64,000 nt of DNA from Chthoniobacteraceae bacterium (GTDB taxonomy: Bacteria; Verrucomicrobiota; Verrucomicrobiia; Chthoniobacterales; Chthoniobacteraceae): contig JAQGOL010000040.1 in NCBI GenBank assembly GCA_028293625.1, forward strand, positions 179,694-243,693, given 5' to 3'. A program made the position numbers and the translations under genes. The notes under the pieces were generated by a model. That model saw only the letters and a program-made list of their open reading frames with translations. It had not been told where the DNA came from and made no database searches. Below, piece after piece: positions 1-64,000 of the stretch; position 1 is the stretch's first letter, and each line of letters opens with the position of its first letter.

Positions 1-661
1 CGAAAAACAAGCTAAGTTCCCGGCGAGTCACCATCGGCAGCGAAAAGGTGGTGTCCATCAGGATATACCGGCACACAGTCTTACCAGTGATCAGTCGCAG
101 AGCAGCGCCCAATTCGGCCGTCGAACGCAGCTGAATACCGACATTCGCGGTATCGGAAGCGCGGGGCAGAATGAGGTCTGCGAGCAGCTTTACGGCGGTG
201 TGCCCTTGGTGCGTCATCCGGTTTTTGAGTTCCCGGTAGTCAGATTGCTGAATTACCTCCAGTGGTGGGCATCCCGCTAGAGCCTCGAGTGCGGCGAGCC
301 ATCGAATCATTGCCTCGTCGGTGTTTTCGGGCAGCCAGATAAATTCGAGAGCGGGTTCCTCGAGCGCCTTTACCTCAACCAATCCATGCGTGGCATCGGT
401 GCGATACATCGTGCCCGACGCGCTCGCGACATAGACGAACGAATCCGCGTAGCTGAAGCTTGGATAGTCGCCGCTCCCATCGACGCCACCCATGTTGAAC
501 GGCTCAGCGGTAGTTGTGTGGGCAAAGCCGCGGATCCCTTTGCGGATGAAGTCCGCCTCCTCGTCATCAATCCGCTCCTTCGTCTCCCACCGGCTCATGT
601 CTTTCGCCATCACCGCGATTTTGCGACGAGCCATTTCGCGGATGTGAACCGTGTAAGCCAT
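1..661 (-). CDS. Hypothetical protein, C-terminus runs off window; contains GGVDGSG motif (possibly NurA-like, unproven)
   Basis: Manual reverse-strand translation from ATG at 661 gives an uninterrupted frame to the window edge (MAYTVHIREMARRKIAVMAKDMSRWETKERIDDEEADFIRKGIRGFAHTTTAEPFNMGGVDGSGDYPSF...); starts 2 bp after the dpdA-like stop. Absent from the supplied ORF track because it has no stop in the window. Confidence 0.75.
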   Translation of the reverse strand, partial: MAYTVHIREMARRKIAVMAKDMSRWETKERIDDEEADFIRKGIRGFAHTTTAEPFNMGGVDGSGDYPSFSYADSFVYVASASGTMYRTDATHGLVEVKALEEPALEFIWLPENTDEAMIRWLAALEALAGCPPLEVIQQSDYRELKNRMTHQGHTAVKLLADLILPRASDTANVGIQLRSTAELGAALRLITGKTVCRYILMDTTFSLPMVTRRELSLFF

Positions 662-663
662 GG

Positions 664-2787
664 TCAGACGGCCGCAAGAAGGGATAGCTCCATCTGGTCT
701 GCCACCAGGTCGGCACGATGCTTTAGAAAAGACACCGGTTCGCCACGGAGGATCTGCTGAAACAGGCGATAGAAGACGTAAGTGTTGTGGAAGCCTCGCC
801 GACGGTTTCGATTGTTCCCACGAAAGATGGCGACCTCAACCCCCGAACTCTCGCAGATCGCGCAACCGCACTTTTCCCAAGGACGATCAGTCAGCGTTCT
901 GCGGTATGCATCTGTCATGTCAACTCGATCCGAAGTCACGAACTGATCGTATTCCAACAAGGCCGCGAGACACGCTTCGATGGACACACTGCGTTGTCCT
1001 AAACCGCGCACCGCGCGCAAAGCTTCTTGTTCCAAGCGCGTGACCTTGTCCTGAGTCAGCCCGCCGTGTTCCTCCATGTGCTTGGCTCGAAAACTCTTTC
1101 CCGCTTCTGGAATTCGTAGCGCGGCGTAAGGCCCATCAAACGACGTGTAACTTTGATTGATGCGCATCCACGCTTGGCGCAGAAACGACGCACTATCCAC
1201 AGACTGAATACCGGCTTCAGCGAAGGTGTTCAGTGCATCGAGCCGGGCGACTCCTAAGAGATGGATACGGACGTTCATCGGAACCTTCTCCCGAACCTTG
1301 CGAACAACTTGAAGGATTTCGCGAGAGTTACTCCTGACCATCCCACCAAGGGCGAGATAGCGGTAGCCCATCTTCACGTATTGCTCAGCCGCGGAGGCGT
1401 AAGACTCGGCATCCCAGCCTTGGACAGCACCGATAGGTTCCCATTTTAGCCCCGCCTTGTGATGCTGCTTTAGAAATTCTTCCGCATTTTGGATGGTGAG
1501 GTCGTAGCGAAACTGCTTCTGCGCCTCGGTCGCGCTGACGATGAGGTGATCCACGGAAACGCCAAGATCGAAATCGAGCCGCGTGTAGTAGTCGAGCACG
1601 TCCTCTGTTGTGTAGGGTGGGCGCTCCTGCATGATGTAGTCGAACGCGCCGCAATCGCCCATGATGGGATACTGGCGTGGCACGCGCAGGAAGCGATGAA
1701 CTCCCAGGGCATTGATGCGCTCCTTCTTCTTTTTACTCTTCTCCGCGACTGCGCGGGACACGAGGAGACCGTCGTAGTTCGGCTCGGGATACATCTGGTG
1801 CGCATAAACCTGGTTCGACCAGTCGCCCGTTCCTCCGGAATGCGTGTCGTTGCGAAAGTCGTAATCCGGGTCCACGAGATCGTCCCATTCCGGGATGAAG
1901 TAACGCAGCTTCGAGCGATGCGGCTTTTGCCACCACGAGTCGGGAATGTTGATGACGCGATCCACCGATGCATTGGCGCGCATTGCCGTGCGCGTGCTTT
2001 TCTTAGCAAACGCCACCGCGTCGACATCGAGCAATGCCAGCACATCCGTCGTCGGGTCCATGATTTTTGAAATCAGCTCCGGTTCGATCGCCAGCTTTTC
2101 GAGCAGCCGCTTCGCAATCTCGCCCTTCAAGCCGATCAACGCGCATGAGAACCGCTTTGCCTCGAGATTTGAGAGCGTCACGACCCGCACATTTGCCAAA
2201 CGTGGCAGTTTCTTGGCCATGCCTGTGCCGCATAACAGCAAAGTAGGTCCTCCGAACTTCACCGCTACGTCCAGTGCACATGGCTTGAGATAATTGTCAC
2301 CGAGCAGGATCAATCCAAAGTCATAATGCTGCGCGACTAACTTCCGAAACGCCTCCGGCACATCGAGCGCCTTCGCCCAATCAGCGAGTTCCTTCGTCTT
2401 CATCGTGGCAAAGGTGCATTCGTAAGGGGCGATCCTCCGATTTTCCGGGATGATACCGTAGCCGGCGGACAGAACGTGCAGATCGAGACGGGTCGTCCCC
2501 GCCGTCGCGCTCTGACGAAAAGCCGTCACGCCACGCATCAAACGGACGTGCTGCTCACCGGTGTAAATTTCCCCGGCCGTCCGAAGTAATTCCTTCAGCT
2601 CCCCTTCCCGTTTAATCACATGCGCTGCCCCTCGCTGAAAATCGTCCAGCACGAGCTGTTGTGGATTTTCCACCGCTTTCTCGCCTGTACAGGAGGTGAG
2701 AGTTAAAATTTGCACGGCGGGGTGGGATTGAAAGTCATTTGGAGAATCCCCTGAATAGGATGTTCCCACCCAGGGAACAAGGGACAT
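664..2787 (-). CDS. dpdA: DpdA-like tRNA-guanine transglycosylase paralogue with N-terminal DUF6884/YaaA-like domain
   Basis: N-term ILTLTSCTGEKAV...LHVLSAGYGIIPENRRIAPYECTF (DUF6884-like); TGT-like DCGAFDYI, GAVQGWDAESY...GYRYLALGGMV, HLLGVARLDALNTFAEAGIQSVDSASFLRQAW, and CxCxxC...H zinc motif (CGCAICE...H). Confidence 0.8.
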   Translation of the reverse strand: MSLVPWVGTSYSGDSPNDFQSHPAVQILTLTSCTGEKAVENPQQLVLDDFQRGAAHVIKREGELKELLRTAGEIYTGEQHVRLMRGVTAFRQSATAGTTRLDLHVLSAGYGIIPENRRIAPYECTFATMKTKELADWAKALDVPEAFRKLVAQHYDFGLILLGDNYLKPCALDVAVKFGGPTLLLCGTGMAKKLPRLANVRVVTLSNLEAKRFSCALIGLKGEIAKRLLEKLAIEPELISKIMDPTTDVLALLDVDAVAFAKKSTRTAMRANASVDRVINIPDSWWQKPHRSKLRYFIPEWDDLVDPDYDFRNDTHSGGTGDWSNQVYAHQMYPEPNYDGLLVSRAVAEKSKKKKERINALGVHRFLRVPRQYPIMGDCGAFDYIMQERPPYTTEDVLDYYTRLDFDLGVSVDHLIVSATEAQKQFRYDLTIQNAEEFLKQHHKAGLKWEPIGAVQGWDAESYASAAEQYVKMGYRYLALGGMVRSNSREILQVVRKVREKVPMNVRIHLLGVARLDALNTFAEAGIQSVDSASFLRQAWMRINQSYTSFDGPYAALRIPEAGKSFRAKHMEEHGGLTQDKVTRLEQEALRAVRGLGQRSVSIEACLAALLEYDQFVTSDRVDMTDAYRRTLTDRPWEKCGCAICESSGVEVAIFRGNNRNRRRGFHNTYVFYRLFQQILRGEPVSFLKHRADLVADQMELSLLAAV

Positions 2788-2894
2788 TGCACCAAGAATT
2801 CCCCAGAAGACAGAAGTGTTGGAGTCGGGTTTCAGGAGCCCCTTCCAGGCTGAAGCCCGCCTTCACGTACTCATGAGACTGATTAACTGATTGA

Positions 2895-5800
2895 TTAATC
2901 AAGTCCATTGGCAGCCAGCAGTTGCATGTAACGTGGGTCGTAAACGAGATTTTTGGACGAATCGCCTCCATCGAATAGCACTTTGAGGTGCAAAGTGGAG
3001 CCGGAGTGGTTTGCATGGACGATCTCCCCTTCGCCGTCATCATCTTTAAAGAGTTTCATTCCTACCTTCGGCTCCAAGGGATGGAATTCGACGGGCTCGC
3101 CACATTCGCTCCAGCCGCGATCAAACCGAAATTGGGTAATCTTTTCGACGGGATTCTGAATCGCATGTATGCGGACCAACTTCGAATCGAGCGCATTCTC
3201 CACCACGTAGAGCCAGAATTCGTCGCCCCTCTCCCATCCTTCCTCAAATTGAATTGAGGATAGCGGCACGCCATTATTACCCCACTCTCCGTTAATGCCC
3301 TTTACCTCTATGTATCGCTCGACGATGCGACCACGCCTAGACTCAACGTCGTAGCCCGCGTTCGCGTGTGCCATATTCTGCGGCCTTCGGCCTTGGCTCC
3401 GCTCATACTGGAGCACCCAGCCCACGGCCGCGTTTCCAACCCGATGATTGATCGGAACTTCGTCATCACTCGCGTCACCGTTGCGCCGCTGCTCCACCTG
3501 CTTCTCATTCTTCGGACGGGAAATCCAAAGATCGTCTTGCCTCTTTGGCGTGTTGTGAGGTTGAAGTTTGCCGGTGCTTCCATTTCCGGTGCCCGGAAGC
3601 ATCCGTCCTCGACGTTCGCCACCGCCGCCGCCACTACTAGCAGCAGTTTGTTTTCTGACTTCATTCTGCCCAGACTCTCTGGCGCGCCCATTCTGAGGGT
3701 GTTGCTCATCTTCGCTGGACTCGTCCGATTCCTCCTCAGGCCCCTTAGTCTCCTGAGATCGATCATTGCCACCTGCCACAGGACCATCGGTCAGGTCTTC
3801 AGATCTAGTTTTCAGATTCGTCTCTTCCAAAAGGTCGGTCTCCTCGTCGCCATCTCCAGAGGATTCGTCGAACTCAATTTCGTGAGCCGGGTCGGCAGCT
3901 GTCCCAGAATCAAATTCTCCTTGGGCAATCTGCGGAATCCGTCGGCGATCCAAGCGAGAACTAATTTCCGCCGTTGGCCAACGGAGAATGGCGGCGAGGT
4001 CACCTTTATCGATTTGTTCATCCGACGCCAATAGCTCGTTCAAGGCTAACGCGAGTTGATCTGGCAAATCGTCACTAGCTGATTCAGCGAGGCAAACAAC
4101 ACAAGAGTCCCTATCATTGAGCGACACGCAAAAATCTTCGTCAGTTTTAGCTAGATCAAAAACTTGCCCGCCAAATTCAACCTGATTTGCACACCTAAGC
4201 TTTACCACTGGTTTTAACTCAATGATCTCCGGCAGTTCAATCGTGGCTCCTGCAAATCCGTATTGGTGATTAGCAAGTCGGCGAAATCCATCAAGAAATT
4301 CATCATTTGTTAATACGACCTCCAGCCGACTGCACTCATTGCGAAAAGCCGCTGCTTGGCTGTCTTCCAAAGCACAATCCACGATCTTCTGCAAAAGTTG
4401 GCTGACACGTGCAATATTAAGGCGTTCGATGAGGAGTTCGGGAGTGTTGCGGTGCAGAAAACGCAAATGGAGTGCTGGCACCATACTCTTTTCGAGCCAC
4501 GCATCATCCAAATGCAATACATCCTGCGATCTGGCGACGTAGCCGAAGCGATCCAGAACCGGACACGAGTTTAACACAGTCTCACCTGAAATCAGAAGCG
4601 TCATAGCGGCCTGAATCGCAAGAAACTGCTTCGCATCTCCTTCTTCGAGTTTCACGCCATTACCCGCGCGCGTAGCGATACTGGACAAAACCTCAATGTA
4701 ATCCTCGATCCCTGGGTAGGCCCGGCGCCCGAGACGATCAAGTGCATCTGCCAGCCACGCTCTACTTTTTCCGCCCGGCACGTAATTTATCTTCCACGGA
4801 GCGAGACAAACCGGCGCGGAGCGGAAAAGATCGCAGGGTTTATAAAAACGATGCCGTTCGGGGTGATAGACGCAGGCAATCTCGCGTATCGTATAAAAGG
4901 CCTCATGCGCACTCGCCGCAGTATCTGCTTCATCAAAATCGAGCCGGCCGAAATACTCAAGAATCACGCGCGCTGGGGTTGAAACACGTTTGTGTTCCAC
5001 CTCGTTTAGCTCTCGCGCGCCATATGGTTTAAGAAGTATCTGAAGATGGGCGACGACCAGCGCTGGATCAGGCTGCTCGCGAAAACCAAGCTCTTCACGC
5101 ATCTCGGCTGACGGCGCTCTGCGTCCCTGCTTAAGAAGCGGGGCTTGGGACGCCACCAAGTTACCTTGCTCTGCGAGAAAAACCATCGACGGTTGATACA
5201 ACCGGTCTTCCGGTGCCACTGGCGATCCAAACAGCTGTAAGCGGTCCAGATCACGCACAACAGGGCACCAAGCCAGATCACTTAGGAACTCCGCAAACGT
5301 AACCTCGTTTGAGTCCGAATCATCAACAATCTCTTCCCGAAGCGAGTTCCAATGTTCCGTCACGTGGGCCAGAAACAACTCTACTTGTCTTGCCTCAATC
5401 GCCGTCAAACTACGATTTAATGCCGTTACACTTAATCTCAAAATAATGTCTGCCAGGTCCTGTGGCCGCGGCATCTTGGCGAGTTGAAAACCGCGAAAGA
5501 AACCCACCCAGATATCTTTTTGGTCTGCGTAGAACTCCAAATCTGGAAACGCTGCACCTTCCCCGATAACTGTCTTCACTAATTCCTGACAGGCTGGGTC
5601 GTAAACCTCAGAAATTGAAGATAATAGACCGTTGGTTGTCCGAACAAGCGGTGTTTTTCCAAGTAACGCTAAAAGCTGCTTACATTCGACTTCACTACAA
5701 TCATTGAGAATCGAATTCCATTCATCCCGTATCCATCTTAACAGCAGCAGCTGTTCGTTGGATTCCCTCGTCTCGTACGACTTCAAGACGTAATCACACA

Positions 5801-8468
5801 GCAGCGTGCGCCGATTTAGTTCCGCCACGCCAAGGAGCTCGATCAAGCCGCGCCACCCTGATTCGCGCAGTAAGCGAACCGGCAATTTAACCTCCGGCGA
5901 GCTAAATGCTCCCGGTAAAAAACAAGAGTTGCTAATGCCCGCAAACGTCCGGGTTTGATCCTCGAATAGAGGAAGCTGCCGCAATTTCGCGAGAAGATCT
6001 GCATCCTGCGCGATCGTATCGAGAGCCTCAGTTGATGACAGGAAACAGAGCAGAGGCTCCACAACCTCCGTACGCGCCCAGGCTTCCTGTTTTTCCGCCA
6101 GCTCCTCAATCTCAGATGTTAGGCTGTCGGCAAGATCCTTCGGAGTCAGATACCAAACACGTTCGTAATTCGAAGCAAATCGTTCTAAGTTCTTCGACAG
6201 TGCATCATCGCTGAGCAGGAAATGCAGAACACCGACTTCCTTCAGAATGCGACAAAGAGCCTTTTGAGGAGACTTTACGAGTAATGGCGTCTGATACGCC
6301 CCCGGGTGATGCAACCGTCCGTCGTCCCCCGGAATCAACTGCATCTTATCTATGATGTCACTCTCAGGTTTTTCGTCCGTCGAAACCGCATTCAATTCTG
6401 CGAGAACGTTGGTTATCCACTGTCGATTGGGAGGCTTCGGGCCGCTTAAATCCCAAACGGCATCGTTGTCTGTTGTTGACCCCGTTACACGAGGCACAAG
6501 CTGCGCAATATGAACCCCTGTCATTCGCATCGCTCCTGTCCCAGGGCGCAATGAGAGGGCCACTGCACTGGCGAGCTTTTCGTCCAGAAACCAGTCAGAG
6601 AAAGTTGCGAAGATGTCGCGTTGGCGAGCCGTGCCAATAAATCTCACTACCGGATCACCAAAGCCCAGCGTGTGCAGTTTTCCATCGGCACAAAGCGCGA
6701 GCGGCAGCCCTTTCCAATCGTTAAACGTCGGATCGTCCAGCAGAAATGTAATAACAGCTTCGACTTGGGATCGGATTCTCAGACCCGGATAAGGCACCTC
6801 GGCTAGAGGTAGCCCAATATCGTGGTCCGTATGGAAATGGTCACGAATGTCGGAACTATCCAAATTTGCTGGAGCGTCTCCCCCAAGTCCGTCGATGACG
6901 AAATCCGGGATTATTGGCTGGGGAATCAGAAATTTCTCCGCCACCAGGCACGCAAGTAAATGAGGTTGATTTTCCGGAAGAGGAACCAGGTTGGCGGCCG
7001 GATACCATACACCATCCACACATCGAAAAAACGGAAGAGGCGCAATCTTCGAATAGACTGAGGGCGATAATTTAGCCAGTGGTCCAGTGATAACGCCTAC
7101 TGGGCTAGGAAACTTCAAATAGAGCGCTTCTGCCTCACCATTCTCCGCCTCCTGGTCGAGATCGTGCTCTTTAACAAATTCCAGTGCTTGGCAATATGCT
7201 TCAGCGACGCCGTCCTCAATAAGCAAGTCGTTCCACAGTCCTCTCGCCCGCTTATGCAGATCTTCACCCGCAGTGTGTGAGGTGATATCCGAGCGTCCGG
7301 AGTCAATGTCGAATGAGCCATGGAGTTGTACAGGAAATGTGCCGTGTTTCGCGCCGAGCGGGAGAAAACAGCAGACCTGCCCATCAATGGACGGCAACCT
7401 AATTCCGCCCCGCTCAAGACAAACAGCAACACCGGCGCTAGGTATCGCCTTTTCGTGGTGTAGACGGAGTGCGCGAGCCTGATCCACCAATCTCCCATCC
7501 TTACCAGCGTAAAGCCCAGTTATTACGCGCCACTTCACTGACCGGCCAGACAAGCTCTGACCTTCTGTTACCTTAATTTCGTGGAGAAATGAGGTAGTAA
7601 TTCGACCCTCGGGAGCTGATGAGATCTCATCCAAAGCTTGCTCCACGGTGCCAATGAGAACGTCATTCACCTTTTCTCTGCCCACACGAACGTCCTCTGG
7701 ATTTAGGGTCTCAATCTCGAGAAGTGGAATGCGCTTGGATGTTTTTGGATCAACTCGATAGCAGCCGATAAATTCGAGGTTCTTCAAAAATAGCATGACC
7801 GAATCTGCGATATCTAACAGTCCCGAGACTAAAATATCGAAGATCTCGGGGCCAAACACCACGCTGGAAATCGCACCCCTCGTCTGTTCGACGTGATTCT
7901 GGCTGCGCAAAGGAAGCCGAAAAATCGTACCTTCGTGATGAGGCTCTTTTCCGCTGAAGCATCCCGGAATGAACAGATCGAGAAACTGCGAGTTTTCCTT
8001 AACTACTTCATCATCGAGACGCCACTTCTCTCCGCTGTCGCCTCGACCAACTATTGTAGCGCACGGATCAAATAAACACAGATCGTTTCCTGTTAACAAC
8101 AGCGGGAAGTCCGTCAGATTATAGACCGAATTAAAACCTAACCCGAATCGGCCTGTCTTCCCAGCCGCCTCAATCTTCTCACTATCAGCAAGACGCTGAA
8201 TGTTCTCGAGATCTTCCGGCGAAAATGTCTTGTCGTTCGCGGCAATGATTGCCGGTCCACCAAGCATTCGCATTCCTGGAAGCGGAGCGTTCACTTCGCC
8301 GCGATCACGCGGATCCAAAATCAGGAGAATTTCGCGAGCGCCACCGTCGTCGGCATTTTGAATGAGCTCTTTTAAGATCCCAACGTCACACGGATAATCT
8401 CGGATCAGTTTTCTGATGGCAACAGACACCGGTTGCCTTTGCCCGAATTTTTCACGAACAGAACTCAT
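2895..8468 (-). CDS. Giant sacsin-type HATPase protein with C-terminal DUF3883-like domain
   Basis: 1857 aa; N-term ILKELIQNADDGGAREILLILD and GRFGLGFNSVYNLTDFPLLLTGNDLCLFDP match sacsin/Nov HATPase motifs; C-term GYDVESRRGRIVERYIEVKGINGEW resembles DUF3883. Confidence 0.8.
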   Translation of the reverse strand: MSSVREKFGQRQPVSVAIRKLIRDYPCDVGILKELIQNADDGGAREILLILDPRDRGEVNAPLPGMRMLGGPAIIAANDKTFSPEDLENIQRLADSEKIEAAGKTGRFGLGFNSVYNLTDFPLLLTGNDLCLFDPCATIVGRGDSGEKWRLDDEVVKENSQFLDLFIPGCFSGKEPHHEGTIFRLPLRSQNHVEQTRGAISSVVFGPEIFDILVSGLLDIADSVMLFLKNLEFIGCYRVDPKTSKRIPLLEIETLNPEDVRVGREKVNDVLIGTVEQALDEISSAPEGRITTSFLHEIKVTEGQSLSGRSVKWRVITGLYAGKDGRLVDQARALRLHHEKAIPSAGVAVCLERGGIRLPSIDGQVCCFLPLGAKHGTFPVQLHGSFDIDSGRSDITSHTAGEDLHKRARGLWNDLLIEDGVAEAYCQALEFVKEHDLDQEAENGEAEALYLKFPSPVGVITGPLAKLSPSVYSKIAPLPFFRCVDGVWYPAANLVPLPENQPHLLACLVAEKFLIPQPIIPDFVIDGLGGDAPANLDSSDIRDHFHTDHDIGLPLAEVPYPGLRIRSQVEAVITFLLDDPTFNDWKGLPLALCADGKLHTLGFGDPVVRFIGTARQRDIFATFSDWFLDEKLASAVALSLRPGTGAMRMTGVHIAQLVPRVTGSTTDNDAVWDLSGPKPPNRQWITNVLAELNAVSTDEKPESDIIDKMQLIPGDDGRLHHPGAYQTPLLVKSPQKALCRILKEVGVLHFLLSDDALSKNLERFASNYERVWYLTPKDLADSLTSEIEELAEKQEAWARTEVVEPLLCFLSSTEALDTIAQDADLLAKLRQLPLFEDQTRTFAGISNSCFLPGAFSSPEVKLPVRLLRESGWRGLIELLGVAELNRRTLLCDYVLKSYETRESNEQLLLLRWIRDEWNSILNDCSEVECKQLLALLGKTPLVRTTNGLLSSISEVYDPACQELVKTVIGEGAAFPDLEFYADQKDIWVGFFRGFQLAKMPRPQDLADIILRLSVTALNRSLTAIEARQVELFLAHVTEHWNSLREEIVDDSDSNEVTFAEFLSDLAWCPVVRDLDRLQLFGSPVAPEDRLYQPSMVFLAEQGNLVASQAPLLKQGRRAPSAEMREELGFREQPDPALVVAHLQILLKPYGARELNEVEHKRVSTPARVILEYFGRLDFDEADTAASAHEAFYTIREIACVYHPERHRFYKPCDLFRSAPVCLAPWKINYVPGGKSRAWLADALDRLGRRAYPGIEDYIEVLSSIATRAGNGVKLEEGDAKQFLAIQAAMTLLISGETVLNSCPVLDRFGYVARSQDVLHLDDAWLEKSMVPALHLRFLHRNTPELLIERLNIARVSQLLQKIVDCALEDSQAAAFRNECSRLEVVLTNDEFLDGFRRLANHQYGFAGATIELPEIIELKPVVKLRCANQVEFGGQVFDLAKTDEDFCVSLNDRDSCVVCLAESASDDLPDQLALALNELLASDEQIDKGDLAAILRWPTAEISSRLDRRRIPQIAQGEFDSGTAADPAHEIEFDESSGDGDEETDLLEETNLKTRSEDLTDGPVAGGNDRSQETKGPEEESDESSEDEQHPQNGRARESGQNEVRKQTAASSGGGGGERRGRMLPGTGNGSTGKLQPHNTPKRQDDLWISRPKNEKQVEQRRNGDASDDEVPINHRVGNAAVGWVLQYERSQGRRPQNMAHANAGYDVESRRGRIVERYIEVKGINGEWGNNGVPLSSIQFEEGWERGDEFWLYVVENALDSKLVRIHAIQNPVEKITQFRFDRGWSECGEPVEFHPLEPKVGMKLFKDDDGEGEIVHANHSGSTLHLKVLFDGGDSSKNLVYDPRYMQLLAANGLD

Positions 8469-9334
8469 CGACGAAGTTTTAATATTAATACGTTAACTAC
8501 TTTTTGCAGTTCTTCCATTTCGCAATTAACACTAGTTATTTTTCAATCAATCGAACTTTGATTTTCGCGCATAGAACGAGAGGGCCCCTAGGATGATTGA
8601 CGTGAGCACAACGATGGCCAGTTGCGGTGAACGAAAGCGAAGGACACATCACATAATGAGGTGTCGGCACACTCTGCAGTGAGGCGTAAAGGAGAAGTCT
8701 GATCATCTGGGGTGGATGGTCGACGAGGGATAGCGTTTGTCGCGCGTTTTGCAAGCACTAGTATGCACAGAATGCCGGCTACACAGAGTGCGGCCTATTC
8801 AACGACCAAAAAATCAACGCTGGAATACAGGATGCGCGAATTAATTCAATAGGCTGATATACCATTTTGTTCGATGTTTAGTTTTTTGATTGACATCGCG
8901 GCCTCCTGAGAACGATTATATTATATAATAATATACACTGATTAACCACTCACCAACTCACAGCAATAATGCTCGTTCAATTACTCCAGCCTTGGAGCAA
9001 AATCTAACGGTTCACAGAACACGGTCGGAGGGTGAGCGAAGAGCCAATTAGTATGCTTACAAAATGGAGCTTCTAAAACTGCATACTCACGGGTTCCAAG
9101 GCAATTTCCCTGCGCAATGCATAACTATCATCTACTGGGCATAGAGCGCTGATATACCAACGAGTTCCTCAGCTTGCATTGCTAACGCGCAATTGCACGA
9201 GTAACAGTTTCAGGCAGCGTGATTGCCGGGTTCGAAACTTTGGATATCGGCATGGCACGGAAAGAAATCTCACATTTACTCGACGGCTGCTGGCTTGCTT
9301 GAAGATTACGTTATTTGAATGCTTGTAGGGAGGA

Positions 9335-10294
9335 TCACTTCTTCGTCAGCTTGGGACCGAAATAAGCGATGAACATCCGTCGACTTTCGAACGGCGGCGG
9401 CCACTCAAAATGGAGTCGGAAGACATTGGTCCTTATTTTTCCGTGCCAGTAGCACCAAAGATATTCCCCAGAGCAAGGATGACAAAAACGCATGCGCAAA
9501 TTGAACTCTGAATCATTTTTCTCACTCTGAGACGCGTCACTGAACCGATCACTGGTCAACCACTCCGAGCAAAGTTTATTGTAGCGTTCTATATCGTTTT
9601 TGCTCAACGCTTCGACAATAGCGTTCAACGCCGCGAGCAACTCTTTGCCACGCTTCGCGATGGCAGGAATAAAAGTGCTTCCCAGTTGCCCCAGGATGTC
9701 TTTGCGAATGATGGCGAGCTGCCCGCAATGGCTTTGAGCCCAGTGGATGAGCGTCTCATAACTATCCAAGGTCGACTCGCAAGCCTTTGCAAAGCTTGCT
9801 ACTTCCTCCAGAGTCACCGCGTTATCAAGCAAAAAAGAAATCGTCCCATATGGCCCTTGATGCCACGTAACTGTCAACTTGGTAGGGGTATAGGAGCTAT
9901 TAGGCAACGACACCATCACAGGATGATCGCCTTCCCGAGAAAGGTGAGCCGCCTCGGCAAGCGCCGTCTCCGTAACAGGCTTCCCCTCACATTCAAAATA
10001 TTCCTGATCGCTATGCCGCGCTGGTCGATCCCAGAAGGGGCCTTGTTTATCCAGCCACACGAGGAGGCGTTGACGCTGCTGCGGCGACAGCGACTTGAGT
10101 GCCTCTTGGACTGTGGGGACAAAGCCCACTAACGCCCGGCGAAAGTTGTATCCCACCTCCAGCCCTGCCCCAAAATCATTGAGCAAGGAATGGACTTCCA
10201 TGCAGAAGCGGATGCAATGACGGAAGTCGTCCGCGCTTGCACATTGCCCATGCCAGGAGGCGTCGTTGAAAAGAAAACGACGGCTCAGTCCCAT
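9335..10294 (-). CDS. Hypothetical protein, third gene of DUF262/ATPase operon
   Basis: 319-aa ORF overlapping the upstream ATPase gene by 10 bp; no family recognised. Confidence 0.65.
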   Translation of the reverse strand: MGLSRRFLFNDASWHGQCASADDFRHCIRFCMEVHSLLNDFGAGLEVGYNFRRALVGFVPTVQEALKSLSPQQRQRLLVWLDKQGPFWDRPARHSDQEYFECEGKPVTETALAEAAHLSREGDHPVMVSLPNSSYTPTKLTVTWHQGPYGTISFLLDNAVTLEEVASFAKACESTLDSYETLIHWAQSHCGQLAIIRKDILGQLGSTFIPAIAKRGKELLAALNAIVEALSKNDIERYNKLCSEWLTSDRFSDASQSEKNDSEFNLRMRFCHPCSGEYLWCYWHGKIRTNVFRLHFEWPPPFESRRMFIAYFGPKLTKK

Positions 10295-11424
10295 GTGGTC
10301 AACACTTCGAGATCCTGTTCGAGTTGATCAAAAAAACCTTTAGGCCAATTATCGATCTGGCCGTTTTGATTAAGTATCGGACTGATCACATGCGGAGTGA
10401 CGTCTCTAGGTGAAGGCCGGCGATTGAAAAAATGAATCTGGACACTTTCCGCGTGAAGGATCTTTTCTTTGACCGCAACCCTGACGCCGTTTAGCACATG
10501 ATCGCTGTGAGATTCGATAATCACCTGACGTCCAGTCGCCGCGACTTGGGCTAAGAATTTTCCAATTAGCGCTTGGGCCGAGGGATGGAGATGAGTTTCA
10601 GGATTTTCTACGACTAGAACCCCGTCTGCCTCAGTGGCCAGCGCTCCGACAACGATTGGCAGCACATATGTCAACCCGAATCCTACATTTTGAGGACGAT
10701 GAAGATTTCCTGCTGCGCTGGTTCGCAAACGAAGAGTGACAAGGTTTGCTCCATCCACACGCTTTACTTCGAGCCCTGCACCCGGAAAAAACGCTCCCAA
10801 CCAAGCTTCCGTTTGACGCAACAAAGTTGGTGGAACATCTAGACGGCACAGCTCCTCAGCCACCGTTGATTCCCGGCGCTGGTAAAGTAGCCAAGCTGTA
10901 AATTCTCCACGCGGCCCCAAATGACATGAATTTTCTTCGGGTCCGGTATCTGCACCATACGTCTCCCGTGGCCCCATCCGTTCAGTGGGCACATGTAGCA
11001 ATCGCGAAAGCTGCCCCCAGGGCTCACGATCATCCTCCGGCCAAGTTTTAACCGGATTCTCCAAAGTTCCGTCGCTCTCCAACATGCTTTCAACTTGAGT
11101 CACTAAGGCATCCCGGACTTCCGTCAAGCACTTGACATTGAGGCGTCGCCCTCCGGCGCTAAAGCCAATTGAAAAGTATCCTCGCGCGGTTCGCTCATCC
11201 ATGACATCGCCTACCGTGCCTAAATCCACGTCGATGCCATTGAGGCACACGCTGACCTGACCGGGAAAGCGCATAGCCGAACGCGACTGTTTGAGCAATA
11301 GCAGCGCCTGAATGACGCTAGATTTGCCTCCAGCATTAAAACCAGTCAACAGAGTCAGGGGCTTAAGGGGCAGGTCGAGCTCCTCAAAGCATTTGAAATG
11401 ACGCAAATGAATAAAATCGATCAT
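10285..11424 (-). CDS. AAA family ATPase (SMC/RecF-like, DUF3696-type)
   Basis: MIDFIHLRHFKCFEELDLPLKPLTLLTGFNAGGKSSVIQALLLLKQSR (Walker A), GFGLTYVLPIVVGAL, GVLVVENPETHLHPSAQ (Walker B), IIESHSDHVLNGVRVAV. Confidence 0.85.
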   Translation of the reverse strand: MIDFIHLRHFKCFEELDLPLKPLTLLTGFNAGGKSSVIQALLLLKQSRSAMRFPGQVSVCLNGIDVDLGTVGDVMDERTARGYFSIGFSAGGRRLNVKCLTEVRDALVTQVESMLESDGTLENPVKTWPEDDREPWGQLSRLLHVPTERMGPRETYGADTGPEENSCHLGPRGEFTAWLLYQRRESTVAEELCRLDVPPTLLRQTEAWLGAFFPGAGLEVKRVDGANLVTLRLRTSAAGNLHRPQNVGFGLTYVLPIVVGALATEADGVLVVENPETHLHPSAQALIGKFLAQVAATGRQVIIESHSDHVLNGVRVAVKEKILHAESVQIHFFNRRPSPRDVTPHVISPILNQNGQIDNWPKGFFDQLEQDLEVLTTWD

Positions 11425-12509
11425 AAGAGTAAAGGCAGAAGAAGAGTCTCCGCCATTTCGAATCGCGTTCTCACCATTCGCACCGAGTTAGTAGAGCGGC
11501 TGATTGCCAGATCAAAACCCGGGTCTTGGATGAGCGATCGAATAGCCGTAACGATTTCCCGATTCCGCTGTTTTACCAAGGTCTCAGAGGCGCACGCGAA
11601 TACCACAGAAAGTACATCAAATAGCGCGACGTTGAGCACGCTTCGGGACTCGGGCGTTATGAGAGATTTCCTGAAGGCATGAGCTCCCTGAACCGACAAA
11701 TTGAGCTTCATCGATTTAAGAAAGTTCGCCGTCAAACTGACTAAATCGCAACCTTTGTTCATTTGTGAGAGTGTCTTTCCAAGAAAATCGTCCATCTCCC
11801 CAGCGTAGTTTTGCCAGCCATTGAGCTGAAAGGCAGCGAAGCGGTTAATACACTCCCGGTCACGCATCGTTTTGGAGTTCAAACTCCGCCCAGTTGCCTC
11901 CAGAAACTCCTCTGTGCATGCTACGGCGTCTAACCAGTGCGTTGCTTGGCCTGTGAATAAGCCATTCCGCATCTGCTGTCGAGTCAACGGCACACCGCTA
12001 TTGACTCGCTCAAAAATCTCATATTTGGCCGATTCCGGAACTTGACTGTCGATAAGATAAAGTTGCAAGGGAGTGTCCTCGATCCGATTCTGAAGCGCTG
12101 GAGGTAGGTCGCGGAATTTTCTACCATTCAGATCGTCGGAAAACCCCAACCCTTTTAGCTTAAAGTCGTTATTCAGAAATCGGTGGAAGGTAGTCAGCCT
12201 TTGAAGACCATCAACCACAACGATTTTCCCATCCAATGTTTCGGCCAGATAAAAGACAGGCAGCGGAATCCGCAGCAGCGCCGACTCGATGAGCTTACTC
12301 TGGCGTTCTTGATCCCATACAAAATCCCGTTGAAAATCCGGGTCCATCACATACTGCTTGGATTTAATCCGCCGATCTACCTCGAAGACGCTACGTGTTT
12401 CAGAGCGAATCATAATGCTCTCGATCGGAAAACCGCCAAGGCGCAGCGATTGTTCCTCGTATCCGTCCACGTCAGGCTTTTTTATACTGATTTCAGGTTC
12501 AATGGACAT
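11421..12509 (-). CDS. DUF262 (ParB/GmrS-like) domain protein
   Basis: YVMDPDFQRDFVWDQERQSKLIESALLRIPLPVFYLAETLDGKIVVVDGLQRLTTFHRFL is a DUF262 signature; 4-bp overlap with the ATPase gene. Confidence 0.85.
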   Translation of the reverse strand: MSIEPEISIKKPDVDGYEEQSLRLGGFPIESIMIRSETRSVFEVDRRIKSKQYVMDPDFQRDFVWDQERQSKLIESALLRIPLPVFYLAETLDGKIVVVDGLQRLTTFHRFLNNDFKLKGLGFSDDLNGRKFRDLPPALQNRIEDTPLQLYLIDSQVPESAKYEIFERVNSGVPLTRQQMRNGLFTGQATHWLDAVACTEEFLEATGRSLNSKTMRDRECINRFAAFQLNGWQNYAGEMDDFLGKTLSQMNKGCDLVSLTANFLKSMKLNLSVQGAHAFRKSLITPESRSVLNVALFDVLSVVFACASETLVKQRNREIVTAIRSLIQDPGFDLAISRSTNSVRMVRTRFEMAETLLLPLLL

Positions 12510-12929
12510 TCACAGTAGACGGGTTCTGCCAGTTAATAGCTCTTGTAATATCCTTGACTTTAAATCGTGGGTAATAGCCGGACGCTGAGAGCTTGTAAAG
12601 TGAATGTAAATCTGCAATCAAGCCGTTTTGCTATCGAAAAATCGACGATCATCGACTCGATAAGCGTTCATGCTCATGGCGATGAAATCAAGTTTCTATC
12701 GACAAAACGGACGTGTTGGACGTCATCGTCGAATCCCTCTGCCGCCAGGAAATTGGATGAAGCAAAGAGCAAAAGCGTCTCACTCTGTGTAGCCTGCACT
12801 TCAAGCGCTGGCACATTGAGTGAGCCGGCACACCCGATATCTGTTTGAATGTCGTCCGTATTTGAGATTCGTGCCGACGATTCCTTGTTCAGATCAGGAA
12901 CCGGTTCGTAAAACTCACAATCCCAACGT

Positions 12930-13060
12930 AAAATCCAGGAAAGTCTGTGATAAATCCGCCGCTCTGAGGGTTGCTTCGCCACGCAGCAGATAAATTCATA
13001 CGGCGCGCGGCGCGTTTTTAACCCGCGTGCGTTTTCAGATGGCTCCAGGGCTGGAGCAAC
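12930..13060 (+). repeat. ~125-bp dispersed repeat, copy A
   Basis: Shares TGTGATAA...TCTGAGGG...CGCCACRCAGCAGAYAAATTCATRCGGCGCGCGGCG...GCTCCAG..CTGGAGCA with copy B. Confidence 0.8.
13042..13057. promoter_or_regulatory. GCTCCAGGGCTGGAGC palindrome, 33 nt upstream of GTG start at 13091
   Basis: Direct reading. Confidence 0.65.
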
Positions 13061-13090
13061 ATTTGGCCGAACACGGTTTAATGTCGCCGA

Positions 13091-14152
13091 GTGGATGATG
13101 AACAAGAGGAATTGCCCTTTGTAGATTGTGAAAAAGCGGTTCAGCGAACGCTGCGAAAACGAGGACGGCGAACGGGAGGCGAGGCAACTTGCCGGAGACG
13201 ACTCCGAGGCTGGCTGAGGAGTGTGGCAGACAGGGCGCCAATCTGGGGTGATGTGGATCTGAAAGCGTTCTGCCGGAAAACCGGTTATTCCCGGGAACAC
13301 GCTACCCGGGAATTGTCGCGGATCAGGAATGAAGAGGGAGCAGAATTCGCGTTTGAAACCAAACAACGCTGCACAGGTCGGCGTCGACGGAAACGTTGGG
13401 GCGTGATGGTTAGCCGGCCGGGGAAACTCCGGTTCGATCAGCACTCGCTCTTTTACGACAAAGACGGCGACTACCTTCACACCTATACGACACTGGGGGC
13501 CGGCAAGGTGAAGATTGCGGCCGCAATTCCGCTCCAGTCTGGGAGCAGCGAGGAGCCTCGCAAGGTTCACGATCCCGGAGTGAAACCTGCGAAAGACTGT
13601 GATAATTCCACCAAGTCTGAGGGCGGCTCCGCCACACAGCAGACAAATTCATGCGGCGCGCGGCGCCGTTTTAACTCACGTGCGTCTACATATGGCTCCA
13701 GAACTGGAGCAGACAACATCCAACAGCTGCGGCGAAAGGCGTTTGTCCTGCTCGCCTCCCTCGAACAACTCCACTGGGATAACTGCAAGGTGCTCTTCAA
13801 TCGCCGGACAGCCTTCTCGTTCCTCTTCCTGGCGCTCCAGGACGGACACGAAGTGACACGAATCCTCGGCGCTTACGAGAAGGCGCTGGTGCAATGTCAC
13901 GCGTTTGCATGCGATCGGGCGGCATCACGCGGCGAAGTCTGCTTTTTCAATCTCTCCTCGACCGTGAGCAAAGCGCGAAAGGAGCTGGCACGAGATGGTT
14001 TGAACCGGAGTGAACGGGTGAAAAAATGGTATCAACGGAGAAAGGAGCAGCAGCAACCCGCACCCGCACCGGCTGAGAATAAAGCGGTGAACGCGATGAC
14101 TGCGGAAGAATTGCATCGCGCAATGGCACAGTCCATGGGGCTGTCGCCCTGA
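13091..14152 (+). CDS. Hypothetical mobile-element protein, GTG start
   Basis: 353-aa ORF; basic/charged; preceded at 33 nt by the GCTCCA palindrome; carries an in-frame copy of a dispersed repeat. Confidence 0.6.
   Translation: MDDEQEELPFVDCEKAVQRTLRKRGRRTGGEATCRRRLRGWLRSVADRAPIWGDVDLKAFCRKTGYSREHATRELSRIRNEEGAEFAFETKQRCTGRRRRKRWGVMVSRPGKLRFDQHSLFYDKDGDYLHTYTTLGAGKVKIAAAIPLQSGSSEEPRKVHDPGVKPAKDCDNSTKSEGGSATQQTNSCGARRRFNSRASTYGSRTGADNIQQLRRKAFVLLASLEQLHWDNCKVLFNRRTAFSFLFLALQDGHEVTRILGAYEKALVQCHAFACDRAASRGEVCFFNLSSTVSKARKELARDGLNRSERVKKWYQRRKEQQQPAPAPAENKAVNAMTAEELHRAMAQSMGLSP
13585..13713 (+). repeat. ~125-bp dispersed repeat, copy B (inside CDS 13091-14152)
   Basis: See copy A; reading frame stays open through it. 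Confidence 0.8.
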
Positions 14153-14309
14153 GTCAGGCTTGTCGTTGGAGAGAGGATTCCAGAGCTATGACGGGGTAAG
14201 CTCGTTTCGAAAAACACACGCTTTCGCGTGAACTCGTTCCGGTTCATTTCCAGCCGGCACACCCTGCATTGCTGGCTCTTCCAAGCGGCCGATTGGCCGC
14301 GGCGATGGG

Positions 14310-14880
14310 TCAGATCAATTCCGCCAAAGGGCGAAGCTGCGAAACGGTAAGCGGTAATCCCTGCTTCTCCAGAATATCCAGGAGATCTTCGGCAGTGCGG
14401 GGCGGGTTCCTGAGGGTGGCATGCTGGTTTTTCAAGGCGCGGCAAACCGCACTCCAGTCGACAGTCATGAGATGGCTGATGAACTCGTCGGGATGTTGAG
14501 CTTCCACGCCCAATTCCGCCAGGATCTCGTGCGGAAAGTCTTTCTCGTTGAAGGTAACAATCACTTCCACATGGCCACAAATAGCCGCCGCCAGTACATG
14601 ACGCTCGTCCGGATCTGGCAGAGAGAGACAATCCACCAGTTTCATGTGACCTGTGACGAGGCAATCGGGAACAGCCCGATCCATGAGTTCCCGCGTGCGT
14701 TGGAGCTGCTCCGGTTTTAGGTCCGGACGATTGACGAGGAGATTTCGTATTCACTCGGCGTGGATCTCATTGCTCCAACGTGCGCGGAAAAGGCCCAGGC
14801 AGGACAGGTTAGCAGGAAGTCGCGCAACGGCGCCGGGTAGAGCACACAGGCATCGAACAACGCGGTAAAATTGGCCATGC
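14310..14880 (-). pseudogene. PIN-domain toxin, disrupted
   Basis: Fragments in different frames: MANFTALFDACVLYPAPLRDFLL, LSCLGLFRARWSNEIHAE*IRNLLVNRPDLKPEQLQRTRELMD (in-frame TGA), then MDRAVPDCLVTGHMKLVDCLSLPDPDERHVLAAAICGHVEVIVTFNEKDFP. Confidence 0.7.
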
Positions 14881-14889
14881 GCGGAAAGC

Positions 14890-15483
14890 CTAATAGCCCA
14901 TGCCGAACTGCTGAGCCTCGGCAGCCAGCTGTTCGAGCGCCTCGCGACTCTCGCCTTTGAATTTCTCCAGATAGGCCATGAGATGCTCAAACTTCACCCG
15001 CCGCCGACTACCTACGCGGTGGTACGGAATCGTGCCTGCTTCAAGGAGCTTCACGAAATAAGGCCGAGAAACGCGAAGAAGGTCGGCGGCTTGTTGCGTG
15101 GTGAGTTCGTGGTGCGTAGGCACGAGGGTCACTGCGTTGCCCTGTGCCATCTGATTGAGGACTTCAAGGAAGAGACGAAAGGCAGCTTCGGGCACTTCGA
15201 CCGGCTGAGCGGCCTTGTCGTCGGGAAGAAGGCGCAGGGATTGGCTCCCCCGAGCAGTTGCAGTCATGGCGGCAAAAAGCCGGGCCGCTTCACGGGCTTG
15301 CCGGGCTTGCTCCATATTAGGAGGAGGCAGAGGAGATGGATTGGCGATTTTCATGACGGAAAAGGTTATGGATTTTCCGAAACAAACGAAACGAAAGAAT
15401 TGAACGAAATAAAGTGAAAGAGTCGCGGTGGCTCGCTTCTCAATCATTAAATCCTCGAAACCATGCTCGACCCGGTTTCTCAC
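14890..15483 (-). CDS. Excisionase-type (HTH_17) DNA-binding antitoxin
   Basis: ELTTQQAADLLRVSRPYFVKLLEAGTIPYHRVGSRRRVKFEHLMAYLEK; directly upstream of PIN remnant. True start probably the internal MKIANPSPLPPP. Confidence 0.75.
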   Translation of the reverse strand: MRNRVEHGFEDLMIEKRATATLSLYFVQFFRFVCFGKSITFSVMKIANPSPLPPPNMEQARQAREAARLFAAMTATARGSQSLRLLPDDKAAQPVEVPEAAFRLFLEVLNQMAQGNAVTLVPTHHELTTQQAADLLRVSRPYFVKLLEAGTIPYHRVGSRRRVKFEHLMAYLEKFKGESREALEQLAAEAQQFGMGY

Positions 15484-15733
15484 CGGAAGCGTCCATTACC
15501 ACGATGACGTGGCTTTCCGTGGGATGCTGCATCCGTCTCGGTAGTTCAACTTCTTCGATTCGCTCCGAAAAACGCTGGGCGTGCCCTGGTGGCGCGAAAA
15601 AGTTCCGGACGAACACGTTGGCAATGCCAAACGCCACAAATACTGAGACCTACCGAACAAAACGCTTAACGGCAGTGCAGCAAACAGTCCCGGGTTCGAT
15701 GCGACACTTCCCGATGTGAACCTCGACACTTAT

Positions 15734-16052
15734 GAGCGGGCACGGCGGATGCGTTTGGGCAGGCGTTCCTCGTCCAGGCTTAAGCCCAGCGCATCGGTCG
15801 CCGGCTCCGCGAGATTGGCGAGACGGTCGGCAACTGGAGAATGAATGCGGCGGTCGCCAGCGTGCCGATAGCCACGGTCTGGTCACCCCGCTCCATCCGC
15901 CAAAGTGTATCGCGACTCACGAAAAGACGTGCAGCCATGTCCGCGGTGGAAATGTTCCGTTTCCTCCGTGCAATCGCGAGATCGCGGCCCAGTTTGCGGA
16001 GCGCATAGGCGGCTGCCAATGGAATCGATGAAACCTGCGGCATGGAACTCAA
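15734..16052 (-). pseudogene. XRE-family HTH (HipB-like), frameshifted C-terminus
   Basis: ALRKLGRDLAIARRKRNISTADMAARLFVSRDTLWRMERGDQTVAIGTLATAAFIL is intact; the expected tail DRLANLAEPATDALGLSLDEERLPKRIRRARS lies in another frame. Confidence 0.6.
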
Positions 16053-16193
16053 CGTCTGATTTATAAGACCAAATGTCGATTTATGTCTGCTATGGCGGAT
16101 ATTACATGAGCAACTTGACGTTCATCGCGCAGCCAGACGCAGGTGAGCCGAGTGTGCTGGGCGATTTCGCAGCTGAACGCTTCCACCAAACGG

Positions 16194-16565
16194 TCAACGA
16201 CCTCCCTCTCCCGCCGGAGTAACCTGGATAGCGGTTATTGAGGCGCCATCCGATCCACGGCTCGACTGGTAGCGGGCAGGAGCCGGTGTTACCCATGCAA
16301 CCGCCAGATCCTGTAACGCCAGTGCCAGCTCAGCCAGGTTGTCTCCGTTCAGCATGACGTCATGGCTGAAAAACGAAATCAGCAGCGCCTCGCCCACATC
16401 GGTGCGCGAAAGGTGCGCCACGGCAAACTGCTGGTAAGGCAGAAGGAAGAACTCGCCGGATGGGAGCTCCACGCAAAGCGCGGCGCGGTTTCGTTCACGG
16501 CGCCAGCAGGCATTGCCGGCAGATTGTGTGGCATTGGAATCGCGGGAGGCGTGTTTGAGGCTCAT
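16194..16565 (-). CDS. Hypothetical protein downstream of relaxase
   Basis: 123-aa ORF overlapping the relaxase stop by 4 bp. Confidence 0.6.
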   Translation of the reverse strand: MSLKHASRDSNATQSAGNACWRRERNRAALCVELPSGEFFLLPYQQFAVAHLSRTDVGEALLISFFSHDVMLNGDNLAELALALQDLAVAWVTPAPARYQSSRGSDGASITAIQVTPAGEGGR

Positions 16566-19342
16566 GGTGTGATGCTTTGTTGATGGGCGTCGGCCCGGTG
16601 AAAGCCTTTGGCCAAAAGCCGGGAAACGATCCTGGCGAAAGCGCGTCCACGGCCGAGGCTTCGCAGATATTGCAAAGTCGGAATTGCCTGGCGGGTAAGA
16701 TTCATCTCAATCGCCAACGGCCGGTCACCGCTGCGCACGATGCTTTCCCTAAGTTGAGCCTTGTCCGGCGTAAAGATTCGCACGCTTTTACGGCCGCGCG
16801 ACACGCTCACATACCATTGCTGCGCGTTAGTAGCGGCGCGACTTCCCGCATCGGCCAGGAGCACATGATCCACGGTCTTTCCTTGCGAACCGTAAGACGT
16901 GACCGCGTAACCGCGGACAAATTGCCTGTAACTCGCCGGCAACCGGCGCCCGTCCTTCAGCTTGATTCCCCCGCCCTTCTCTACTTTGGCGACAGTCACG
17001 ATCTCGCCATTCGCGAACTTTGCTCCATCCGTGCCCGTGGCATTGGCTTTGAGCTGCAGGCTATCACCGCGGCTCAATAAGAGCGGACGTGGACGGCAGA
17101 TCGTCACCGCATCGAGCTGCTCAGGTTTGATTAACTGCACCTTGCCCGCGCTGGTCTCCACCACTGGACCCGCACCGGTCAGCATATAGAGTTTGCCGGT
17201 ATCCCCTTTCCCGCCATTCCCGAACCGACGATTGAATACAATGACGTGGTCTTCAGGATAAAACCGCTGATCGCACTTCTGAGAGCTGGTCAGATCAAGC
17301 CGCTTCAACGCGGTTACTTCCTTCTCGTCCTTTGACAGTAATCCCCGCTCACGCATGCCGGCGCGGATCTTGTCATTGAGCGGATTGATCGACGCCCAGG
17401 TTTGCGAAACCACCAGCACCGATTGCTTCTTCACGGCCATTTCCACATACGCATCGGCCAACTCCGATTCGGTCGACTCCGGTGCGCACTGCCGGATTGC
17501 GCCGTTCTTATCGAGTCGGTCGAATGACGTGGCAAGATCCCCGTCTGCGATCTCTTTGACCGCCTGCCGGTATTCGCGAATCCGCTCCTTTTCTTGCGCA
17601 TTCGCGGCGCTTTCCGGATCCTGGCGGCGGATCGTGTTCAACTCCGCGGGACGTAATCCCGAATAACGCTCGATGGCTCGCAACGCATCGGAGGGTTCTA
17701 CAGGGCCATGCTGACGGGTGTCGCCGGAAAGGATGACTCGGCCGTCATTCGCACCCGCCGCTTTCAATAGAGACATCATTTGCCCGGCCCCGATTTGGCC
17801 CGCTTCATCTACGATCAACACCGCGCCTTTCGGCAATGACCCGCTTTCAATAAACTGCGCCACGGTCGAAGCGTGCCGCAGCCCATCCTTTTGTAGATCG
17901 ATCACCTGCTGCCGTTGCGGCGCCAGAATCACCGAGACAAGACCGGCAGCCTCGATTGCTTCCTGCACTCGGCGCAGGACGTAGCTCTTACCCGTTCCGG
18001 CACCACCGCGGAAAAGCGTTACAAAATCGCGTGACGCGAGAATTCGATCCAAGGCCCGTTGTTGATCCTCGGCCAGCGAGGAATCCAGTGGCGGAAGTTC
18101 AGGCAACATTGGTTTACATGCACGGACCCCGGTTTTGGCGATCTGCAGGATTTCCCATTCACGAGCCATCACATCGCGCCGGGTGATCCGTCCCCGCTCA
18201 TCCCGGATATAAGGGCGGCGGGCTGTCTCCTGTTGAATGTCGGCAACCGAAAGCGAAGATCCGCGCGCAAACTCCAGTGCATACCGCCAGAGTTCATGTT
18301 CGGCAACAACCGAGCGCCGCTCGAACAAATGGTCTTCCGCCCACGAGACAGCATTCTCCGCCCTTGGGTGCTGCGGGGAGTCGGGAAACTGGGGATTACG
18401 AGGAATCGACAGAGACTCCCGCTCCACAGGCGTGAGTTGGCTATCCCACAATGCTCGAAGTCGATCTGACGAAACCGTGTTCGATTTCCAGGCTCGCGTC
18501 TTATAGGCCATACGCTCCCGGATCTCAGCGACGTTGCCACTCGATTTCTCCGGATGCGCCGCAAGCAACTCCCGGGTTTTTTCATCGATCTGCTGATGCC
18601 GTTTGGAAAACCGATCACATAGTTCCCGGCTGACTCCCCGGATTTGGAAGTCTCCGCGAGCTGAGTTTTCAATGTCATAACCGAATCGCCACAGTTCCCT
18701 GGCGAGCTCATGATAGTACACATTCTCGACGAACTTCTGCGCGGACAACATGTCGTAGTTGTGGAGCGCTTTCCATCGCGCCTCAACGGAATCATGCGTG
18801 GCATTGAAAACGACGCAGTGCGTGTGGAGATGCGGATCGAGCGCACGCGAAGTATCGTGATCAAAGAGTGCGGCAACGATGTTACCCGTGCGCCGGTCAT
18901 TGACGGCCCCGCCCATGCGAACCCGGGTGGCGGCGAACGCCTCAAGCTCATGCATCGCGATCTTGACTGCCACCCGATGTGCCTCAACAAGCCTTGCATC
19001 GCCCACAAAAAGCGCGGCAATGGACACCGACTTTGGTGGCGAAAATGTGAAATCGTAGAAGATCCGGCGATTAATACAGGATTCGTCGCCGGAATCAGCC
19101 TGGTCGCGGCTTCGTCTCATCCGCTGTGTGAGCCGTTGGCCCGTGGCAGGGTTCACGTTTTCGCATAGTGCCAGGAAATCCTCTTTACTCACTACACCAC
19201 GCAATCCGAGTGACTCCGCGCCGTGTCCAAGCCATTCTCCAGTGACGCGGTTGTCTTCTCCGTAATACTCACCAATCGCAATGTGCTCTTCGAAGTAAGC
19301 GCGCGCATTCTTCAGATTCGTCTGAGTCTTGGGCGATAACAT
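16562..19342 (-). CDS. MobF-family conjugative relaxase/helicase (TrwC/TraI-like)
   Basis: MLSPKTQTNLKNARAYFEEHIAIGEYYGEDNRVTGEWLGHGAESLGL, FDHDTSRALDPHLHTHCVVFNAT (three-His motif), RecD-like LFRGGAGTGKSYVLRRVQEA and YAVTSYGSQGKTVDHVLL. ORF track start 19405 is probably an over-extension. Confidence 0.92.
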   Translation of the reverse strand: MLSPKTQTNLKNARAYFEEHIAIGEYYGEDNRVTGEWLGHGAESLGLRGVVSKEDFLALCENVNPATGQRLTQRMRRSRDQADSGDESCINRRIFYDFTFSPPKSVSIAALFVGDARLVEAHRVAVKIAMHELEAFAATRVRMGGAVNDRRTGNIVAALFDHDTSRALDPHLHTHCVVFNATHDSVEARWKALHNYDMLSAQKFVENVYYHELARELWRFGYDIENSARGDFQIRGVSRELCDRFSKRHQQIDEKTRELLAAHPEKSSGNVAEIRERMAYKTRAWKSNTVSSDRLRALWDSQLTPVERESLSIPRNPQFPDSPQHPRAENAVSWAEDHLFERRSVVAEHELWRYALEFARGSSLSVADIQQETARRPYIRDERGRITRRDVMAREWEILQIAKTGVRACKPMLPELPPLDSSLAEDQQRALDRILASRDFVTLFRGGAGTGKSYVLRRVQEAIEAAGLVSVILAPQRQQVIDLQKDGLRHASTVAQFIESGSLPKGAVLIVDEAGQIGAGQMMSLLKAAGANDGRVILSGDTRQHGPVEPSDALRAIERYSGLRPAELNTIRRQDPESAANAQEKERIREYRQAVKEIADGDLATSFDRLDKNGAIRQCAPESTESELADAYVEMAVKKQSVLVVSQTWASINPLNDKIRAGMRERGLLSKDEKEVTALKRLDLTSSQKCDQRFYPEDHVIVFNRRFGNGGKGDTGKLYMLTGAGPVVETSAGKVQLIKPEQLDAVTICRPRPLLLSRGDSLQLKANATGTDGAKFANGEIVTVAKVEKGGGIKLKDGRRLPASYRQFVRGYAVTSYGSQGKTVDHVLLADAGSRAATNAQQWYVSVSRGRKSVRIFTPDKAQLRESIVRSGDRPLAIEMNLTRQAIPTLQYLRSLGRGRAFARIVSRLLAKGFHRADAHQQSITP

Positions 19343-19377
19343 TGACCGAGCTTCTACGCGAACTATTCGAAAATGTT

Positions 19378-19393
19378 GCTCCAAGGCTGGAGC
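19378..19393. promoter_or_regulatory. GCTCCAAGGCTGGAGC palindrome, 35 nt upstream of relaxase ATG
   Basis: Direct reading; one of six copies in window. Confidence 0.7.
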
Positions 19394-19576
19394 TACTTCG
19401 CCCATGGATCTCTGCGATGAATGAACTATGAAACGCAGAGTAGAGCGGCAACACCGCGGTGAGTTGAAAATAAGGAAGGGCCGGAAGCTACCGAGGAAAC
19501 ATTGTAATAGATTGGACGCCCTACCTCCATCTTCGATGGAAAACTTACTTCCGAATCAATCGCGGCGCCATGCGAC

Positions 19577-20062
19577 ATGAGCACGCCAGACGCTCACGCC
19601 GAGCTGAAACAGAAGCTCGCGGACATCGTCCGAGCATTCGAACCAGTCGGTCCGACACGTTATGCGAAGCTCTTGCCGATCAAAGAGATGATCGCTGAAC
19701 TACGCCGCAAAGGAGCCGGATACGGTGTAATCCGAAACATTCTCGCTTCAGTCGGTGTAAGTGTTGCGATTGACACGCTTGGCCGTTTTTGCCGGGAAGA
19801 AATCGAAAAACGCGAACCGCGCCCGCTCCGTTCAGACCGGCAATCACGCCAGGCAAAACGACCGACAACCATGCCGCGTCCGGCGATTCCAGGCTCCTCT
19901 GCGTCAAGTCGTGACGCTTCCGTCGAGGCCGCATCCGACAACCCGTCACCGGCTTCATCCCCTGCTATGGCAACGCACCCAGCATCGGCTTCATCGCCGG
20001 AACCGGCATCCCAACCCACAGGCGGCCGTGGCCCACGCATCGCGGATGCAAGCAAACTCTGA
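19577..20062 (+). CDS. Hypothetical conjugation accessory protein
   Basis: 161 aa, TraC/TraD-like N-terminal helical segment and Pro/Ser/Ala-rich tail; first gene divergent from the relaxase. Confidence 0.55.
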   Translation: MSTPDAHAELKQKLADIVRAFEPVGPTRYAKLLPIKEMIAELRRKGAGYGVIRNILASVGVSVAIDTLGRFCREEIEKREPRPLRSDRQSRQAKRPTTMPRPAIPGSSASSRDASVEAASDNPSPASSPAMATHPASASSPEPASQPTGGRGPRIADASKL

Positions 20063-20077
20063 TTACCGAATCATTCC

Positions 20078-20806
20078 ATGACCAAACGACTGAACTTCGT
20101 CATCAACGGCAAAGGCGGCGTCGGCAAAAGCTTCTTTGCCACCAACTTTGTCCAGCATCTGAAAGACCGGCAGATCCCACATGCGGCCGTCGATACCGAT
20201 CAGGAGAATTCCACGCTGAAGCGGTTCCATCCCGACTCCGGATTCATCGATCCTGAACAGCCGCAGGAACTCGACACCATCTTTGCGCTCATCGAGAAGC
20301 ACGATCTGGTCATCGTCGATTGCCGCGCAGCGTCGACCGACTTGTTCCTTCGTTACTTCACGGAGATCGCCGTGTTTGAAGTGCTCGAGGCCGCCGGCGC
20401 GGAGCTGACAGTCATCATGCCAGTGAACCACGAGAACGACAGCATCGAGCAAGTCCGACTCGTTTCAACCAGCCTTGAAAGCCGCTGTAGTTATGTATTG
20501 GTCAGGAACGAGGTGCACAGCGAGCAGTTCCGCATTTACGACAACAGCCGCAGCCGCCAGCGGATCCTCCACGAGTTCAGCGGACGCGAGATCAGTATGA
20601 AACGGATGCAGGACTGGCTGGTGGCATCGCTGAACGAGTACAGCCTTACTGCCACAAACGCGATCACGCATCCGGCGTTCACTTTGATCGACCGTCAGCG
20701 ACTCAAACATTGGCAACGCCATTTCGACGCGCAGGTTGATCTGGCGGCTGACTTACTCCTGCCGGACCACGCCAACATGCAAACCGTGCTGCCACTGGAA
20801 CAATGA
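20078..20806 (+). CDS. ParA/MinD-like P-loop ATPase
   Basis: LNFVINGKGGVGKSFFATNFVQHLK deviant Walker A; DLVIVDCRA. Confidence 0.85.
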   Translation: MTKRLNFVINGKGGVGKSFFATNFVQHLKDRQIPHAAVDTDQENSTLKRFHPDSGFIDPEQPQELDTIFALIEKHDLVIVDCRAASTDLFLRYFTEIAVFEVLEAAGAELTVIMPVNHENDSIEQVRLVSTSLESRCSYVLVRNEVHSEQFRIYDNSRSRQRILHEFSGREISMKRMQDWLVASLNEYSLTATNAITHPAFTLIDRQRLKHWQRHFDAQVDLAADLLLPDHANMQTVLPLEQ

Positions 20807-21156
20807 GCGAGAAAGTCACACTCGACGAGGCCATCGCTACTTGGCGAGCAAAGCATCAGATCAATGAAGACGATCCCATCATGGCGTCGCTGGAACTTGT
20901 CCGCATTTATCTGTTGCATGCGCCGTCGGGCTCACCGGAATCGGGCATTGAACGGCCCAGTTACCAGGAGTTTCGCGACACCGTGGAGCTACTCAATAAG
21001 TGCGCCGAAACCTTCGCCAAACAGTCGCTCGATCTGACCTTCGAGTTGCGCCGCGTCGGAAGTCTCAACCAGCAAAAGAACGAACCACCCATCGGACTCC
21101 TGATGATCATTACCGGCCTCGCCTTGCTGGCAGGCATCCTGATCGGCCGGTGCTGA
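20803..21156 (+). CDS. Small protein with C-terminal TM helix, mobilisation-associated
   Basis: 117 aa; 4-bp overlap with parA; C-term LLMIITGLALLAGILIGRC. Confidence 0.6.
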   Translation: MSEKVTLDEAIATWRAKHQINEDDPIMASLELVRIYLLHAPSGSPESGIERPSYQEFRDTVELLNKCAETFAKQSLDLTFELRRVGSLNQQKNEPPIGLLMIITGLALLAGILIGRC

Positions 21157-21163
21157 CGAGCCC

Positions 21164-22579
21164 ATGTCAATCATCTTTGCCATCGTGGCCTTCGTGCTGA
21201 TCGCCGCCGGCACCGCGATCGTAATCAGACGCTCGCAAAAATCGAAACAGCCAGCGGTTGTCCAACTGGGCGGCTTATCGTGGACACGCGAAGACTTCTG
21301 CCGCGGTTGGCTGATCACCGGCGACACCGGCTCAGGCAAAACGCGCTCCGGCATCACGCCCCTACTCTATCAAGTCTTCAAAAACGAGCCTTGCTGGGGT
21401 GGCGTCTGCATCGACGACAAAGGTCTTTACTGGGAAACGCTTCGCGAAATGGCCCTTCACTTCGGCCGCGAACGCGATCTGATTTTGCTCCAGGTCCGGC
21501 CCGATAGTGCCCCCGCAGACTGGCAACCGGCGCACACATACAATCTCACGTCCGACCGCGGAATCCCGTACAACACGTTCGCTAAGGCAGTCATCGACAC
21601 CGCATCGAGTCTTGGCCAATCCGGCGACAAAGGATTCTTCAAAAACCAAGCCCAGGTTCACATCGCACGCGCCCTCGAACTGCTCCGTGAGATCCGCGCC
21701 GATGTTACACTCGAGAACGCCTATCATCTCCTCATCGACCCGAGCGATCTACAGGACGCACTCGACGACCTCGTCTACGCCAATCCCAGCCCCGCGCGCA
21801 ACGAGGTGATGGCTCATTTCCGGAACCGATTTCTCAACCAGCCGGCCGAGCAGATCGGCGGCGTAAAAGAAACCATCGCCAACTATCTCCAGGCATTCAT
21901 CACCCCTGACATCGTCCGAGTCTTTAGCCCGCGTACGAACACGTTCGACTTCCCCGATATCGACCGCGGCAAAATCATTTGCGTGGCCATGCCCCAGAAG
22001 TTCCAGATCGAGCGCCGATACGTGAACACGTTCCTGAAGATGCTCTTCTACACCCACACGCTACGCCGCTTCGACAAACCCGCAGAACAACGCCAACGCG
22101 ACAACCTGCTCATCCTGTGGGCCGACGAAGCCCAGCGTTTCGTCACCTCTTCCGAGGAAGGCATGAGCGACTACAACTGCGTCGACGTCATCCGCGAGGC
22201 CCGTGCCACCGTCGTCGCCGCCGCCCAGTCCACCACCTCGTTCATTCCGCCGCTCGGTAAAGAAAAAGCCCGCGTCTTCACCCTGAACCTCCGCAACCGC
22301 CTCATCTTCCGGGCAGCTGACGAGGAAGGCGCCGTCGACAGCGCCGATTTCCTCGGCAAAACCAAGATCATCAAGAAGTCGTGGGGATACACTGCCGGCA
22401 AACTCACCCGCAACTTCACCGAGCAGGAAGAACACAAGATCAAGCCCCACCTCCTCCGCGCCCTCCCCAAGCACACCTGCATCCTCGTCCACTGCGAACG
22501 GGGGCACCGCCGCCGCCTCCTACCCCCAATGGAGCCGGATGGACGCACTTCACCATGGTTTCGGCGGCGCTGGTGGTGA
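21164..22579 (+). CDS. Type IV coupling protein (VirD4/TraD-like)
   Basis: N-terminal TM; GWLITGDTGSGKTRSGITPLLYQVF (Walker A); LILWADEAQRFV (Walker B). Confidence 0.85.
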   Translation: MSIIFAIVAFVLIAAGTAIVIRRSQKSKQPAVVQLGGLSWTREDFCRGWLITGDTGSGKTRSGITPLLYQVFKNEPCWGGVCIDDKGLYWETLREMALHFGRERDLILLQVRPDSAPADWQPAHTYNLTSDRGIPYNTFAKAVIDTASSLGQSGDKGFFKNQAQVHIARALELLREIRADVTLENAYHLLIDPSDLQDALDDLVYANPSPARNEVMAHFRNRFLNQPAEQIGGVKETIANYLQAFITPDIVRVFSPRTNTFDFPDIDRGKIICVAMPQKFQIERRYVNTFLKMLFYTHTLRRFDKPAEQRQRDNLLILWADEAQRFVTSSEEGMSDYNCVDVIREARATVVAAAQSTTSFIPPLGKEKARVFTLNLRNRLIFRAADEEGAVDSADFLGKTKIIKKSWGYTAGKLTRNFTEQEEHKIKPHLLRALPKHTCILVHCERGHRRRLLPPMEPDGRTSPWFRRRWW

Positions 22580-22780
22580 ATCCCAAGACTCCATCTTCCG
22601 AACTCAAAGCCCGTGTATAGATTGCTATCGCAACATCCTAACCAGGTAGGCTCTGTAAGTCGTTAGAAAACTGGGGTGCTGCCGAACGACAAGAGACAAA
22701 TATATGCCACCAATGCGTATAGCAGCTTGGTTAAGAAAAGTTCTTCCAAAGCCGGCGAATTCTGCTCAATCATATCGCTC

Positions 22781-23245
22781 ATGCGTTTGCTTTTGTTCTT
22801 CGTGGTTGCCCTATCGGCGCTGGCAAGCGAGGCGTTGCCCGCGGGAGACCGCGCTCCAGCTGAAATCAAAATTCCAAATCCGAAGAAACTGTGGGACTAC
22901 TTCAAGGCTCTGGAGTCAACATCGAAGGAAACGGAGAAGGCCGTTTTCGGCAACAAGGTTTTATCCGAAGCCTACGATCTGGCTGATAGTGGAGCTATCA
23001 CGCAAGACACCTTCAAATTGCTGGAATCGCTGGCGCTCTGGCTGATTACGGATGGCTTCAACAAGAACCTGAAGACAATCGAAGGCGTTGCGGGTGTAAA
23101 AATTGATAAGGACAATCTGTTTGACAAGTATCGCGAGCAGAAGCTGGCTCCGTATATACCGAAAGAAGAGTGCATTCTCTTTTTCACAAACGGGGTTTCA
23201 TACGCCTGGAATGGCAAAGAATGGGTGAGGCACCCATCGAAATGA
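22781..23245 (+). CDS. Hypothetical secreted protein
   Basis: Start MRLLLFFVVALSALASEALPAGD looks like a signal peptide; ORF track start 22676 is upstream. Confidence 0.5.
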   Translation: MRLLLFFVVALSALASEALPAGDRAPAEIKIPNPKKLWDYFKALESTSKETEKAVFGNKVLSEAYDLADSGAITQDTFKLLESLALWLITDGFNKNLKTIEGVAGVKIDKDNLFDKYREQKLAPYIPKEECILFFTNGVSYAWNGKEWVRHPSK

Positions 23246-23369
23246 CGAAAGAGGGAACTCAGACCGCTTCGGTATTATACCAGGGTGCGGTCTCTTCATT
23301 TACTTAAGCAGGTTGCCCCTTTTTTGGGATCCTATTTCAGCTCGCGCGGCATCCCCGGAGACTCCGCAG

Positions 23370-23730
23370 CATTTTAGCCGGATGACACTTCCCGACGCAG
23401 TCGCGAGTCTTGTCCCTGATTTCCATAAAAAATTTCTCTCCAAAAGACTTCCGCCAGACGCAATCCGACAGTGGCGCATTGCTCGTGGGCATTGTAGGGA
23501 TCATAACGCAGGCCGCTAAAGCGATCCGCACCGGTCGTGTAAAGGATAGCTGCTGCACTGCCATCCGCAGTAATTCCCAACGCCCGGTTCCCGGAGACAG
23601 GGGTGATTTCCGTGCTCTCGGAGCATCAGATTGGGCCACAAACTCCCGGGCGAGTGCACCATGCATACGCGTATTTCCTCGGGCGACTTCATCCTGGCCA
23701 AAGTTATTCCGCTGATCCGATGTCTGTAAA
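23370..23730 (-). pseudogene. Frameshifted ORF remnant, unknown family
   Basis: SGITLARMKSPEEIRVCMVHSPGSLWPNLML in one frame continues as LGITADGSAAAILYTTGADRFSGLRYDPYNAHEQCATVGLRLAEVFW in another. Confidence 0.35.
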
Positions 23731-24037
23731 TTCCCCGCTCCGGCTTCGCCGGAAATTCTTGCAGCGGCCGGTCTGTTTGATCCGAAATCGAGTGCGCATC
23801 AGCCCGCACCTGTTCCCTCCGCTCCCGGCGCAGATCCAAATGGAGAGCGGCCAAGGTCGTGAAGCCGGCGAGGCATTTCTTATCTTTCAAGGGTGAAGTC
23901 ATCAGTACGGCGCAAAGCGTTCATACTGTGAGGTATTGGCGGATCGGGCGCACCTGCCGGATTGAGGAAGGGTGGAAGACCAGGGCTCATGGATTGAGCG
24001 CACCAAACCTGATCGGTCGCATTGGGCAGCGTTCCAC

Positions 24038-24676
24038 TCATCGGGTATCGCCCTTAGGAGAGAATTCGCTCGTTTGCCCCGGGTAAAGGCTTTTCACGCT
24101 CCCTTCAGGATTTCCGGGTGTCACTATGCGGCGTAGCCGCAGCGGGGCAGCGCCCGCATTTTCGTTGGCCCGGTTTACAAAGAAAGCCTCCACGTTGCAG
24201 GTCATGCCATCCGGCACTCCGGTGCACAAAACGGCCCACAGTTGCTTCGGAGGAGAGGCTTTGCCTTCGTATTCTTCCACCTCCAAGGCTTCTTCATCGG
24301 TTTTCGATGAAAAACCGATCAGGGAGATCTTCATTTCCTTCGGCAGTTGCGCCGGATCGACCAGCCACCGCCGTTGGTTCTCCTCATAATGGAGCGTGAG
24401 CTTCCGCCGCCCTGACGCATTATCGCCGAGGGTGACCTCTGGCGTCAGCGCACAGTGCAATGACGCCCCCTGTGCGGCTTCCGTCTTGATGCTGAAATGG
24501 AAGAGCTGGTATTGCAGATCAGGCTGAGCCGGCTCCGCCACCGGGGTCGGCGGCGTCGTGATCGAAAAAATGATGCCGAGGACGAGCACCGCCGCGAAAC
24601 CGCAGACGATGACGTCCAGGAATTCGCGCATGTTCGAGTGTCCGCTGTGATCGGAGTGACGTTTACTCATGGTCAC
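24038..24676 (-). CDS. ExbD/TolR-like stator subunit (second of two)
   Basis: Single N-terminal TM NMREFLDVIVCGFAAVLVLGIIFS with an Asp at TM entry (cf. ExbD/TolR LIDV); 4-bp overlap with upstream gene. Confidence 0.5.
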   Translation of the reverse strand: MTMSKRHSDHSGHSNMREFLDVIVCGFAAVLVLGIIFSITTPPTPVAEPAQPDLQYQLFHFSIKTEAAQGASLHCALTPEVTLGDNASGRRKLTLHYEENQRRWLVDPAQLPKEMKISLIGFSSKTDEEALEVEEYEGKASPPKQLWAVLCTGVPDGMTCNVEAFFVNRANENAGAAPLRLRRIVTPGNPEGSVKSLYPGQTSEFSPKGDTR

Positions 24677-25392
24677 TTAGGAGTGATCCCACGCACCGGT
24701 CGCTCGGGATCAGCCGGGTGAATTGTCGCGATCAGCACCCTCTCCTCGCGCGAGGGAGGGGTCGCCTCTCGCTGCTTTTGCGGGATGGCCGGCGTCTGTT
24801 CCTGGGCTTCGAGCAGAAAGACTCCGGCGGTCTCGTAGCGGTGATTGACCGGCGCCGGCGGATCATACGTCGCTTTAACCCGATGGAAGTCGCTATCTAT
24901 GCCGATCTCGAGCGTCAGCTCGACTTTTTCCGCCAGTTTGCTCGCACTGCCCGCAGCGCAGATCAACTCGAGTTTCTTCAGATTATCGGCAGGCGCGTGA
25001 GTGACAAAAACGCGCCGCCACCCGGTATCCTCACGACCTTCCGTCCAGTGATGCAAGCGCTGTTTTGCGTCCAAGCCATGCAGCTCAATGCGGCCCGGCT
25101 CGATGCCGGTACCTTTTCCGGCCTCCACCCAGATTTGGATCAAGAAATCATTGGAACCACTCACAGCCTTGGGCGGACGGCGCGCGTGCGCTTCCCTACG
25201 CGTGGCCGCGCGCTCCGCTTTCGCTCCGCCCGGGCTCTCCGGACTCCCGCTTTTGGGCAGCACGGAGTAGAGCATCATGAGCGCAGCGGCCGCCCCGAGC
25301 CCGCAGAGCAGCACCTCCAGCAAATCTTCCACGAGCGGATCGCGCTCTTCTTCCGCGCTGTGCGAGCGGCCTCGGAGACGGGTGATCTTCAT
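24673..25392 (-). CDS. ExbD/TolR-like stator subunit (first of two)
   Basis: Single N-terminal TM DPLVEDLLEVLLCGLGAAAALMMLYSV with acidic residues at TM entry; 4-bp overlaps with both neighbours. Confidence 0.5.
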   Translation of the reverse strand: MKITRLRGRSHSAEEERDPLVEDLLEVLLCGLGAAAALMMLYSVLPKSGSPESPGGAKAERAATRREAHARRPPKAVSGSNDFLIQIWVEAGKGTGIEPGRIELHGLDAKQRLHHWTEGREDTGWRRVFVTHAPADNLKKLELICAAGSASKLAEKVELTLEIGIDSDFHRVKATYDPPAPVNHRYETAGVFLLEAQEQTPAIPQKQREATPPSREERVLIATIHPADPERPVRGITPK

Positions 25393-27728
25393 CGTGGTCC
25401 CTCCATCTCGCCATTCCCTGAGCTACTGCCATTTTCGCGGTGGCCATTGAGAAGCGCGTCCGGGCCGTGGGAGCGCGGGCCGACTTCCGGCGCGTAAAAG
25501 GCGCGGTAAGCGCGCACGGTCCGCCGCCACACGTCCTCCGCCCACTTACGGTAGAAGCGGCGCCGCCGCCGCGGCTGGCTTTCCTCACACTTAGAAAGGA
25601 GCCGATGCTCTACCTCATCGATAAACGCCACCTCCCGATGCCCAAGGGCCGCATCGAGAAAAGCGAGCACTAGGCTAAGCGCAAACGCGGAGAGCGTGGC
25701 GGTGAAAGCCACACCTAAACTGCCGGAGACTTTCGAGATGGCTTCTGCCTGGGCAAAGGAGCCTTGCGCCCGCGCAATGTCTTCCGCGCTGGCCATCGAG
25801 GCCGCGATGCCCAGCACTTTTCCGATGAAGCCGACCGTGGGCAGCGCGCGCCCGCAGTAGGAGCCCAGCCAGCGCGAGCGAGCATTGGTCTCCCGGAAGG
25901 ATTCCGCGCGCACCACCAGCATATCCGGCGAAGGAGCCGGCGTGCCGTAGCTCCGCAAAAAAGCTCTCCGGGCCGTGTAGAGCAATTGGGCTGGAATAGA
26001 GAAGGCGTGCACCGAAGCCGCCTGGGCCGAGCGCCGCAGATTCCAGGAGAGCCACCACCACGCCAGCCTGCTCCACGCGAGCACCAAGAGCCGACCCGCA
26101 AGCAGTGCTATTACGAAAAAGAAGAGCCCGTACATAACGCACTGATCGATCCCATCCACGAAGGTCAGGTGGAAGCGCGCAGTGCGGACGTCGTCGTCCG
26201 CCTGGGCCATCTCGACAAACCGCACGAGGATTTGGTGGATGAAGACCCAGTTCTCAAACTCGAAGTCCGGCTCGCCGGCGGCAGCGGCCTTGGCCTCTGG
26301 TTTGGCCGTGTGTTGGCCGTTTTCCTCTTTCAGTGGGTGGGGTGCCTTTGCAGCCGCGTGCTCGATCCGCTCGAGCAACTGCCTCTGCACGCCGCCGATC
26401 GCCAATGCGGCGGAAACAATAACGGCCGGGCGCTCGCGGTATTCCGGCAGAGCGGCCTTTGACGCCAGGTCGCGGGCGAGTACCTCCGCTGCCTGGCTTT
26501 CCGTCTCGCGCTGCCCGCTCCCGCCTTCACTTAACTCGATGTGCTGGATGTAGGTAGCCAGCGTGGCAAAGGCGCCCAACTGGAAGAGGTTCTGCCCATC
26601 GGGCGGCTGGCGCTGCAGGCGAGCGCGAAAGTGCTCCGCCAACGCCGCCAGCTTTTCCTCCGTCGGCGGGGCTCCGGTGGCATCGCGCAGGTGCATACGG
26701 CCCAGGGCAACGATGAGCAGCGGCAACTCCTGCTGGGCCTGGAGACCGGCCGCGAGCTTGCAAATCGCATCCCTCCGCCGCCGCTTCGTCTCACTCTCCG
26801 CCTCTTCCGGCCACGCCGCCAGCCGCAGCCAGCGCGTGAGCGGCTCAGCAACCGGCGCCACCTTCGCCGGGGCCGGCGGTGGGCTCTTGGTCGTGAGCAA
26901 CGCGGCTGGGGCAAAGGGGCTCTCCGCCAGCAGCGTGGCAAAGGGTGAAGGCACCCCTTTCTGCGCCGCAGGCGCCGCCGCCCGCATCTCACCCGCGGTC
27001 TGGGGCTGTTCCGGCTCCCGCTCCAGCCAATCGAAGATCGGCTGGAGCGCTCTCGCCACGGTGCGGTGCTCCCAAACGCGAAACTCGGAAGCCCACGGAA
27101 CGCCGACATCCGGCACGTCGGTCTTCGTGGGTTTCGCCAGCCCGGCCAGCGCGGGCGGCGCGGGCGGCGCGGGCGCCAGAGAATCCACGATCCGCTCGGC
27201 TAGCCGTCCGCGCATGTAGGACCACACATCAAACGCCAGCACACCGCAGAGCACCACGCTGGCGAGAGTCCAGACCAAGGGCGGCGCGAACGATTTCTGC
27301 CGCGGCCGCGAGATGCCCACCAGCTCCAGCACGCCCGTCACCGTATGCAACACCAGCCCAACGATGAATTGTCCGAGCCAGAGCAGCCCGCCAAACAGGC
27401 GCTGCCAGAATGGCTTCATCCAGGTAAGCACCGCATCAAGTCCCCACAGGCCTCGTTTTGCACCGCTGAACAAGCGCGGCCGAGCGGCGTGCCAGGTCTT
27501 CCTCCGCCGTGTGTCCAGCCAGCGGAGGACAATAACCGATTTTTTCCACACCTGCTTGGCGGCGGGCGGCCCATACGTTTTGACCAAGCCCGCTGCCTTG
27601 ATCAGCGCGCTTCGCGCGGAGCGCACCAAGGGAAGCAGTTGTGTGATCGCGTGGCGGAACTGGGACTTGGGAGCAGCCGAGGATTCGTCTTCCGGCTCTG
27701 GCTGGGTGGGAGAATGAGGAATGTCCAT
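25389..27728 (-). CDS. TolQ/ExbB/MotA-like ion-channel subunit with long N-terminal extension
   Basis: C-terminal ALPTVGFIGKVLGIAASMASAEDIARA...ISKVSGSLGVAFTATLSAFALSLVLAFLDAALGHREVAFIDEVEHRLL resembles MotA_ExbB; additional TM segments in the N-terminal half. Confidence 0.7.
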   Translation of the reverse strand: MDIPHSPTQPEPEDESSAAPKSQFRHAITQLLPLVRSARSALIKAAGLVKTYGPPAAKQVWKKSVIVLRWLDTRRRKTWHAARPRLFSGAKRGLWGLDAVLTWMKPFWQRLFGGLLWLGQFIVGLVLHTVTGVLELVGISRPRQKSFAPPLVWTLASVVLCGVLAFDVWSYMRGRLAERIVDSLAPAPPAPPALAGLAKPTKTDVPDVGVPWASEFRVWEHRTVARALQPIFDWLEREPEQPQTAGEMRAAAPAAQKGVPSPFATLLAESPFAPAALLTTKSPPPAPAKVAPVAEPLTRWLRLAAWPEEAESETKRRRRDAICKLAAGLQAQQELPLLIVALGRMHLRDATGAPPTEEKLAALAEHFRARLQRQPPDGQNLFQLGAFATLATYIQHIELSEGGSGQRETESQAAEVLARDLASKAALPEYRERPAVIVSAALAIGGVQRQLLERIEHAAAKAPHPLKEENGQHTAKPEAKAAAAGEPDFEFENWVFIHQILVRFVEMAQADDDVRTARFHLTFVDGIDQCVMYGLFFFVIALLAGRLLVLAWSRLAWWWLSWNLRRSAQAASVHAFSIPAQLLYTARRAFLRSYGTPAPSPDMLVVRAESFRETNARSRWLGSYCGRALPTVGFIGKVLGIAASMASAEDIARAQGSFAQAEAISKVSGSLGVAFTATLSAFALSLVLAFLDAALGHREVAFIDEVEHRLLSKCEESQPRRRRRFYRKWAEDVWRRTVRAYRAFYAPEVGPRSHGPDALLNGHRENGSSSGNGEMEGPR

Positions 27729-27803
27729 GGTAAGCGTTGTCTGAGCACGCTGGCGGGGCCAGAACGGCGATTCGCCGGCCGCTGCGGAGAAATGTTTGTG
27801 GCC

Positions 27804-30800
27804 TTAATTGCTGCCGTAGACGATCCAGCGCGGGGTGGCGCGGAAATGCTGGAGCCAAACCTCGGGCTGGGCGAAAAGATCGAGAATCAACGCGCTACGC
27901 CCCGCGCGTTTCCCTAGCGGAAAGCGATCCGGGTCCACGACCACACCCTTTTTCAGCCAATCTTCATAGCGCCCTTGCATCGGACCGCCATCCAACGAGA
28001 CGCCGTTGCCCCAGATCCGCATGGGCAGGTGCGCCGCTTCGCGCAGAATGGCCAGGTGAGACTCCTCGATCCCGTGTCTTTTCACGGCTTGAAGGAAGCT
28101 CTGCACGGCCGCAAACGGAGCGGAGGCCGCGCTCTGGGCGAGCCTGGCCTGCAATTGCTCCGCCACGGCTTCTCTTCGCAGAGGCTGATCCCCGGGAAAG
28201 AAGACCTCCGCCCAGACCAGACGCCGTGACGCGGCTTCCGGCCGGATCTCGAGCCCAATGGACCAATGGTGGTGATCGACCCTGGCGGTCGGCGCTTCGG
28301 CCCCCAAGATCGGCGCTTCGGCCTCCGCGGTGATGAGGTCCCCCAGCCGCAGGCGCTGCTGAAAGGTGTTTGAGTGGATGACCGCATACTGCTGCCCGAC
28401 TGCATCCAGCATAGGGTGGTAATCGTAGCTCGCGGTCGCGCTGTCCCGGCTGAACGGCTGCTCCAACCAGGCGAACTGCAACCGATTGTTCACTCTCTGC
28501 AGAATAAACATCTCGTCCTTCTCGAAACTGTACCCGGGGTAGTCCGATCTCCCCCGCACGTTGGTCGCAGCCCCATTCGGGAGGCCATCTTTCGCGCCGG
28601 AAGCACCCAAAATCCCGCTGAGGCGCCTCTTTTTCTCGGCCAGCTCGCTGGATCGCTGCATCTGCGGCGTTGCCCAGATATCCTTAAGGATTTGCCGAAA
28701 TTTTGCGAGTTGCGGGTCCCTCTGCGGCACGTCGTGCCAGACGTATTTCCACTGGCGCGTTTCCGCATTATACGGCGAGATGACGTTTTCCGGGTCCGAA
28801 GCCGCCACCGGACAGTGTTCGCAGAGATGGGTTTTCATTGTGGCCGCGAGAGGTGGAAGCGTGGCCTCGCAACCTATCGCCAGGCTCCATTTGTCAGGGG
28901 CGATCTCCGGCGGCGCACTCACGCGGGCCAGCAGTTCCTCACCCAGCGCTTGGTAGGCGCTGGAAAGATCGAGCCCGCCATCCGCGGTCTCAGAGGCAAA
29001 GGTCGGATGCACCGCCGGCGAAGGACGCGCAAAGAGCCGCACCTTCCATGGCTTCTCGTCTTCCCCCTCGATGATCGCAAGCCGCGCCGGCCGAGGCGCG
29101 TCGAGAATCAGTTCGTCATCGCGCTGCAGGCTGCCCTCCGCAGCCTCCTCCTGTAGGATCTTCACGATCGGCTGCCACTCCTCCACCTCACATTCGTGCA
29201 CGCTTGGCAAGGCTTTCGGGCAGACCAGCCGGTGGGTGCCCAGACGGCCATCCGCCTTGCGCTCGATCACGGCGATGCTCTCTTTTGTGTACAGATAAAA
29301 GGCGGCATCCGTCTCCCCCAGGTACTTTGGCCCACCCGCTCTTGTCTTCTGCACCAGCCGGGCGAATTGTCCGGTCAAAGAGGCGAAAGTTTTCTCCTGG
29401 CACTCCCCCTCCGTGGTGGGCAGGAGGCGGTGTTGCAGAAGCGGATCGTTTTTGGCAAAGCTATGCTTCACTAACTGGCCGTCTTTTTTCAGGCGCGTGA
29501 AATAAGTGCGCCAGCCGCCGGCCTTGATGATCACCGTCGCATGCGCGCTTTCATCCGCCGTTCCTTCGGGCGCGTCGCTGGGATCGTAGACCTCATTGGC
29601 CGGATGAGTGCAGTGCCACACCTCCAGCGCCTCAGAATCTTTGGCCGCAGCCTCGGAACTTGAGCCGGCAGCCACCGCCTGGCGGATCGCCATCAATGCA
29701 GCTGCCGGCATGGAACCGCTCGACCCTTCCTCCGGCACGACGATCGCCAGCAAAGCCTCCACCATGTCATGGGTCAATTTTGAGGGCGCCTTCTCCGGCG
29801 CCGGCAGGAGTTTGCCAGCCTTCGCCGGGATCAGCGTGCGCGGCGGATTTTTGTCTGCGTCGGCTTCTTCTTTTTTGAAATACAGCGGGCAGGCGTAGGC
29901 CACGTCACCCTGAATTGCCACGCGCCAGACGCGCTGGCCTCCCCTCGCCCAGCTCCAGTGCGCGGCCTGCTTACCGTCGATGCTCTCCACCAGCCAACTC
30001 TTGGTCTCATTCAAAATCGACGGCAACTTATCTTTGACTCCCTGTGCATAAAAAACTGGCGTGCCCCCTTCGCTCAGTCCGGCTTCGGTGACTTCATTGC
30101 CTGGAGGCTTCTGGTCGAGCTTTTTCTCGCCCCCCTTCTTCTCGTCACTTGTTTTCTCCGGCGGCATTTTCGGAACCCCTATTTTCTCGTCGGCCTTTTG
30201 TTCTTTCCCGTTGCCCTGGTCGTTTGGGGGACCGTGCGTTTCGCCAGGCTCTTGCCCGCTGCCGCCGGATTGAGCCTTCGTATCATCGCCTCTCTTTCCA
30301 GAGTCCCCCTCTTTACCGCCGTGTCCTGCGCCGATGGAGATTTTTCCTTTCAAGAGTTGGGCCAGGTCTTCCAGGCGGAAATCGAACAGTCCGGCAATGA
30401 GGTCGAGCAGCAGACCCGGGGTTAGCTCTTCCACACTTGGGACACTCACGGAGAGTGGAATGAAGAGCACCGAAAACTTCGCCTGGGCGCGACTTTGGTT
30501 CACCGAAACCTCTGCGGATCCGATCTTCGGGCAGAATTTGACCGCCACACGACCTTTCGCATTGAACCGCAATGGCCCTCGACCGATTTGCGCACCGATA
30601 TCGAAGAAATCCGCCTGTCCGATCAGGAGATCCACATTTCCGGCGGCCTTAACCGCCACCGCCCCATCTCCGAAGTGAATCTTCAGGTTCGTATCGGCAA
30701 TGTGCATCCGGAAGAGATCGAGCGGCATCCTCGACTCGAAAATGCCCTGCTTAAAATCCAACTTGGATTCGCGCTCCGGTTTGAAAATGTACGCCAGCAC

Positions 30801-33800
30801 TCCGAGCGCTTTGTCCCGGGAGTACAAAGTGGCCGCTCCCATATCAAGTACGGCCTTCGACTCAAAGAGGTCGAGCGAATCCAACACCCTCATCACGCCG
30901 ATGAGGGGAATCTTCCCTTGCTCGATCGAGCGCAAATCAAACGAGAGCGTTGAGACGACTTTCAGCAACCGAGTCAGCTCCGGTGCGACAAAGGTCAAAT
31001 CGCCATGCACCTGAAAGCGTCCAGCTTCTCGCGGATAGAAGGTCCCGCCGACTTTATGCAGGCAGCAAATCCCCTCGCTGGCGGTGCGCACCATCTGGTC
31101 CAGCGCCGCTGCCAGCAACTGTGATCCGACCTCCAGCTGCTCTGGCAACTCTACCCCGTTTTGACCGATGGTCAACGTCAGGCCGATGTGAAAGAATTGG
31201 CTGACATCAAACGCAATAGTGGCATGCACGCGCGGCGGATCGAGCTGGAACGGGGGGTTGGCCAACTCGATGGAGAGCGCGCCGGGAATATTGATCTTAA
31301 AGGCGGCCCGCGCCCACGCCTCCACCTTTCCGAGGAACAGTTGCGCGATCGCGTCGCGGTCGAACCGAAGATCCGGGTAGACCTGGACCGGGAACTCGTA
31401 GCTCTCCTTCATGAACTCCATCGTGGCAATGACGCCGATCCGCACATCCGGCGTGAGCCGGGTCTTTTCGCTCGATGAATCCAACCGCACACTCTTTACG
31501 GGACCGATCCCTGAGATGCTCAAGTCCTGCTTTTGCAGCTGCGCCAGCAGCGCCGCCTCCAGGGTGGCGCGGAGCGTGCCCGTAAAATCCGCTGTCACGC
31601 CGGAAGGGGCCAGCGCGATCTCCTTCGTAACAATTTCCATGTCGATGGCTTTCAGCTCCAAGTGGACACGAAATGCCAGACCGCCCTGGTACCAATGGAG
31701 ATCGGTAAGGCGAAGTCCGCCAAACCCGTCACCTTCGGGCAACTGCAGGATGTTCCGCACCGCTGCCTTGAAATTCTCCTCATCGGCAGGCGTGCGAAAG
31801 CTGGCGCCGCGGAAGTCGAAACGCGGCGCTTTCGTCCACTGGCGCGTGGCCGGATCGTACCCATCGAGCAGGAGCAGATTTTGAATGGTAAAGGGGTACG
31901 TGGGGCCGCCCAGTTCACAGCTGCTCTGAATGCGATAAGCGCCCGACGCCGGAACGTATTCCACCGGCGTCACTTTCATTTTCAGCAGATTGCCAAGGAG
32001 ATTGAATTCAATCGCGCCCAGCTCCGCGATCCGCTCGGCGATTGCACCGTGCGCCTGCTCCGCGAGCACGCGGGTGATCTCCTGGCGCGCCCCATTCAGC
32101 CATCCCTGCCAGTCACCGAGCGAGATTTCCCAGGGGTGATCCGCATTGAGCGGGCGAAAAAGCACTTTGACCACGGGCGACTGCTCCAGTTGCACTTGCA
32201 GCCGGCCGAAGGAGACTTGCGCCGTCGCTCCCAGGGCCGGCCCGTCCTTTTCCTCGGGGCCTGTGAAATCAATCGAGAGATAATCATCGATCTCCCCAGG
32301 CCAGGTTGGCAGGGCTTTCCGCAGATGTGCCAGAAGCGTCTCGCGAAAGTACTTCCGCATGGCCTCAGTCGCGCGGAACCCAGAAACGCACACCCTGGGT
32401 GTATCCGATCCGTGAATCGAAAGCGCAAACTCGCACTCGGCCAGGGGCAGTCCATCCTTTTCCAGCCGTATCGTGCGGGGCCAGGCGGGTGACCCGTTCG
32501 AAACCGGAAGCGCCGCCACTTCGATCCCGAGCACACGCTTCGCTGCGATCACGCGGAAGGCGCGGTTCCAGACCGCCGTCAGCGCCTCCTTCTCCGCTTG
32601 GCGCAGTTTCTCGAGCAGTTGCGTCTGGACCGAGATGCTGCCGTCGTAGATATTCAAGGTCAGCGTGGTTGGCGGCAACGGAACGGGCTCCAAGCCGAAC
32701 ATCTCCAGATTCGGCTCCACCCCCTGCAGCGTAAAAGTGAGCACGCCAGTATTGGAATCAATGATGGCGTCTGCCTCCTTGGCAAGCCACGCAGGGAAGC
32801 CAAGCGTTACAAAGGCCTTGCGCACGGCGGCATGGTCCACGCGCACGCTCCACCCCTCTGGCGCCACAAAGCGCCCTCGGTCCAGGATCATGCGGTTCAG
32901 CGTGACGCCGAGGAAGATTTCCTCATCGGGCTTGATTGAGTCCGGCGTAGCCGAGTGAGGAGATCCGTCCGAAGCGGGGGCGACGGTGCCAGGCCGTTTT
33001 TTTACTGCGAGCGACATCACGACGTCTGCCTTCCGCACGAGAAAGAATTTTACCTGCACCCGCAGATCTTCCGTAGGCTCGGATTGCGGCTCGATGTGAG
33101 CCCGGAGCCAGACCTGCTCGCGGGCCGCGACGGGAAAATCGATTACCCGCGAGCGCTCCAGTGCCTCGCGTCCCGCTACAGCAACTTCACGACCCTTTTT
33201 GATCGCCGCGAGCGCGGCGGCATGCGCCGAGCGAAATTTTTCGATACGGGCTTCGGCAGCCTCGGTGAACTGCACGAGCTGCTTTTCGAGTTCGAGCGCC
33301 TTTCCCATGGCGTCCTGCGGATTCAGCGCACCTTTCCGCAAGACCGCGGTCTCGCCCTCCATGACAATCGTCGAAAAGGCTTTCTGAAACTGCCCCACCA
33401 ATGGCTCCAGCTCGGCGCGAGAGAAAAACTGCTCCAGCTGCGGCTGCTCCGTGAACGCCTGCAGCAGGCCGAGCCGCTCATCGAGCAATTTGCGCCGCTT
33501 CTCGGCGCGCTCGAGTGCTAGCTGCAACTCGCCCGGCGCCGTCAGTTCATCAAGCAATTTGCGCCACTTCTCGGCGCGCTCAAGCGCTTGCTCCGGCGCC
33601 TTGAGTTGAGCGAGAGCGTCTCTACCTGCGCTGATCTTCTCGATCACGGCACGCAATTCATCGGCAAAGAAGTAGCGAGCCGGGACCAATCGCGCCTTCA
33701 GAGCAAGGAGGCTGGGCGGAACGGCCAGTTCAGCCTTCGTCGCCCGCGATTGTTCCCGGGCATTCTTAAAAATATCCGCATTGGCCTGGTAGCCCTGGGC

Positions 33801-34262
33801 GAAGAGCTGTTGGAGGAGCTCGCTCACCACGTTTTCTGTCGCCGCGCCCTCTGTCTTTGACGCCTCCTGGCGGAGGTGCTGGCCCAAGTCGACGAAGAAA
33901 GCGTTCATCAGTGCCTGCGGTTGCTTGTCGAGGAATCCCTTGTCCATCAGCAGTAAATGCTGCGCATCCTTGAGCCACTCGCCACGCTGCTCTTGCGCCA
34001 ACGTCTCAGCGCGGATGGCGAGGGCTTGCTCTGCAGATTCCGGAGGGCGCGGCTTGGTCGTCTCTTCATTTGCCGCCGGGCTGACCAGGAAACTCTCTTC
34101 AACCGCGGCGAGCGCCGTCATGACCTTTTCCACAGGAGCCAGCTCCTCTCCGGCCGCGACGAAAGCGCCTCCGCCACTCGCGAGGAGAATGGCGGAAGCG
34201 GCTAAGAGACGCAACCAACGCTGGAAGCGTGCAAAAGAGGAAGAAGGCAAGGGACTTAGCAT
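27804..34262 (-). CDS. Giant (2152 aa) secreted/envelope protein, first gene of stator-like operon
   Basis: Uninterrupted ORF; N-terminal signal-like RFQRWLRLLAASAILLASGGGAFVAAGEE; long beta-rich-looking middle; Gly/Lys/Glu-rich linker GHGGKEGDSGKRGDDTKAQSGGSGQEPGETHGPPNDQGNGKEQ; distinct C-terminal part. Confidence 0.75.
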   Translation of the reverse strand: MLSPLPSSSFARFQRWLRLLAASAILLASGGGAFVAAGEELAPVEKVMTALAAVEESFLVSPAANEETTKPRPPESAEQALAIRAETLAQEQRGEWLKDAQHLLLMDKGFLDKQPQALMNAFFVDLGQHLRQEASKTEGAATENVVSELLQQLFAQGYQANADIFKNAREQSRATKAELAVPPSLLALKARLVPARYFFADELRAVIEKISAGRDALAQLKAPEQALERAEKWRKLLDELTAPGELQLALERAEKRRKLLDERLGLLQAFTEQPQLEQFFSRAELEPLVGQFQKAFSTIVMEGETAVLRKGALNPQDAMGKALELEKQLVQFTEAAEARIEKFRSAHAAALAAIKKGREVAVAGREALERSRVIDFPVAAREQVWLRAHIEPQSEPTEDLRVQVKFFLVRKADVVMSLAVKKRPGTVAPASDGSPHSATPDSIKPDEEIFLGVTLNRMILDRGRFVAPEGWSVRVDHAAVRKAFVTLGFPAWLAKEADAIIDSNTGVLTFTLQGVEPNLEMFGLEPVPLPPTTLTLNIYDGSISVQTQLLEKLRQAEKEALTAVWNRAFRVIAAKRVLGIEVAALPVSNGSPAWPRTIRLEKDGLPLAECEFALSIHGSDTPRVCVSGFRATEAMRKYFRETLLAHLRKALPTWPGEIDDYLSIDFTGPEEKDGPALGATAQVSFGRLQVQLEQSPVVKVLFRPLNADHPWEISLGDWQGWLNGARQEITRVLAEQAHGAIAERIAELGAIEFNLLGNLLKMKVTPVEYVPASGAYRIQSSCELGGPTYPFTIQNLLLLDGYDPATRQWTKAPRFDFRGASFRTPADEENFKAAVRNILQLPEGDGFGGLRLTDLHWYQGGLAFRVHLELKAIDMEIVTKEIALAPSGVTADFTGTLRATLEAALLAQLQKQDLSISGIGPVKSVRLDSSSEKTRLTPDVRIGVIATMEFMKESYEFPVQVYPDLRFDRDAIAQLFLGKVEAWARAAFKINIPGALSIELANPPFQLDPPRVHATIAFDVSQFFHIGLTLTIGQNGVELPEQLEVGSQLLAAALDQMVRTASEGICCLHKVGGTFYPREAGRFQVHGDLTFVAPELTRLLKVVSTLSFDLRSIEQGKIPLIGVMRVLDSLDLFESKAVLDMGAATLYSRDKALGVLAYIFKPERESKLDFKQGIFESRMPLDLFRMHIADTNLKIHFGDGAVAVKAAGNVDLLIGQADFFDIGAQIGRGPLRFNAKGRVAVKFCPKIGSAEVSVNQSRAQAKFSVLFIPLSVSVPSVEELTPGLLLDLIAGLFDFRLEDLAQLLKGKISIGAGHGGKEGDSGKRGDDTKAQSGGSGQEPGETHGPPNDQGNGKEQKADEKIGVPKMPPEKTSDEKKGGEKKLDQKPPGNEVTEAGLSEGGTPVFYAQGVKDKLPSILNETKSWLVESIDGKQAAHWSWARGGQRVWRVAIQGDVAYACPLYFKKEEADADKNPPRTLIPAKAGKLLPAPEKAPSKLTHDMVEALLAIVVPEEGSSGSMPAAALMAIRQAVAAGSSSEAAAKDSEALEVWHCTHPANEVYDPSDAPEGTADESAHATVIIKAGGWRTYFTRLKKDGQLVKHSFAKNDPLLQHRLLPTTEGECQEKTFASLTGQFARLVQKTRAGGPKYLGETDAAFYLYTKESIAVIERKADGRLGTHRLVCPKALPSVHECEVEEWQPIVKILQEEAAEGSLQRDDELILDAPRPARLAIIEGEDEKPWKVRLFARPSPAVHPTFASETADGGLDLSSAYQALGEELLARVSAPPEIAPDKWSLAIGCEATLPPLAATMKTHLCEHCPVAASDPENVISPYNAETRQWKYVWHDVPQRDPQLAKFRQILKDIWATPQMQRSSELAEKKRRLSGILGASGAKDGLPNGAATNVRGRSDYPGYSFEKDEMFILQRVNNRLQFAWLEQPFSRDSATASYDYHPMLDAVGQQYAVIHSNTFQQRLRLGDLITAEAEAPILGAEAPTARVDHHHWSIGLEIRPEAASRRLVWAEVFFPGDQPLRREAVAEQLQARLAQSAASAPFAAVQSFLQAVKRHGIEESHLAILREAAHLPMRIWGNGVSLDGGPMQGRYEDWLKKGVVVDPDRFPLGKRAGRSALILDLFAQPEVWLQHFRATPRWIVYGSN

Positions 34263-34321
34263 ATAGGGATGGCAGCTTGGGCGCGGAGATTAGCAACTTC
34301 GCGATTTAATGCCATCCCTAT
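34263..34321. repeat. Perfect 12-bp inverted repeat (ATAGGGATGGCA / TGCCATCCCTAT) abutting start codon of giant gene
   Basis: Arms 34263-34274 and 34310-34321, 35-bp spacer; ATG begins at 34262 on minus strand. Confidence 0.8.
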
Positions 34322-34408
34322 CATTTAGAGTGCAGCCTTCCTCCGGCCAAAACCGTCGTGCATCCTTAAGGCTCGTATCCGCAATATATACGCAAGCTAG
34401 TGCTTTTA

Positions 34409-35270
34409 GAGGGTGTTATTAACTTTGGCCTGCCAGGATGGAGAAGATTTGGGAAAGCATTACGGAGGCGAAAGCAGCGAAGTGAAGTCCGACAAGGATT
34501 TCGGGCAAGCGCTCATAGTCTCTCACATGCCGGCGAAAGAGTGTCAGCCAGCCAAAAGAACGCTCAACTACCCAGCGCCGAGGCAGTAGAATAAAGCCTT
34601 GGTTCCCTCGGGGCGCTTGACTACTTCCAAACGGATTCCGTGCTCAGCGGTTTGCGCTGCAGCTTCCTCACCGCTATAGCCCTGGTCAGCAAACATCACC
34701 TCGACGTTCTCGCCTGTAGCTTCCTGCACTTTTTTGGCCAGCTCTCCAACTTGTGCACGGTCTTGTTCGTTTGCAGGGGTCACATGGGCGGCAAGAAGAT
34801 TGCCCAAAACGTCCACGACCATGTGCAGCTTGCTGCCCTTCTTTTTCTTATTTGCGTTATAGCCGCCGCGATCTCCGTTTTCAATGCTGCCGTGCAACGT
34901 GCGGCTATCAATGATCCCGGCAGTCGGGTTGGCGTTTCTACCATCCAGCAACCGCAAAAGCACTCGCAGGTCATGGACCACATCCTCGAAAACGCCCGCT
35001 TTAAGCCAGCGCTGCGTCTGCTGGTAAACAACGTAGTAAGGAGGAAAATTGGTAGGCATCATCCGCCAGGGAGCACCGGCGCGAACTATCCAGCGCATCG
35101 CGTTGAAGACTTCGCGCAAGGGATGTTCTCGCTGTGGAGCGTCCTCTTTCATCAGGGTCAGATACGGCACTACAAATGCCCATTCGTCGTCACTCACATC
35201 GCTTGGGTATTGCTTCCGTTCGGTCATGCCAAATTGACACTTCTTGAAGAAAAAAGTGCATAACACCCTC
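34409..35270 (-). mobile_element. IS5-family (IS1031-like) insertion sequence, 862 bp, TTA target duplication
   Basis: Ends GAGGGTGTTAT... and ...ATAACACCCTC; flanked by TTA (34406-34408 and 35271-35273). Confidence 0.85.
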
Positions 35271-35308
35271 TTAGAAGTCTGACCGACGGTGGCCGTCGTG
35301 CTTGACAA
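34568..35308 (-). pseudogene. IS5-family transposase, frameshifted near C-terminus
   Basis: YPSDVSDDEWAFVVPYL...GIIDSRTLHGS...GGYNANKKKKGSKLHMVVDVLGNLLAAHVT...FADQGYSGEE; the C-terminus [48 protein letters not shown] continues in another frame (down to about 34420). ORF start extends past the IS end; likely start is MTERKQYPSDV. Confidence 0.8.
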
Positions 35309-35325
35309 GCTATGCTAACTAAGGG

Positions 35326-35931
35326 TTGCATATGACTATGCAAAGCTACTCCCTCCTCGCTCGCGTGTTTCTGCTTTTAGCCCTCGCCGCTACCTCTGCA
35401 TGGGCCGTCGAGATCGACGATGCCAAAGTGGAAAAATGGATCGGAGCGGGCTACACCAAAGCTGGAGAGGCTGTAGGAGACGCCAAAACCAAAATCGCCA
35501 AGCTCTACACCGTGGAGGAACTTAAGCAGGGCTGGACTCGGCTGAAGCACTGCCGTGATTTAGGCAATGCCGATCTCCATCTCGCTGCGGCGGAGCATTA
35601 TGTCTTTGCGCGCCTGATCGCCGCCAGCCAGGGTGATACGGCCTATCGAAAGCTGCCCAAATGGTATGAGACGGCTAAGTCCTTCGCGAATAAACTCGAC
35701 CTCGAAAAATATATTCAGTCATCTGATCAACCCGTTTCACCCGTGAATGCCAAGGTGACGAAGTGGGGCGAAAATGGGATCGAGCGAGGACTGGCTGATT
35801 ATAAGCAACTCACCGGGCAGGATCCGAAAGCGGGCTCCGCTGCCGTGGAGACACTAATCGCCAGCAGCTACGGCCTCTACTACTATCCACATAGAAAAGC
35901 CACCGGCGTGTGCGATGTGCAGGCGCCCTAA
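35326..35931 (+). CDS. Hypothetical secreted protein
   Basis: Signal peptide-like LLARVFLLLALAATSAWAVE; 201 aa. Confidence 0.55.
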   Translation: MHMTMQSYSLLARVFLLLALAATSAWAVEIDDAKVEKWIGAGYTKAGEAVGDAKTKIAKLYTVEELKQGWTRLKHCRDLGNADLHLAAAEHYVFARLIAASQGDTAYRKLPKWYETAKSFANKLDLEKYIQSSDQPVSPVNAKVTKWGENGIERGLADYKQLTGQDPKAGSAAVETLIASSYGLYYYPHRKATGVCDVQAP

Positions 35932-36312
35932 CGCAATATACCTCCGAGTGCTGGAAAGAGGGTGATCGATGAGCGGCGATCCTCGCGCAAGCTGGGCGGA
36001 GAGATGGAGCATCACGGTGCTCACAGAGTGCGGCGACAGCTAGACCCAAAACAAGCGAACTGCTGGCGCAAAGTGACGGATTCCGGCACGGATTTTCCAA
36101 ATGATTGTGCGCGTTCGACAATGATGTACGCAGCTTTTTCCTAAAACGGCATTGCAAAGCGTCGGGCGGCACTATTTTCGGGCCGTTCGCCAGCAAATGG
36201 GCGTTCGGCCTGTGCTTGTAAGCATGGCTCCGCTTATCTGCTTACCTTTTGGAGTAAGCAACCGGATGCTATTTACTCTTGGATCAAGCCGATCGGGCTT
36301 GGATCGTCTCGT

Positions 36313-37878
36313 TTAGGTAACTCCAAGCTCCTGTATCCGCTCCCAAGCCGCGAAAAAGTCTTTGAGCCAGGAGTTGTAGTTTAAAATGCGGTAGATGACG
36401 CGGCGGCCAGCGCGCACGATTTGCGCGGGCAACAGCACGATGCTTTGCAAAAAGCGTCTGAATTCCATGCGCACAAGCTCCACTCCACGTTCCTGATTGG
36501 GCACCAATAATCCAAACCAGGCTTTGAGGTTCCACGCCAAGGCTGACATCACCATATAGGCCCAGTTGCTTGTCAGATTGTCGACTGGCATCCGCATTGC
36601 ATTGACCCCGTTTTTAAGCTGCTCAATCACGTTCTCCTGATCGCAGCGCTCATTGGCCAGCTCCACGATTTTCTTTTTACTTAAGTCACGTCGGATGGTG
36701 ATATAGAAAAAGTAGCGAACCTCCTCAGAGATAACTTTTTCGCCTTTGCACACGCTGATATTCTTTCGCAAAGCAACCAGGCGGTAGTCCTGGGCGCACT
36801 TCAATGGCCGATACTCCAGCTCCGCCACGCTCTCGCTCTTGAGAACCTGGTTCGTATAACCCTTTTCGCGTACTACCTGCTCCTTGACCCGATCGCGCTT
36901 CGGCCGTGGCTTCGTCTTGATCTCATACTTGGGTGGGCGCTCAAGCAGCGTCCACGCAGCCTCGGGAAGCGACGCGGCCAGTCCAACTACTTTGGCGTGC
37001 GCATCCATTCCGAAGATAAACTTGGTTCCTTCTTTATCCCAACGATCCAGCTCGCCCGTAAGTGTATAGTCTGTGTCGCCTCGCAGCGTGATTTTTTTAG
37101 AGCGCTTTCTTACAAGGGCAATCGACTGGTCTATCCACGGAACGCATCCGTCGTGGCTGACTACGTTGCCCGGACGGTTGATCGCGTAAAGCGTTTCCTT
37201 TGTATTGGCCAAAGAAATAATGAGCGGATGATAGCCCCAAATGCCTTTGTAGGAGAGCGACATTCCGCCTTTGCATTCTCCGTGCGTGCCAGCAATGGTG
37301 CCGTCAATATCAATGAAGGCCTCCTTGAGGAAGCTGCGGGGCTGAAGCTTCCATACCCGCAGTCGCGTTTCATTGATGGCTTCCATCAAATCGCAAATGG
37401 AGCTTGTGGTAAAACGCCGGGTGAAATCTCCGCTGGTAGTTGGATCAGGAATACGCTGAACGTTGAGAGCGTCAAGGAATGCCTCGTCGTTGCGGCGTAG
37501 TTCAATGTCCTCCAGGCATACGCCGCCAAGCAAAGCGTTGTAGGCGATATTTAGCACGTGATCACTCTCATGATAGGGCAGGTGAATCTTTAGAAGGTGC
37601 AGGCGCTTGTCGATCTCCCCGGCCAAGCCGATCCGTTGCACCATCGTATGAAGGGCTCCGATACCGCCGCAGTTTATCGCGCGTGTCCGTTCGGCCATCT
37701 CAAGCCGGATGTTGACAGCGCCCATTACGGGCGTGGCACCTGCGCCCTGATTGGTTTTGGGATCAAGCCTGCGCTGGATTCGACTCTTGCGGTTTCGGAG
37801 GATTTTGGGATAAGTTCTTTTCACTCGAAATGCTGGTTTTGTTTGATCGCCCGGTTTCGCCACCTGACGGCAGATCAA
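36313..37878 (-). mobile_element. IS1380-family transposase gene (IS ends not resolved)
   Basis: FLDALNVQRIPDPTTSGDFTRRF, FIDIDGTIAGTHGECKGGMSLSYKGIWGYHPLIISLANTKETLYAINRPGNVVSHDG, ANERCDQENVIEQLKNG. Likely start is the internal MGAVNIRLEM. Confidence 0.85.
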
Positions 37879-38181
37879 GCATACATCAGCATTTCGAGCC
37901 TTCCTCCCGTTTTTCGCGACGCTAGCGCGCTTGCTTAAGGGCTAGATGTGCGCGCCGCTGATTTGGAAGACAGCTTGGTGGAGCAGACCGCTGGTGTGTG
38001 CATCAATTTCTATAGTTGAGTGATTTTGGCTCGAAGAGGTTAATTTGGTTTAGCTCGTGCTGTAGCTATTACGCGGACCAATGCGGCTCCTGCTTACCTA
38101 ACCAGTGTCCTGAGTGATTAGATCGTTACATAATCCATCAGCTTTACAAGCTCCCGAAACCGGAGCGATTCAGAAAGCCTT

Positions 38182-39102
38182 CTACACGATCATGAGCCCT
38201 CCGTCATTCACCGTCAGAGCTCCCCTTCCCACGAAAGATCCCGCCAGCAGCGCCTCCGTGCAGGCATCGCCGACGTGCTTCTGGATGGCATCGCGGAGGG
38301 GGCGGGCGCCGAGGCGCGGGTGGAATCCTTCGCGGAGGAGGAACGGGAGAACGGTGGCGTCGAAGGTGAGGTCGAGGCCGCGGGTGCGGAGGCGGGCAAG
38401 TTCCTGGTCGAGGAGCATGGCGGCCACATGGAGCTGGACGTCGAAGGTGAGCCGGTTGAAGACCAGTTTTTCGGTGATGCGGGCGTAGAACTCGGGGCGG
38501 AGTGACTGGAAGGCGCGAGTCAGGACGTGACGCTCCATCGTGGCGAAGGTGGAATGCTGGAGGTTTAGGATTTCGGCGGAGCCGAGATTTGAGGTAAGGA
38601 CGATGTAGAAACCGCCTAGGTCGAGCGTTTCGCCGGAAGCCATGGTGACCCGGGCGGCGTCCAGGATCTGGAGCAGGATGTCGAGGACGCGAGGATGCGC
38701 TTTTTCGATTTCGTCGAAGAGAAGGGTACCGACTTTGAACTTTTCCAAAGGCTTGGCGAGGAGGCCGGTTTCACCCAGACGGCCGCCGAGCAGCACTCCA
38801 AGGCTTGCCTGGGTCTGGTATTCGGACATGTCGAATCGGAAAAGGTGCTCGTCCCCGAATAGGAAACGGGTGAACTCGATGGCTAGTTCCGTTTTTCCGA
38901 CACCGGTAGGGCCGAGGAAGAGGAAGCTGCCTCGGGGACGCTTGGAGGGGGTAAGTCCAAGTTCGCCACGGTATAGGACGGATGCAACGCGTGGGATCAC
39001 ATGATCCTGGCCGAGGACGCGGCACGTGAGATACGGTTTGAGGTCCTTTAGTTGCTCTGCGCGATCGGACGAGATCAGTTCTGCCTTCATGCGTGCGAGC
39101 AT
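38182..39102 (-). CDS. Single-ring ClpA/ClpB-like AAA+ ATPase
   Basis: SFLFLGPTGVGKTELAIEFTRFLFGDEHLFRFDMSEYQ, TLLFDEIEKAHPRVLDILLQILD, FYARITEKLVFNRL, GFHPRLGARPLRDAIQKHV. Confidence 0.85.
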   Translation of the reverse strand: MLARMKAELISSDRAEQLKDLKPYLTCRVLGQDHVIPRVASVLYRGELGLTPSKRPRGSFLFLGPTGVGKTELAIEFTRFLFGDEHLFRFDMSEYQTQASLGVLLGGRLGETGLLAKPLEKFKVGTLLFDEIEKAHPRVLDILLQILDAARVTMASGETLDLGGFYIVLTSNLGSAEILNLQHSTFATMERHVLTRAFQSLRPEFYARITEKLVFNRLTFDVQLHVAAMLLDQELARLRTRGLDLTFDATVLPFLLREGFHPRLGARPLRDAIQKHVGDACTEALLAGSFVGRGALTVNDGGLMIV

Positions 39103-39124
39103 GACAGGTGCGACGCGTTGGATT

Positions 39125-39140
39125 GCTCCAAGGCTGGAGC
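39125..39140. promoter_or_regulatory. GCTCCAAGGCTGGAGC palindrome, 35 nt upstream of virB2-like ATG
   Basis: Direct reading; lies between divergent clpB-like and virB2-like genes. Confidence 0.7.
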
Positions 39141-39175
39141 ACCGTTAAAGCGAACAGAGGCTATTACTTGCGGCC

Positions 39176-39466
39176 ATGACTACAGGATTCTTGTATCTAC
39201 GGTCCCTGCCCTTTCTCGCTCAGGCAGCAGGCGGGCTTGCGGAAGGCGCCAGTAAAGCCATGGGCATTGTGATGTTGATCGGGTTTATCTTCGGCACGAT
39301 CTGCGTGATCGGTGGTGGGTTCGCCATTCGACGCGGTGACACCGATGCTGGCAAACTCTCGATCATTGGCGGGCTGATAATTGCAGGTGCGCCGGTGATC
39401 GTGAAGGCGCTCTTTACGGCTTTCGGGCTTGAAGGTTCAACCGTGGATGTAGGCGCTTTCCAATGA
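39176..39466 (+). CDS. virB2: VirB2/TrbC-like conjugative pilin
   Basis: 96 aa, two hydrophobic helices (AMGIVMLIGFIFGTICVIGGGFAIRRGD...LSIIGGLIIAGAPVIVKALF). Confidence 0.75.
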   Translation: MTTGFLYLRSLPFLAQAAGGLAEGASKAMGIVMLIGFIFGTICVIGGGFAIRRGDTDAGKLSIIGGLIIAGAPVIVKALFTAFGLEGSTVDVGAFQ

Positions 39467-39792
39467 ACGAATTGCGTTTGACGGAAACCAATAGCGCCGA
39501 CGATTCCGATGGGAAAACATGGGGCTTCGAGGGCAACCTCTTCTGGCATCTGATCGGCGGGATCTTTGCGGCGGTGATCGTGTTGCTGCTGCTCTTCAGC
39601 GTGGCGCAGTGGACAATCACGGCTTCGGCGAGCGTGGCGGCGATTCCACTTTCACTCTCGCTGACTTACATCTTCGGGTTCAGACAGGGTAAACCGGCCG
39701 GTTACGACCGGGACATTCTGGAATTGTGGATCAGCGGGCCGGGATTCGGTCCGGATGCACGGCAGCCACTGGAGGAAAGATGTTATGTTTGA
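39463..39792 (+). CDS. virB3: VirB3/TrbD-like protein
   Basis: 109 aa, two TM segments, between VirB2- and VirB4-like genes. Confidence 0.6.
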   Translation: MNELRLTETNSADDSDGKTWGFEGNLFWHLIGGIFAAVIVLLLLFSVAQWTITASASVAAIPLSLSLTYIFGFRQGKPAGYDRDILELWISGPGFGPDARQPLEERCYV

Positions 39793-42487
39793 ATCGGCTC
39801 CGAACGGTTATTTCATGGAGAACATGATCGTCTTTCATGGGGTCCGGAAAGGCGGTCATGTCGCGAAAGGGTTTTACTTCGAACCGCCTGATCTTTCCAC
39901 CGCAGCACCGGCGCAACTCAACGCGTTTCAGGATCAGATCGGCCTGCTCCTGGCATCGCTGCATGAAAACCAACGACTCCAGGTTCAATGGTTCTGCGAC
40001 TCGGACTACCGCGCCGAGCTGCTGCGTTATAACGACGAGACCCGGAAGGCGACGAACATCTGGACTCGGCGAACGCGCAATGAGCGCTTTATCCGGTATT
40101 GGGAAGCCATGACCGAGCGCCAGTTGCGCCGGCAGCGGCTGATTCTGTATGTAACCCGCGCCATTACGGCAGAACCACCGTTGGTCCAGTCGAGGGAAGC
40201 GCGCCGGAACTATTACGACGCGCTTCTTGGACAACTTAGCGCGGAGTTCGATCACGTACATGAAATGCTGCTTGGGATATTTCCGGAGGCGCGGATCACG
40301 CCGATGGCCGACGTGGATCATTTCCGGCATTACAGCACGTTTCTCAATCCCTCGCTGACTCAACGGCCCGGCATTGATGTTGACGACCTGTTCGACCCTG
40401 TATTTTCCATTCATGATAACTGCTGGAACGGCGAAGCGGTGGGAAAGAGGAACGCCGGTTTCTACTTGGATGGCAATCATCATGCACTGCTGGTCCTCAG
40501 GCGATGGCCGAAGGTGAGTTTCCCGGGGATCATTCGCCGGCTGACTGATCTGCCGTTGCTCGACTACACAATAACCGTCAACATTGAGCCCGTTTCGGCC
40601 GGGAGGGAAATCGCGAGGGAAGAAAAGGCGCATGATCGGCTCGCTGGAGATTACGCGAGCGAGAAACGGCTTTCGCTTCTGACGGCGATGGAGAAGAAGG
40701 AACGCAAGATCGCCGCGCTTATGCAGGGACATACGCTGCCATTCAACGTGCAGTTTGTTGTACGAACCTGGGATCCGACTCGGGACGGGCTGGCGTCGAA
40801 GGCCGGAGCGATCAAGAGCGCAATCCAGAGCATGAATAGCGCGCAGTTCTTCGAGTGCGCGTTGCCAACCACGTCGCGGAACGTCTTCTACCAGACCTGG
40901 CCGGGGTGGAGTTGGGGAGACTATCCGCATCGCAAGCTCTATGGCGAAACGCGCTACATCGCGGACCTGTTGCCGTTCAGCTCCACGTTCACCGGGCACC
41001 TGGAAACGGCGGAAGCGATCTATGACGGTCCGGCGAGGAACCTGGTGGGCGTCAAAACGTTTTCCGGGTCAGGCACCGACGCCACACCGCAGCACGCCGT
41101 TTTGCTCGGAATGAGTGGAGCGGGGAAATCGGTCACCGTCTGTGACCTGCTCTCCCAGACCGAAGGTTACTTCGACTATACGGTGATCATTGAAGAAGGA
41201 CTTTCATACGGTCTCTACACACAAACGGTCGAGCCGGGAGCGCGTCCCATCATCATTCAGCCGGATGGCGATCTCACAATCAACTATCTCGATACGCATC
41301 GGTTGCCGCTGACGGCGGATCACCTTTCAACGGCCACGGCGCTCGTGGCGCGCATGGTGGGAATCAGCTCCGATGAAGACCGCCAGATGAACCGGCAGGC
41401 GCAGATCGCCAAGTATCTGAATCTGCTCTACGACGATATTTTCAACCAGTGGAGCCATGAGAATCCGGAGCGGCTTCTGGGAATCGCACGCCTGGCTTGC
41501 GCACTCGCCAAACGGAGACTTCAACGGATGCGGCCGGGCAGCACTTCGCTGGATATTTTTGCTGAGTTCCGCGATTGGCGAAGCAATGCGCCCGATGAGG
41601 GACAGGCTTATCTCGATCAAATCGCGGAGGCCGATGTCATCCGGTTTCTGAAGGAGCCCAGAACCGGACGGGAGGTGCGCAACGTGGCGTTCGCATTCTT
41701 TGCCCCGGCAGAACAGCCGACCCATCGGATGCTTCAGGAACTGATGCAGTTGGAACATGGCAACGACGAAATCCGGGAACTCGCCGACCGAATGCTGCCG
41801 TGGTGCGCGGATGGCAGTTATGGCCGGCTGTTCGATGGAACTTCCAACGTTTCCCTGACCGGAAAGATTGCGCATTTTGAGCTCGGTTATATTCCGGAAT
41901 CAGCCAAAGCGCTTCGGGCGGCTGCCGGATTTCTGGTCACCAACTACACGCGACAGCATATCGTGACGCTGCCCCGCGCCGTCAGGAAACGGAACATCTA
42001 CGAAGAAGTGGCGCGGCTCATGGACATCCCAGGCGGCGAGGAGATCGTGAAGGAAAGTTACACGCAACTGAGGAAGTTCAACTGCTGGAACATCTCGATC
42101 GTCCAGCAATACTCGCGGTTCAAGGAAAGCCGGATCCGGGCAGCGGTATTCGGAAACAGTCGCCAGTTTTTCCTCATGCGCCAGAATGACCGCTCCGATC
42201 TGGATGACATCGGACGGGACCTGGAGCTTTCCGCTGTTACCCGGCAGAGTATCCTGAGCTATCCCCTGCCCGACCAGCAGGCAGGAGAAAAATTCGCGGC
42301 ACTCACCTATCTGCACACGGATGCCGGCCGGCCTGTCTGCGGTACCATGCATAACGTGGCTTCGCCCGAGATGCTCTATTGTTCGAGCACAACCGGGGCC
42401 CACTTCGAAAAACGTGCAGAGGAAATGCAGCAATTCGATGATCCGGTGGCAGGGATCATCGCCTGCTCGACACGGCCGGAAGTGTAA
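39785..42487 (+). CDS. virB4: VirB4/TrbE-like T4SS ATPase
   Basis: HAVLLGMSGAGKSVTVCDLLSQTEGY (Walker A); size and position. Likely start MFESAPNGYFMENMIVFHG rather than 39755. Confidence 0.85.
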   Translation: MFESAPNGYFMENMIVFHGVRKGGHVAKGFYFEPPDLSTAAPAQLNAFQDQIGLLLASLHENQRLQVQWFCDSDYRAELLRYNDETRKATNIWTRRTRNERFIRYWEAMTERQLRRQRLILYVTRAITAEPPLVQSREARRNYYDALLGQLSAEFDHVHEMLLGIFPEARITPMADVDHFRHYSTFLNPSLTQRPGIDVDDLFDPVFSIHDNCWNGEAVGKRNAGFYLDGNHHALLVLRRWPKVSFPGIIRRLTDLPLLDYTITVNIEPVSAGREIAREEKAHDRLAGDYASEKRLSLLTAMEKKERKIAALMQGHTLPFNVQFVVRTWDPTRDGLASKAGAIKSAIQSMNSAQFFECALPTTSRNVFYQTWPGWSWGDYPHRKLYGETRYIADLLPFSSTFTGHLETAEAIYDGPARNLVGVKTFSGSGTDATPQHAVLLGMSGAGKSVTVCDLLSQTEGYFDYTVIIEEGLSYGLYTQTVEPGARPIIIQPDGDLTINYLDTHRLPLTADHLSTATALVARMVGISSDEDRQMNRQAQIAKYLNLLYDDIFNQWSHENPERLLGIARLACALAKRRLQRMRPGSTSLDIFAEFRDWRSNAPDEGQAYLDQIAEADVIRFLKEPRTGREVRNVAFAFFAPAEQPTHRMLQELMQLEHGNDEIRELADRMLPWCADGSYGRLFDGTSNVSLTGKIAHFELGYIPESAKALRAAAGFLVTNYTRQHIVTLPRAVRKRNIYEEVARLMDIPGGEEIVKESYTQLRKFNCWNISIVQQYSRFKESRIRAAVFGNSRQFFLMRQNDRSDLDDIGRDLELSAVTRQSILSYPLPDQQAGEKFAALTYLHTDAGRPVCGTMHNVASPEMLYCSSTTGAHFEKRAEEMQQFDDPVAGIIACSTRPEV

Positions 42488-42541
42488 GTCCGGCGGTTAA
42501 CAGCAACTTGCCGTTCAGAAATCACCTCAGGACGGCAAGTC

Positions 42542-42557
42542 GCTCCAAGGTTGGAGC
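42542..42557. promoter_or_regulatory. GCTCCAAGGTTGGAGC palindrome, 34 nt upstream of T4SS lipoprotein ATG
   Basis: Direct reading. Confidence 0.7.
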
Positions 42558-42591
42558 AGGTCCTAAGCGATTTCTCACTACAAGTATCCGC

Positions 42592-43008
42592 ATGAAGATT
42601 CGAATCATCCTCATAGCTTGTGTTCCCGTTCTCTTAACTGCCTGTGCTGGCATGAGTCCTACACGAATCGCAGCGGATGGCCTCGGTGCCGCGGGCGGCG
42701 CGCTCATTGGCGGAGTGCTTGGAAAGAACAATCCGCATATTACCGCGGCGGGCGCTGGGGCCGGGGTCTTGCTTGGTGAAACGATCGCCGCCGGAAGCGC
42801 CAAGGCTGCGGAGAAATCGTATGCGACCGGTTACGAGAAAGGCCGTAGCGACAGCGCCAAGGATCAGTTTCGACAGCTTGTCGAACTGCAACGCCAGCCG
42901 GGAAATATCGATAGCGGACTCAGCCTCTTCGATATCCCGCTTCCGGAACGGGAGGTCAACGGCGCCCTTCTCAATGCCAGCGTGAAGACCCTTCGGATTC
43001 AGGAATAG
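42592..43008 (+). CDS. Lipoprotein of T4SS operon (VirB7-like position)
   Basis: MKIRIILIACVPVLLTACAGMSP lipobox; Gly-rich segment. Confidence 0.65.
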   Translation: MKIRIILIACVPVLLTACAGMSPTRIAADGLGAAGGALIGGVLGKNNPHITAAGAGAGVLLGETIAAGSAKAAEKSYATGYEKGRSDSAKDQFRQLVELQRQPGNIDSGLSLFDIPLPEREVNGALLNASVKTLRIQE

Positions 43009-43012
43009 CCAA

Positions 43013-43810
43013 ATGAAAACCATTATATTCTGCGTCGCCTGCTCGGCTCTTACATGCCATGCCCAGCTTGTCGTCACCGATCCGATCTCTGACGCGCTCT
43101 CTGAAATCCAGCACGTCGAGGACATCGCCAAGACAGTCGAGATGATCGACAACCAGGTCAGACAAATCACCACGCTGACCCAGCAGCTTCAGCAGATCAC
43201 CGCCTACGTAAAGGCGTTCGGCGATCCATCGACGCTGCTCAGGATTACCGGCGCTGATGACCTTATTCGAAGCCTGAATACTACCGGGGTAGGCACGACA
43301 CTCAGTGAACTGAAGAAGGTCGATGACTCGTTCGCGGTGCTGCGATCGGACTTAAACGGACTATATCAGGGGATCGACGCGACGGTTCAGACACCCGGTG
43401 GCATCGAGTTGCCACGGGCCGGGGAACTCTACCGCAAGTTTGTCGCGGTGGAACAAACAGCCCGGAACTTCAGCGATGTCTTCGAGGATGTGAGCGAGCG
43501 GCGCCGAGTCCTCAAAGACCGCGTGGCTGAAACTACTGAACAACTGCAAGCAGCCGCGACCGATGCTGAAACGCAGAAGCTGACCGGGGTCCTGGCAGGC
43601 TACAACGCCGAGCTCGGATCGATCGATAAAGAGGTCGATCATGCCCTTGCCGAAACTCTCGTGCTCGACATCCAGAACCGGGCAGATCGTGAGAAACAGG
43701 AGCAAGCCAGGGCGGAAGAGCGGCAGGCCGAAGTAGCAGAAGCGCTCCGCAACTATTCGCGCACGTTTCGGATCGACTCCACGCCGGCCCGGTTCCCGCA
43801 AGGCAAATGA
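43013..43810 (+). CDS. VirB5/TrbJ-like protein
   Basis: Signal peptide, coiled coil with EMIDNQVRQITTLTQQLQQITAYVKAFGDP; position in operon. Confidence 0.7.
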   Translation: MKTIIFCVACSALTCHAQLVVTDPISDALSEIQHVEDIAKTVEMIDNQVRQITTLTQQLQQITAYVKAFGDPSTLLRITGADDLIRSLNTTGVGTTLSELKKVDDSFAVLRSDLNGLYQGIDATVQTPGGIELPRAGELYRKFVAVEQTARNFSDVFEDVSERRRVLKDRVAETTEQLQAAATDAETQKLTGVLAGYNAELGSIDKEVDHALAETLVLDIQNRADREKQEQARAEERQAEVAEALRNYSRTFRIDSTPARFPQGK

Positions 43811-43914
43811 TCAACAGGTTCAGTGTGGCTTGCGCGATCATCGCGGGCGGTGGGGTTGCATTCATTCTGGTGCTCTGGATCACGCTTGAGGTGCTTCACG
43901 CGATGGCTCGCTAA
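43807..43914 (+). CDS. 35-aa single-TM small protein
   Basis: Manual translation MINRFSVACAIIAGGGVAFILVLWITLEVLHAMAR*; ATGA overlap with trbJ-like stop; not in ORF track. Confidence 0.6.
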   Translation: MINRFSVACAIIAGGGVAFILVLWITLEVLHAMAR

Positions 43915-43982
43915 CCAGCCGTAACTGCCGTGCAAAGGTGCTCCGGAGCGCGCGCGAAAAATTGGTTTTTCAGAATATTTTC

Positions 43983-45056
43983 ATGAACGACTTCAACGTA
44001 TTGTTTCCGAACTTCCTGACCCAATGCGATCAGCTGCGTTCGGTGCTGGTTCCAATCAGCTTTGTCCTGCTCGTGATCGGGATGGTTTCCTTCACCGTCT
44101 CGGGACAGCGCAGTCCAGGCGCCTACCTGCGAACATTTGCACGCACCGCGGCTTATATCGTCCTGCTGACCCAACTAACGACTTGGGGAAACCTGATGAG
44201 CGAAACGGCCGATCAGACCGTAAAAAATGTGCTGCACGCTGATCCGGCAAAGGTCGGTGAACAGTATAACGCGAAGCTTCTGGTCCAAAGCGGACATGAC
44301 AACAGCGGGAGCTGGTGGAGTAAAATCAGCGACCCCAGCGCCATTGCCGAACAACTGGCAAGTTGGGCACTTCAAGCCTTCGGATTCCTGGGAAGTGTCA
44401 TTCTTTTTTACGCCTATCTGGCTCAAAAGTTCATCCTCTACATCGGATACGGGCTGTCGCCGATTTTTGTCGGGTTCCTGGCGGTCCGGACACTGCAATC
44501 CATTGGGGTCAGTTACGTTCTGTCACTGGCAGGCGTGATGTTATGGCCACTCGGCTGGGGCGCCGCTTCGGTTGCAACTCAAGGGCTGCTCGATTTCATG
44601 ACCGACCAAAGCTTTCTGACCGGCGGCGCGGCAGGCAGCGCCGGCTACGTATTCCAAAACCTGATCGGCATCGCGGTATTGGGGATCTGGGTCATCTTCA
44701 GCACGATTGCCGCACCGGTCATCCTGCAGAAAGCCATTTCCACCGGAGCACAAATCGGCTCGGCATTGTTAAGCGACGCCACCACGGTGGGAGTTGCGAC
44801 TGGAACAGGAGCGATGGGAGCGGCCGCAGCATTCGGCAGCGGACGCGGATTGGGGGCGGCATTGGGCGGCATAATAGCGGGAGCCACGGCAGGAGCGACC
44901 GCTCTCGCTGGCTCGTCATTAAGCGGAAGCAGTTACTCGCCTTCGGCGGCAGCACTGGCGTCGCTCGGTCATCACCGGCAACCAAAACCGGAGAAGAACG
45001 ATGACATCACCAAGGATCAAATCATCCAGGAACTACTCAAACGGATCCCATTATGA
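43983..45056 (+). CDS. virB6: VirB6/TrbL-like membrane protein
   Basis: Multiple TM helices, glycine-rich C-terminal region; start MNDFNVLFPNFL. Confidence 0.75.
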   Translation: MNDFNVLFPNFLTQCDQLRSVLVPISFVLLVIGMVSFTVSGQRSPGAYLRTFARTAAYIVLLTQLTTWGNLMSETADQTVKNVLHADPAKVGEQYNAKLLVQSGHDNSGSWWSKISDPSAIAEQLASWALQAFGFLGSVILFYAYLAQKFILYIGYGLSPIFVGFLAVRTLQSIGVSYVLSLAGVMLWPLGWGAASVATQGLLDFMTDQSFLTGGAAGSAGYVFQNLIGIAVLGIWVIFSTIAAPVILQKAISTGAQIGSALLSDATTVGVATGTGAMGAAAAFGSGRGLGAALGGIIAGATAGATALAGSSLSGSSYSPSAAALASLGHHRQPKPEKNDDITKDQIIQELLKRIPL

Positions 45057-45715
45057 CGTCCGACGAACTCAGACAAAGCATGCCCACCCCGCGCCAGGCG
45101 GTTATCTGCAAGGAGCGCGATTTCAGTCCCACCCGAATCTTCGTTGACCGTGACCGACTGGCGCGCTGGTGGTTCGGGTGCACGTGCGCAGTGCTTATCT
45201 TCGCCGCGGTGGACCGTTATCGGCTGGTCAACGCGTTCAAGCGCCGTGAGCAGGTCATTGTTATTGATCCGGCCGGCACCTTCTATGTGTCGCCGCTATT
45301 GAAATTCCAGGATGCCAACGCGTTGCACGCCCAGCAAAGCACGCTTGCCACGATCGCATTTCTGGAACGCAATCCGAAGGACTTCGACCACGGCGAGCTA
45401 CTCAAACAGCTCTTTCTCAAGAGTGCCATGGAGAAAGCGCAGGCACAACGCATCTCGGAGGACGCCGAGTTCAAAGCCAAACAACTTCACCAGAAAGTTG
45501 AGATAGGCCGAATCGACATCCTCGAAACGCGCGCCGAGTCGGTTCTTACCCAGGTATCCGGGCAACTGATCCGGACCGGCATTTTTCAGGAGAAAGCATT
45601 CACGGAGGCGCTGCCGTTCACCTTCAAGCTCAAGTTCCAACGCAATCCAAACATGGTCGAGAACGGCCGATTTCCGACCGCCATCAAAGACTTCAAGTAT
45701 GACACGAACCATTAG
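45053..45715 (+). CDS. virB8: VirB8/TrbF-like protein
   Basis: N-terminal TM (WWFGCTCAVLIFAAVDRYRLV) plus position between VirB6 and VirB9 homologues. Confidence 0.7.
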   Translation: MTSDELRQSMPTPRQAVICKERDFSPTRIFVDRDRLARWWFGCTCAVLIFAAVDRYRLVNAFKRREQVIVIDPAGTFYVSPLLKFQDANALHAQQSTLATIAFLERNPKDFDHGELLKQLFLKSAMEKAQAQRISEDAEFKAKQLHQKVEIGRIDILETRAESVLTQVSGQLIRTGIFQEKAFTEALPFTFKLKFQRNPNMVENGRFPTAIKDFKYDTNH

Positions 45716-46586
45716 TTTGCTCCTTCTTGCTGCGTGCACTTCACCGGGCTGTCTCCACTCGGCAGAGCTGCTTGATCCTATCCAAGAGATTACACTGGAC
45801 GATCACGCTGTTCAAACCGTGCCGGTCTCCGGGCAACGCGTAACCACGATCAGTTTCCCAGGACCTATCCAGGCAATCGATGGCGCCCTGGTTGCCACCG
45901 ATCCGCAGTCCCCTGCCCTTTTTCAGCTCTCCCATACAAAAGGGACTTCTTACTTCTCCGTGCGAGCCCTTGTCAGGGACGCGGTTACCAACCTCAACGT
46001 GCGCTGGGATGACAAAACCTATGCGCTCGAATTACACGAGAGCGCAAAGCCGTGGTATCTCGCCAATCTCAAATCCAAAGCAGCCAGTAAGCCGATAGCG
46101 GCCCGGCCTGTAACGCCGCCTCGCCTTATAGGTCTGCTCGATAAAGCCAAAGCATTTGCGGTTCTGAAGGCGCATTATCCCGAGGCTGTCAGCGATGTGG
46201 AGTTCCGGAGCGAGAAACCGTGCATCACAGAATGTTCGGACTACCGGGTCGAAGCTACCGAGATCTACCGGTTCAATGCCGAGGACACGCTGGTCCTTCA
46301 CCTCACGATCGTGAACAAAACGGACAAGGTAATCGAATTTGTTCCCGAGCAGATCCAAGTGAAAGCCGGACAACAAATCTTTTACCCGTCGCTTACGCAG
46401 CTTCCCGGATTGCTTACTCCAAACGAGAAGATCAGCGGTTACGTGGCGATCACAGGAACCTCGGATGGCGAGCGCAACGAGCTTTCCATCAAAAACGATT
46501 TCACGATTCTACTCGCCCGTGTGGCACCAAGCGAGCCGGTTCCGGCAGTCATGCCGGCCAAAACCAAAAGCAGGAGCCGCAAATGA
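45699..46586 (+). CDS. virB9: VirB9/TrbG-like protein
   Basis: Signal peptide; TTISFPGPIQAIDGALVATDP...NLNVRWDDKTYALEL; position. Confidence 0.65.
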   Translation: MTRTISLLLLAACTSPGCLHSAELLDPIQEITLDDHAVQTVPVSGQRVTTISFPGPIQAIDGALVATDPQSPALFQLSHTKGTSYFSVRALVRDAVTNLNVRWDDKTYALELHESAKPWYLANLKSKAASKPIAARPVTPPRLIGLLDKAKAFAVLKAHYPEAVSDVEFRSEKPCITECSDYRVEATEIYRFNAEDTLVLHLTIVNKTDKVIEFVPEQIQVKAGQQIFYPSLTQLPGLLTPNEKISGYVAITGTSDGERNELSIKNDFTILLARVAPSEPVPAVMPAKTKSRSRK

Positions 46587-47653
46587 ATCCGCGTAAATTC
46601 CTCAACTTCTGCGGCACCAAACCGGGCATTTTTATTGTGGGCCTGCTGATCCTCGCCATCGGACTATTAATCGCAAATACCCAACGGAAACGAGTGACCC
46701 CACGCGACGGATTCCAGGCAAAGCCCGGCACCGCCGAGGAAAAGCCGCAGTTGCTTGAAACCGTTACCCGCGCGATGGTTCCGTTCCGTCCTCCAGGTGA
46801 CGAACCGGCAAAAGCGACACCGATCGCACAAAAAAAACCGACGCAGGCACCCATCGTAAAGCCGCCTCCACTTACGCTCGTTGCTGAAACGGTGGTAACC
46901 AAGCCGAAACCAAAGGAGCGGAGCGCCGACTTTGCTCCATTCGGCCGGCTGATTCCTTGCAAGCTGATCGTCACGGTCGATTCCTCAACGATCAACACAC
47001 CGATCATCGGACTCGTCACCGGCGACGTGTATCATCATGGCAGACTTCTGATCCCGGCAGGCACGGAAGTTCACGGCACGGCGCAAATCGATCGCGTGAG
47101 GGAGCGGATTGCAAGTAACCGGCGTTGGATTCTCGTGTGGCAAACCGGAGAAGAACTCCATGTCAGCGGTCTTGCGCTCGATCGTGAGCACGACCAGAAC
47201 GGCGAAGACTGGGGTATTACCGACGGAAGCGCCGGTCTGCGCGGCCGCTTGATCGAGCGGGATGACTACGCCGAAATCAAACTGTTCGCCGCAACACTCC
47301 TCTCGGGCGCCACCGAGGCGCTTACCGAGAAGCGGTCTTTCGCTTTCGGCACTTATGCGCTTCCGAGCTTGCAAAACGCACCGCTCCAGGGTGCCCAGGC
47401 AGTACTCGACCGCTACGCCCAGCAGATCGAGCAGACTATCGAGCGTGACGGTTTCTATGTCCGGGTAGCAGCCGGCAAACAATTTTACCTGTACATCACC
47501 CAACCTATCGACCGTGCCGACGCGAAAGTTGCCGGCGTTGCAATCGGAACGGAGCCAGCTGGGAAAAGCGCCTCATCCCAGGACGAAGCGGCACTCAACT
47601 CCATTTCGTTGCGGAACTCGCGCATCGCCGAGGAGCACGCGTCGCAACAATAG
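46583..47653 (+). CDS. virB10: VirB10/TrbI-like protein
   Basis: N-terminal TM, Pro/Lys-rich linker, LIPCKLIVTVDSSTINTPIIGLVTGDVYHHGRLLIPAGTEVHGTAQID. Real start 46583 (ATGA overlap), not 46220. Confidence 0.85.
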   Translation: MNPRKFLNFCGTKPGIFIVGLLILAIGLLIANTQRKRVTPRDGFQAKPGTAEEKPQLLETVTRAMVPFRPPGDEPAKATPIAQKKPTQAPIVKPPPLTLVAETVVTKPKPKERSADFAPFGRLIPCKLIVTVDSSTINTPIIGLVTGDVYHHGRLLIPAGTEVHGTAQIDRVRERIASNRRWILVWQTGEELHVSGLALDREHDQNGEDWGITDGSAGLRGRLIERDDYAEIKLFAATLLSGATEALTEKRSFAFGTYALPSLQNAPLQGAQAVLDRYAQQIEQTIERDGFYVRVAAGKQFYLYITQPIDRADAKVAGVAIGTEPAGKSASSQDEAALNSISLRNSRIAEEHASQQ

Positions 47654-47658
47654 ACTTC

Positions 47659-48228
47659 ATGAAACTGATTCCATCGTTGCTGTTACTCACAGCCTACCTC
47701 AGCGGATGCGTGAGCAAACCCGCTCCAAAGATTGTAGTTGTTCCAGGTTCTGCGCGATCCGAGGCATTGAAGAGCACCTCCGGCATCCGTTATTCCGAAC
47801 GCATCGCGGAGTATCGATTTGGACGTTACATTGATCCGGCAGATCGTTCTACAATGCACGAGGCGCATCCCGTCTACCGGATCGAACGCCCCGCGAAATG
47901 GGACACACGTCCAAACAACGGAGGAGCCCGATTCGCCGTCACCCGAGAATCTGCCGTTCAGCCTGTCGTGTCAAACGACGCCGCCATAGCTGAGTTCAAC
48001 AAACAGAAAGCCGCGACCCGCGCCTTTACCGAACAAGCGGAATCTTTGAACCAGCGGCTTTCGGGACTCGCCCAGGCAATGAATGAAACCCGGCGGGTTA
48101 CCCAGCAGGGGCCGCGTATTGAAAAGGAAATCGACGCGCTCAAAAGCCGGCTCAGCGCAATCGAGGCACAAAAGGCGCCTGTACCACCCGTCGCCAAGGT
48201 CAACCAAGCTGCCGAGGAAAACTGGTGA
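47659..48228 (+). CDS. Putative lipoprotein, T4SS operon
   Basis: MKLIPSLLLLTAYLSGCVSK lipobox; 189 aa. Confidence 0.6.
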   Translation: MKLIPSLLLLTAYLSGCVSKPAPKIVVVPGSARSEALKSTSGIRYSERIAEYRFGRYIDPADRSTMHEAHPVYRIERPAKWDTRPNNGGARFAVTRESAVQPVVSNDAAIAEFNKQKAATRAFTEQAESLNQRLSGLAQAMNETRRVTQQGPRIEKEIDALKSRLSAIEAQKAPVPPVAKVNQAAEENW

Positions 48229-48266
48229 CGCAATTTTTCAGTCAGAAGAAATCAAACCAAAATAAC

Positions 48267-48470
48267 ATGCCAAAAAGCGCACTTATCAACGTCCCCGACG
48301 AGACGGTCACGCGGTACGTCGAAGCAAACGAGGAGATCGAACGTCGCCTTGGAAAAGCGCCAGGAGCCGAGTTCCTGATGGCGCTTGCCGTCGAGCGGGA
48401 AAATCCGGCGGAAATCGCCGAGACCTTCACCGAAACCATCATCCAAAATCTGCGCGAGGAAGGCGCATAA
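48267..48470 (+). CDS. Small hypothetical protein
   Basis: MPKSALINVPDETVTRYVEANEEIERRLGKAPGAEFL...; ORF track start 48225. Confidence 0.5.
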   Translation: MPKSALINVPDETVTRYVEANEEIERRLGKAPGAEFLMALAVERENPAEIAETFTETIIQNLREEGA

Positions 48471-48487
48471 CCGAGGAAACCAAACTT

Positions 48488-48859
48488 ATGATTAAAGGAA
48501 AACCTCAGCCCGAGAACAACGGCTCCGATGTCCGGCAGAACCCGGAAATCAACGCCAAGATCGACGCCTATATTCAGGCTAACCCAAAGCGCTGGGAATA
48601 TATCCAGGGACTGACTCCGGAGCGGATGGCACGCACCATTGTCCTTCAGGATATTCAGAAACAGGAGCGCACGGAACGGATGCGGAATAGCGTTCTCAAG
48701 AAAATCGAGGAAGATCCCGAAGTAAAGCAGGCTTACCAGACGTTGGTGAAGAACCTGCCTGAAGATCAACGGCAGAAGGTCATCGCCACTCTCGCGCTGA
48801 GTGCCCAGCGTGCACAGCAGCGCGGGCAGGCGCAATCGCAGCCTGCACAGCAGGTATAA
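48488..48859 (+). CDS. Hypothetical protein, last gene of T4SS cluster
   Basis: 123 aa; its 3' end is partly duplicated at 49975-50085. Confidence 0.6.
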   Translation: MIKGKPQPENNGSDVRQNPEINAKIDAYIQANPKRWEYIQGLTPERMARTIVLQDIQKQERTERMRNSVLKKIEEDPEVKQAYQTLVKNLPEDQRQKVIATLALSAQRAQQRGQAQSQPAQQV

Positions 48860-48997
48860 GCCCGCAGCCCGCCGCACATGAAGACTCCGGGGCTGGCCTC
48901 CGCGCAAAGGGTTGCGCTCCTGCCATCCCCGGAGACTTCACGTCCCCCCTTCCCTACGACATCGCCGCTCAATCGCGGCCATGTCGATGTTGGCCCC
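48838..48997. repeat. Long-hairpin dispersed repeat, copy 1
   Basis: CATGAAGaCTCCGGGG...GCGCAaagggtTGCGC...CCCCGGAGaCTTCACG plus second hairpin ACATCGCCGCTCAATCGCGGCCATGT. Confidence 0.85.
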
Positions 48998-49189
48998 CAG
49001 TCAGGGAGCACGCAGCACCCGCGGTTCATGCGCCATTGCGCTGTGCCCACAACCATTTGCCCGGTCACGAGCTTTCGGAAGAGTTCAACGCACAGATCCG
49101 GCGCTAATGTGCGGTATTGCGAACGATCCACCAGCTGGAGCCAGGAAGATGGGCTTGCTGAGCTCCGCTTAAGGTGTCACATTGAGCAC

Positions 49190-49432
49190 ATGGTCGAGAT
49201 TTCCATTCGTGAATTGCATATGAAAACCGGAGATTGGGTGAGAAAGGCCGCTCATGCCGACGGAATCGTGATCATGGAACGCGGTCAACCAGTAGCGAAA
49301 ATCGTGCCGTTCGTGAAAGATGACCAAGGGATTACCTTTGCAAATCGAATTTTGCTACCTGGATTTTCAGATCTTCCAAAAATCGGTCATGATTCAGGCA
49401 ACTACATTTCCGAAGATCGGGAGCGCGCGTGA
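49190..49432 (+). CDS. Phd/YefM-type antitoxin
   Basis: MVEISIRELHMKTGDWVRKAAHADGIVIMERGQPVAKIVPF; ORF track start 48878 is upstream. Confidence 0.8.
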   Translation: MVEISIRELHMKTGDWVRKAAHADGIVIMERGQPVAKIVPFVKDDQGITFANRILLPGFSDLPKIGHDSGNYISEDRERA

Positions 49433-49869
49433 TCTATTTCGATACTGCGTATGTGGCGAAGTGCTATCTTAACGAACAAGGCAGCGATGAGGTGCGTACG
49501 TTGGCCAAGCGGCACGGACGAGTGGCATGCTGTATTTTCGGACGCTTGGAACTAGCGGCCACATTTCATCGGAACTTCCGGGAAGGAAAAATCACGGCTG
49601 CACAGCGCGATCTTATATTTCTTCAACTCCAGGCCGATGAAGCGAACCACCTCTGGACCTGGCTGCCGATGACAGCGGACCTTCTGCTTGGAACGGCAAG
49701 TCGGTTCGGAGAATTTGATTCCTCCACCTATCTGCGCGCTGCTGACGCCCTGCACCTGGCTTGTGCGGCTGAAAATAACTTCAAGGAGATCTTCAGCAAT
49801 GATCGCCACCTCCTGGGTGCTGCTGGCGTTTTCGGGATAAAGGGGCAAAACGTAATTTCCACAACTTGA
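49429..49869 (+). CDS. vapC: VapC-like PIN-domain toxin
   Basis: MIYFDTAYVAKCYLNEQGSDEV...LRAADALHLACAAENNFKEIFSNDRHLLGAA; 4-bp overlap with antitoxin. Confidence 0.85.
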   Translation: MIYFDTAYVAKCYLNEQGSDEVRTLAKRHGRVACCIFGRLELAATFHRNFREGKITAAQRDLIFLQLQADEANHLWTWLPMTADLLLGTASRFGEFDSSTYLRAADALHLACAAENNFKEIFSNDRHLLGAAGVFGIKGQNVISTT

Positions 49870-50008
49870 GCTGAAGCCTGCAATATCTCTCTGAGACTTC
49901 CATTCAGATAAGAACCAGCGAGATTCAACGCCCAGTGCCACGCCAACTGGCCGATTACTGGCCCAAGATCAGCGCCAGAAGGTCATCGCGACTCTGACGT
50001 TGAGCGCT

Positions 50009-50044
50009 CAGCGCGCATATCAGCGCGCATATCAGCGCGCATAT
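50009..50044. repeat. 12-bp tandem repeat (CAGCGCGCATAT)x3
   Basis: Three identical contiguous units plus partial fourth. Confidence 0.95.
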
Positions 50045-50062
50045 CAGCGCGGCCAGGCACAG

Positions 50063-50217
50063 TCGCATCCTGCACAGCAGGTATAAGCCCGCCGCCTGCC
50101 GCGCGTGAAGACTCCGGGTCTGGCGTCCGCGCAAAGGGTTGCGCTCCCGCCATTTCCGGAGACTTCACGCCCCCCTTCCCTACGACATCGCCGCTCAACC
50201 GCGGCCATGTCGATGAT
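50063..50217. repeat. Long-hairpin dispersed repeat, copy 2
   Basis: GCGTGAAGaCTCCGG...GGCG...GCGCAaagggtTGCGC...CGCC...CCGGAGaCTTCACGC and CGACATcgCCGCTCAACCGCGGccATGTCG. Confidence 0.9.
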
Positions 50218-50296
50218 GTTCAGCAAGTAAGTAAGATAGGCAATCCAATCCGAAGGAGCGTCGGATTGGGTGGTATCGAGAGAGGATCAAACAGGA

Positions 50297-50572
50297 TTAC
50301 ACCTGCCGGTCATTCTGATAAGGCGGAATGATGATGATATTGGCCTTGGCGTCCAAGGCGCGCTCCACGATTTCCTCCGGTGTTAATTCGGGAATATCTG
50401 GGTTATGTGGAAAGCCGGAGGGCCAGTAGATCAGGTCCGTCCACGGCGCATATGGAACGGCGTTATGCAGCGACTGCAACATCTCGTCCATTTCATCTTC
50501 TGAACCCTCGGCAGCACAGAGCTTCTGCACGATACTCACGAGTTCCTCTTGGCTCAGGCTGCTGTTGCTCAT
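50297..50572 (-). CDS. Colicin/pyocin-type bacteriocin immunity-like protein
   Basis: LSQEELVSIVQKLCAAEGSEDEMDEML...APWTDLIYWPSGFPHNPDIPELTPEEIVERALDAKAN resembles the ImmE family (DLIYYP...peeIV). Confidence 0.6.
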   Translation of the reverse strand: MSNSSLSQEELVSIVQKLCAAEGSEDEMDEMLQSLHNAVPYAPWTDLIYWPSGFPHNPDIPELTPEEIVERALDAKANIIIIPPYQNDRQV

Positions 50573-50618
50573 CTCAGTATGCTCGTCTCACGGGCACCGG
50601 AACTACAATACAATTTGA

Positions 50619-51053
50619 CTAGAGCGGATGGCACTTAGGTGCTGCCCAGTAGCCTGCATGTTCGAACCATTCTTTTACGTCCGATAGAAGAATTGCGTTT
50701 GTGGCTTTCACGATCGCGTTGTGAAGCTTGCAGCGGGTGCGTGCGGCGGCGGAGCGCACGGATTGCTTCATTTTGGAAAAACACTGCTCAATAGCATTGA
50801 AGTCTGGGGAGTAGGCCAGCAGGAAAATCATGTGTGCGCCGGCACCTTCAATGAGTAAGCTTACCGCTTCGGAGTCGTGGGTTTTACTGTTGTCGAGAAT
50901 AACGACATCGCCCTCGTGCAGTTCAGGCACTAGGCAGCGCTGAGCATCCTTGAGCGCCTCGATCCGCGAGACGTGCATCTCAATACCGTTATAAATTTGG
51001 CACTCGGGCTCCATGCAAAGGCGAACGTCGGTAGTCCGCCTTCGACCGATCAA
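50619..51053 (-). mobile_element. IS630-family transposase, N-terminally truncated
   Basis: DVVILDNSKTHDSEAVSLLIEGAGAHMIFLLAYSPDFNAIEQCFSKMKQSVR (DDE_3). Confidence 0.75.
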
Positions 51054-51115
51054 AAATGAGACTTCGACAGTATGTAGAAGGTGGAATGATCATGGCGGCT
51101 GGCACTCGCGGCGAG

Positions 51116-51559
51116 TCAGGCGTTGGGGGAAACGGCTTGTTTACCATTGCTAGTTTTAGTTCTGTGGGGTGGCGTGACCAGCTCCACTTTATGCCCATCA
51201 GGATCGGCCACTACCGCTCTCCGGCCCCATTCGCTGTTGGAAGGTGGATGCACAACCAATCCGCCAGCCTCCACGAGCCCGTCCAAATAGGAATCAACAG
51301 CATCGACACTGAATCCGATCCGGACGCCAGTCGTTTCACCTGAATTCGAGCCTGCGGGATAAATCTCAAATACTGAGCCGTCCTGATACGGCTGCGCAGC
51401 AAGATGCTCCGGCCCGTTTCCGTGGCGATGACGCTCGAAATTAAGTCCCAGAACACGATAGAAGCGCTCGGACCGATCCAAATCTAAAGATCGGATCACA
51501 ACAAGGTTAAGTAGAGGCGGCGGTGCAAACACAGAAGGATATTTGAAGCGGACGTTCAA
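51116..51559 (-). CDS. VOC/glyoxalase-family protein
   Basis: LLNLVVIRSLDLDRSERFYRVLGLNFERHRHG...GRRAVVADPDGHKVELVTP. Confidence 0.8.
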   Translation of the reverse strand: MNVRFKYPSVFAPPPLLNLVVIRSLDLDRSERFYRVLGLNFERHRHGNGPEHLAAQPYQDGSVFEIYPAGSNSGETTGVRIGFSVDAVDSYLDGLVEAGGLVVHPPSNSEWGRRAVVADPDGHKVELVTPPHRTKTSNGKQAVSPNA

Positions 51560-51699
51560 GCACGAGGCCCGGCTGACCGGGAGCGCACACTCAATGCAGG
51601 ACTGAGGTTGGAGTTGAGTAGGACCATTCGAACTCGGGGCGGGTCAGTCGTTGCATCTCCATGCGCTTGTTATCCCCTTCGTTTTGGGTCATTGCAATG

Positions 51700-52185
51700 T
51701 TAACCGCGGACCGCCGCCTCAATTGCAGCGACGTCGATCTTTTGCATTGTCATCATCGCGTCAAATGCCCGTTTGGCGGCGGCGCGGTCCGGACCGGTGA
51801 ACGCCTTCGTCAGGGCGGTCGGCGTAATCTGCCAGCTAATCCCCCATTTGTCCCTGCACCAGCCACAATCGCTCTCAGTGCCGCCGTTTCCGACAATAGC
51901 TTCCCAATAGCGATCTGTCTCAGCCTGATCATCGGTTGCCACCTGAAATGAGAATGCCCAGTTGTGCTCAACACCGGGCCCGCCGTTGAGTCCAATGCAG
52001 GGAATTCCCATCACGGTAAACTCGACGGTCAACACTTCGCCTTCTTTGCAGGATGGATTGTCACCCGGCGCTTGATGCACCGCTTCGACGGAGGAATTGG
52101 GAAAAGTCGCGGCGTAAAAACGTGCCGCGGTTTCGGCGTCGCGATCGAACCATAGACAGATTGTGTTCTTTGCTGGATTCGTCAT
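51700..52185 (-). CDS. PhnB-like VOC-family protein
   Basis: NTICLWFDRDAETAARFYAATFPNSSVEAVH...CGWCRDKWGISWQITP. Confidence 0.8.
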   Translation of the reverse strand: MTNPAKNTICLWFDRDAETAARFYAATFPNSSVEAVHQAPGDNPSCKEGEVLTVEFTVMGIPCIGLNGGPGVEHNWAFSFQVATDDQAETDRYWEAIVGNGGTESDCGWCRDKWGISWQITPTALTKAFTGPDRAAAKRAFDAMMTMQKIDVAAIEAAVRG

Positions 52186-52382
52186 ATGAGGGTATCGGGT
52201 TGAGTTGTTTATTCGGATAACATTCAAGCTGTGCCAACACCAAGACAGGAGTGAACGTGGATACGGAATGGTGGGTAGCAGTTATGGAAAGCGAAGGCAA
52301 TGCAGCCGGAGCGGTTAAGCAAAGAAGTTCGATGGTGCTCTTCACGCTTTCAATACTTTACTGAAAGGCTTTAGATCGTCAC

Positions 52383-52721
52383 ATGGCATATAGAGAACTA
52401 TGTAAAGCAATGCATGCAGCAGGATGGTTCTCGAATCCGATCGCGGTAGCAAGATTCGAGAAAAAATATCTCAGACCCCCTGGTCAACAGGATATGTCAA
52501 CGCTTGAGGATTTTCTTCGTGACAGCGAAACATACAAAACCTTTGCAATCTCGTCGCAACCACCTCGTTTCGGAGATGAAACTTCCACTTCGGTGACGCT
52601 GAGCTATCATGGAGCCGGCAAGTCGAACCGCCCTGAAGTCGGCATCATCAATGATGAAGTTAGGTATGGTGATGTGTGTCCATCCAAAGGACAAAATGCG
52701 TCTCGTGGGATTTGTGACTGA
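52383..52721 (+). CDS. Hypothetical protein
   Basis: 112-aa ORF in cargo region; may be a fragment. Confidence 0.35.
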   Translation: MAYRELCKAMHAAGWFSNPIAVARFEKKYLRPPGQQDMSTLEDFLRDSETYKTFAISSQPPRFGDETSTSVTLSYHGAGKSNRPEVGIINDEVRYGDVCPSKGQNASRGICD

Positions 52722-53069
52722 CTTCCCGGTGGGAACGCTTATTTGGCACCGCAAGACTGTAGAAAACCTTGATATCCAAAGCTGAACGTTGGAATAGATC
52801 AGCTCAGTCAGCACGTTTCATACGCCCGCATTCATGGTGGACGGTGACATCAAGGTCAAAACTGCTATCAAAGGAAGTGCTCCGAAATGGAAGCGCGGTT
52901 ACGATGTTCACGGAAATGCCCATGTTCACGAAGCCGTGAAACATGCGGAAATCGTGAACATTGGGCACAAATTGAGCCGTGCTGTGGCAAAAGCGTCGGA
53001 AGCGAAACCGTGCGAATTCCTGGGAGTATCGTGGAATGCGCTTTTTGATCTATAGCAAATAGACACATT

Positions 53070-53224
53070 CGCAGCCTGCACGTCGGATATAAGCCCCTCG
53101 CCCGCCGCACGTGAAGACTCCGGGGCTGGTTTTCGCGCAAAGGATTACGCTCCTGCCATACCCGGAAACTTCGTGCCCCCCTTTCCTCCGGCATCGCCGC
53201 TCATCCGCGGCCATGTTGATGGCG
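53070..53224. repeat. Long-hairpin dispersed repeat, copy 3 (divergent)
   Basis: CACGTGAAGACTCCGGGG...CCCGGAAACTTCGTG plus GGCATCGCCGCTCATCCGCGGCCATGTTG. Confidence 0.85.
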
Positions 53225-53320
53225 TCAAGGTGAGGCGCTGGAATCGGCGGATAACTGCTGGCATAAGCATGAGGCGCCCGCTGCAAGAGCCAGGAAACTT
53301 ATCTGCGGAAGAGTATCCAG

Positions 53321-53932
53321 TTGATTTCACCGAGTGCGCTCCAATACTCGCACATTATGGAAATCGCCCTCGAGAGTCGCCGCAAGAGCGAAGCGACTCT
53401 CCAGAAATATTATCCCAATGCATGCGTGATCGATGTTACCTCCAAAGGTGAACAGCCATGGGTGAAGTTTAGCCCGTTCTTCCCCCATGGTGGGATCCCG
53501 GTCCCGTTTTCATCCGATATGACCGCGACCTCCGTCGAGGGAATATGGCAAGCTCTCAAGGTATTCGAAACCACGGATGTCGATTCCTCAAAACTTCAGA
53601 TCACGAACATGGTTGGGTTGAAAAGGACGGTTCGTCGCAACGGCCGGATTCTTGGGCATCGTGCCGGTTTGAATGGCACCACGCTACTCTCATACCGCGA
53701 TGCCAGGCTTCAGATATATCTGCCGTCGTATCGGTGGGTCCTTGACCATTGCCTGCAGGCCGAAGTCCGGGAATTGAAAAATTTGGCAGCTAGTCGCGAG
53801 GTTGTCCTTCTTGATTTCGAAACCAACTGTGACGTCGACGACATTTCACGACCGCTGTCGCATGCAGGTTTGGTTGCCGCATACCTGGCCGGCACATGGC
53901 CTTCCGACTCTGCTACTCGGCCGACTCAATGA
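53321..53932 (+). CDS. Hypothetical protein
   Basis: 203 aa; internal start MEIALESRRKSEATLQKYYPNACVIDVTSKG plausible. Confidence 0.55.
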   Translation: MISPSALQYSHIMEIALESRRKSEATLQKYYPNACVIDVTSKGEQPWVKFSPFFPHGGIPVPFSSDMTATSVEGIWQALKVFETTDVDSSKLQITNMVGLKRTVRRNGRILGHRAGLNGTTLLSYRDARLQIYLPSYRWVLDHCLQAEVRELKNLAASREVVLLDFETNCDVDDISRPLSHAGLVAAYLAGTWPSDSATRPTQ

Positions 53933-54037
53933 GAGGAGTGCGTTCCACGCGGACGATTGCATTTCGATCGACAGCGCTCGCTTCTTGTACGCTTTTCATC
54001 GCAGTCGGAACACAAAATAGCCGCCGCGGCTCCTTTT

Positions 54038-54784
54038 ATGCGACTTCATGTGATTAGCGACTTACATCAGGAATTCGGCGAAATCGATGTGCCCGCCGTC
54101 AATTGCGACTGCGTAGTTATCGCCGGAGATGTTTCCACGAAGCACCATGGACTCGATTGGATCCTGCGTAGGTTTCCCGAGTTGCCGGTCATCTACATTT
54201 GCGGCAATCATGAGTTCTATGGGGACAAGCTCCCGCGGCTTACGGATCGCCTGCGTGACAAGGCCCGCGGAACAAACGTGCATTTCCTTGAGAACGACTC
54301 CGTCACGATTGGCGGTGTGCATTTTTTCGGTTGCACCTTGTGGACGGACATGGCCTTGCACGGTGACCGGATGGCTGGGGCGGCGGAAGCCAACAGCGTC
54401 ATGAACGACTACAAGAGGGTTCGGAACTCTGCGCAATTCTACAAGCGCCTTTCAGCCGGAGGCACACGCCGGCAGCACATTGCTTCGCTCGAAGCCCTGC
54501 GGCAGTTCTTTGCGTCGCACCAACCGGAGAATTCGGTGATGGTCACCCATCACGCGCCTTCCATACGCTCGTTGCCGGAGCATCGACACTCAGAACTCAT
54601 CAGTTGCGCCTATGCTTCCCGGCTTGAAGGATTCATCGAGGAACATCGGCCCCAACTCTGGATTCACGGGCACATTCACCACAGCCAGGATTACTATATT
54701 GGCGACACTCGGATCCGTGCCTACCCTGCCGAACCAAATCCCGGCTTCGTGCCGGATCTCACCGTCGACCTCACCAGATCCTGA
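54038..54784 (+). CDS. Calcineurin-like metallophosphoesterase
   Basis: MRLHVISDLHQEFG, CVVIAGDVS, YICGNHEFYGD, VTHHAPS, HGHIHHSQDY. Confidence 0.88.
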   Translation: MRLHVISDLHQEFGEIDVPAVNCDCVVIAGDVSTKHHGLDWILRRFPELPVIYICGNHEFYGDKLPRLTDRLRDKARGTNVHFLENDSVTIGGVHFFGCTLWTDMALHGDRMAGAAEANSVMNDYKRVRNSAQFYKRLSAGGTRRQHIASLEALRQFFASHQPENSVMVTHHAPSIRSLPEHRHSELISCAYASRLEGFIEEHRPQLWIHGHIHHSQDYYIGDTRIRAYPAEPNPGFVPDLTVDLTRS

Positions 54785-54932
54785 CAGAACCTTGCGCGGT
54801 GGCAAATCAGCAAGTGGAATGGCCTGCAGCTCTGCAGGTCAACGCATGCCGCAGTCACCGCCCGAGCGTCCGGTTTCACCAGGCTTCCCTGCCACGCACA
54901 GGCTGCACCAACTAAAAATAAAAACGTCTGAA

Positions 54933-55406
54933 ATGGAACCGCTTACCCGAAGAATCGTTCTTCGCATTTACACCGAGAAACAGGATCAGGTGGTGGCGTT
55001 CTATGGCGATCTCGTGGGCCTGCGAATAGCCAAGGACGTCACTCTCATAACCGGCGAGCGATGGGTAGCACTTGTCAAGCATGACAATATTGGCGTGCAG
55101 TTTCATATTCATCCGTGCCCGCCCCGGATTATTCCGCGACCATTTCACGCGGAGCTGAGTATCGGCTCCGGAGAATATGATGCCGCAAGGAAGCGCTTCC
55201 AAGACGCAGGCTACTCGATTAGAGAGTTTACCCTGCCGTATGCGGATGGTTTCAGCATTGATGACCCTGTCGGGAATGAAATCACTTTGTCATGGTGGGG
55301 CGAGCTGGAACACGATGAGGAATACGGTTGGGATTCCCAGTTTTTGGATTACGATAATTGCGCGGCACCGGCAAAAAGAGATGTAAACATGCCTAACGTC
55401 CTGTGA
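54933..55406 (+). CDS. VOC-family protein
   Basis: RRIVLRIYTEKQDQVVAFYGDLVGLRIAKDV...FSIDDPVGNEITL; ORF track start 54612 is upstream. Confidence 0.7.
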   Translation: MEPLTRRIVLRIYTEKQDQVVAFYGDLVGLRIAKDVTLITGERWVALVKHDNIGVQFHIHPCPPRIIPRPFHAELSIGSGEYDAARKRFQDAGYSIREFTLPYADGFSIDDPVGNEITLSWWGELEHDEEYGWDSQFLDYDNCAAPAKRDVNMPNVL

Positions 55407-55521
55407 ACGAGAGTCACGAGCACGCTCCGCGAACCCTGCAAGGCCTTCCGCTGCGACGCATTGGCCCAGCGGCCGACTTACTCCGGCTGCAATTCGGCAA
55501 CTGGCGTGAGGTGACATCTCG

Positions 55522-56028
55522 ATGTGGCGGCACGCCCGTTCTTACGCTCACCCTTGCCCGAGTTGTCGGAACAGCTTGATCGTTATGCGGCGCAAAGAGC
55601 AGTTGCCAAGATTCTGGATGACGCGTGTGGAGTTGCCAAGCTGGGCACGACGACCTGACACCCATCTCGACAACATGCGGCTGAGCGACTACCAAGCTAT
55701 CCAGCAGCGTCGTCACAAAATGCTCGATATTGTCCACCAAGAGGTCGAAGCCTATCTGAACACGCCCGGTCTGTATGGCGAAGACGAAAATTGCATGTTC
55801 CCCAACCGCTCGCGCATGAGCGGAGAGTATTACGTCATCGACGAGTCGTATACGGGGCACGTCGGGCCGGTGTGGATTCAGGTCGGCATCACATGCCGCT
55901 GCCTTGAGCCGCCGTCGCGATCGGAGCAGCAGGACCGTGATTACCTCGGGCTCGAAGTGTGGTTGCGGTGCGATCCCAAGACTTGGTCATTCAAGATCTT
56001 CCGGAACACCGATTCGTCCGCGATATGA
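55522..56028 (+). CDS. Hypothetical protein
   Basis: 168-aa ORF; family not recognised; real start uncertain. Confidence 0.45.
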   Translation: MWRHARSYAHPCPSCRNSLIVMRRKEQLPRFWMTRVELPSWARRPDTHLDNMRLSDYQAIQQRRHKMLDIVHQEVEAYLNTPGLYGEDENCMFPNRSRMSGEYYVIDESYTGHVGPVWIQVGITCRCLEPPSRSEQQDRDYLGLEVWLRCDPKTWSFKIFRNTDSSAI

Positions 56029-56198
56029 TGGCGCGGAGATGATCCAGCCGCTGATGACGTTTGCAAAAATTTTAAATGTGGCGATTTATTGCTGCCCGAT
56101 CCCGGACGTTACCTGCCTGTGCCGGGGCAATCCGTGTTCGGCGTTTCGCGTGAGGATCCGTATTGCCCACCAAGGGTGTTCCGATAGTGTTCTGGTTA

Positions 56199-57317
56199 AT
56201 GGATGACCTGATTCGAGACTTTGCAGAAAAGTGCCGTAAGAAGCTCGAAGGCTTCGAGAATGCTCAAGTCAAATGTGGGATTACCGGTCCATCTGGGAGC
56301 GGAAAATCCTCTTTAATCAACGCAATTTTCGGACAGAAAATTGCTGCGGTCGGAGTAGTGGAAACAACTTCCCGCGAGCAGGAGTTCAGCCATCCGGGGA
56401 AAGGTTTGATTCTCGTGGATCTTCCGGGCATCGGCACGCCGAATTGGCCGAAGGAGACGTATATCGAGAGATTAAAGCTCCTAACTTACGATTCCTTCCT
56501 CTTGGTCACGGCAGAGCGCTTCACTGAGAACGACGTATACCTCTACCGCGAACTCACATCGCATGGCATACCGTGCTTTGTGCTCCGCAACAAGTTTGAT
56601 CGGGCAGTTGAGGATGGCTTGCACGATAACGGGCTCTCTGAACACGAGGTGCGGCGGCAAATCGAATCGGACATTCGAGCCAACTTGCTGCCCGCGTCAC
56701 CGAGCCGCGTCTACCTCACGTCGGGCCGGCACCCCGCAAAGTATGACTTGGGGTGCATGCTTGATGACATTTCCGAAGCGCTATCCGGAATAAAGAGATC
56801 TCGATTCATCGCGGACATGGCTTCCTATACGGAGGAATCGTTGAAAAAAAAACGTGAGCTAGCGCTTGAGTTAATGCCTCTGTATGCGGGATTGGCCGCC
56901 GCGAATGGCTTTAATCCGGTCCCTGTCGTGGACATCGCCGCTGACATTGCCGTGCTGGTAAAAATGGCGCATGCTGTCGCCCAGATTTATGGACTGACTT
57001 TCGAACAGTTCGAATACGTCAAACGCCTGTTTGGCCCCAACGGCTTGCCGGGTTTGCTTAACGCGAAGATCACTCAATTCGCGGCGAAGTATCTCGCAAA
57101 AGAAGGTATCATGCTCCTTCTGAGGAGCATGGGACAGCGCACCGCTGCCAAAGAGAGCTCGAAATGGATACCGTTCGTAGGACCGCTGATTGCCGCTGGA
57201 ATCGGATGGAAATCGACCTTCATACTTGGCGAACAGATGGTCGATCAAGCTGAGGCCTTGGCCCGCGAGATTTTAGAAGCCGTTGTTCGTGGGTCAGACT
57301 TGCCGCCCGGCAGATAG
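56199..57317 (+). CDS. IRG-like (immunity-related GTPase-like) GTPase
   Basis: CGITGPSGSGKSSLINAIFG (G1), LILVDLPGIGTPNWPKETYIERLKLLTYDSFLLVTAERFTENDVYLYREL, CFVLRNKFDRA (G4), VYLTSGRHPAKYDL, C-terminal hydrophobic helices. Confidence 0.75.
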   Translation: MDDLIRDFAEKCRKKLEGFENAQVKCGITGPSGSGKSSLINAIFGQKIAAVGVVETTSREQEFSHPGKGLILVDLPGIGTPNWPKETYIERLKLLTYDSFLLVTAERFTENDVYLYRELTSHGIPCFVLRNKFDRAVEDGLHDNGLSEHEVRRQIESDIRANLLPASPSRVYLTSGRHPAKYDLGCMLDDISEALSGIKRSRFIADMASYTEESLKKKRELALELMPLYAGLAAANGFNPVPVVDIAADIAVLVKMAHAVAQIYGLTFEQFEYVKRLFGPNGLPGLLNAKITQFAAKYLAKEGIMLLLRSMGQRTAAKESSKWIPFVGPLIAAGIGWKSTFILGEQMVDQAEALAREILEAVVRGSDLPPGR

Positions 57318-57639
57318 CCGACATTGCAATTCCGAAACCTGTCGGAATTGAACGAACTGGAACATCGCAGCGCTTCGTTCGCGCCGCTGGGCTGGTGTTG
57401 AAGTTTACGAGCTTGCCACGCAATCGCCGTCTACGACTCACTCAGACCATGACCTTTAAAGAAGAAGAACTTCTCAAGATCAAACGCGCTGCCCGACGCG
57501 GACTGAGGTAAAAAATGCGGTTGCAGAATCGATCCTCGCAATCGCACCGCGAGTAGAAGCTGCAACGGGTTGGTACGACCCAAGCAATCTAACTCAAACG
57601 AGCGTGTGCTCACTCTGAGTTGGCCCCAGACGTGGACGG

Positions 57640-58120
57640 CACAATGTTGAACTCAAGATGCGACATTTCCTGCAAGTTCAATAGTGCGACGAGCCACGCT
57701 CTGAGGAGCTTGGCTTTTCGCTTCCTCCCGGCGACCGTTCGATCCCGCGCCAGATTTTTCCTAGTGCGAGCTCACGTGGAGTTCATTATCGCACAGACAC
57801 ACACAGGAAACGACATTTGCATCCGGCTCGGGTTTGAGCGGTTCGCAAAAAGGTTCGTATCCAGCAGAAGGATTACACTTCAAATAGGAAGTGAATCCTC
57901 CATGTCCCGGGGCGGGATTGTGAACGTGGACGGATAATTAATTAGAAGGTCGACAAGACCGCGATTTGCAGGAGACGAGATCCGGCGAAGCGTGATTGTA
58001 TTTTCATCTTCGACTACGACCTCAAAATCATCTCCAGGACAGAGACGGAGCTGATCGCGGATTGGACCAGGCAGGACGATCTGGCCTTTTCACAAGAGCA
58101 CAGTGGTCATTGTAAGATCA
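57640..58120 (-). pseudogene. Decayed AbrB-type antitoxin plus PIN toxin pair
   Basis: MTTVLL*KGQIVLPGPIRDQLRLCPGDDFEVVVEDENTITLRRI (in-frame TGA), then PIN fragments in three frames: ILLLDTNLFA / PDANVVSCVCLCDNELHVSS / AGRKRKAKLLRAWLVAL. Confidence 0.7.
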
Positions 58121-58330
58121 TTTTACCGGCTGAAAGGAGGGAGGCAATCACAGCCGGAATCGGCCGAAACCCTGGCCAACAGATACAAGAATACACCAGC
58201 ACCAAACAGCACTTTTGCGGGGAAAACACCCTACAACAAAACTTTCTCGAAAGCGATAGAAATTACTTTGTAGCCACAAAATATATTCCTAATAATTTCA
58301 AATCCTCTCAAATCACATGTCCCGATCGGG

Positions 58331-58609
58331 TTGAAAGAAGACATGAACAACAGAAAATCCCCACAGAACTCAGACTCGGACGAAGATGACATTAAAGATC
58401 CCCTCCTGATTTTTGCCCTGTTCCAGCTGGCATCAAAATTTCCGGATCGTCGATTCACCGGTGCACAACTCTCTATCCTCATGGGAATTGGACGAACCGC
58501 CATCTCCCAAATCAAAAATGAGCCTGACTCACCGTTCTCTCTCAGCAAATGCACGATGAAAAAACTTGGTCGCTGGCTGGATCAACATTCGGGCTATAAA
58601 CAGCATTGA
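58331..58609 (+). CDS. Small putative DNA-binding protein
   Basis: 92 aa; FTGAQLSILMGIGRTAISQIKNEPDSPFSLSKCTMKKLGRWL looks HTH-like. Confidence 0.5.
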   Translation: MKEDMNNRKSPQNSDSDEDDIKDPLLIFALFQLASKFPDRRFTGAQLSILMGIGRTAISQIKNEPDSPFSLSKCTMKKLGRWLDQHSGYKQH

Positions 58610-58835
58610 GTGTTATCGAAGTTCTGACAAGACCGGCGAGTTCGCCGATCCACCAGGTCGCCTTTTTCGCGGCGACAATTATTCAGACGGCGTGGAATTT
58701 TCCAATGAAAGAATCGAGTCGAGAAGAATCGTAAGACACCGTGGAACACGGGAGGTCAATCGAAGAACATAGAAGAACAATCGCCTCCCCCGGAACCCGT
58801 TCGATCGCAGACCGGCCATATTGTTCGTGGCCGGT

Positions 58836-59114
58836 ATGCGTTACAAAAACAACATCGGCCCACAAGTCCGGCGGAGGCGCTACGCACTCGGATGGTCGCA
58901 GGCGATACTCGCGGCCAAACTTCAGATGGCAGGCCTCGACATCAGTCGAAGTGGTGTCTCGAAAATCGAGGCACGACTTCACCACGTCGACGATCGTGCG
59001 ATTATGTTCTTCGCTGAGGCATTGAGAATCCCGATTCAGGAACTTTTTCCAAAGCGAAAGGAAAACAGCCGATTGTCCGACTTCATGGCGGAGTTGGAGG
59101 TCACTAATTTCTGA
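58836..59114 (+). CDS. XRE-family HTH regulator
   Basis: MRYKNNIGPQVRRRRYALGWSQAILAAKLQMAGLDISRSGVSKIEARLHHVDDRAIMFFAEALRIPIQELFPKR; ORF track start 58821. Confidence 0.8.
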   Translation: MRYKNNIGPQVRRRRYALGWSQAILAAKLQMAGLDISRSGVSKIEARLHHVDDRAIMFFAEALRIPIQELFPKRKENSRLSDFMAELEVTNF

Positions 59115-59652
59115 GCCAACGATTCGGTAGCGATCCCGCCTTCAGAATACTACGGATTCCGGCGTTCGGGTCCGGAAGTTCTCGGAAGAACCTTAATTTC
59201 ACGCTCGCCGGGCTGATTAACCGGGGACGAGCAGTGAATGACGGGCGCATGGGAGCCAAATACCTTCGGCAAAACAGGAGGCTTAAGAATGGAAGCGGCT
59301 CAAAGGGGCAAGTAGCTGGTTGCGCTCCCTTTGAATGGTTTACCTTCGCCGGTTGTTGCCCGAAATCCAAGACAATGTTTCATCACCAAATCCCGTTGAT
59401 CAATGCGTACCGCGTATCGAGTGAGCAATGAAGAACTCTTTACTCTGATGGGACACAAACGAACCCATCATCTCCCGCTCAAGAATCAGGCTGACGTTCT
59501 CTATCCGTAAATGCACAAAGTAAGACATTAACCGCAGAAAGCACCCGAATCGTTCCACGGCCTCAGCGCTGGCGGCAGCCACATATTTGTTCAACCATGT
59601 TTGAAGTTCCTCCACCGCCGAAATCAGCGTAGCTCTTAAGTGTCTCTTCCCT

Positions 59653-60300
59653 GTGAAAACCAACTTCTCCATCTCAATAATCCTATTGTTGATCACCCTG
59701 TCAATATTTAGTACAATAGTCCACTGGGCTGCTATTCGTCTTGCACGAATTCCCGTGACTACGGTTACCATCTTCTATGGTTCACCTGTCGCAAAATTTG
59801 TGCTCCTGGGCACTACTGTGCAGATAGGCTACATTCCCATAGGCACCGGTGTTGGCTTCGATGTGCCAAGTTTTGATCGGAAATTTCTCCCGGTGCGGCT
59901 AGCTGTCATACTGTCCGCTCCTATTGCTTTGTTGATTCTTGCTGGTCTTTTCCTCGGGTTCGCACCCGCTGTTCAGCAATTCATGTCCGGCTTTGCTCAA
60001 TTGACTTCCGGCGCATTACATCCTCGAACTACCGCTCTGAACTTCATTGAGCGACTGCACGCGGTTTCATCGCATTCAGTTCCCGCAGCATGTGGCGTCG
60101 TGGCGGCCAAACTCACAGTGTGTTCGTTGTTCTCTGTTGCAGCTCTGGCTGCCGGAAGTTGCTTCAAACAGCTATTTTCTATCTCCGACGAGCACGGGGC
60201 CATTTCTCTGCTTCACGCCGCCGGCTTTGTAACTGTGACGTTATTAACGATCCTTTGGACAATTGCCCTTCTGCGATATGGGTTAAGCGGAAACGCCTGA
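59653..60300 (+). CDS. Membrane protein, possibly catalytically dead M50/site-2-protease-like
   Basis: Several TM helices; IVHWAAIRLARIPVTTVTIFYGSPVAKFVLLGTTVQIGYIPIGTGVGF resembles M50 layout without HExxH. Confidence 0.4.
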   Translation: MKTNFSISIILLLITLSIFSTIVHWAAIRLARIPVTTVTIFYGSPVAKFVLLGTTVQIGYIPIGTGVGFDVPSFDRKFLPVRLAVILSAPIALLILAGLFLGFAPAVQQFMSGFAQLTSGALHPRTTALNFIERLHAVSSHSVPAACGVVAAKLTVCSLFSVAALAAGSCFKQLFSISDEHGAISLLHAAGFVTVTLLTILWTIALLRYGLSGNA

Positions 60301-60309
60301 CGAATGAGA

Positions 60310-60552
60310 AAGGCGGTATGCGTTAGAAAAATAACATCGGACCACAGATCGGGCGAAGGCGCTACGGATTCGGATGTTCGCAGTCGATACTTGCGGCCAA
60401 ACTCCCGATGGCAGGCCTCGACTGAGCCGAAGTGGAATTTCAAAATTGAAGCGCAACTTCACCATATCGATGATCGTTCGATCATGTTCTTCGCCGAAGC
60501 GTTGAGAATCCCGATCCAGGAACTTTTCCCAAAGCGATCAGAATACCGCTGA
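60310..60552 (+). pseudogene. Decayed duplicate of the XRE regulator at 58836
   Basis: Nucleotide similarity throughout; ATGCGTTAG stop at codon 3 and indels; conserved DRSIMFFAEALRIPIQELFPKR. Confidence 0.8.
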
Positions 60553-60654
60553 TTATCCGACTTCGTGGCGGAGCTTGATGTCACTCATTTCTGAACCGGC
60601 GATTCGACAGCAATACCGCTTCGGGCTTCTAAGAATTTGTCCCTTTCCCGGAGG

Positions 60655-61352
60655 CTATTCTTCAAGCGCGTCCAATACAAAGCCGACCCGGTCAGCGTGT
60701 TTCAACTGAGCTCGCCACTTCGCGCTTGTAGCGGCGTCGACGCCGGCCTTGGTCAACCCTTCGTGGACGACACGGATACAGCGGACAACCTCTTCGAGCA
60801 TCTCGCCCTCGTCGCTTGATTCAATCTGGGCACTGCCGGATTTCATTACTTCGACCGCCAATTGCATAGCTTCGTCTGTCCGGCCCAACGACATCAGCTT
60901 CCCTAACCCTTTTTCGATGCGGTCATACGCGGCGTAATCGGGAAGTTGCGATTGATCAGATGCTCGGGAACATCGGTAGCTATCACAATCGCGGCGCGCA
61001 CGGCACGGACCAGGTCTTCCTTTGCGAGTCCATCAGCGGCCTCGATCAGCAGGTCGTCCGCAATGCCTGAATTGTCAGTGGCCAATTTGCACACCAGATC
61101 TACCAAATCCTTCTTCGACATTTCTTGAAGAATCTCGCGCACTTTTTTGGATCGTGATTCCCGGGCGCGAACAACGTCATTAAGATCGCTGGGCCAGGGG
61201 TTGGCCGCGGATTCCACATATCGTTCGCTTCTCATAATTGTTTTTGGTGGGGCCAAACTGTCTGTCGATTCAGTCAGCCAGTTTTCGAGCAAGCTACTCA
61301 AGGGCGAATTGAAGGAATCCACAGCATTCCTCCTCTGTCGATGAGTGCTCAC
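60655..61352 (-). pseudogene. Hypothetical gene split by frameshift
   Basis: 149-aa ORF ends EHLINRNFPITPRMTASKKG*; alternative frame gives NFP-DYAAYDRIEKGLGKLMSLGRTDEAMQLAVEVMKSG continuing into the 79-aa ORF. Confidence 0.55.
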
Positions 61353-61444
61353 ATATGCGCCATATATTCACAGACTGAAAGCCACAATTACACGATCTGA
61401 CGCGCTGAATTCATCGAATATTCAGTACCATACTCTGCGAGCTA

Positions 61445-61472
61445 GTGCCAAAAAAGTGCCAAAATGTGCCAA
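61445..61472. repeat. Three GTGCCAAA direct repeats at 10-11 bp spacing
   Basis: aGTGCCAAAAAAGTGCCAAAATGTGCCAAATTGG. Confidence 0.8.
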
Positions 61473-61590
61473 ATTGGACGGGGCATTTGAGTATTTATGA
61501 GCTAATATGAGAGAGTATGAAAAACGATGCAAGCCAAGGAATCTCAGCGGTTTATGGTGATTTACTAGGCAATTCCTTCGCTAGTCAAAA

Positions 61591-61628
61591 AGCCTTTGTT
61601 GTAGGTTCAAGTCCTACCTCAGGAGCCA
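61591..61628 (+). other. 3' fragment of a tRNA gene (T-arm, acceptor 3' strand, CCA): candidate attachment site
   Basis: GTAGG-TTCAAGT-CCTAC T-arm, CTCAGGA acceptor strand, G, CCA; no matching TCCTGAG 5' half upstream. Confidence 0.65.
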
Positions 61629-61712
61629 CTTTTCTAAGTCCCTCATTTCGAGGCACTTAACCCACCCTCCAAAATACTACTGGAGGCCTACTTCCAGTGA
61701 AATCTCCAGTGT

Positions 61713-62651
61713 TTGGAATTGCCTCCATCCTGGTGCCTCATTGCTATATTCCGGGTCCCAGAAGTTGCCTTCGCGCGGGTGGTCGACCGCGCAAAAGAGG
61801 CCTATCTCCCCTCTCCACTCGCCATGACGGGTGCAGCTTACAGAATGTTTCGGCGCAAAAACGGCATCTTTTTTGCCGAGGAGATCGCGACCAAAAAGCA
61901 GTTTTCCCTGCATACGTGCAACCAGGCCGAGGCCGATCTTGAACTCCGGGCCCACAACGACAAGGCCATGGGCCCAGCCTTCAACCGTCAGATCGCAATG
62001 GCGTTTCTGCGCAATGGCTTGAATCCGCTTCTGACGCGCTACCAAGTGGCCTGCATCCTCAATCATCACACGCCCAAGACCACAAACCGGCAAACCGATT
62101 CCTGGCGGGGCAGTGACTGGATGTACGCGGCGGCCGGCGGCGCTGACATTACCAACTGGGCCCGGGCGGTCATGGTGATTGATCCGACACACGTTCCCCA
62201 CGTGTTCAAGTTCATTGCGGCAAAGCGCGGCCCGCGGGTCGGCTGGGTGGATGAGGATTTTAAAAAGCAAATCATCCGGCACTTCTGCCATGCGGGAGAC
62301 GGCATTTATTGGCGTGCGGCAACCGAAGATGACTTGATGGCGGCGCAGGAAGCCGCTGCTGCCAAGGGTGGGCCGGCAAATAAGAAGACCGCGCTAACCG
62401 TTGAAAGGCTCCTCAAATTCATTCCCGAGGGCACCACGATTGAGCAGGGGCAACTGAAGGCGCTCATCGATAAAGCGGGATATGCAGTCAATCCGACGCG
62501 CGCTGTGATCAAAGACGCTTTGGAGGAAGGCGCTATTTTTGAGCACAAGTTCAAACGCTTCGGCGTGAGGCCTGAGATTCATATAGCCCGGCATCCTCAG
62601 ATAAAAATGGTACGCCCATGTGCACAAAATGAATCCGGAGAGAGTTGTTAA
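61713..62651 (+). CDS. Chimeric ORF: integrase-like N-terminal segment fused to RepA/AAA-like C-terminal segment
   Basis: FRRKNGIFFAEEIATKKQFSLHTCNQAEADLELRAHNDKAMGPAFNRQIAMAFL (integrase N-term-like) then DWMYAAAGGADITNWARAVMVIDPTHVPHVFKFIAAKRGPRVGW...DGIYWRAATEDDL (RepA-like). Confidence 0.5.
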   Translation: MELPPSWCLIAIFRVPEVAFARVVDRAKEAYLPSPLAMTGAAYRMFRRKNGIFFAEEIATKKQFSLHTCNQAEADLELRAHNDKAMGPAFNRQIAMAFLRNGLNPLLTRYQVACILNHHTPKTTNRQTDSWRGSDWMYAAAGGADITNWARAVMVIDPTHVPHVFKFIAAKRGPRVGWVDEDFKKQIIRHFCHAGDGIYWRAATEDDLMAAQEAAAAKGGPANKKTALTVERLLKFIPEGTTIEQGQLKALIDKAGYAVNPTRAVIKDALEEGAIFEHKFKRFGVRPEIHIARHPQIKMVRPCAQNESGESC

Positions 62652-62742
62652 CGACGGGGAATTTTCGCCGTCATTAACAACGCCGACTTTGAGAGAGTTG
62701 TTGTTGATGACGGCGCTACTTGGTGTAGCCGCCATCAACAAC
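62644..62742. repeat. Two tandem related hairpins
   Basis: GTTGTTAACGACGG...CCGTCATTAACAAC (62644-62681) and GTTGTTGATGACGGCGCTAC...GTAGCCGCCATCAACAAC (62700-62742). Confidence 0.85.
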
Positions 62743-63104
62743 GCTCAGGTCCGCCGGCAGCACCCTCGAAATGAAAAGCGGAGATCGGGAGCAAACCTGT
62801 AATGAGGGAGCTTGGCTAAACTTTCGAAGCCGAGCGAGAAAGCTTCGGCCCGTGGCGCAGAACATCCGCCGCCGGGGTTTCTTCGGATCGCAGAGGAGAG
62901 AACAAAGGGAAGCCATAGCACAGTGTGCCGCGTTTCAATCCGCGTATTCCACTCTGGTGTTTTACGATCGGCTCTGTATTGATTCGGGAATGCCCGCAAA
63001 GCACAACAGCCGCAGAATAGTGCGGATAACATTCAATAATAATGTTATGCAACTGCGCGCGTTACAATCAGTCAGAGCAATGCGTCAACAAATGAAGTAA
63101 AACA

Positions 63105-63362
63105 ATGTCATATAAACCACTCGGTAAATGCCCATTCTGCAAAGAGAACGTCCGAGCAATAATCTTTGAAGAGAACTTCTTTCGGCGCGATCAGTGTAAA
63201 TGCCCAGATTGCCATGGCGTTATATACGTGTGTCGCACCCCAGGCTGTGACCACTATGCACGAGGCGGAGAGTATTACGATGACGAGCTTTGCCCCGACT
63301 GCACGAAAAGGTTTCTCGGCGGCGGCATCATTGGGGGAATCACCGGCAGTGACACGAAGTAA
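63105..63362 (+). CDS. Small zinc-ribbon protein
   Basis: 85 aa with CPFC, CKCPDC, CRTPGC and CPDC motifs. Confidence 0.7.
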   Translation: MSYKPLGKCPFCKENVRAIIFEENFFRRDQCKCPDCHGVIYVCRTPGCDHYARGGEYYDDELCPDCTKRFLGGGIIGGITGSDTK

Positions 63363-63419
63363 CCGGCATAAGTGATGGTCTGCCGAATGAGACTCAACTG
63401 CATTTGAAAGCAACAACTG

Positions 63420-63764
63420 ATGACTTTTATTCGAATTCAACATTCGCCGCTTCAGTTTCCCTTCGTCCTTGCCTCTAGTGATGGTGACGCCTTGCTTGCG
63501 GTTCTGCCCGTTATCTGGATCATTCTAATCGCGATTAAAGACCTGATATGGTTGTTTGAATCCTTTTGGAAACGTTTATTCATCGTCATTTTTATTCTAG
63601 TTGTCGGCTTCCTAGTAGCAGGAGCTTTTGCGGGGATCGCAGCTGCAATTGTCGGTGGGCGCAACCCCCCGCCAGTTATGATAACGTTTTTTGGAGGAAT
63701 TGGATTCAAGCTATGGCACCTCGTATGCAAAAAGGTGTTTTTCAAAAGTCAGTTTGACGATTGA
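63420..63764 (+). CDS. Small membrane protein
   Basis: Two or more TM segments, follows zinc-ribbon gene. Confidence 0.5.
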   Translation: MTFIRIQHSPLQFPFVLASSDGDALLAVLPVIWIILIAIKDLIWLFESFWKRLFIVIFILVVGFLVAGAFAGIAAAIVGGRNPPPVMITFFGGIGFKLWHLVCKKVFFKSQFDD

Positions 63765-63907
63765 GCGCAACAAACAAGCGGCGTGCGTTTTACGCCGGCG
63801 GTGCGCTTCCTAAGTGCTTTCACTCACGGTTTCCGGGCTCGCCTTTCCGGGCGATCTCTGTCCGTATTTGCGAAATGCCGGCATCATACTGCGATCGCGA
63901 AAATAGA

Positions 63908-63991
63908 CAGCTGCTGCCTTTCCCCTGCAAATGCAGCTGCTGCCTATTCCACTTTGCCCAGGCAGTAACGACTGAAAAGGCAGCTGCTGCC
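63908..63991. repeat. Three CAGCTGCTGCC repeats
   Basis: 63908-63918, 63934-63944, 63981-63991. Confidence 0.9.
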
Positions 63992-64000
63992 CAATAGGAT

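What the first reader, a model, noticed from the sequence alone, without database searches (positions are those of the whole stretch)
664..8468. DpdA-like base-modification enzyme next to a giant sacsin-HATPase/DUF3883 protein
DpdA homologues insert 7-deazaguanine derivatives into DNA and are normally found with dpdB/C and a dpdD-K restriction set. Here a DUF6884-TGT protein is instead downstream, on the same strand, of an 1857-aa protein with sacsin-type HATPase motifs and a C-terminal GYDVES...ERYIEVKG segment reminiscent of PD-(D/E)xK folds. This has the logic of a modification module plus sensor/nuclease and may be a compact alternative Dpd-type or phage-derived defence system. No preQ0 synthesis genes are in the window.
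Basis: partly seen in the sequence, partly recalled or inferred. Interest (0 to 1): 0.75.

Follow-up and report, generated by a model that had tools for sequence, protein, structure and literature searches.

The report
Dpd-type DNA modification with HerA–NurA nucleases
The gene pair is the visible edge of a larger gene cluster, found in at least eight bacterial phyla, that probably marks the cell's own DNA with a modified guanine (7-deazaguanine) and destroys unmarked DNA with a set of nucleases not described for the known Dpd systems; the giant sacsin-like protein is only an occasional add-on.

Summary
The 707-aa protein is a DpdA (NCBIfam DpdA, E 5e-134; closest solved structure 7UI4, the DNA preQ0 insertase) with its catalytic and zinc residues intact. 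Its N-terminus is a fused DpdC domain. The 1857-aa neighbour is a sacsin-HATPase/NOV_C protein of PADLOC's TmtA (Tiamat) family.

The interpretation needs extending. The window cuts the operon. Directly left lie NurA, HerA, a fast-evolving restriction-like protein, UvrD helicase and a PD-(D/E)XK nuclease. A second small TGT (TGT2) and two Hel308-like helicases follow. The same set recurs in eight phyla, two cyanobacterial plasmids included. PreQ0 genes (queC, queE, queD, folE2) sit directly upstream in many relatives, and elsewhere in this genome. NurA-type clusters carry no DpdB and none of DpdD/E/F/H/J/K (0 of 13). TGT2 is in 12 of 14 NurA-type genomes and 0 of 32 other DpdA genomes.

The sacsin gene is not constant. 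It occurs in only 3 of 16 relatives, yet each time inside the cluster, so it looks like a recurrent accessory.

Best reading: a new Dpd variant, a 7-deazaguanine restriction-modification system with a NurA–HerA/UvrD–nuclease restriction arm. Chemistry and defence are inferred, not shown.

The parts
664..2787 (-). DpdC-DpdA fusion (DpdCA), 707 aa: modification enzyme
   Evidence: NF041059 DpdA E 4.8e-134; PADLOC DpdA 5.7e-123 and DpdC 2e-07; 7UI4 E 3.7e-78 by sequence, Foldseek E 3.4e-35, TM(target) 0.87
2020..2718 (-). N-terminal DpdC/DUF6884 domain of DpdCA (about aa 24-256)
   Evidence: profile-profile match to canonical DpdC, hhalign probability 99.4, E 4.5e-22 over 201 columns; domain boundaries from the model
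745..1935 (-). C-terminal TGT (DpdA) domain of DpdCA (aa 285-681)
1654..1656 (-). Asp378 of the GDCGAF motif (first catalytic Asp position of TGTs)
   Evidence: invariant in 29 homologues; aligned to MGDCGAF of 7UI4
1195..1197 (-). Asp531 (position of the TGT nucleophile)
   Evidence: invariant in 29 homologues; aligned to the Asp of SIDST in 7UI4
787..870 (-). zinc-site motif CxCxxC...H (Cys640, Cys642, Cys645, His667)
2895..8468 (-). sacsin-HATPase/NOV_C protein, 1857 aa, TmtA (Tiamat) family; optional component
   Evidence: Pfam SACS 4.3e-54, NOV_C 4.6e-13; PADLOC TmtA PDLC03969 4.7e-102; sacsin structures 5V44-5V47, best E 4e-36
7734..8435 (-). sacsin HATPase domain (aa 12-245)
   Evidence: motifs ELIQNADD and GRFGLGFNSVY
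3180..3431 (-). NOV_C/DUF3883 domain (aa 1680-1763), PD-(D/E)XK-like motif GYDVES..ERYIEVKG
   Evidence: motif shared by three cluster-embedded sacsins
1..661 (-). NurA-like nuclease, N-terminal part; the 401-aa gene continues left of the window to C11:179149, 2 bp from DpdCA
   Evidence: 48% identical to Picosynechococcus AWQ23_RS14580 annotated NurA (Pfam NurA 8e-06); 11-member alignment with invariant residues
61601..61628 (.). attR: 28-bp copy of the 3' end of tRNA-Asn, right end of the ~87-kb island
   Evidence: identical to C11:154047-154074; no tRNA gene at this place

Best explanation
The gene belongs to a distinct Dpd-type 7-deazaguanine restriction-modification system carried on an integrated island. 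Proposed steps. (1) The host makes preQ0 (queC/E/D/folE2; genes shown, product inferred). (2) DpdCA exchanges guanine in the cell's DNA for preQ0 with its TGT domain and may hydrolyse the nitrile to the amide (dADG) with its fused DpdC domain (homology shown, chemistry inferred). (3) TGT2, a second small TGT with a complete base-exchange site but no zinc subdomain, works with two Hel308-like helicases on opened DNA and may stand in for DpdB (inferred). (4) A fast-evolving restriction-like protein (p590 family) supplies target recognition or the first cut, and the HerA-NurA translocase-nuclease and UvrD-PD-(D/E)XK helicase-nuclease degrade DNA that lacks the mark (inferred). (5) Some loci, this one included, add a TmtA-type sacsin-HATPase/NOV_C protein as an extra ATP-driven sensor/nuclease (recurrence shown, role inferred).
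For: DpdA identity, fold and intact active site. DpdC fusion. Tight operon: DpdCA-NurA gap 2 bp, the genes through p382 at 7 bp or less or overlapping. The same set on Picosynechococcus and Nostoc plasmids (NurA 48-52%, HerA 61%, TGT2 55-60%, Hel308-likes 42-49%; UvrD 52% and PDDEXK 48% in Picosynechococcus). NurA plus HerA with DpdA in 13 of 79 genome loci, with UvrD in 11 and PDDEXK in 10 of them, spanning Verrucomicrobiota, Planctomycetota, Pseudomonadota, Acidobacteriota, Bacteroidota, Myxococcota and Bacillota. No canonical DpdD/E/F/H/J/K in any of the 13, against 28 of the other 66 (Fisher p 0.003). TGT2 in 12 of 14 NurA-type genomes, 0 of 32 others. PreQ0 genes directly upstream in relatives and in this genome. 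NurA and TGT2 distances track DpdCA (Mantel r 0.44 p 0.002; r 0.51 p 0.012).
Against: No DNA chemistry and no phage or transformation data. p590 has no Pfam, PADLOC or PDB match. UvrD, PDDEXK and p590 distances do not track DpdCA, and HerA only weakly, so these parts are swapped between clusters. NurA-HerA and UvrD-nuclease pairs also serve DNA repair. With phylogeny taken into account the NurA-TGT2 link rests on only 4 independent pairs (on average 3.4 concordant, 0 opposed, p 0.125). The role of TGT2 is a guess.
Confidence: 0.68

Rival explanations
1. A compact two-gene system: DpdCA marks DNA and the sacsin-HATPase/NOV_C protein alone senses and cuts unmarked DNA.
For: Same strand, 107-bp gap. 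Same TmtA subfamily embedded in three relatives' clusters. Strong sacsin hits in 4 of 19 NurA/TGT2-type genomes, 0 of 47 other DpdA genomes, 0 of 288 random genomes of the phylum.
Against: 13 of 16 relatives have no sacsin homologue in the genome or record searched. NurA is 2 bp from DpdCA and conserved with it. Sacsin position varies: next to DpdCA, next to p197, between two PDDEXK genes.
Confidence: 0.06
2. Mobile-element maintenance rather than defence: the modification shields the element's own DNA from host nucleases, and NurA-HerA/UvrD-nuclease serve recombination or end-resection.
For: The cluster lies on plasmids and on a tRNA-integrated island; phage DpdA protects phage DNA from host restriction (PMC6884629); NurA-HerA is an end-resection pair in archaea (PMC4351679).
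Against: Several helicase/nuclease genes and a fast-evolving restriction-like protein in one operon fit restriction better; canonical Dpd islands pair the same mark with a restriction set (PMC11888242); PADLOC defence systems flank the cluster.
Confidence: 0.14
3. Chance mosaic of a defence island: DpdCA, the nucleases, TGT2 and sacsin are independent genes that accumulate in the same hotspot.
For: Menshen (NsnABC) lies directly beside it, and UvrD/PDDEXK/p590 are modular.
Against: The same combination in eight phyla, operonic spacing, absence of canonical dpd restriction genes, and TGT2 12 of 14 versus 0 of 32. For sacsin alone, independent recruitment remains quite possible.
Confidence: 0.08
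4. DpdCA and TGT2 modify tRNA, not DNA.
For: Both are TGT homologues; TGT2 aligns with tRNA TGTs.
Against: DpdCA is closest to the DNA preQ0 insertase 7UI4 and passes the DpdA equivalog cut-off; the genome has two separate full tRNA Tgt genes; neighbours are DNA helicases and nucleases.
Confidence: 0.04

Closest known systems
Dpd system (dpdA-K, Salmonella Montevideo type)
   Same: DpdA TGT that inserts preQ0 into DNA, DpdC domain, preQ0 genes nearby, restriction genes linked, carried on genomic islands
   Different: DpdC fused to DpdA; no DpdB; none of DpdD/E/F/H/J/K; instead NurA-HerA, UvrD-PD-(D/E)XK, p590, TGT2 and two Hel308-like helicases
BREX-Related Capture (BRC) systems (PMC12839542)
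   Same: HerA/FtsK translocase together with a TGT in a defence locus
   Different: BRC is defined by PglZ, DUF6079, DUF4007 and STAND-NTPase and has no DpdC; none of those matched here, and this cluster has DpdC, NurA, UvrD and PDDEXK
Tiamat (TmtA)
   Same: the sacsin-HATPase/NOV_C protein best matches PADLOC's TmtA model PDLC03969
   Different: here it lies inside a Dpd-type cluster and recurs there
HerA-NurA end-resection complex
   Same: adjacent NurA-like nuclease and HerA-family ATPase
   Different: no Mre11/Rad50 identified in the cluster; linked to DNA base-modification genes

Membership tests
Dpd system | DpdA-family TGT with intact catalytic and zinc residues | tested here: met
   NF041059 447 bits (cut-off 200); invariant residues; 7UI4 match
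Dpd system | DpdC | tested here: met
   present as fused N-terminal domain, hhalign probability 99.4
Dpd system | DpdB (DGQHR/ParB-like) | tested here: not met
   no such match among this cluster's proteins nor in any of the 13 NurA-type loci; published as dispensable in some dpd clusters (PMC12839542)
Dpd system | restriction genes dpdD-K | tested here: not met
   0 of 13 NurA-type loci carry DpdD/E/F/H/J/K; this cluster has other helicases and nucleases. DpdG and DpdI were not scored in that count
Dpd system | preQ0 supply | tested here: met
   queC-queE-queD-folE2 at G000:C5:21783-24835
Dpd system | dPreQ0 or dADG in DNA | not testable with these tools
   needs LC-MS
Tiamat (TmtA) | full-length match to TmtA profile | tested here: met
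   PDLC03969 4.7e-102 and PDLC03965 3.2e-98 (aa 8-1788)
Tiamat (TmtA) | stand-alone anti-phage activity | not testable with these tools
   needs phage assay
BREX-Related Capture (BRC) | PglZ, DUF6079, DUF4007, STAND-NTPase | tested here: not met
   no such Pfam match among the cluster proteins scanned
HerA-NurA | NurA nuclease domain next to HerA/DUF87 ATPase | tested here: met
   HerA: DUF87 9.6e-15. NurA: the window's own protein scores only 0.061 to Pfam NurA, but its 48%-identical Picosynechococcus homologue passes (8e-06)

The most novel reading that the evidence does not exclude
A separate type of 7-deazaguanine restriction-modification in which a DpdC-DpdA fusion pairs with a second TGT paralogue (TGT2) that, with Hel308-like helicases, replaces DpdB as the DNA-delivery subunit, and in which HerA-NurA is the primary restriction nuclease. 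The two-TGT design would parallel the eukaryotic QTRT1-QTRT2 heterodimer, but on DNA.
Probability: 0.25. Interest if true: 0.85.

Novelty: new variant of a known kind. Interest (0 to 1): 0.72.

Why it matters
It would extend 7-deazaguanine restriction-modification to a second, widely distributed design with a different restriction arm. Such clusters escape surveys that require dpdA plus dpdB (as in PMC11888242). It makes two open questions testable: what DpdB does and what can replace it, and why a second TGT sits beside two helicases. It also ties the sacsin-type Tiamat protein to a base-modification context, which gives a lead on what that protein senses.

Tried and rejected
Sacsin as constant partner: rejected, 3 of 16 relatives; kept as a recurrent accessory because all three lie inside the cluster. 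Sacsin relatives in plasmids: only domain-level hits. Phage origin: TGT2 not found in IMG/VR; DpdCA relatives in four viral contigs, only one with NurA-HerA; one remote phage-record hit. p590 function by fold: no significant PDB match (best E 0.04; EcoT38I at 0.15), so 'restriction-like' rests on sequence motifs and position. p590, F13 and F18, which occupy the same place, do belong together (hhalign probability 99.4 and 93.4 against p590). DpdB versus second TGT exclusion looked strong by plain counts (Fisher p 0.001) but is not significant once phylogeny is considered, so it is offered only as a lead. Literature: two primary Dpd papers (Thiaville 2016, Gedara 2023) are not in the held library, so a passing mention of DpdC-DpdA fusions or of this cluster there cannot be excluded.

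Full report
Place and extent. The window is G000:C11:179694-243693 of a 6.83-Mb genome; the host is probably a verrucomicrobium (inference: closest DpdCA in Verrucomicrobia bacterium SCGC AAA164-E04, 66% identical). The finding sits in an island of about 87 kb. Its left end is tRNA-Asn (C11:154000-154074), where a tyrosine-integrase reading frame starts. Its right end is a 28-bp copy of the tRNA 3' end, GTAGGTTCAAGTCCTACCTCAGGAGCCA, at window 61601-61628, where no tRNA gene exists.

The observed pair. Both genes are real and correctly placed. The 707-aa protein is DpdA by the NCBIfam equivalog (4.8e-134) and by PADLOC (5.7e-123). By sequence its only PDB match is 7UI4 (3.7e-78), and the AlphaFold2 model (mean pLDDT 84.7) has 7UI4, the DNA preQ0 insertase DpdA, as best Foldseek match (E 3.4e-35). 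In 29 homologues D378 (GDCGAF), D413, Q456, G481 and D531 are invariant and the CxCxxC...H zinc motif is nearly so; that these are the catalytic and base-binding positions follows from the known TGT mechanism. The N-terminal 250 residues are a DpdC domain: PADLOC DpdC 2e-07, HMM match to the gene upstream of canonical dpdA in Enterobacter pPOL9A (2e-13), and hhalign against seven canonical DpdC proteins with probability 99.4, E 4.5e-22. PMC11888242 also lists DUF6884 as the dpdC domain. The 1857-aa protein has a sacsin HATPase domain and a C-terminal NOV_C/DUF3883 domain, which PMC3710099 calls a REase domain. PADLOC files it as TmtA, the Tiamat protein (name from general knowledge).

What the window cut off. 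Left of position 1, on the same strand and tightly packed, follow NurA (401 aa, C11:179149-180354), HerA (177311-179281; its true start is probably inside), p590 (175531-177303), UvrD helicase (173196-175637), p148, a PD-(D/E)XK nuclease (171586-172740), p382 and p190. On the other strand lie an 802-aa Hel308-like helicase (166389-168797) and TGT2 (168807-169682); next to these, on the first strand again, a 197-aa HTH protein and a second Hel308-like helicase (163436-165763). TGT2 is 291 aa with the complete base-exchange site (DSGGF, FTLDFP, Q163, GGL, VDSSS) and lacks the C-terminal zinc motif.

The cluster is conserved. Picosynechococcus PCC 73109 plasmid unnamed3 carries the set without sacsin: NurA 48%, HerA 61%, UvrD 52%, nuclease 48%, TGT2 55%, helicases 49% and 42%, DpdCA 38%. 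Nostoc NIES-3756 pNOS3756_2 carries DpdCA, HTH protein, helicase-TGT2-helicase, HerA and NurA, but LlaJI-type and other restriction genes in place of UvrD/nuclease. One scan of 84,980 species genomes gave 79 DpdA loci. With profile HMMs, 13 have NurA and HerA beside DpdA; 11 of these have UvrD, 10 the PDDEXK nuclease and 8 queD or queE within the fetched stretch. Including the window and the two plasmids they cover eight phyla. None of the 13 carries DpdB or DpdD/E/F/H/J/K, while 28 of the other 66 carry at least one of DpdD/E/F/H/J/K (Fisher p 0.003). On the DpdA tree the NurA label needs 5 changes against 14.9 in shuffles, so the type is old or has moved as a unit a few times.

TGT2 is a signature. 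A whole-genome search with the TGT2 profile found it in 12 of 14 NurA-type genomes or close kin (the two without it are metagenome bins, one of only 1.8 Mb), in four cyanobacterial genomes whose DpdCA form one clade (three show helicase-TGT2-helicase near DpdCA; the fourth's flank is cut) and in 0 of 32 genomes with other DpdA types. Pairwise distances of NurA and TGT2 follow DpdCA (r 0.44, p 0.002; r 0.51, p 0.012); HerA does so only weakly (r 0.17, p 0.06), and UvrD, PDDEXK and p590 do not. I read this as a modification/NurA/TGT2 core with exchangeable effector parts. p590 and the proteins that replace it at the same place (F13, F18) are one fast-diverging superfamily with a PD...THS..S..KFWRN..E motif. 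The p590 model (pLDDT 81) has no significant PDB match.

PreQ0. QueC, QueE, QueD and, in most, FolE2 lie directly upstream of DpdCA in relatives such as L022, L025 and L029. In this genome the same four genes stand in the same order on contig C5 (21783-24835), and two ordinary tRNA Tgt genes lie elsewhere. So the lack of preQ0 genes beside the pair is no objection.

Sacsin. Of 16 genomes or records with the cluster (or its close kin), three have a sacsin-HATPase/NOV_C homologue, and in all three it lies inside the cluster: next to DpdCA in Thiohalocapsa (L119), beside HTH-helicase-TGT2 in Noviherbaspirillum (L120), between two PDDEXK genes in Anaeromyxobacter (L121). All best match the same PADLOC model, PDLC03969, as the window's. 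Strong hits (E below 1e-20) occur in 4 of 19 NurA/TGT2-type genomes (the fourth, G314, a truncated contig whose linkage is unknown), 0 of 47 other DpdA genomes and 0 of 288 random genomes of the phylum. The window's copy is divergent from them (24-44% in the matching parts).

Mechanism. Shown: gene content, homology, intact active-site residues, genomic preQ0 capacity, conservation. Inferred: DpdCA marks self DNA with dPreQ0/dADG; p590-type proteins with HerA-NurA and UvrD-nuclease attack unmarked DNA; TGT2 with Hel308-like helicases takes part in modification, perhaps in place of DpdB, which these clusters lack. The DpdB/second-TGT exclusion is not significant with phylogeny considered.

Known or new. 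Canonical Dpd has dpdA-C plus dpdD-K (PMC11888242, PMC12839542). BRC systems combine HerA with TGT but are built on BREX parts (PMC12839542). Searches of the held literature found no description of DpdA with NurA, and PADLOC has no match for this NurA, p590, F13 or F18. Two key Dpd papers could not be read, so novelty is stated with that reservation. I class it as a new variant of a known kind.

Noticed in passing
window 9335-12509 (-): A complete Menshen-type defence operon (NsnA 8.8e-117, NsnB 5.1e-102, NsnC 6.4e-66 in PADLOC) directly upstream of the sacsin gene, separated by 866 bp.
   Followed up: partly
window 61601-61628 and C11:154047-154074: 28-bp direct repeat of the tRNA-Asn 3' end bounding an ~87-kb island with a tyrosine integrase at the tRNA.
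   Followed up: yes
L017:17977-20864, L018:17974-19266, L019:18004-20888: Deinococcus plasmids carry a TGT2-like gene directly before (or in one with) a DEAD helicase or a gene of similar size; no DpdA was annotated in the neighbourhood. A TGT2-helicase pair may act on its own.
   Followed up: partly
L084, L086, L089, L090, L092: Archaeal and Chloroflexota loci have a short stand-alone DUF6884 gene, then UvrD, PD-(D/E)XK nuclease and a separate DpdA: a second Dpd arrangement using the same UvrD-nuclease pair but without NurA/HerA in view.
   Followed up: partly
L054-L057, L060, L062, L064, L078, L080: Paenibacillus/Bacillus-type clusters with DpdCA, most with canonical dpd genes, have a different second ~300-aa TGT close downstream and no DpdB seen in the flanks.
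   Followed up: partly
L013:8533-15649: Haloarchaeal plasmid (Haloarcula sinaiiensis pHsi139) with a DpdA-like protein, QueE/QueD just upstream, a second TGT and an EVE-domain protein (possible modified-base reader) in one stretch.
   Followed up: no
L002:3-3320 and L004:17810-19138: Two DUF262-like genes left of the second Hel308-like helicase and a dGTPase-like gene near the island's left end; not found near the relatives' clusters.
   Followed up: no
G000:C1:32278-33330 and G000:C38:95839-96885: The genome has two full-length tRNA Tgt genes besides DpdCA and TGT2.
   Followed up: no

Follow-up and report, generated by a model that had tools for sequence, protein, structure and literature searches.

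The window analysed here, a 64,000-nt stretch of DNA from a Chthoniobacteraceae bacterium, carries a four-gene operon that, judged from sequence comparison and a predicted structure, on balance probably encodes an envelope stator driven by the proton-motive force or another ion gradient and working with a giant secreted protein, as cargo of a conjugative element rather than as part of its transfer machinery. The candidate stator comprises one TolQ/ExbB-like channel subunit and two single-transmembrane (TM) partners, and its positions are collected in Table 1 with those of the surrounding element.

Table 1. Coordinates of the operon, its internal features and its neighbours in the window
Feature	Position	Strand	Remark
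TrwC/MobF-type relaxase	16562-19405	minus	element backbone
Type IV coupling protein	21164-22579	plus	element backbone; left edge of cargo interval
Partner 2 gene, 212 aa	24038-24676	minus	ORF intact
Partner 1 gene, 239 aa	24673-25392	minus	ORF intact
TolQ/ExbB-like channel subunit gene, 779 aa	25389-27728	minus	ORF intact
TolQ core, residues 605-715 of the 779-aa protein	25584-25916	minus	TM2 PTVGFIGKVLGI, TM3 SLGVAFTATLSA; PF01618, alignments, AF2 model, Foldseek
Lys637 (codon AAA)	25818-25820	minus	TM2 of the 779-aa protein
N-terminal extension, residues 1-530 of the 779-aa protein	26139-27728	minus	
Giant-protein gene, 2152 aa	27804-34262	minus	ORF intact
12-bp perfect inverted repeat (ATAGGGATGGCA ... 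TGCCATCCCTAT)	34263-34321		immediately precedes the start codon of the giant gene
Insertion-sequence-like element	34408-35271		terminal inverted repeats (19 bp, imperfect); a short way upstream of the operon
Transposase-like ORF of this element	34568-35308		
AAA (ClpX/ClpB-like) gene	38182-39102	minus	right edge of cargo interval
VirB4/TraC-type T4SS ATPase	39755-42487	plus	element backbone

The four minus-strand ORFs that an earlier, sequence-only reading had proposed, of 2152, 779, 239 and 212 aa, are all present and intact, and their codon composition is of the coding type, with GC lowest at second positions (0.44-0.52) and highest at third positions (0.69-0.78). Between the giant gene and the 779-aa gene lie 75 bp, and the last three genes overlap by 4 bp as proposed; the sequence of the overlap had been given as ATGA throughout, which holds for the 779-aa/239-aa pair (25389-25392), whereas the 239-aa/212-aa overlap (24673-24676) reads GTGA. 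An alternative ATG for the 212-aa ORF lies two codons downstream of the GTG, and with it the overlap would be lost. The inverted repeat that precedes the giant gene occurs once in the window and is a possible leader hairpin; further upstream lies the element that we take to be an insertion sequence with a transposase-like ORF. GC content in 2-kb intervals is 0.58-0.66 across the operon versus 0.48-0.59 for most of its surroundings. On either side of the operon lies a short plus-strand ORF whose N-terminus is hydrophobic (22676-23245 and 35326-35931); neither has a Pfam or PADLOC match.

By predicted fold and by motif, the C-terminus of the 779-aa protein is a genuine TolQ/ExbB/MotA channel domain and a member of that superfamily, as had been suggested from its pair of helices, and the Pfam match, the alignment of relatives and the structural model agree on this. 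MotA_ExbB (PF01618) matches residues 623-697 with 20.2 bits (E 5.2e-4), slightly below the Pfam cut-off of 22.9 bits for this family. Searches of 147 relatives and 388 genomes of the phylum returned only generic TolQ-like proteins, with core matches reaching E 1.5e-9 over residues ~582-720, and an alignment of 46 relatives revealed both the G-x-x-G-x-V motif of TM2 and the TM3 threonine in the 779-aa core. The AlphaFold (AF2) model of residues 490-779, built on a 47-row alignment that included these 46 relatives, reached a pLDDT of 76.1 and a pTM of 0.67, and its best 45 PDB matches in Foldseek were all TolQ, ExbB or ZorA, 43 of them with a probability of at least 0.97 and the remaining two with 0.93 and 0.92; the corresponding E-values were 0.0031 or weaker (none below 0.001), with TM-scores by target of ~0.36-0.52. 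A PDB profile search by sequence gave TolQ, ExbB and MotA as its first six matches at E-values from 0.018 to 4.5, so that sequence matching to solved structures is insufficient alone. Just ~88 residues follow TM3. The N-terminal extension has a basic N-terminus and hydrophobic segments at residues 121-139 and 151-169, and its ~360-residue domain is predicted by the positive-inside rule to be periplasmic.

Scanning genome contigs with the TolQ-core alignment yielded at least 80 loci in several phyla, with members (L057-L140) from Verrucomicrobiota, Proteobacteria, Planctomycetota and Bacteroidota. At the loci with the closest cores (L057-L060), the TolQ-like gene adjoins two proteins with an N-terminal SFLDxxCCGFGx, and in many of the loci one TolQ-like protein is accompanied by two different partners bearing the motif FLDxxxCGFGA. 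Clustering of the loci listed placed a TolQ-like family in 79, the FLDxxxCGFGA family in 74, an FGE/PEGA-like family in 67 and an Hsp70-like family in 44, the latter two names being our reading of the sequences. Lipoprotein genes are also frequent in these operons. A targeted, non-exhaustive literature search found no name for this combination of TolQ with paired FLDxxxCGFGA partners, and we refer to it as the unnamed family.

The two short window proteins were expected to carry a single TM with an acidic residue near its start, and this architecture is borne out: partner 1 has the TM LLEVLLCGLGAAAALMMLYSVL with Glu26 and a ~180-residue domain, and partner 2 the TM FLDVIVCGFAAVLVLGIIF with Asp21 and a ~165-residue domain. 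A TM profile of 128 partner segments, drawn exclusively from other genomes, was run against the 526 six-frame window ORFs of at least 60 aa; the top-ranking ORF was the 212-aa one (E 5.6e-7, 27.9 bits), followed by the 239-aa one (E 0.032, 12.1 bits), and 2000 shuffles of each reached at most 7.8 and 9.0 bits, respectively. HHalign agreed for the TM segment (E 3.9e-7 and 7.4e-4, respectively), to which the agreement is limited, the soluble domains being unalignable. Neither protein has any match in Pfam, a vWA domain included. On these profile comparisons, the assignment as a partner is clearly weaker for the 239-aa than for the 212-aa protein.

Secretion of the giant protein is predicted from a Sec-type hydrophobic N-terminal signal (residues ~19-37, without a lipobox Cys), in line with the earlier description. 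Residues 470-1120 are predicted, with low confidence, to alternate between helices and short strand runs, and residues ~1321-1390 form a low-complexity linker. The protein has no match in Pfam, NCBIfam or PADLOC; no credible relative emerged from the two overlapping sets of 147 relatives and 388 genomes of the phylum, nor from 180 genomes of the family in which the closest TolQ cores occur. Peptide-pattern scans of genome and viral contigs confirmed no relative of the giant, nor did the viral contigs yield a confirmed relative of the 779-aa protein. Several candidate readings of the giant were discarded. A 413-aa ORF at locus L025 reads as an unrelated enzyme and was rejected as a chance match, and the 2208-aa protein encoded on a related Opitutaceae plasmid proved unrelated to the giant. 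A few pairs of 200-aa segments score above shuffles (best 64 vs 53), but internal repeats are not claimed. A single-sequence AlphaFold model of residues 470-1120 had a pLDDT of 40, and its Foldseek hits, with query TM-scores below 0.1, were disregarded; an AsmA/TULIP-like lipid-transfer reading of the helix/strand pattern was unsupported by any match.

A second genome contains both a relative of the giant and a comparable stator set. When 294 Planctomycetota genomes were searched with the giant, one match, in genome G759 (placed in this phylum through loci L091 and L119 of its family), was a secreted ORF at locus L162 of at least 3425 aa, a lower bound imposed by the contig edge at which the ORF ends. 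Residues 1066-1276 of the window giant align with residues 3217-3423 of this protein (~210 of 2152 residues). Taken alone, an E-value of 1.2e-4 from a search of ~1000 genomes is weak; the Smith-Waterman score is 115, where 1000 shuffles reached 73 at most (Z 14.5). G759 was discovered through the giant alone, and its stator set was located afterwards with the 779-aa query, on another contig (L167). There, a 674-aa TolQ-like ORF with a core starting at residue 584 (624 in the window) is followed, in the same gene order as in the window, by two ORFs of ~150 and 172 aa that both bear FLDVLSNGMGA and lack a Pfam domain, vWA included. Among 137 TolQ-like ORFs from other genomes, only this one has its core beyond residue 300. 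The two sets thus share a long N-terminal TolQ extension, two short partners, gene order and a giant secreted relative within the same genome. They differ in that the G759 subunit keeps the TM2 threonine where the window has Lys637, that the G759 giant is larger and on a contig separate from the stator, and that the extensions and partner soluble domains are unalignable by sequence. The gene immediately upstream of the G759 TolQ-like gene is FGE-like and is not the giant. The expectation that the four genes recur together elsewhere therefore holds for the one-plus-two stator set and the giant, both present in G759; four-gene adjacency, given the separate contigs, is observed in the window only. 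The G759 giant carries a ~110-aa repeat in three copies, without a match to the window giant, and a ~1709-aa ORF without a Pfam match lies divergent from its gene (L162:109-5235, minus strand).

The window belongs to contig C11 of a 6.8-Mb genome that, to judge from its relatives, is probably of the Verrucomicrobiota, and it carries other T4SS genes besides VirB4. As the sequence-only reading stated, the operon sits between mobilisation and T4SS genes, with the coupling protein on one side and VirB4 on the other. Relatives of this VirB4 occur in 38 of the 147 relatives, with up to 68% identity, and the operon was found in the window only. Seven related elements all keep the AAA gene and VirB4 and contain nothing operon-like; the coupling protein falls within the stretch read in two of them (L157 and L158) and beyond it in the other five, and in those two the interval from coupling protein to AAA gene carries a pAgo-like gene (L157) or AbiEi (L158). 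Because the T4SS backbone occurs without the operon in relatives, the operon is not conjugation machinery; it is optional accessory cargo of the conjugative element. The ClpX/ClpB-like AAA gene, found beside VirB4 in the seven related elements, is an unusual neighbour for a T4SS.

Near the relaxase, the PADLOC models DpdA, TmtA, NsnC, NsnB and NsnA find matches in a row at 664-12509, likely a defence cluster. A 384-aa protein at 56163-57317 matches IIGP (interferon-inducible GTPase, 4.8e-36) and, weakly, LeoA/LeoBC models. On account of the neighbourhood of the operon, defence or other envelope protection would be the likeliest use of the motor. A Zorya-like anti-phage system, in which envelope perturbation would be sensed by the motor, with the giant as sensor or effector, would specify that role and is compatible with the stator reading. 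The pAgo-like gene and AbiEi in the cargo interval, the PADLOC cluster 11-23 kb away and ZorA among the Foldseek matches of the channel model all speak for it; however, PADLOC matches none of the four operon proteins, a ZorC/ZorD-like gene, an OmpA-type domain and a long ZorA-type tail are lacking, and the G759 set adjoins an FGE-like gene rather than a recognised defence gene, so that we consider this specification somewhat unlikely.

The ion path itself deserves separate consideration. Position 637 in TM2 is Lys in the window and Thr in all 46 aligned relatives, and position 627 is Arg where the same 46 have Trp. The PDB TolQ alignment places residue 637 at T145 of E. coli TolQ, which together with T178 makes a polar ring with TolR D23 (PMC12583513). 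In the window protein this TolQ/ExbB ring is half present, the TM3 threonine being kept as T678 and the TM2 threonine replaced by Lys637. As the T145A substitution in E. coli TolQ is not tolerated under deoxycholate (PMC12583513) and the threonine is nearly invariant, ion conduction may be altered or lost; the half-kept ring says more about function than about whether the protein belongs to the fold. A degenerate, non-conducting relative, which keeps the TolQ fold while Lys637 and Arg627 break the ion path and the proteins act as a scaffold, would account for these substitutions. Against it stand the four intact ORFs, three of them with overlapping ends, the retention of both partner acidic residues and of T678, and the Lys codon, which could be an error as it comes from a single assembly; we regard it as distinctly unlikely.

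The proposed link to conjugation, as stator-powered envelope remodelling, surface exclusion or mating-pair stabilisation, drew on the secreted giant and on the position of the operon between coupling protein and VirB4, but it is not supported by the comparison with the 38 relatives and seven elements that have the backbone without the operon, and, with no T4SS genes near either G759 locus on their short contigs, it is now quite improbable. A motor for surface motility or adhesion, comparable to AglRQS or GldLM and moving the giant along the envelope, would have the same one-plus-two composition, AglR being MotA-like and AglQ and AglS MotB-like (PMC9120999), but Pfam found no adhesin domain in the giant and this reading, too, has little probability.

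We therefore return to the ion-driven stator that works with the giant. By analogy with known stators, the 779-aa subunits would form an inner-membrane ring, possibly a pentamer, enclosing a heterodimer of the 239-aa and 212-aa partners, with Glu26 and Asp21 in the membrane. The passage of protons or other ions would turn or tilt the partner pair and so move its periplasmic domains, which may be surrounded by the extended N-termini of the ring subunits, and the moved domains could contact the giant to act on, export, anchor or reposition it. As the distantly related G759 has the same set, the operon appears to represent a type of envelope machine that has yet to be described; tentatively, and with less than even confidence, it may be described as a hetero-partnered TolQ-type stator, driven by the proton-motive force, that powers a giant secreted protein in both Verrucomicrobiota and Planctomycetota, is carried as cargo, possibly serves defence and, in the window, has a Lys in its path. 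More broadly, the data point to a widespread stator family with one TolQ-like ring subunit and two different FLDxxxCGFGA partners, a divergent branch of which may drive a giant exported protein. The operon offers a testable case of stators put to new uses, of whether two-partner stators are heterodimers, and of an ion path working or failing with Lys where Thr is thought necessary.

Among known systems, TolQ-TolR and ExbB-ExbD share with the window the channel fold, the TM3 threonine and a single-TM partner with one acidic residue. They have one partner type where the window has two, lack an N-terminal extension of its kind, and, in TolQ, have T145 where the window has Lys; among the Pfam-scanned window genes there is no TolA/TonB-type transducer. 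ZorA-ZorB likewise combine a TolQ/MotA-like core and a single-TM acidic partner with a mobile, defence-rich setting. However, no operon protein has a Pfam match to the OmpA-like peptidoglycan-binding domain of ZorB, ZorA has a long C-terminal cytoplasmic tail whereas the window subunit ends shortly after TM3 and is extended at its N-terminus, and no ZorC, ZorD or ZorE gene stands beside the operon among the scanned window genes. The earlier statement that ZorC/D and TonB are missing thus stands for these genes, and, as none of the three defining features tested was found, we do not file the operon as Zorya. Of the likeness to AglR-AglQ-AglS of Myxococcus, the composition stands, one MotA/TolQ-like and two MotB/TolR-like proteins, and is the one shared feature observed; no other gliding component was seen. 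Generic ion transporters include TolQ-like A subunits with added N-terminal domains of unknown function (PMC12505986) and resemble the window in this extra domain, although the window extension matches no named domain.

Nearer than AglRQS or Zorya, both of which the operon had been said to recall, is the unnamed family from several phyla. It shares with the window the TolQ core (29-46% identity in the best local matches), the partner TM motif and, in many loci, the combination of one TolQ-like protein with two different partners. Its TolQ-like subunit is short (207-332 aa), whereas that of the window has 779 aa with a ~530-residue extension; its partners are mostly ~320-380 aa, with vWA where Pfam was run, as against 239 and 212 aa without vWA; and FGE/PEGA- and Hsp70-like neighbours are frequent at its loci, where no giant secreted relative was seen. 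By these sequence criteria, the window operon is a divergent branch of this FLDxxxCGFGA stator family, its nearest group.
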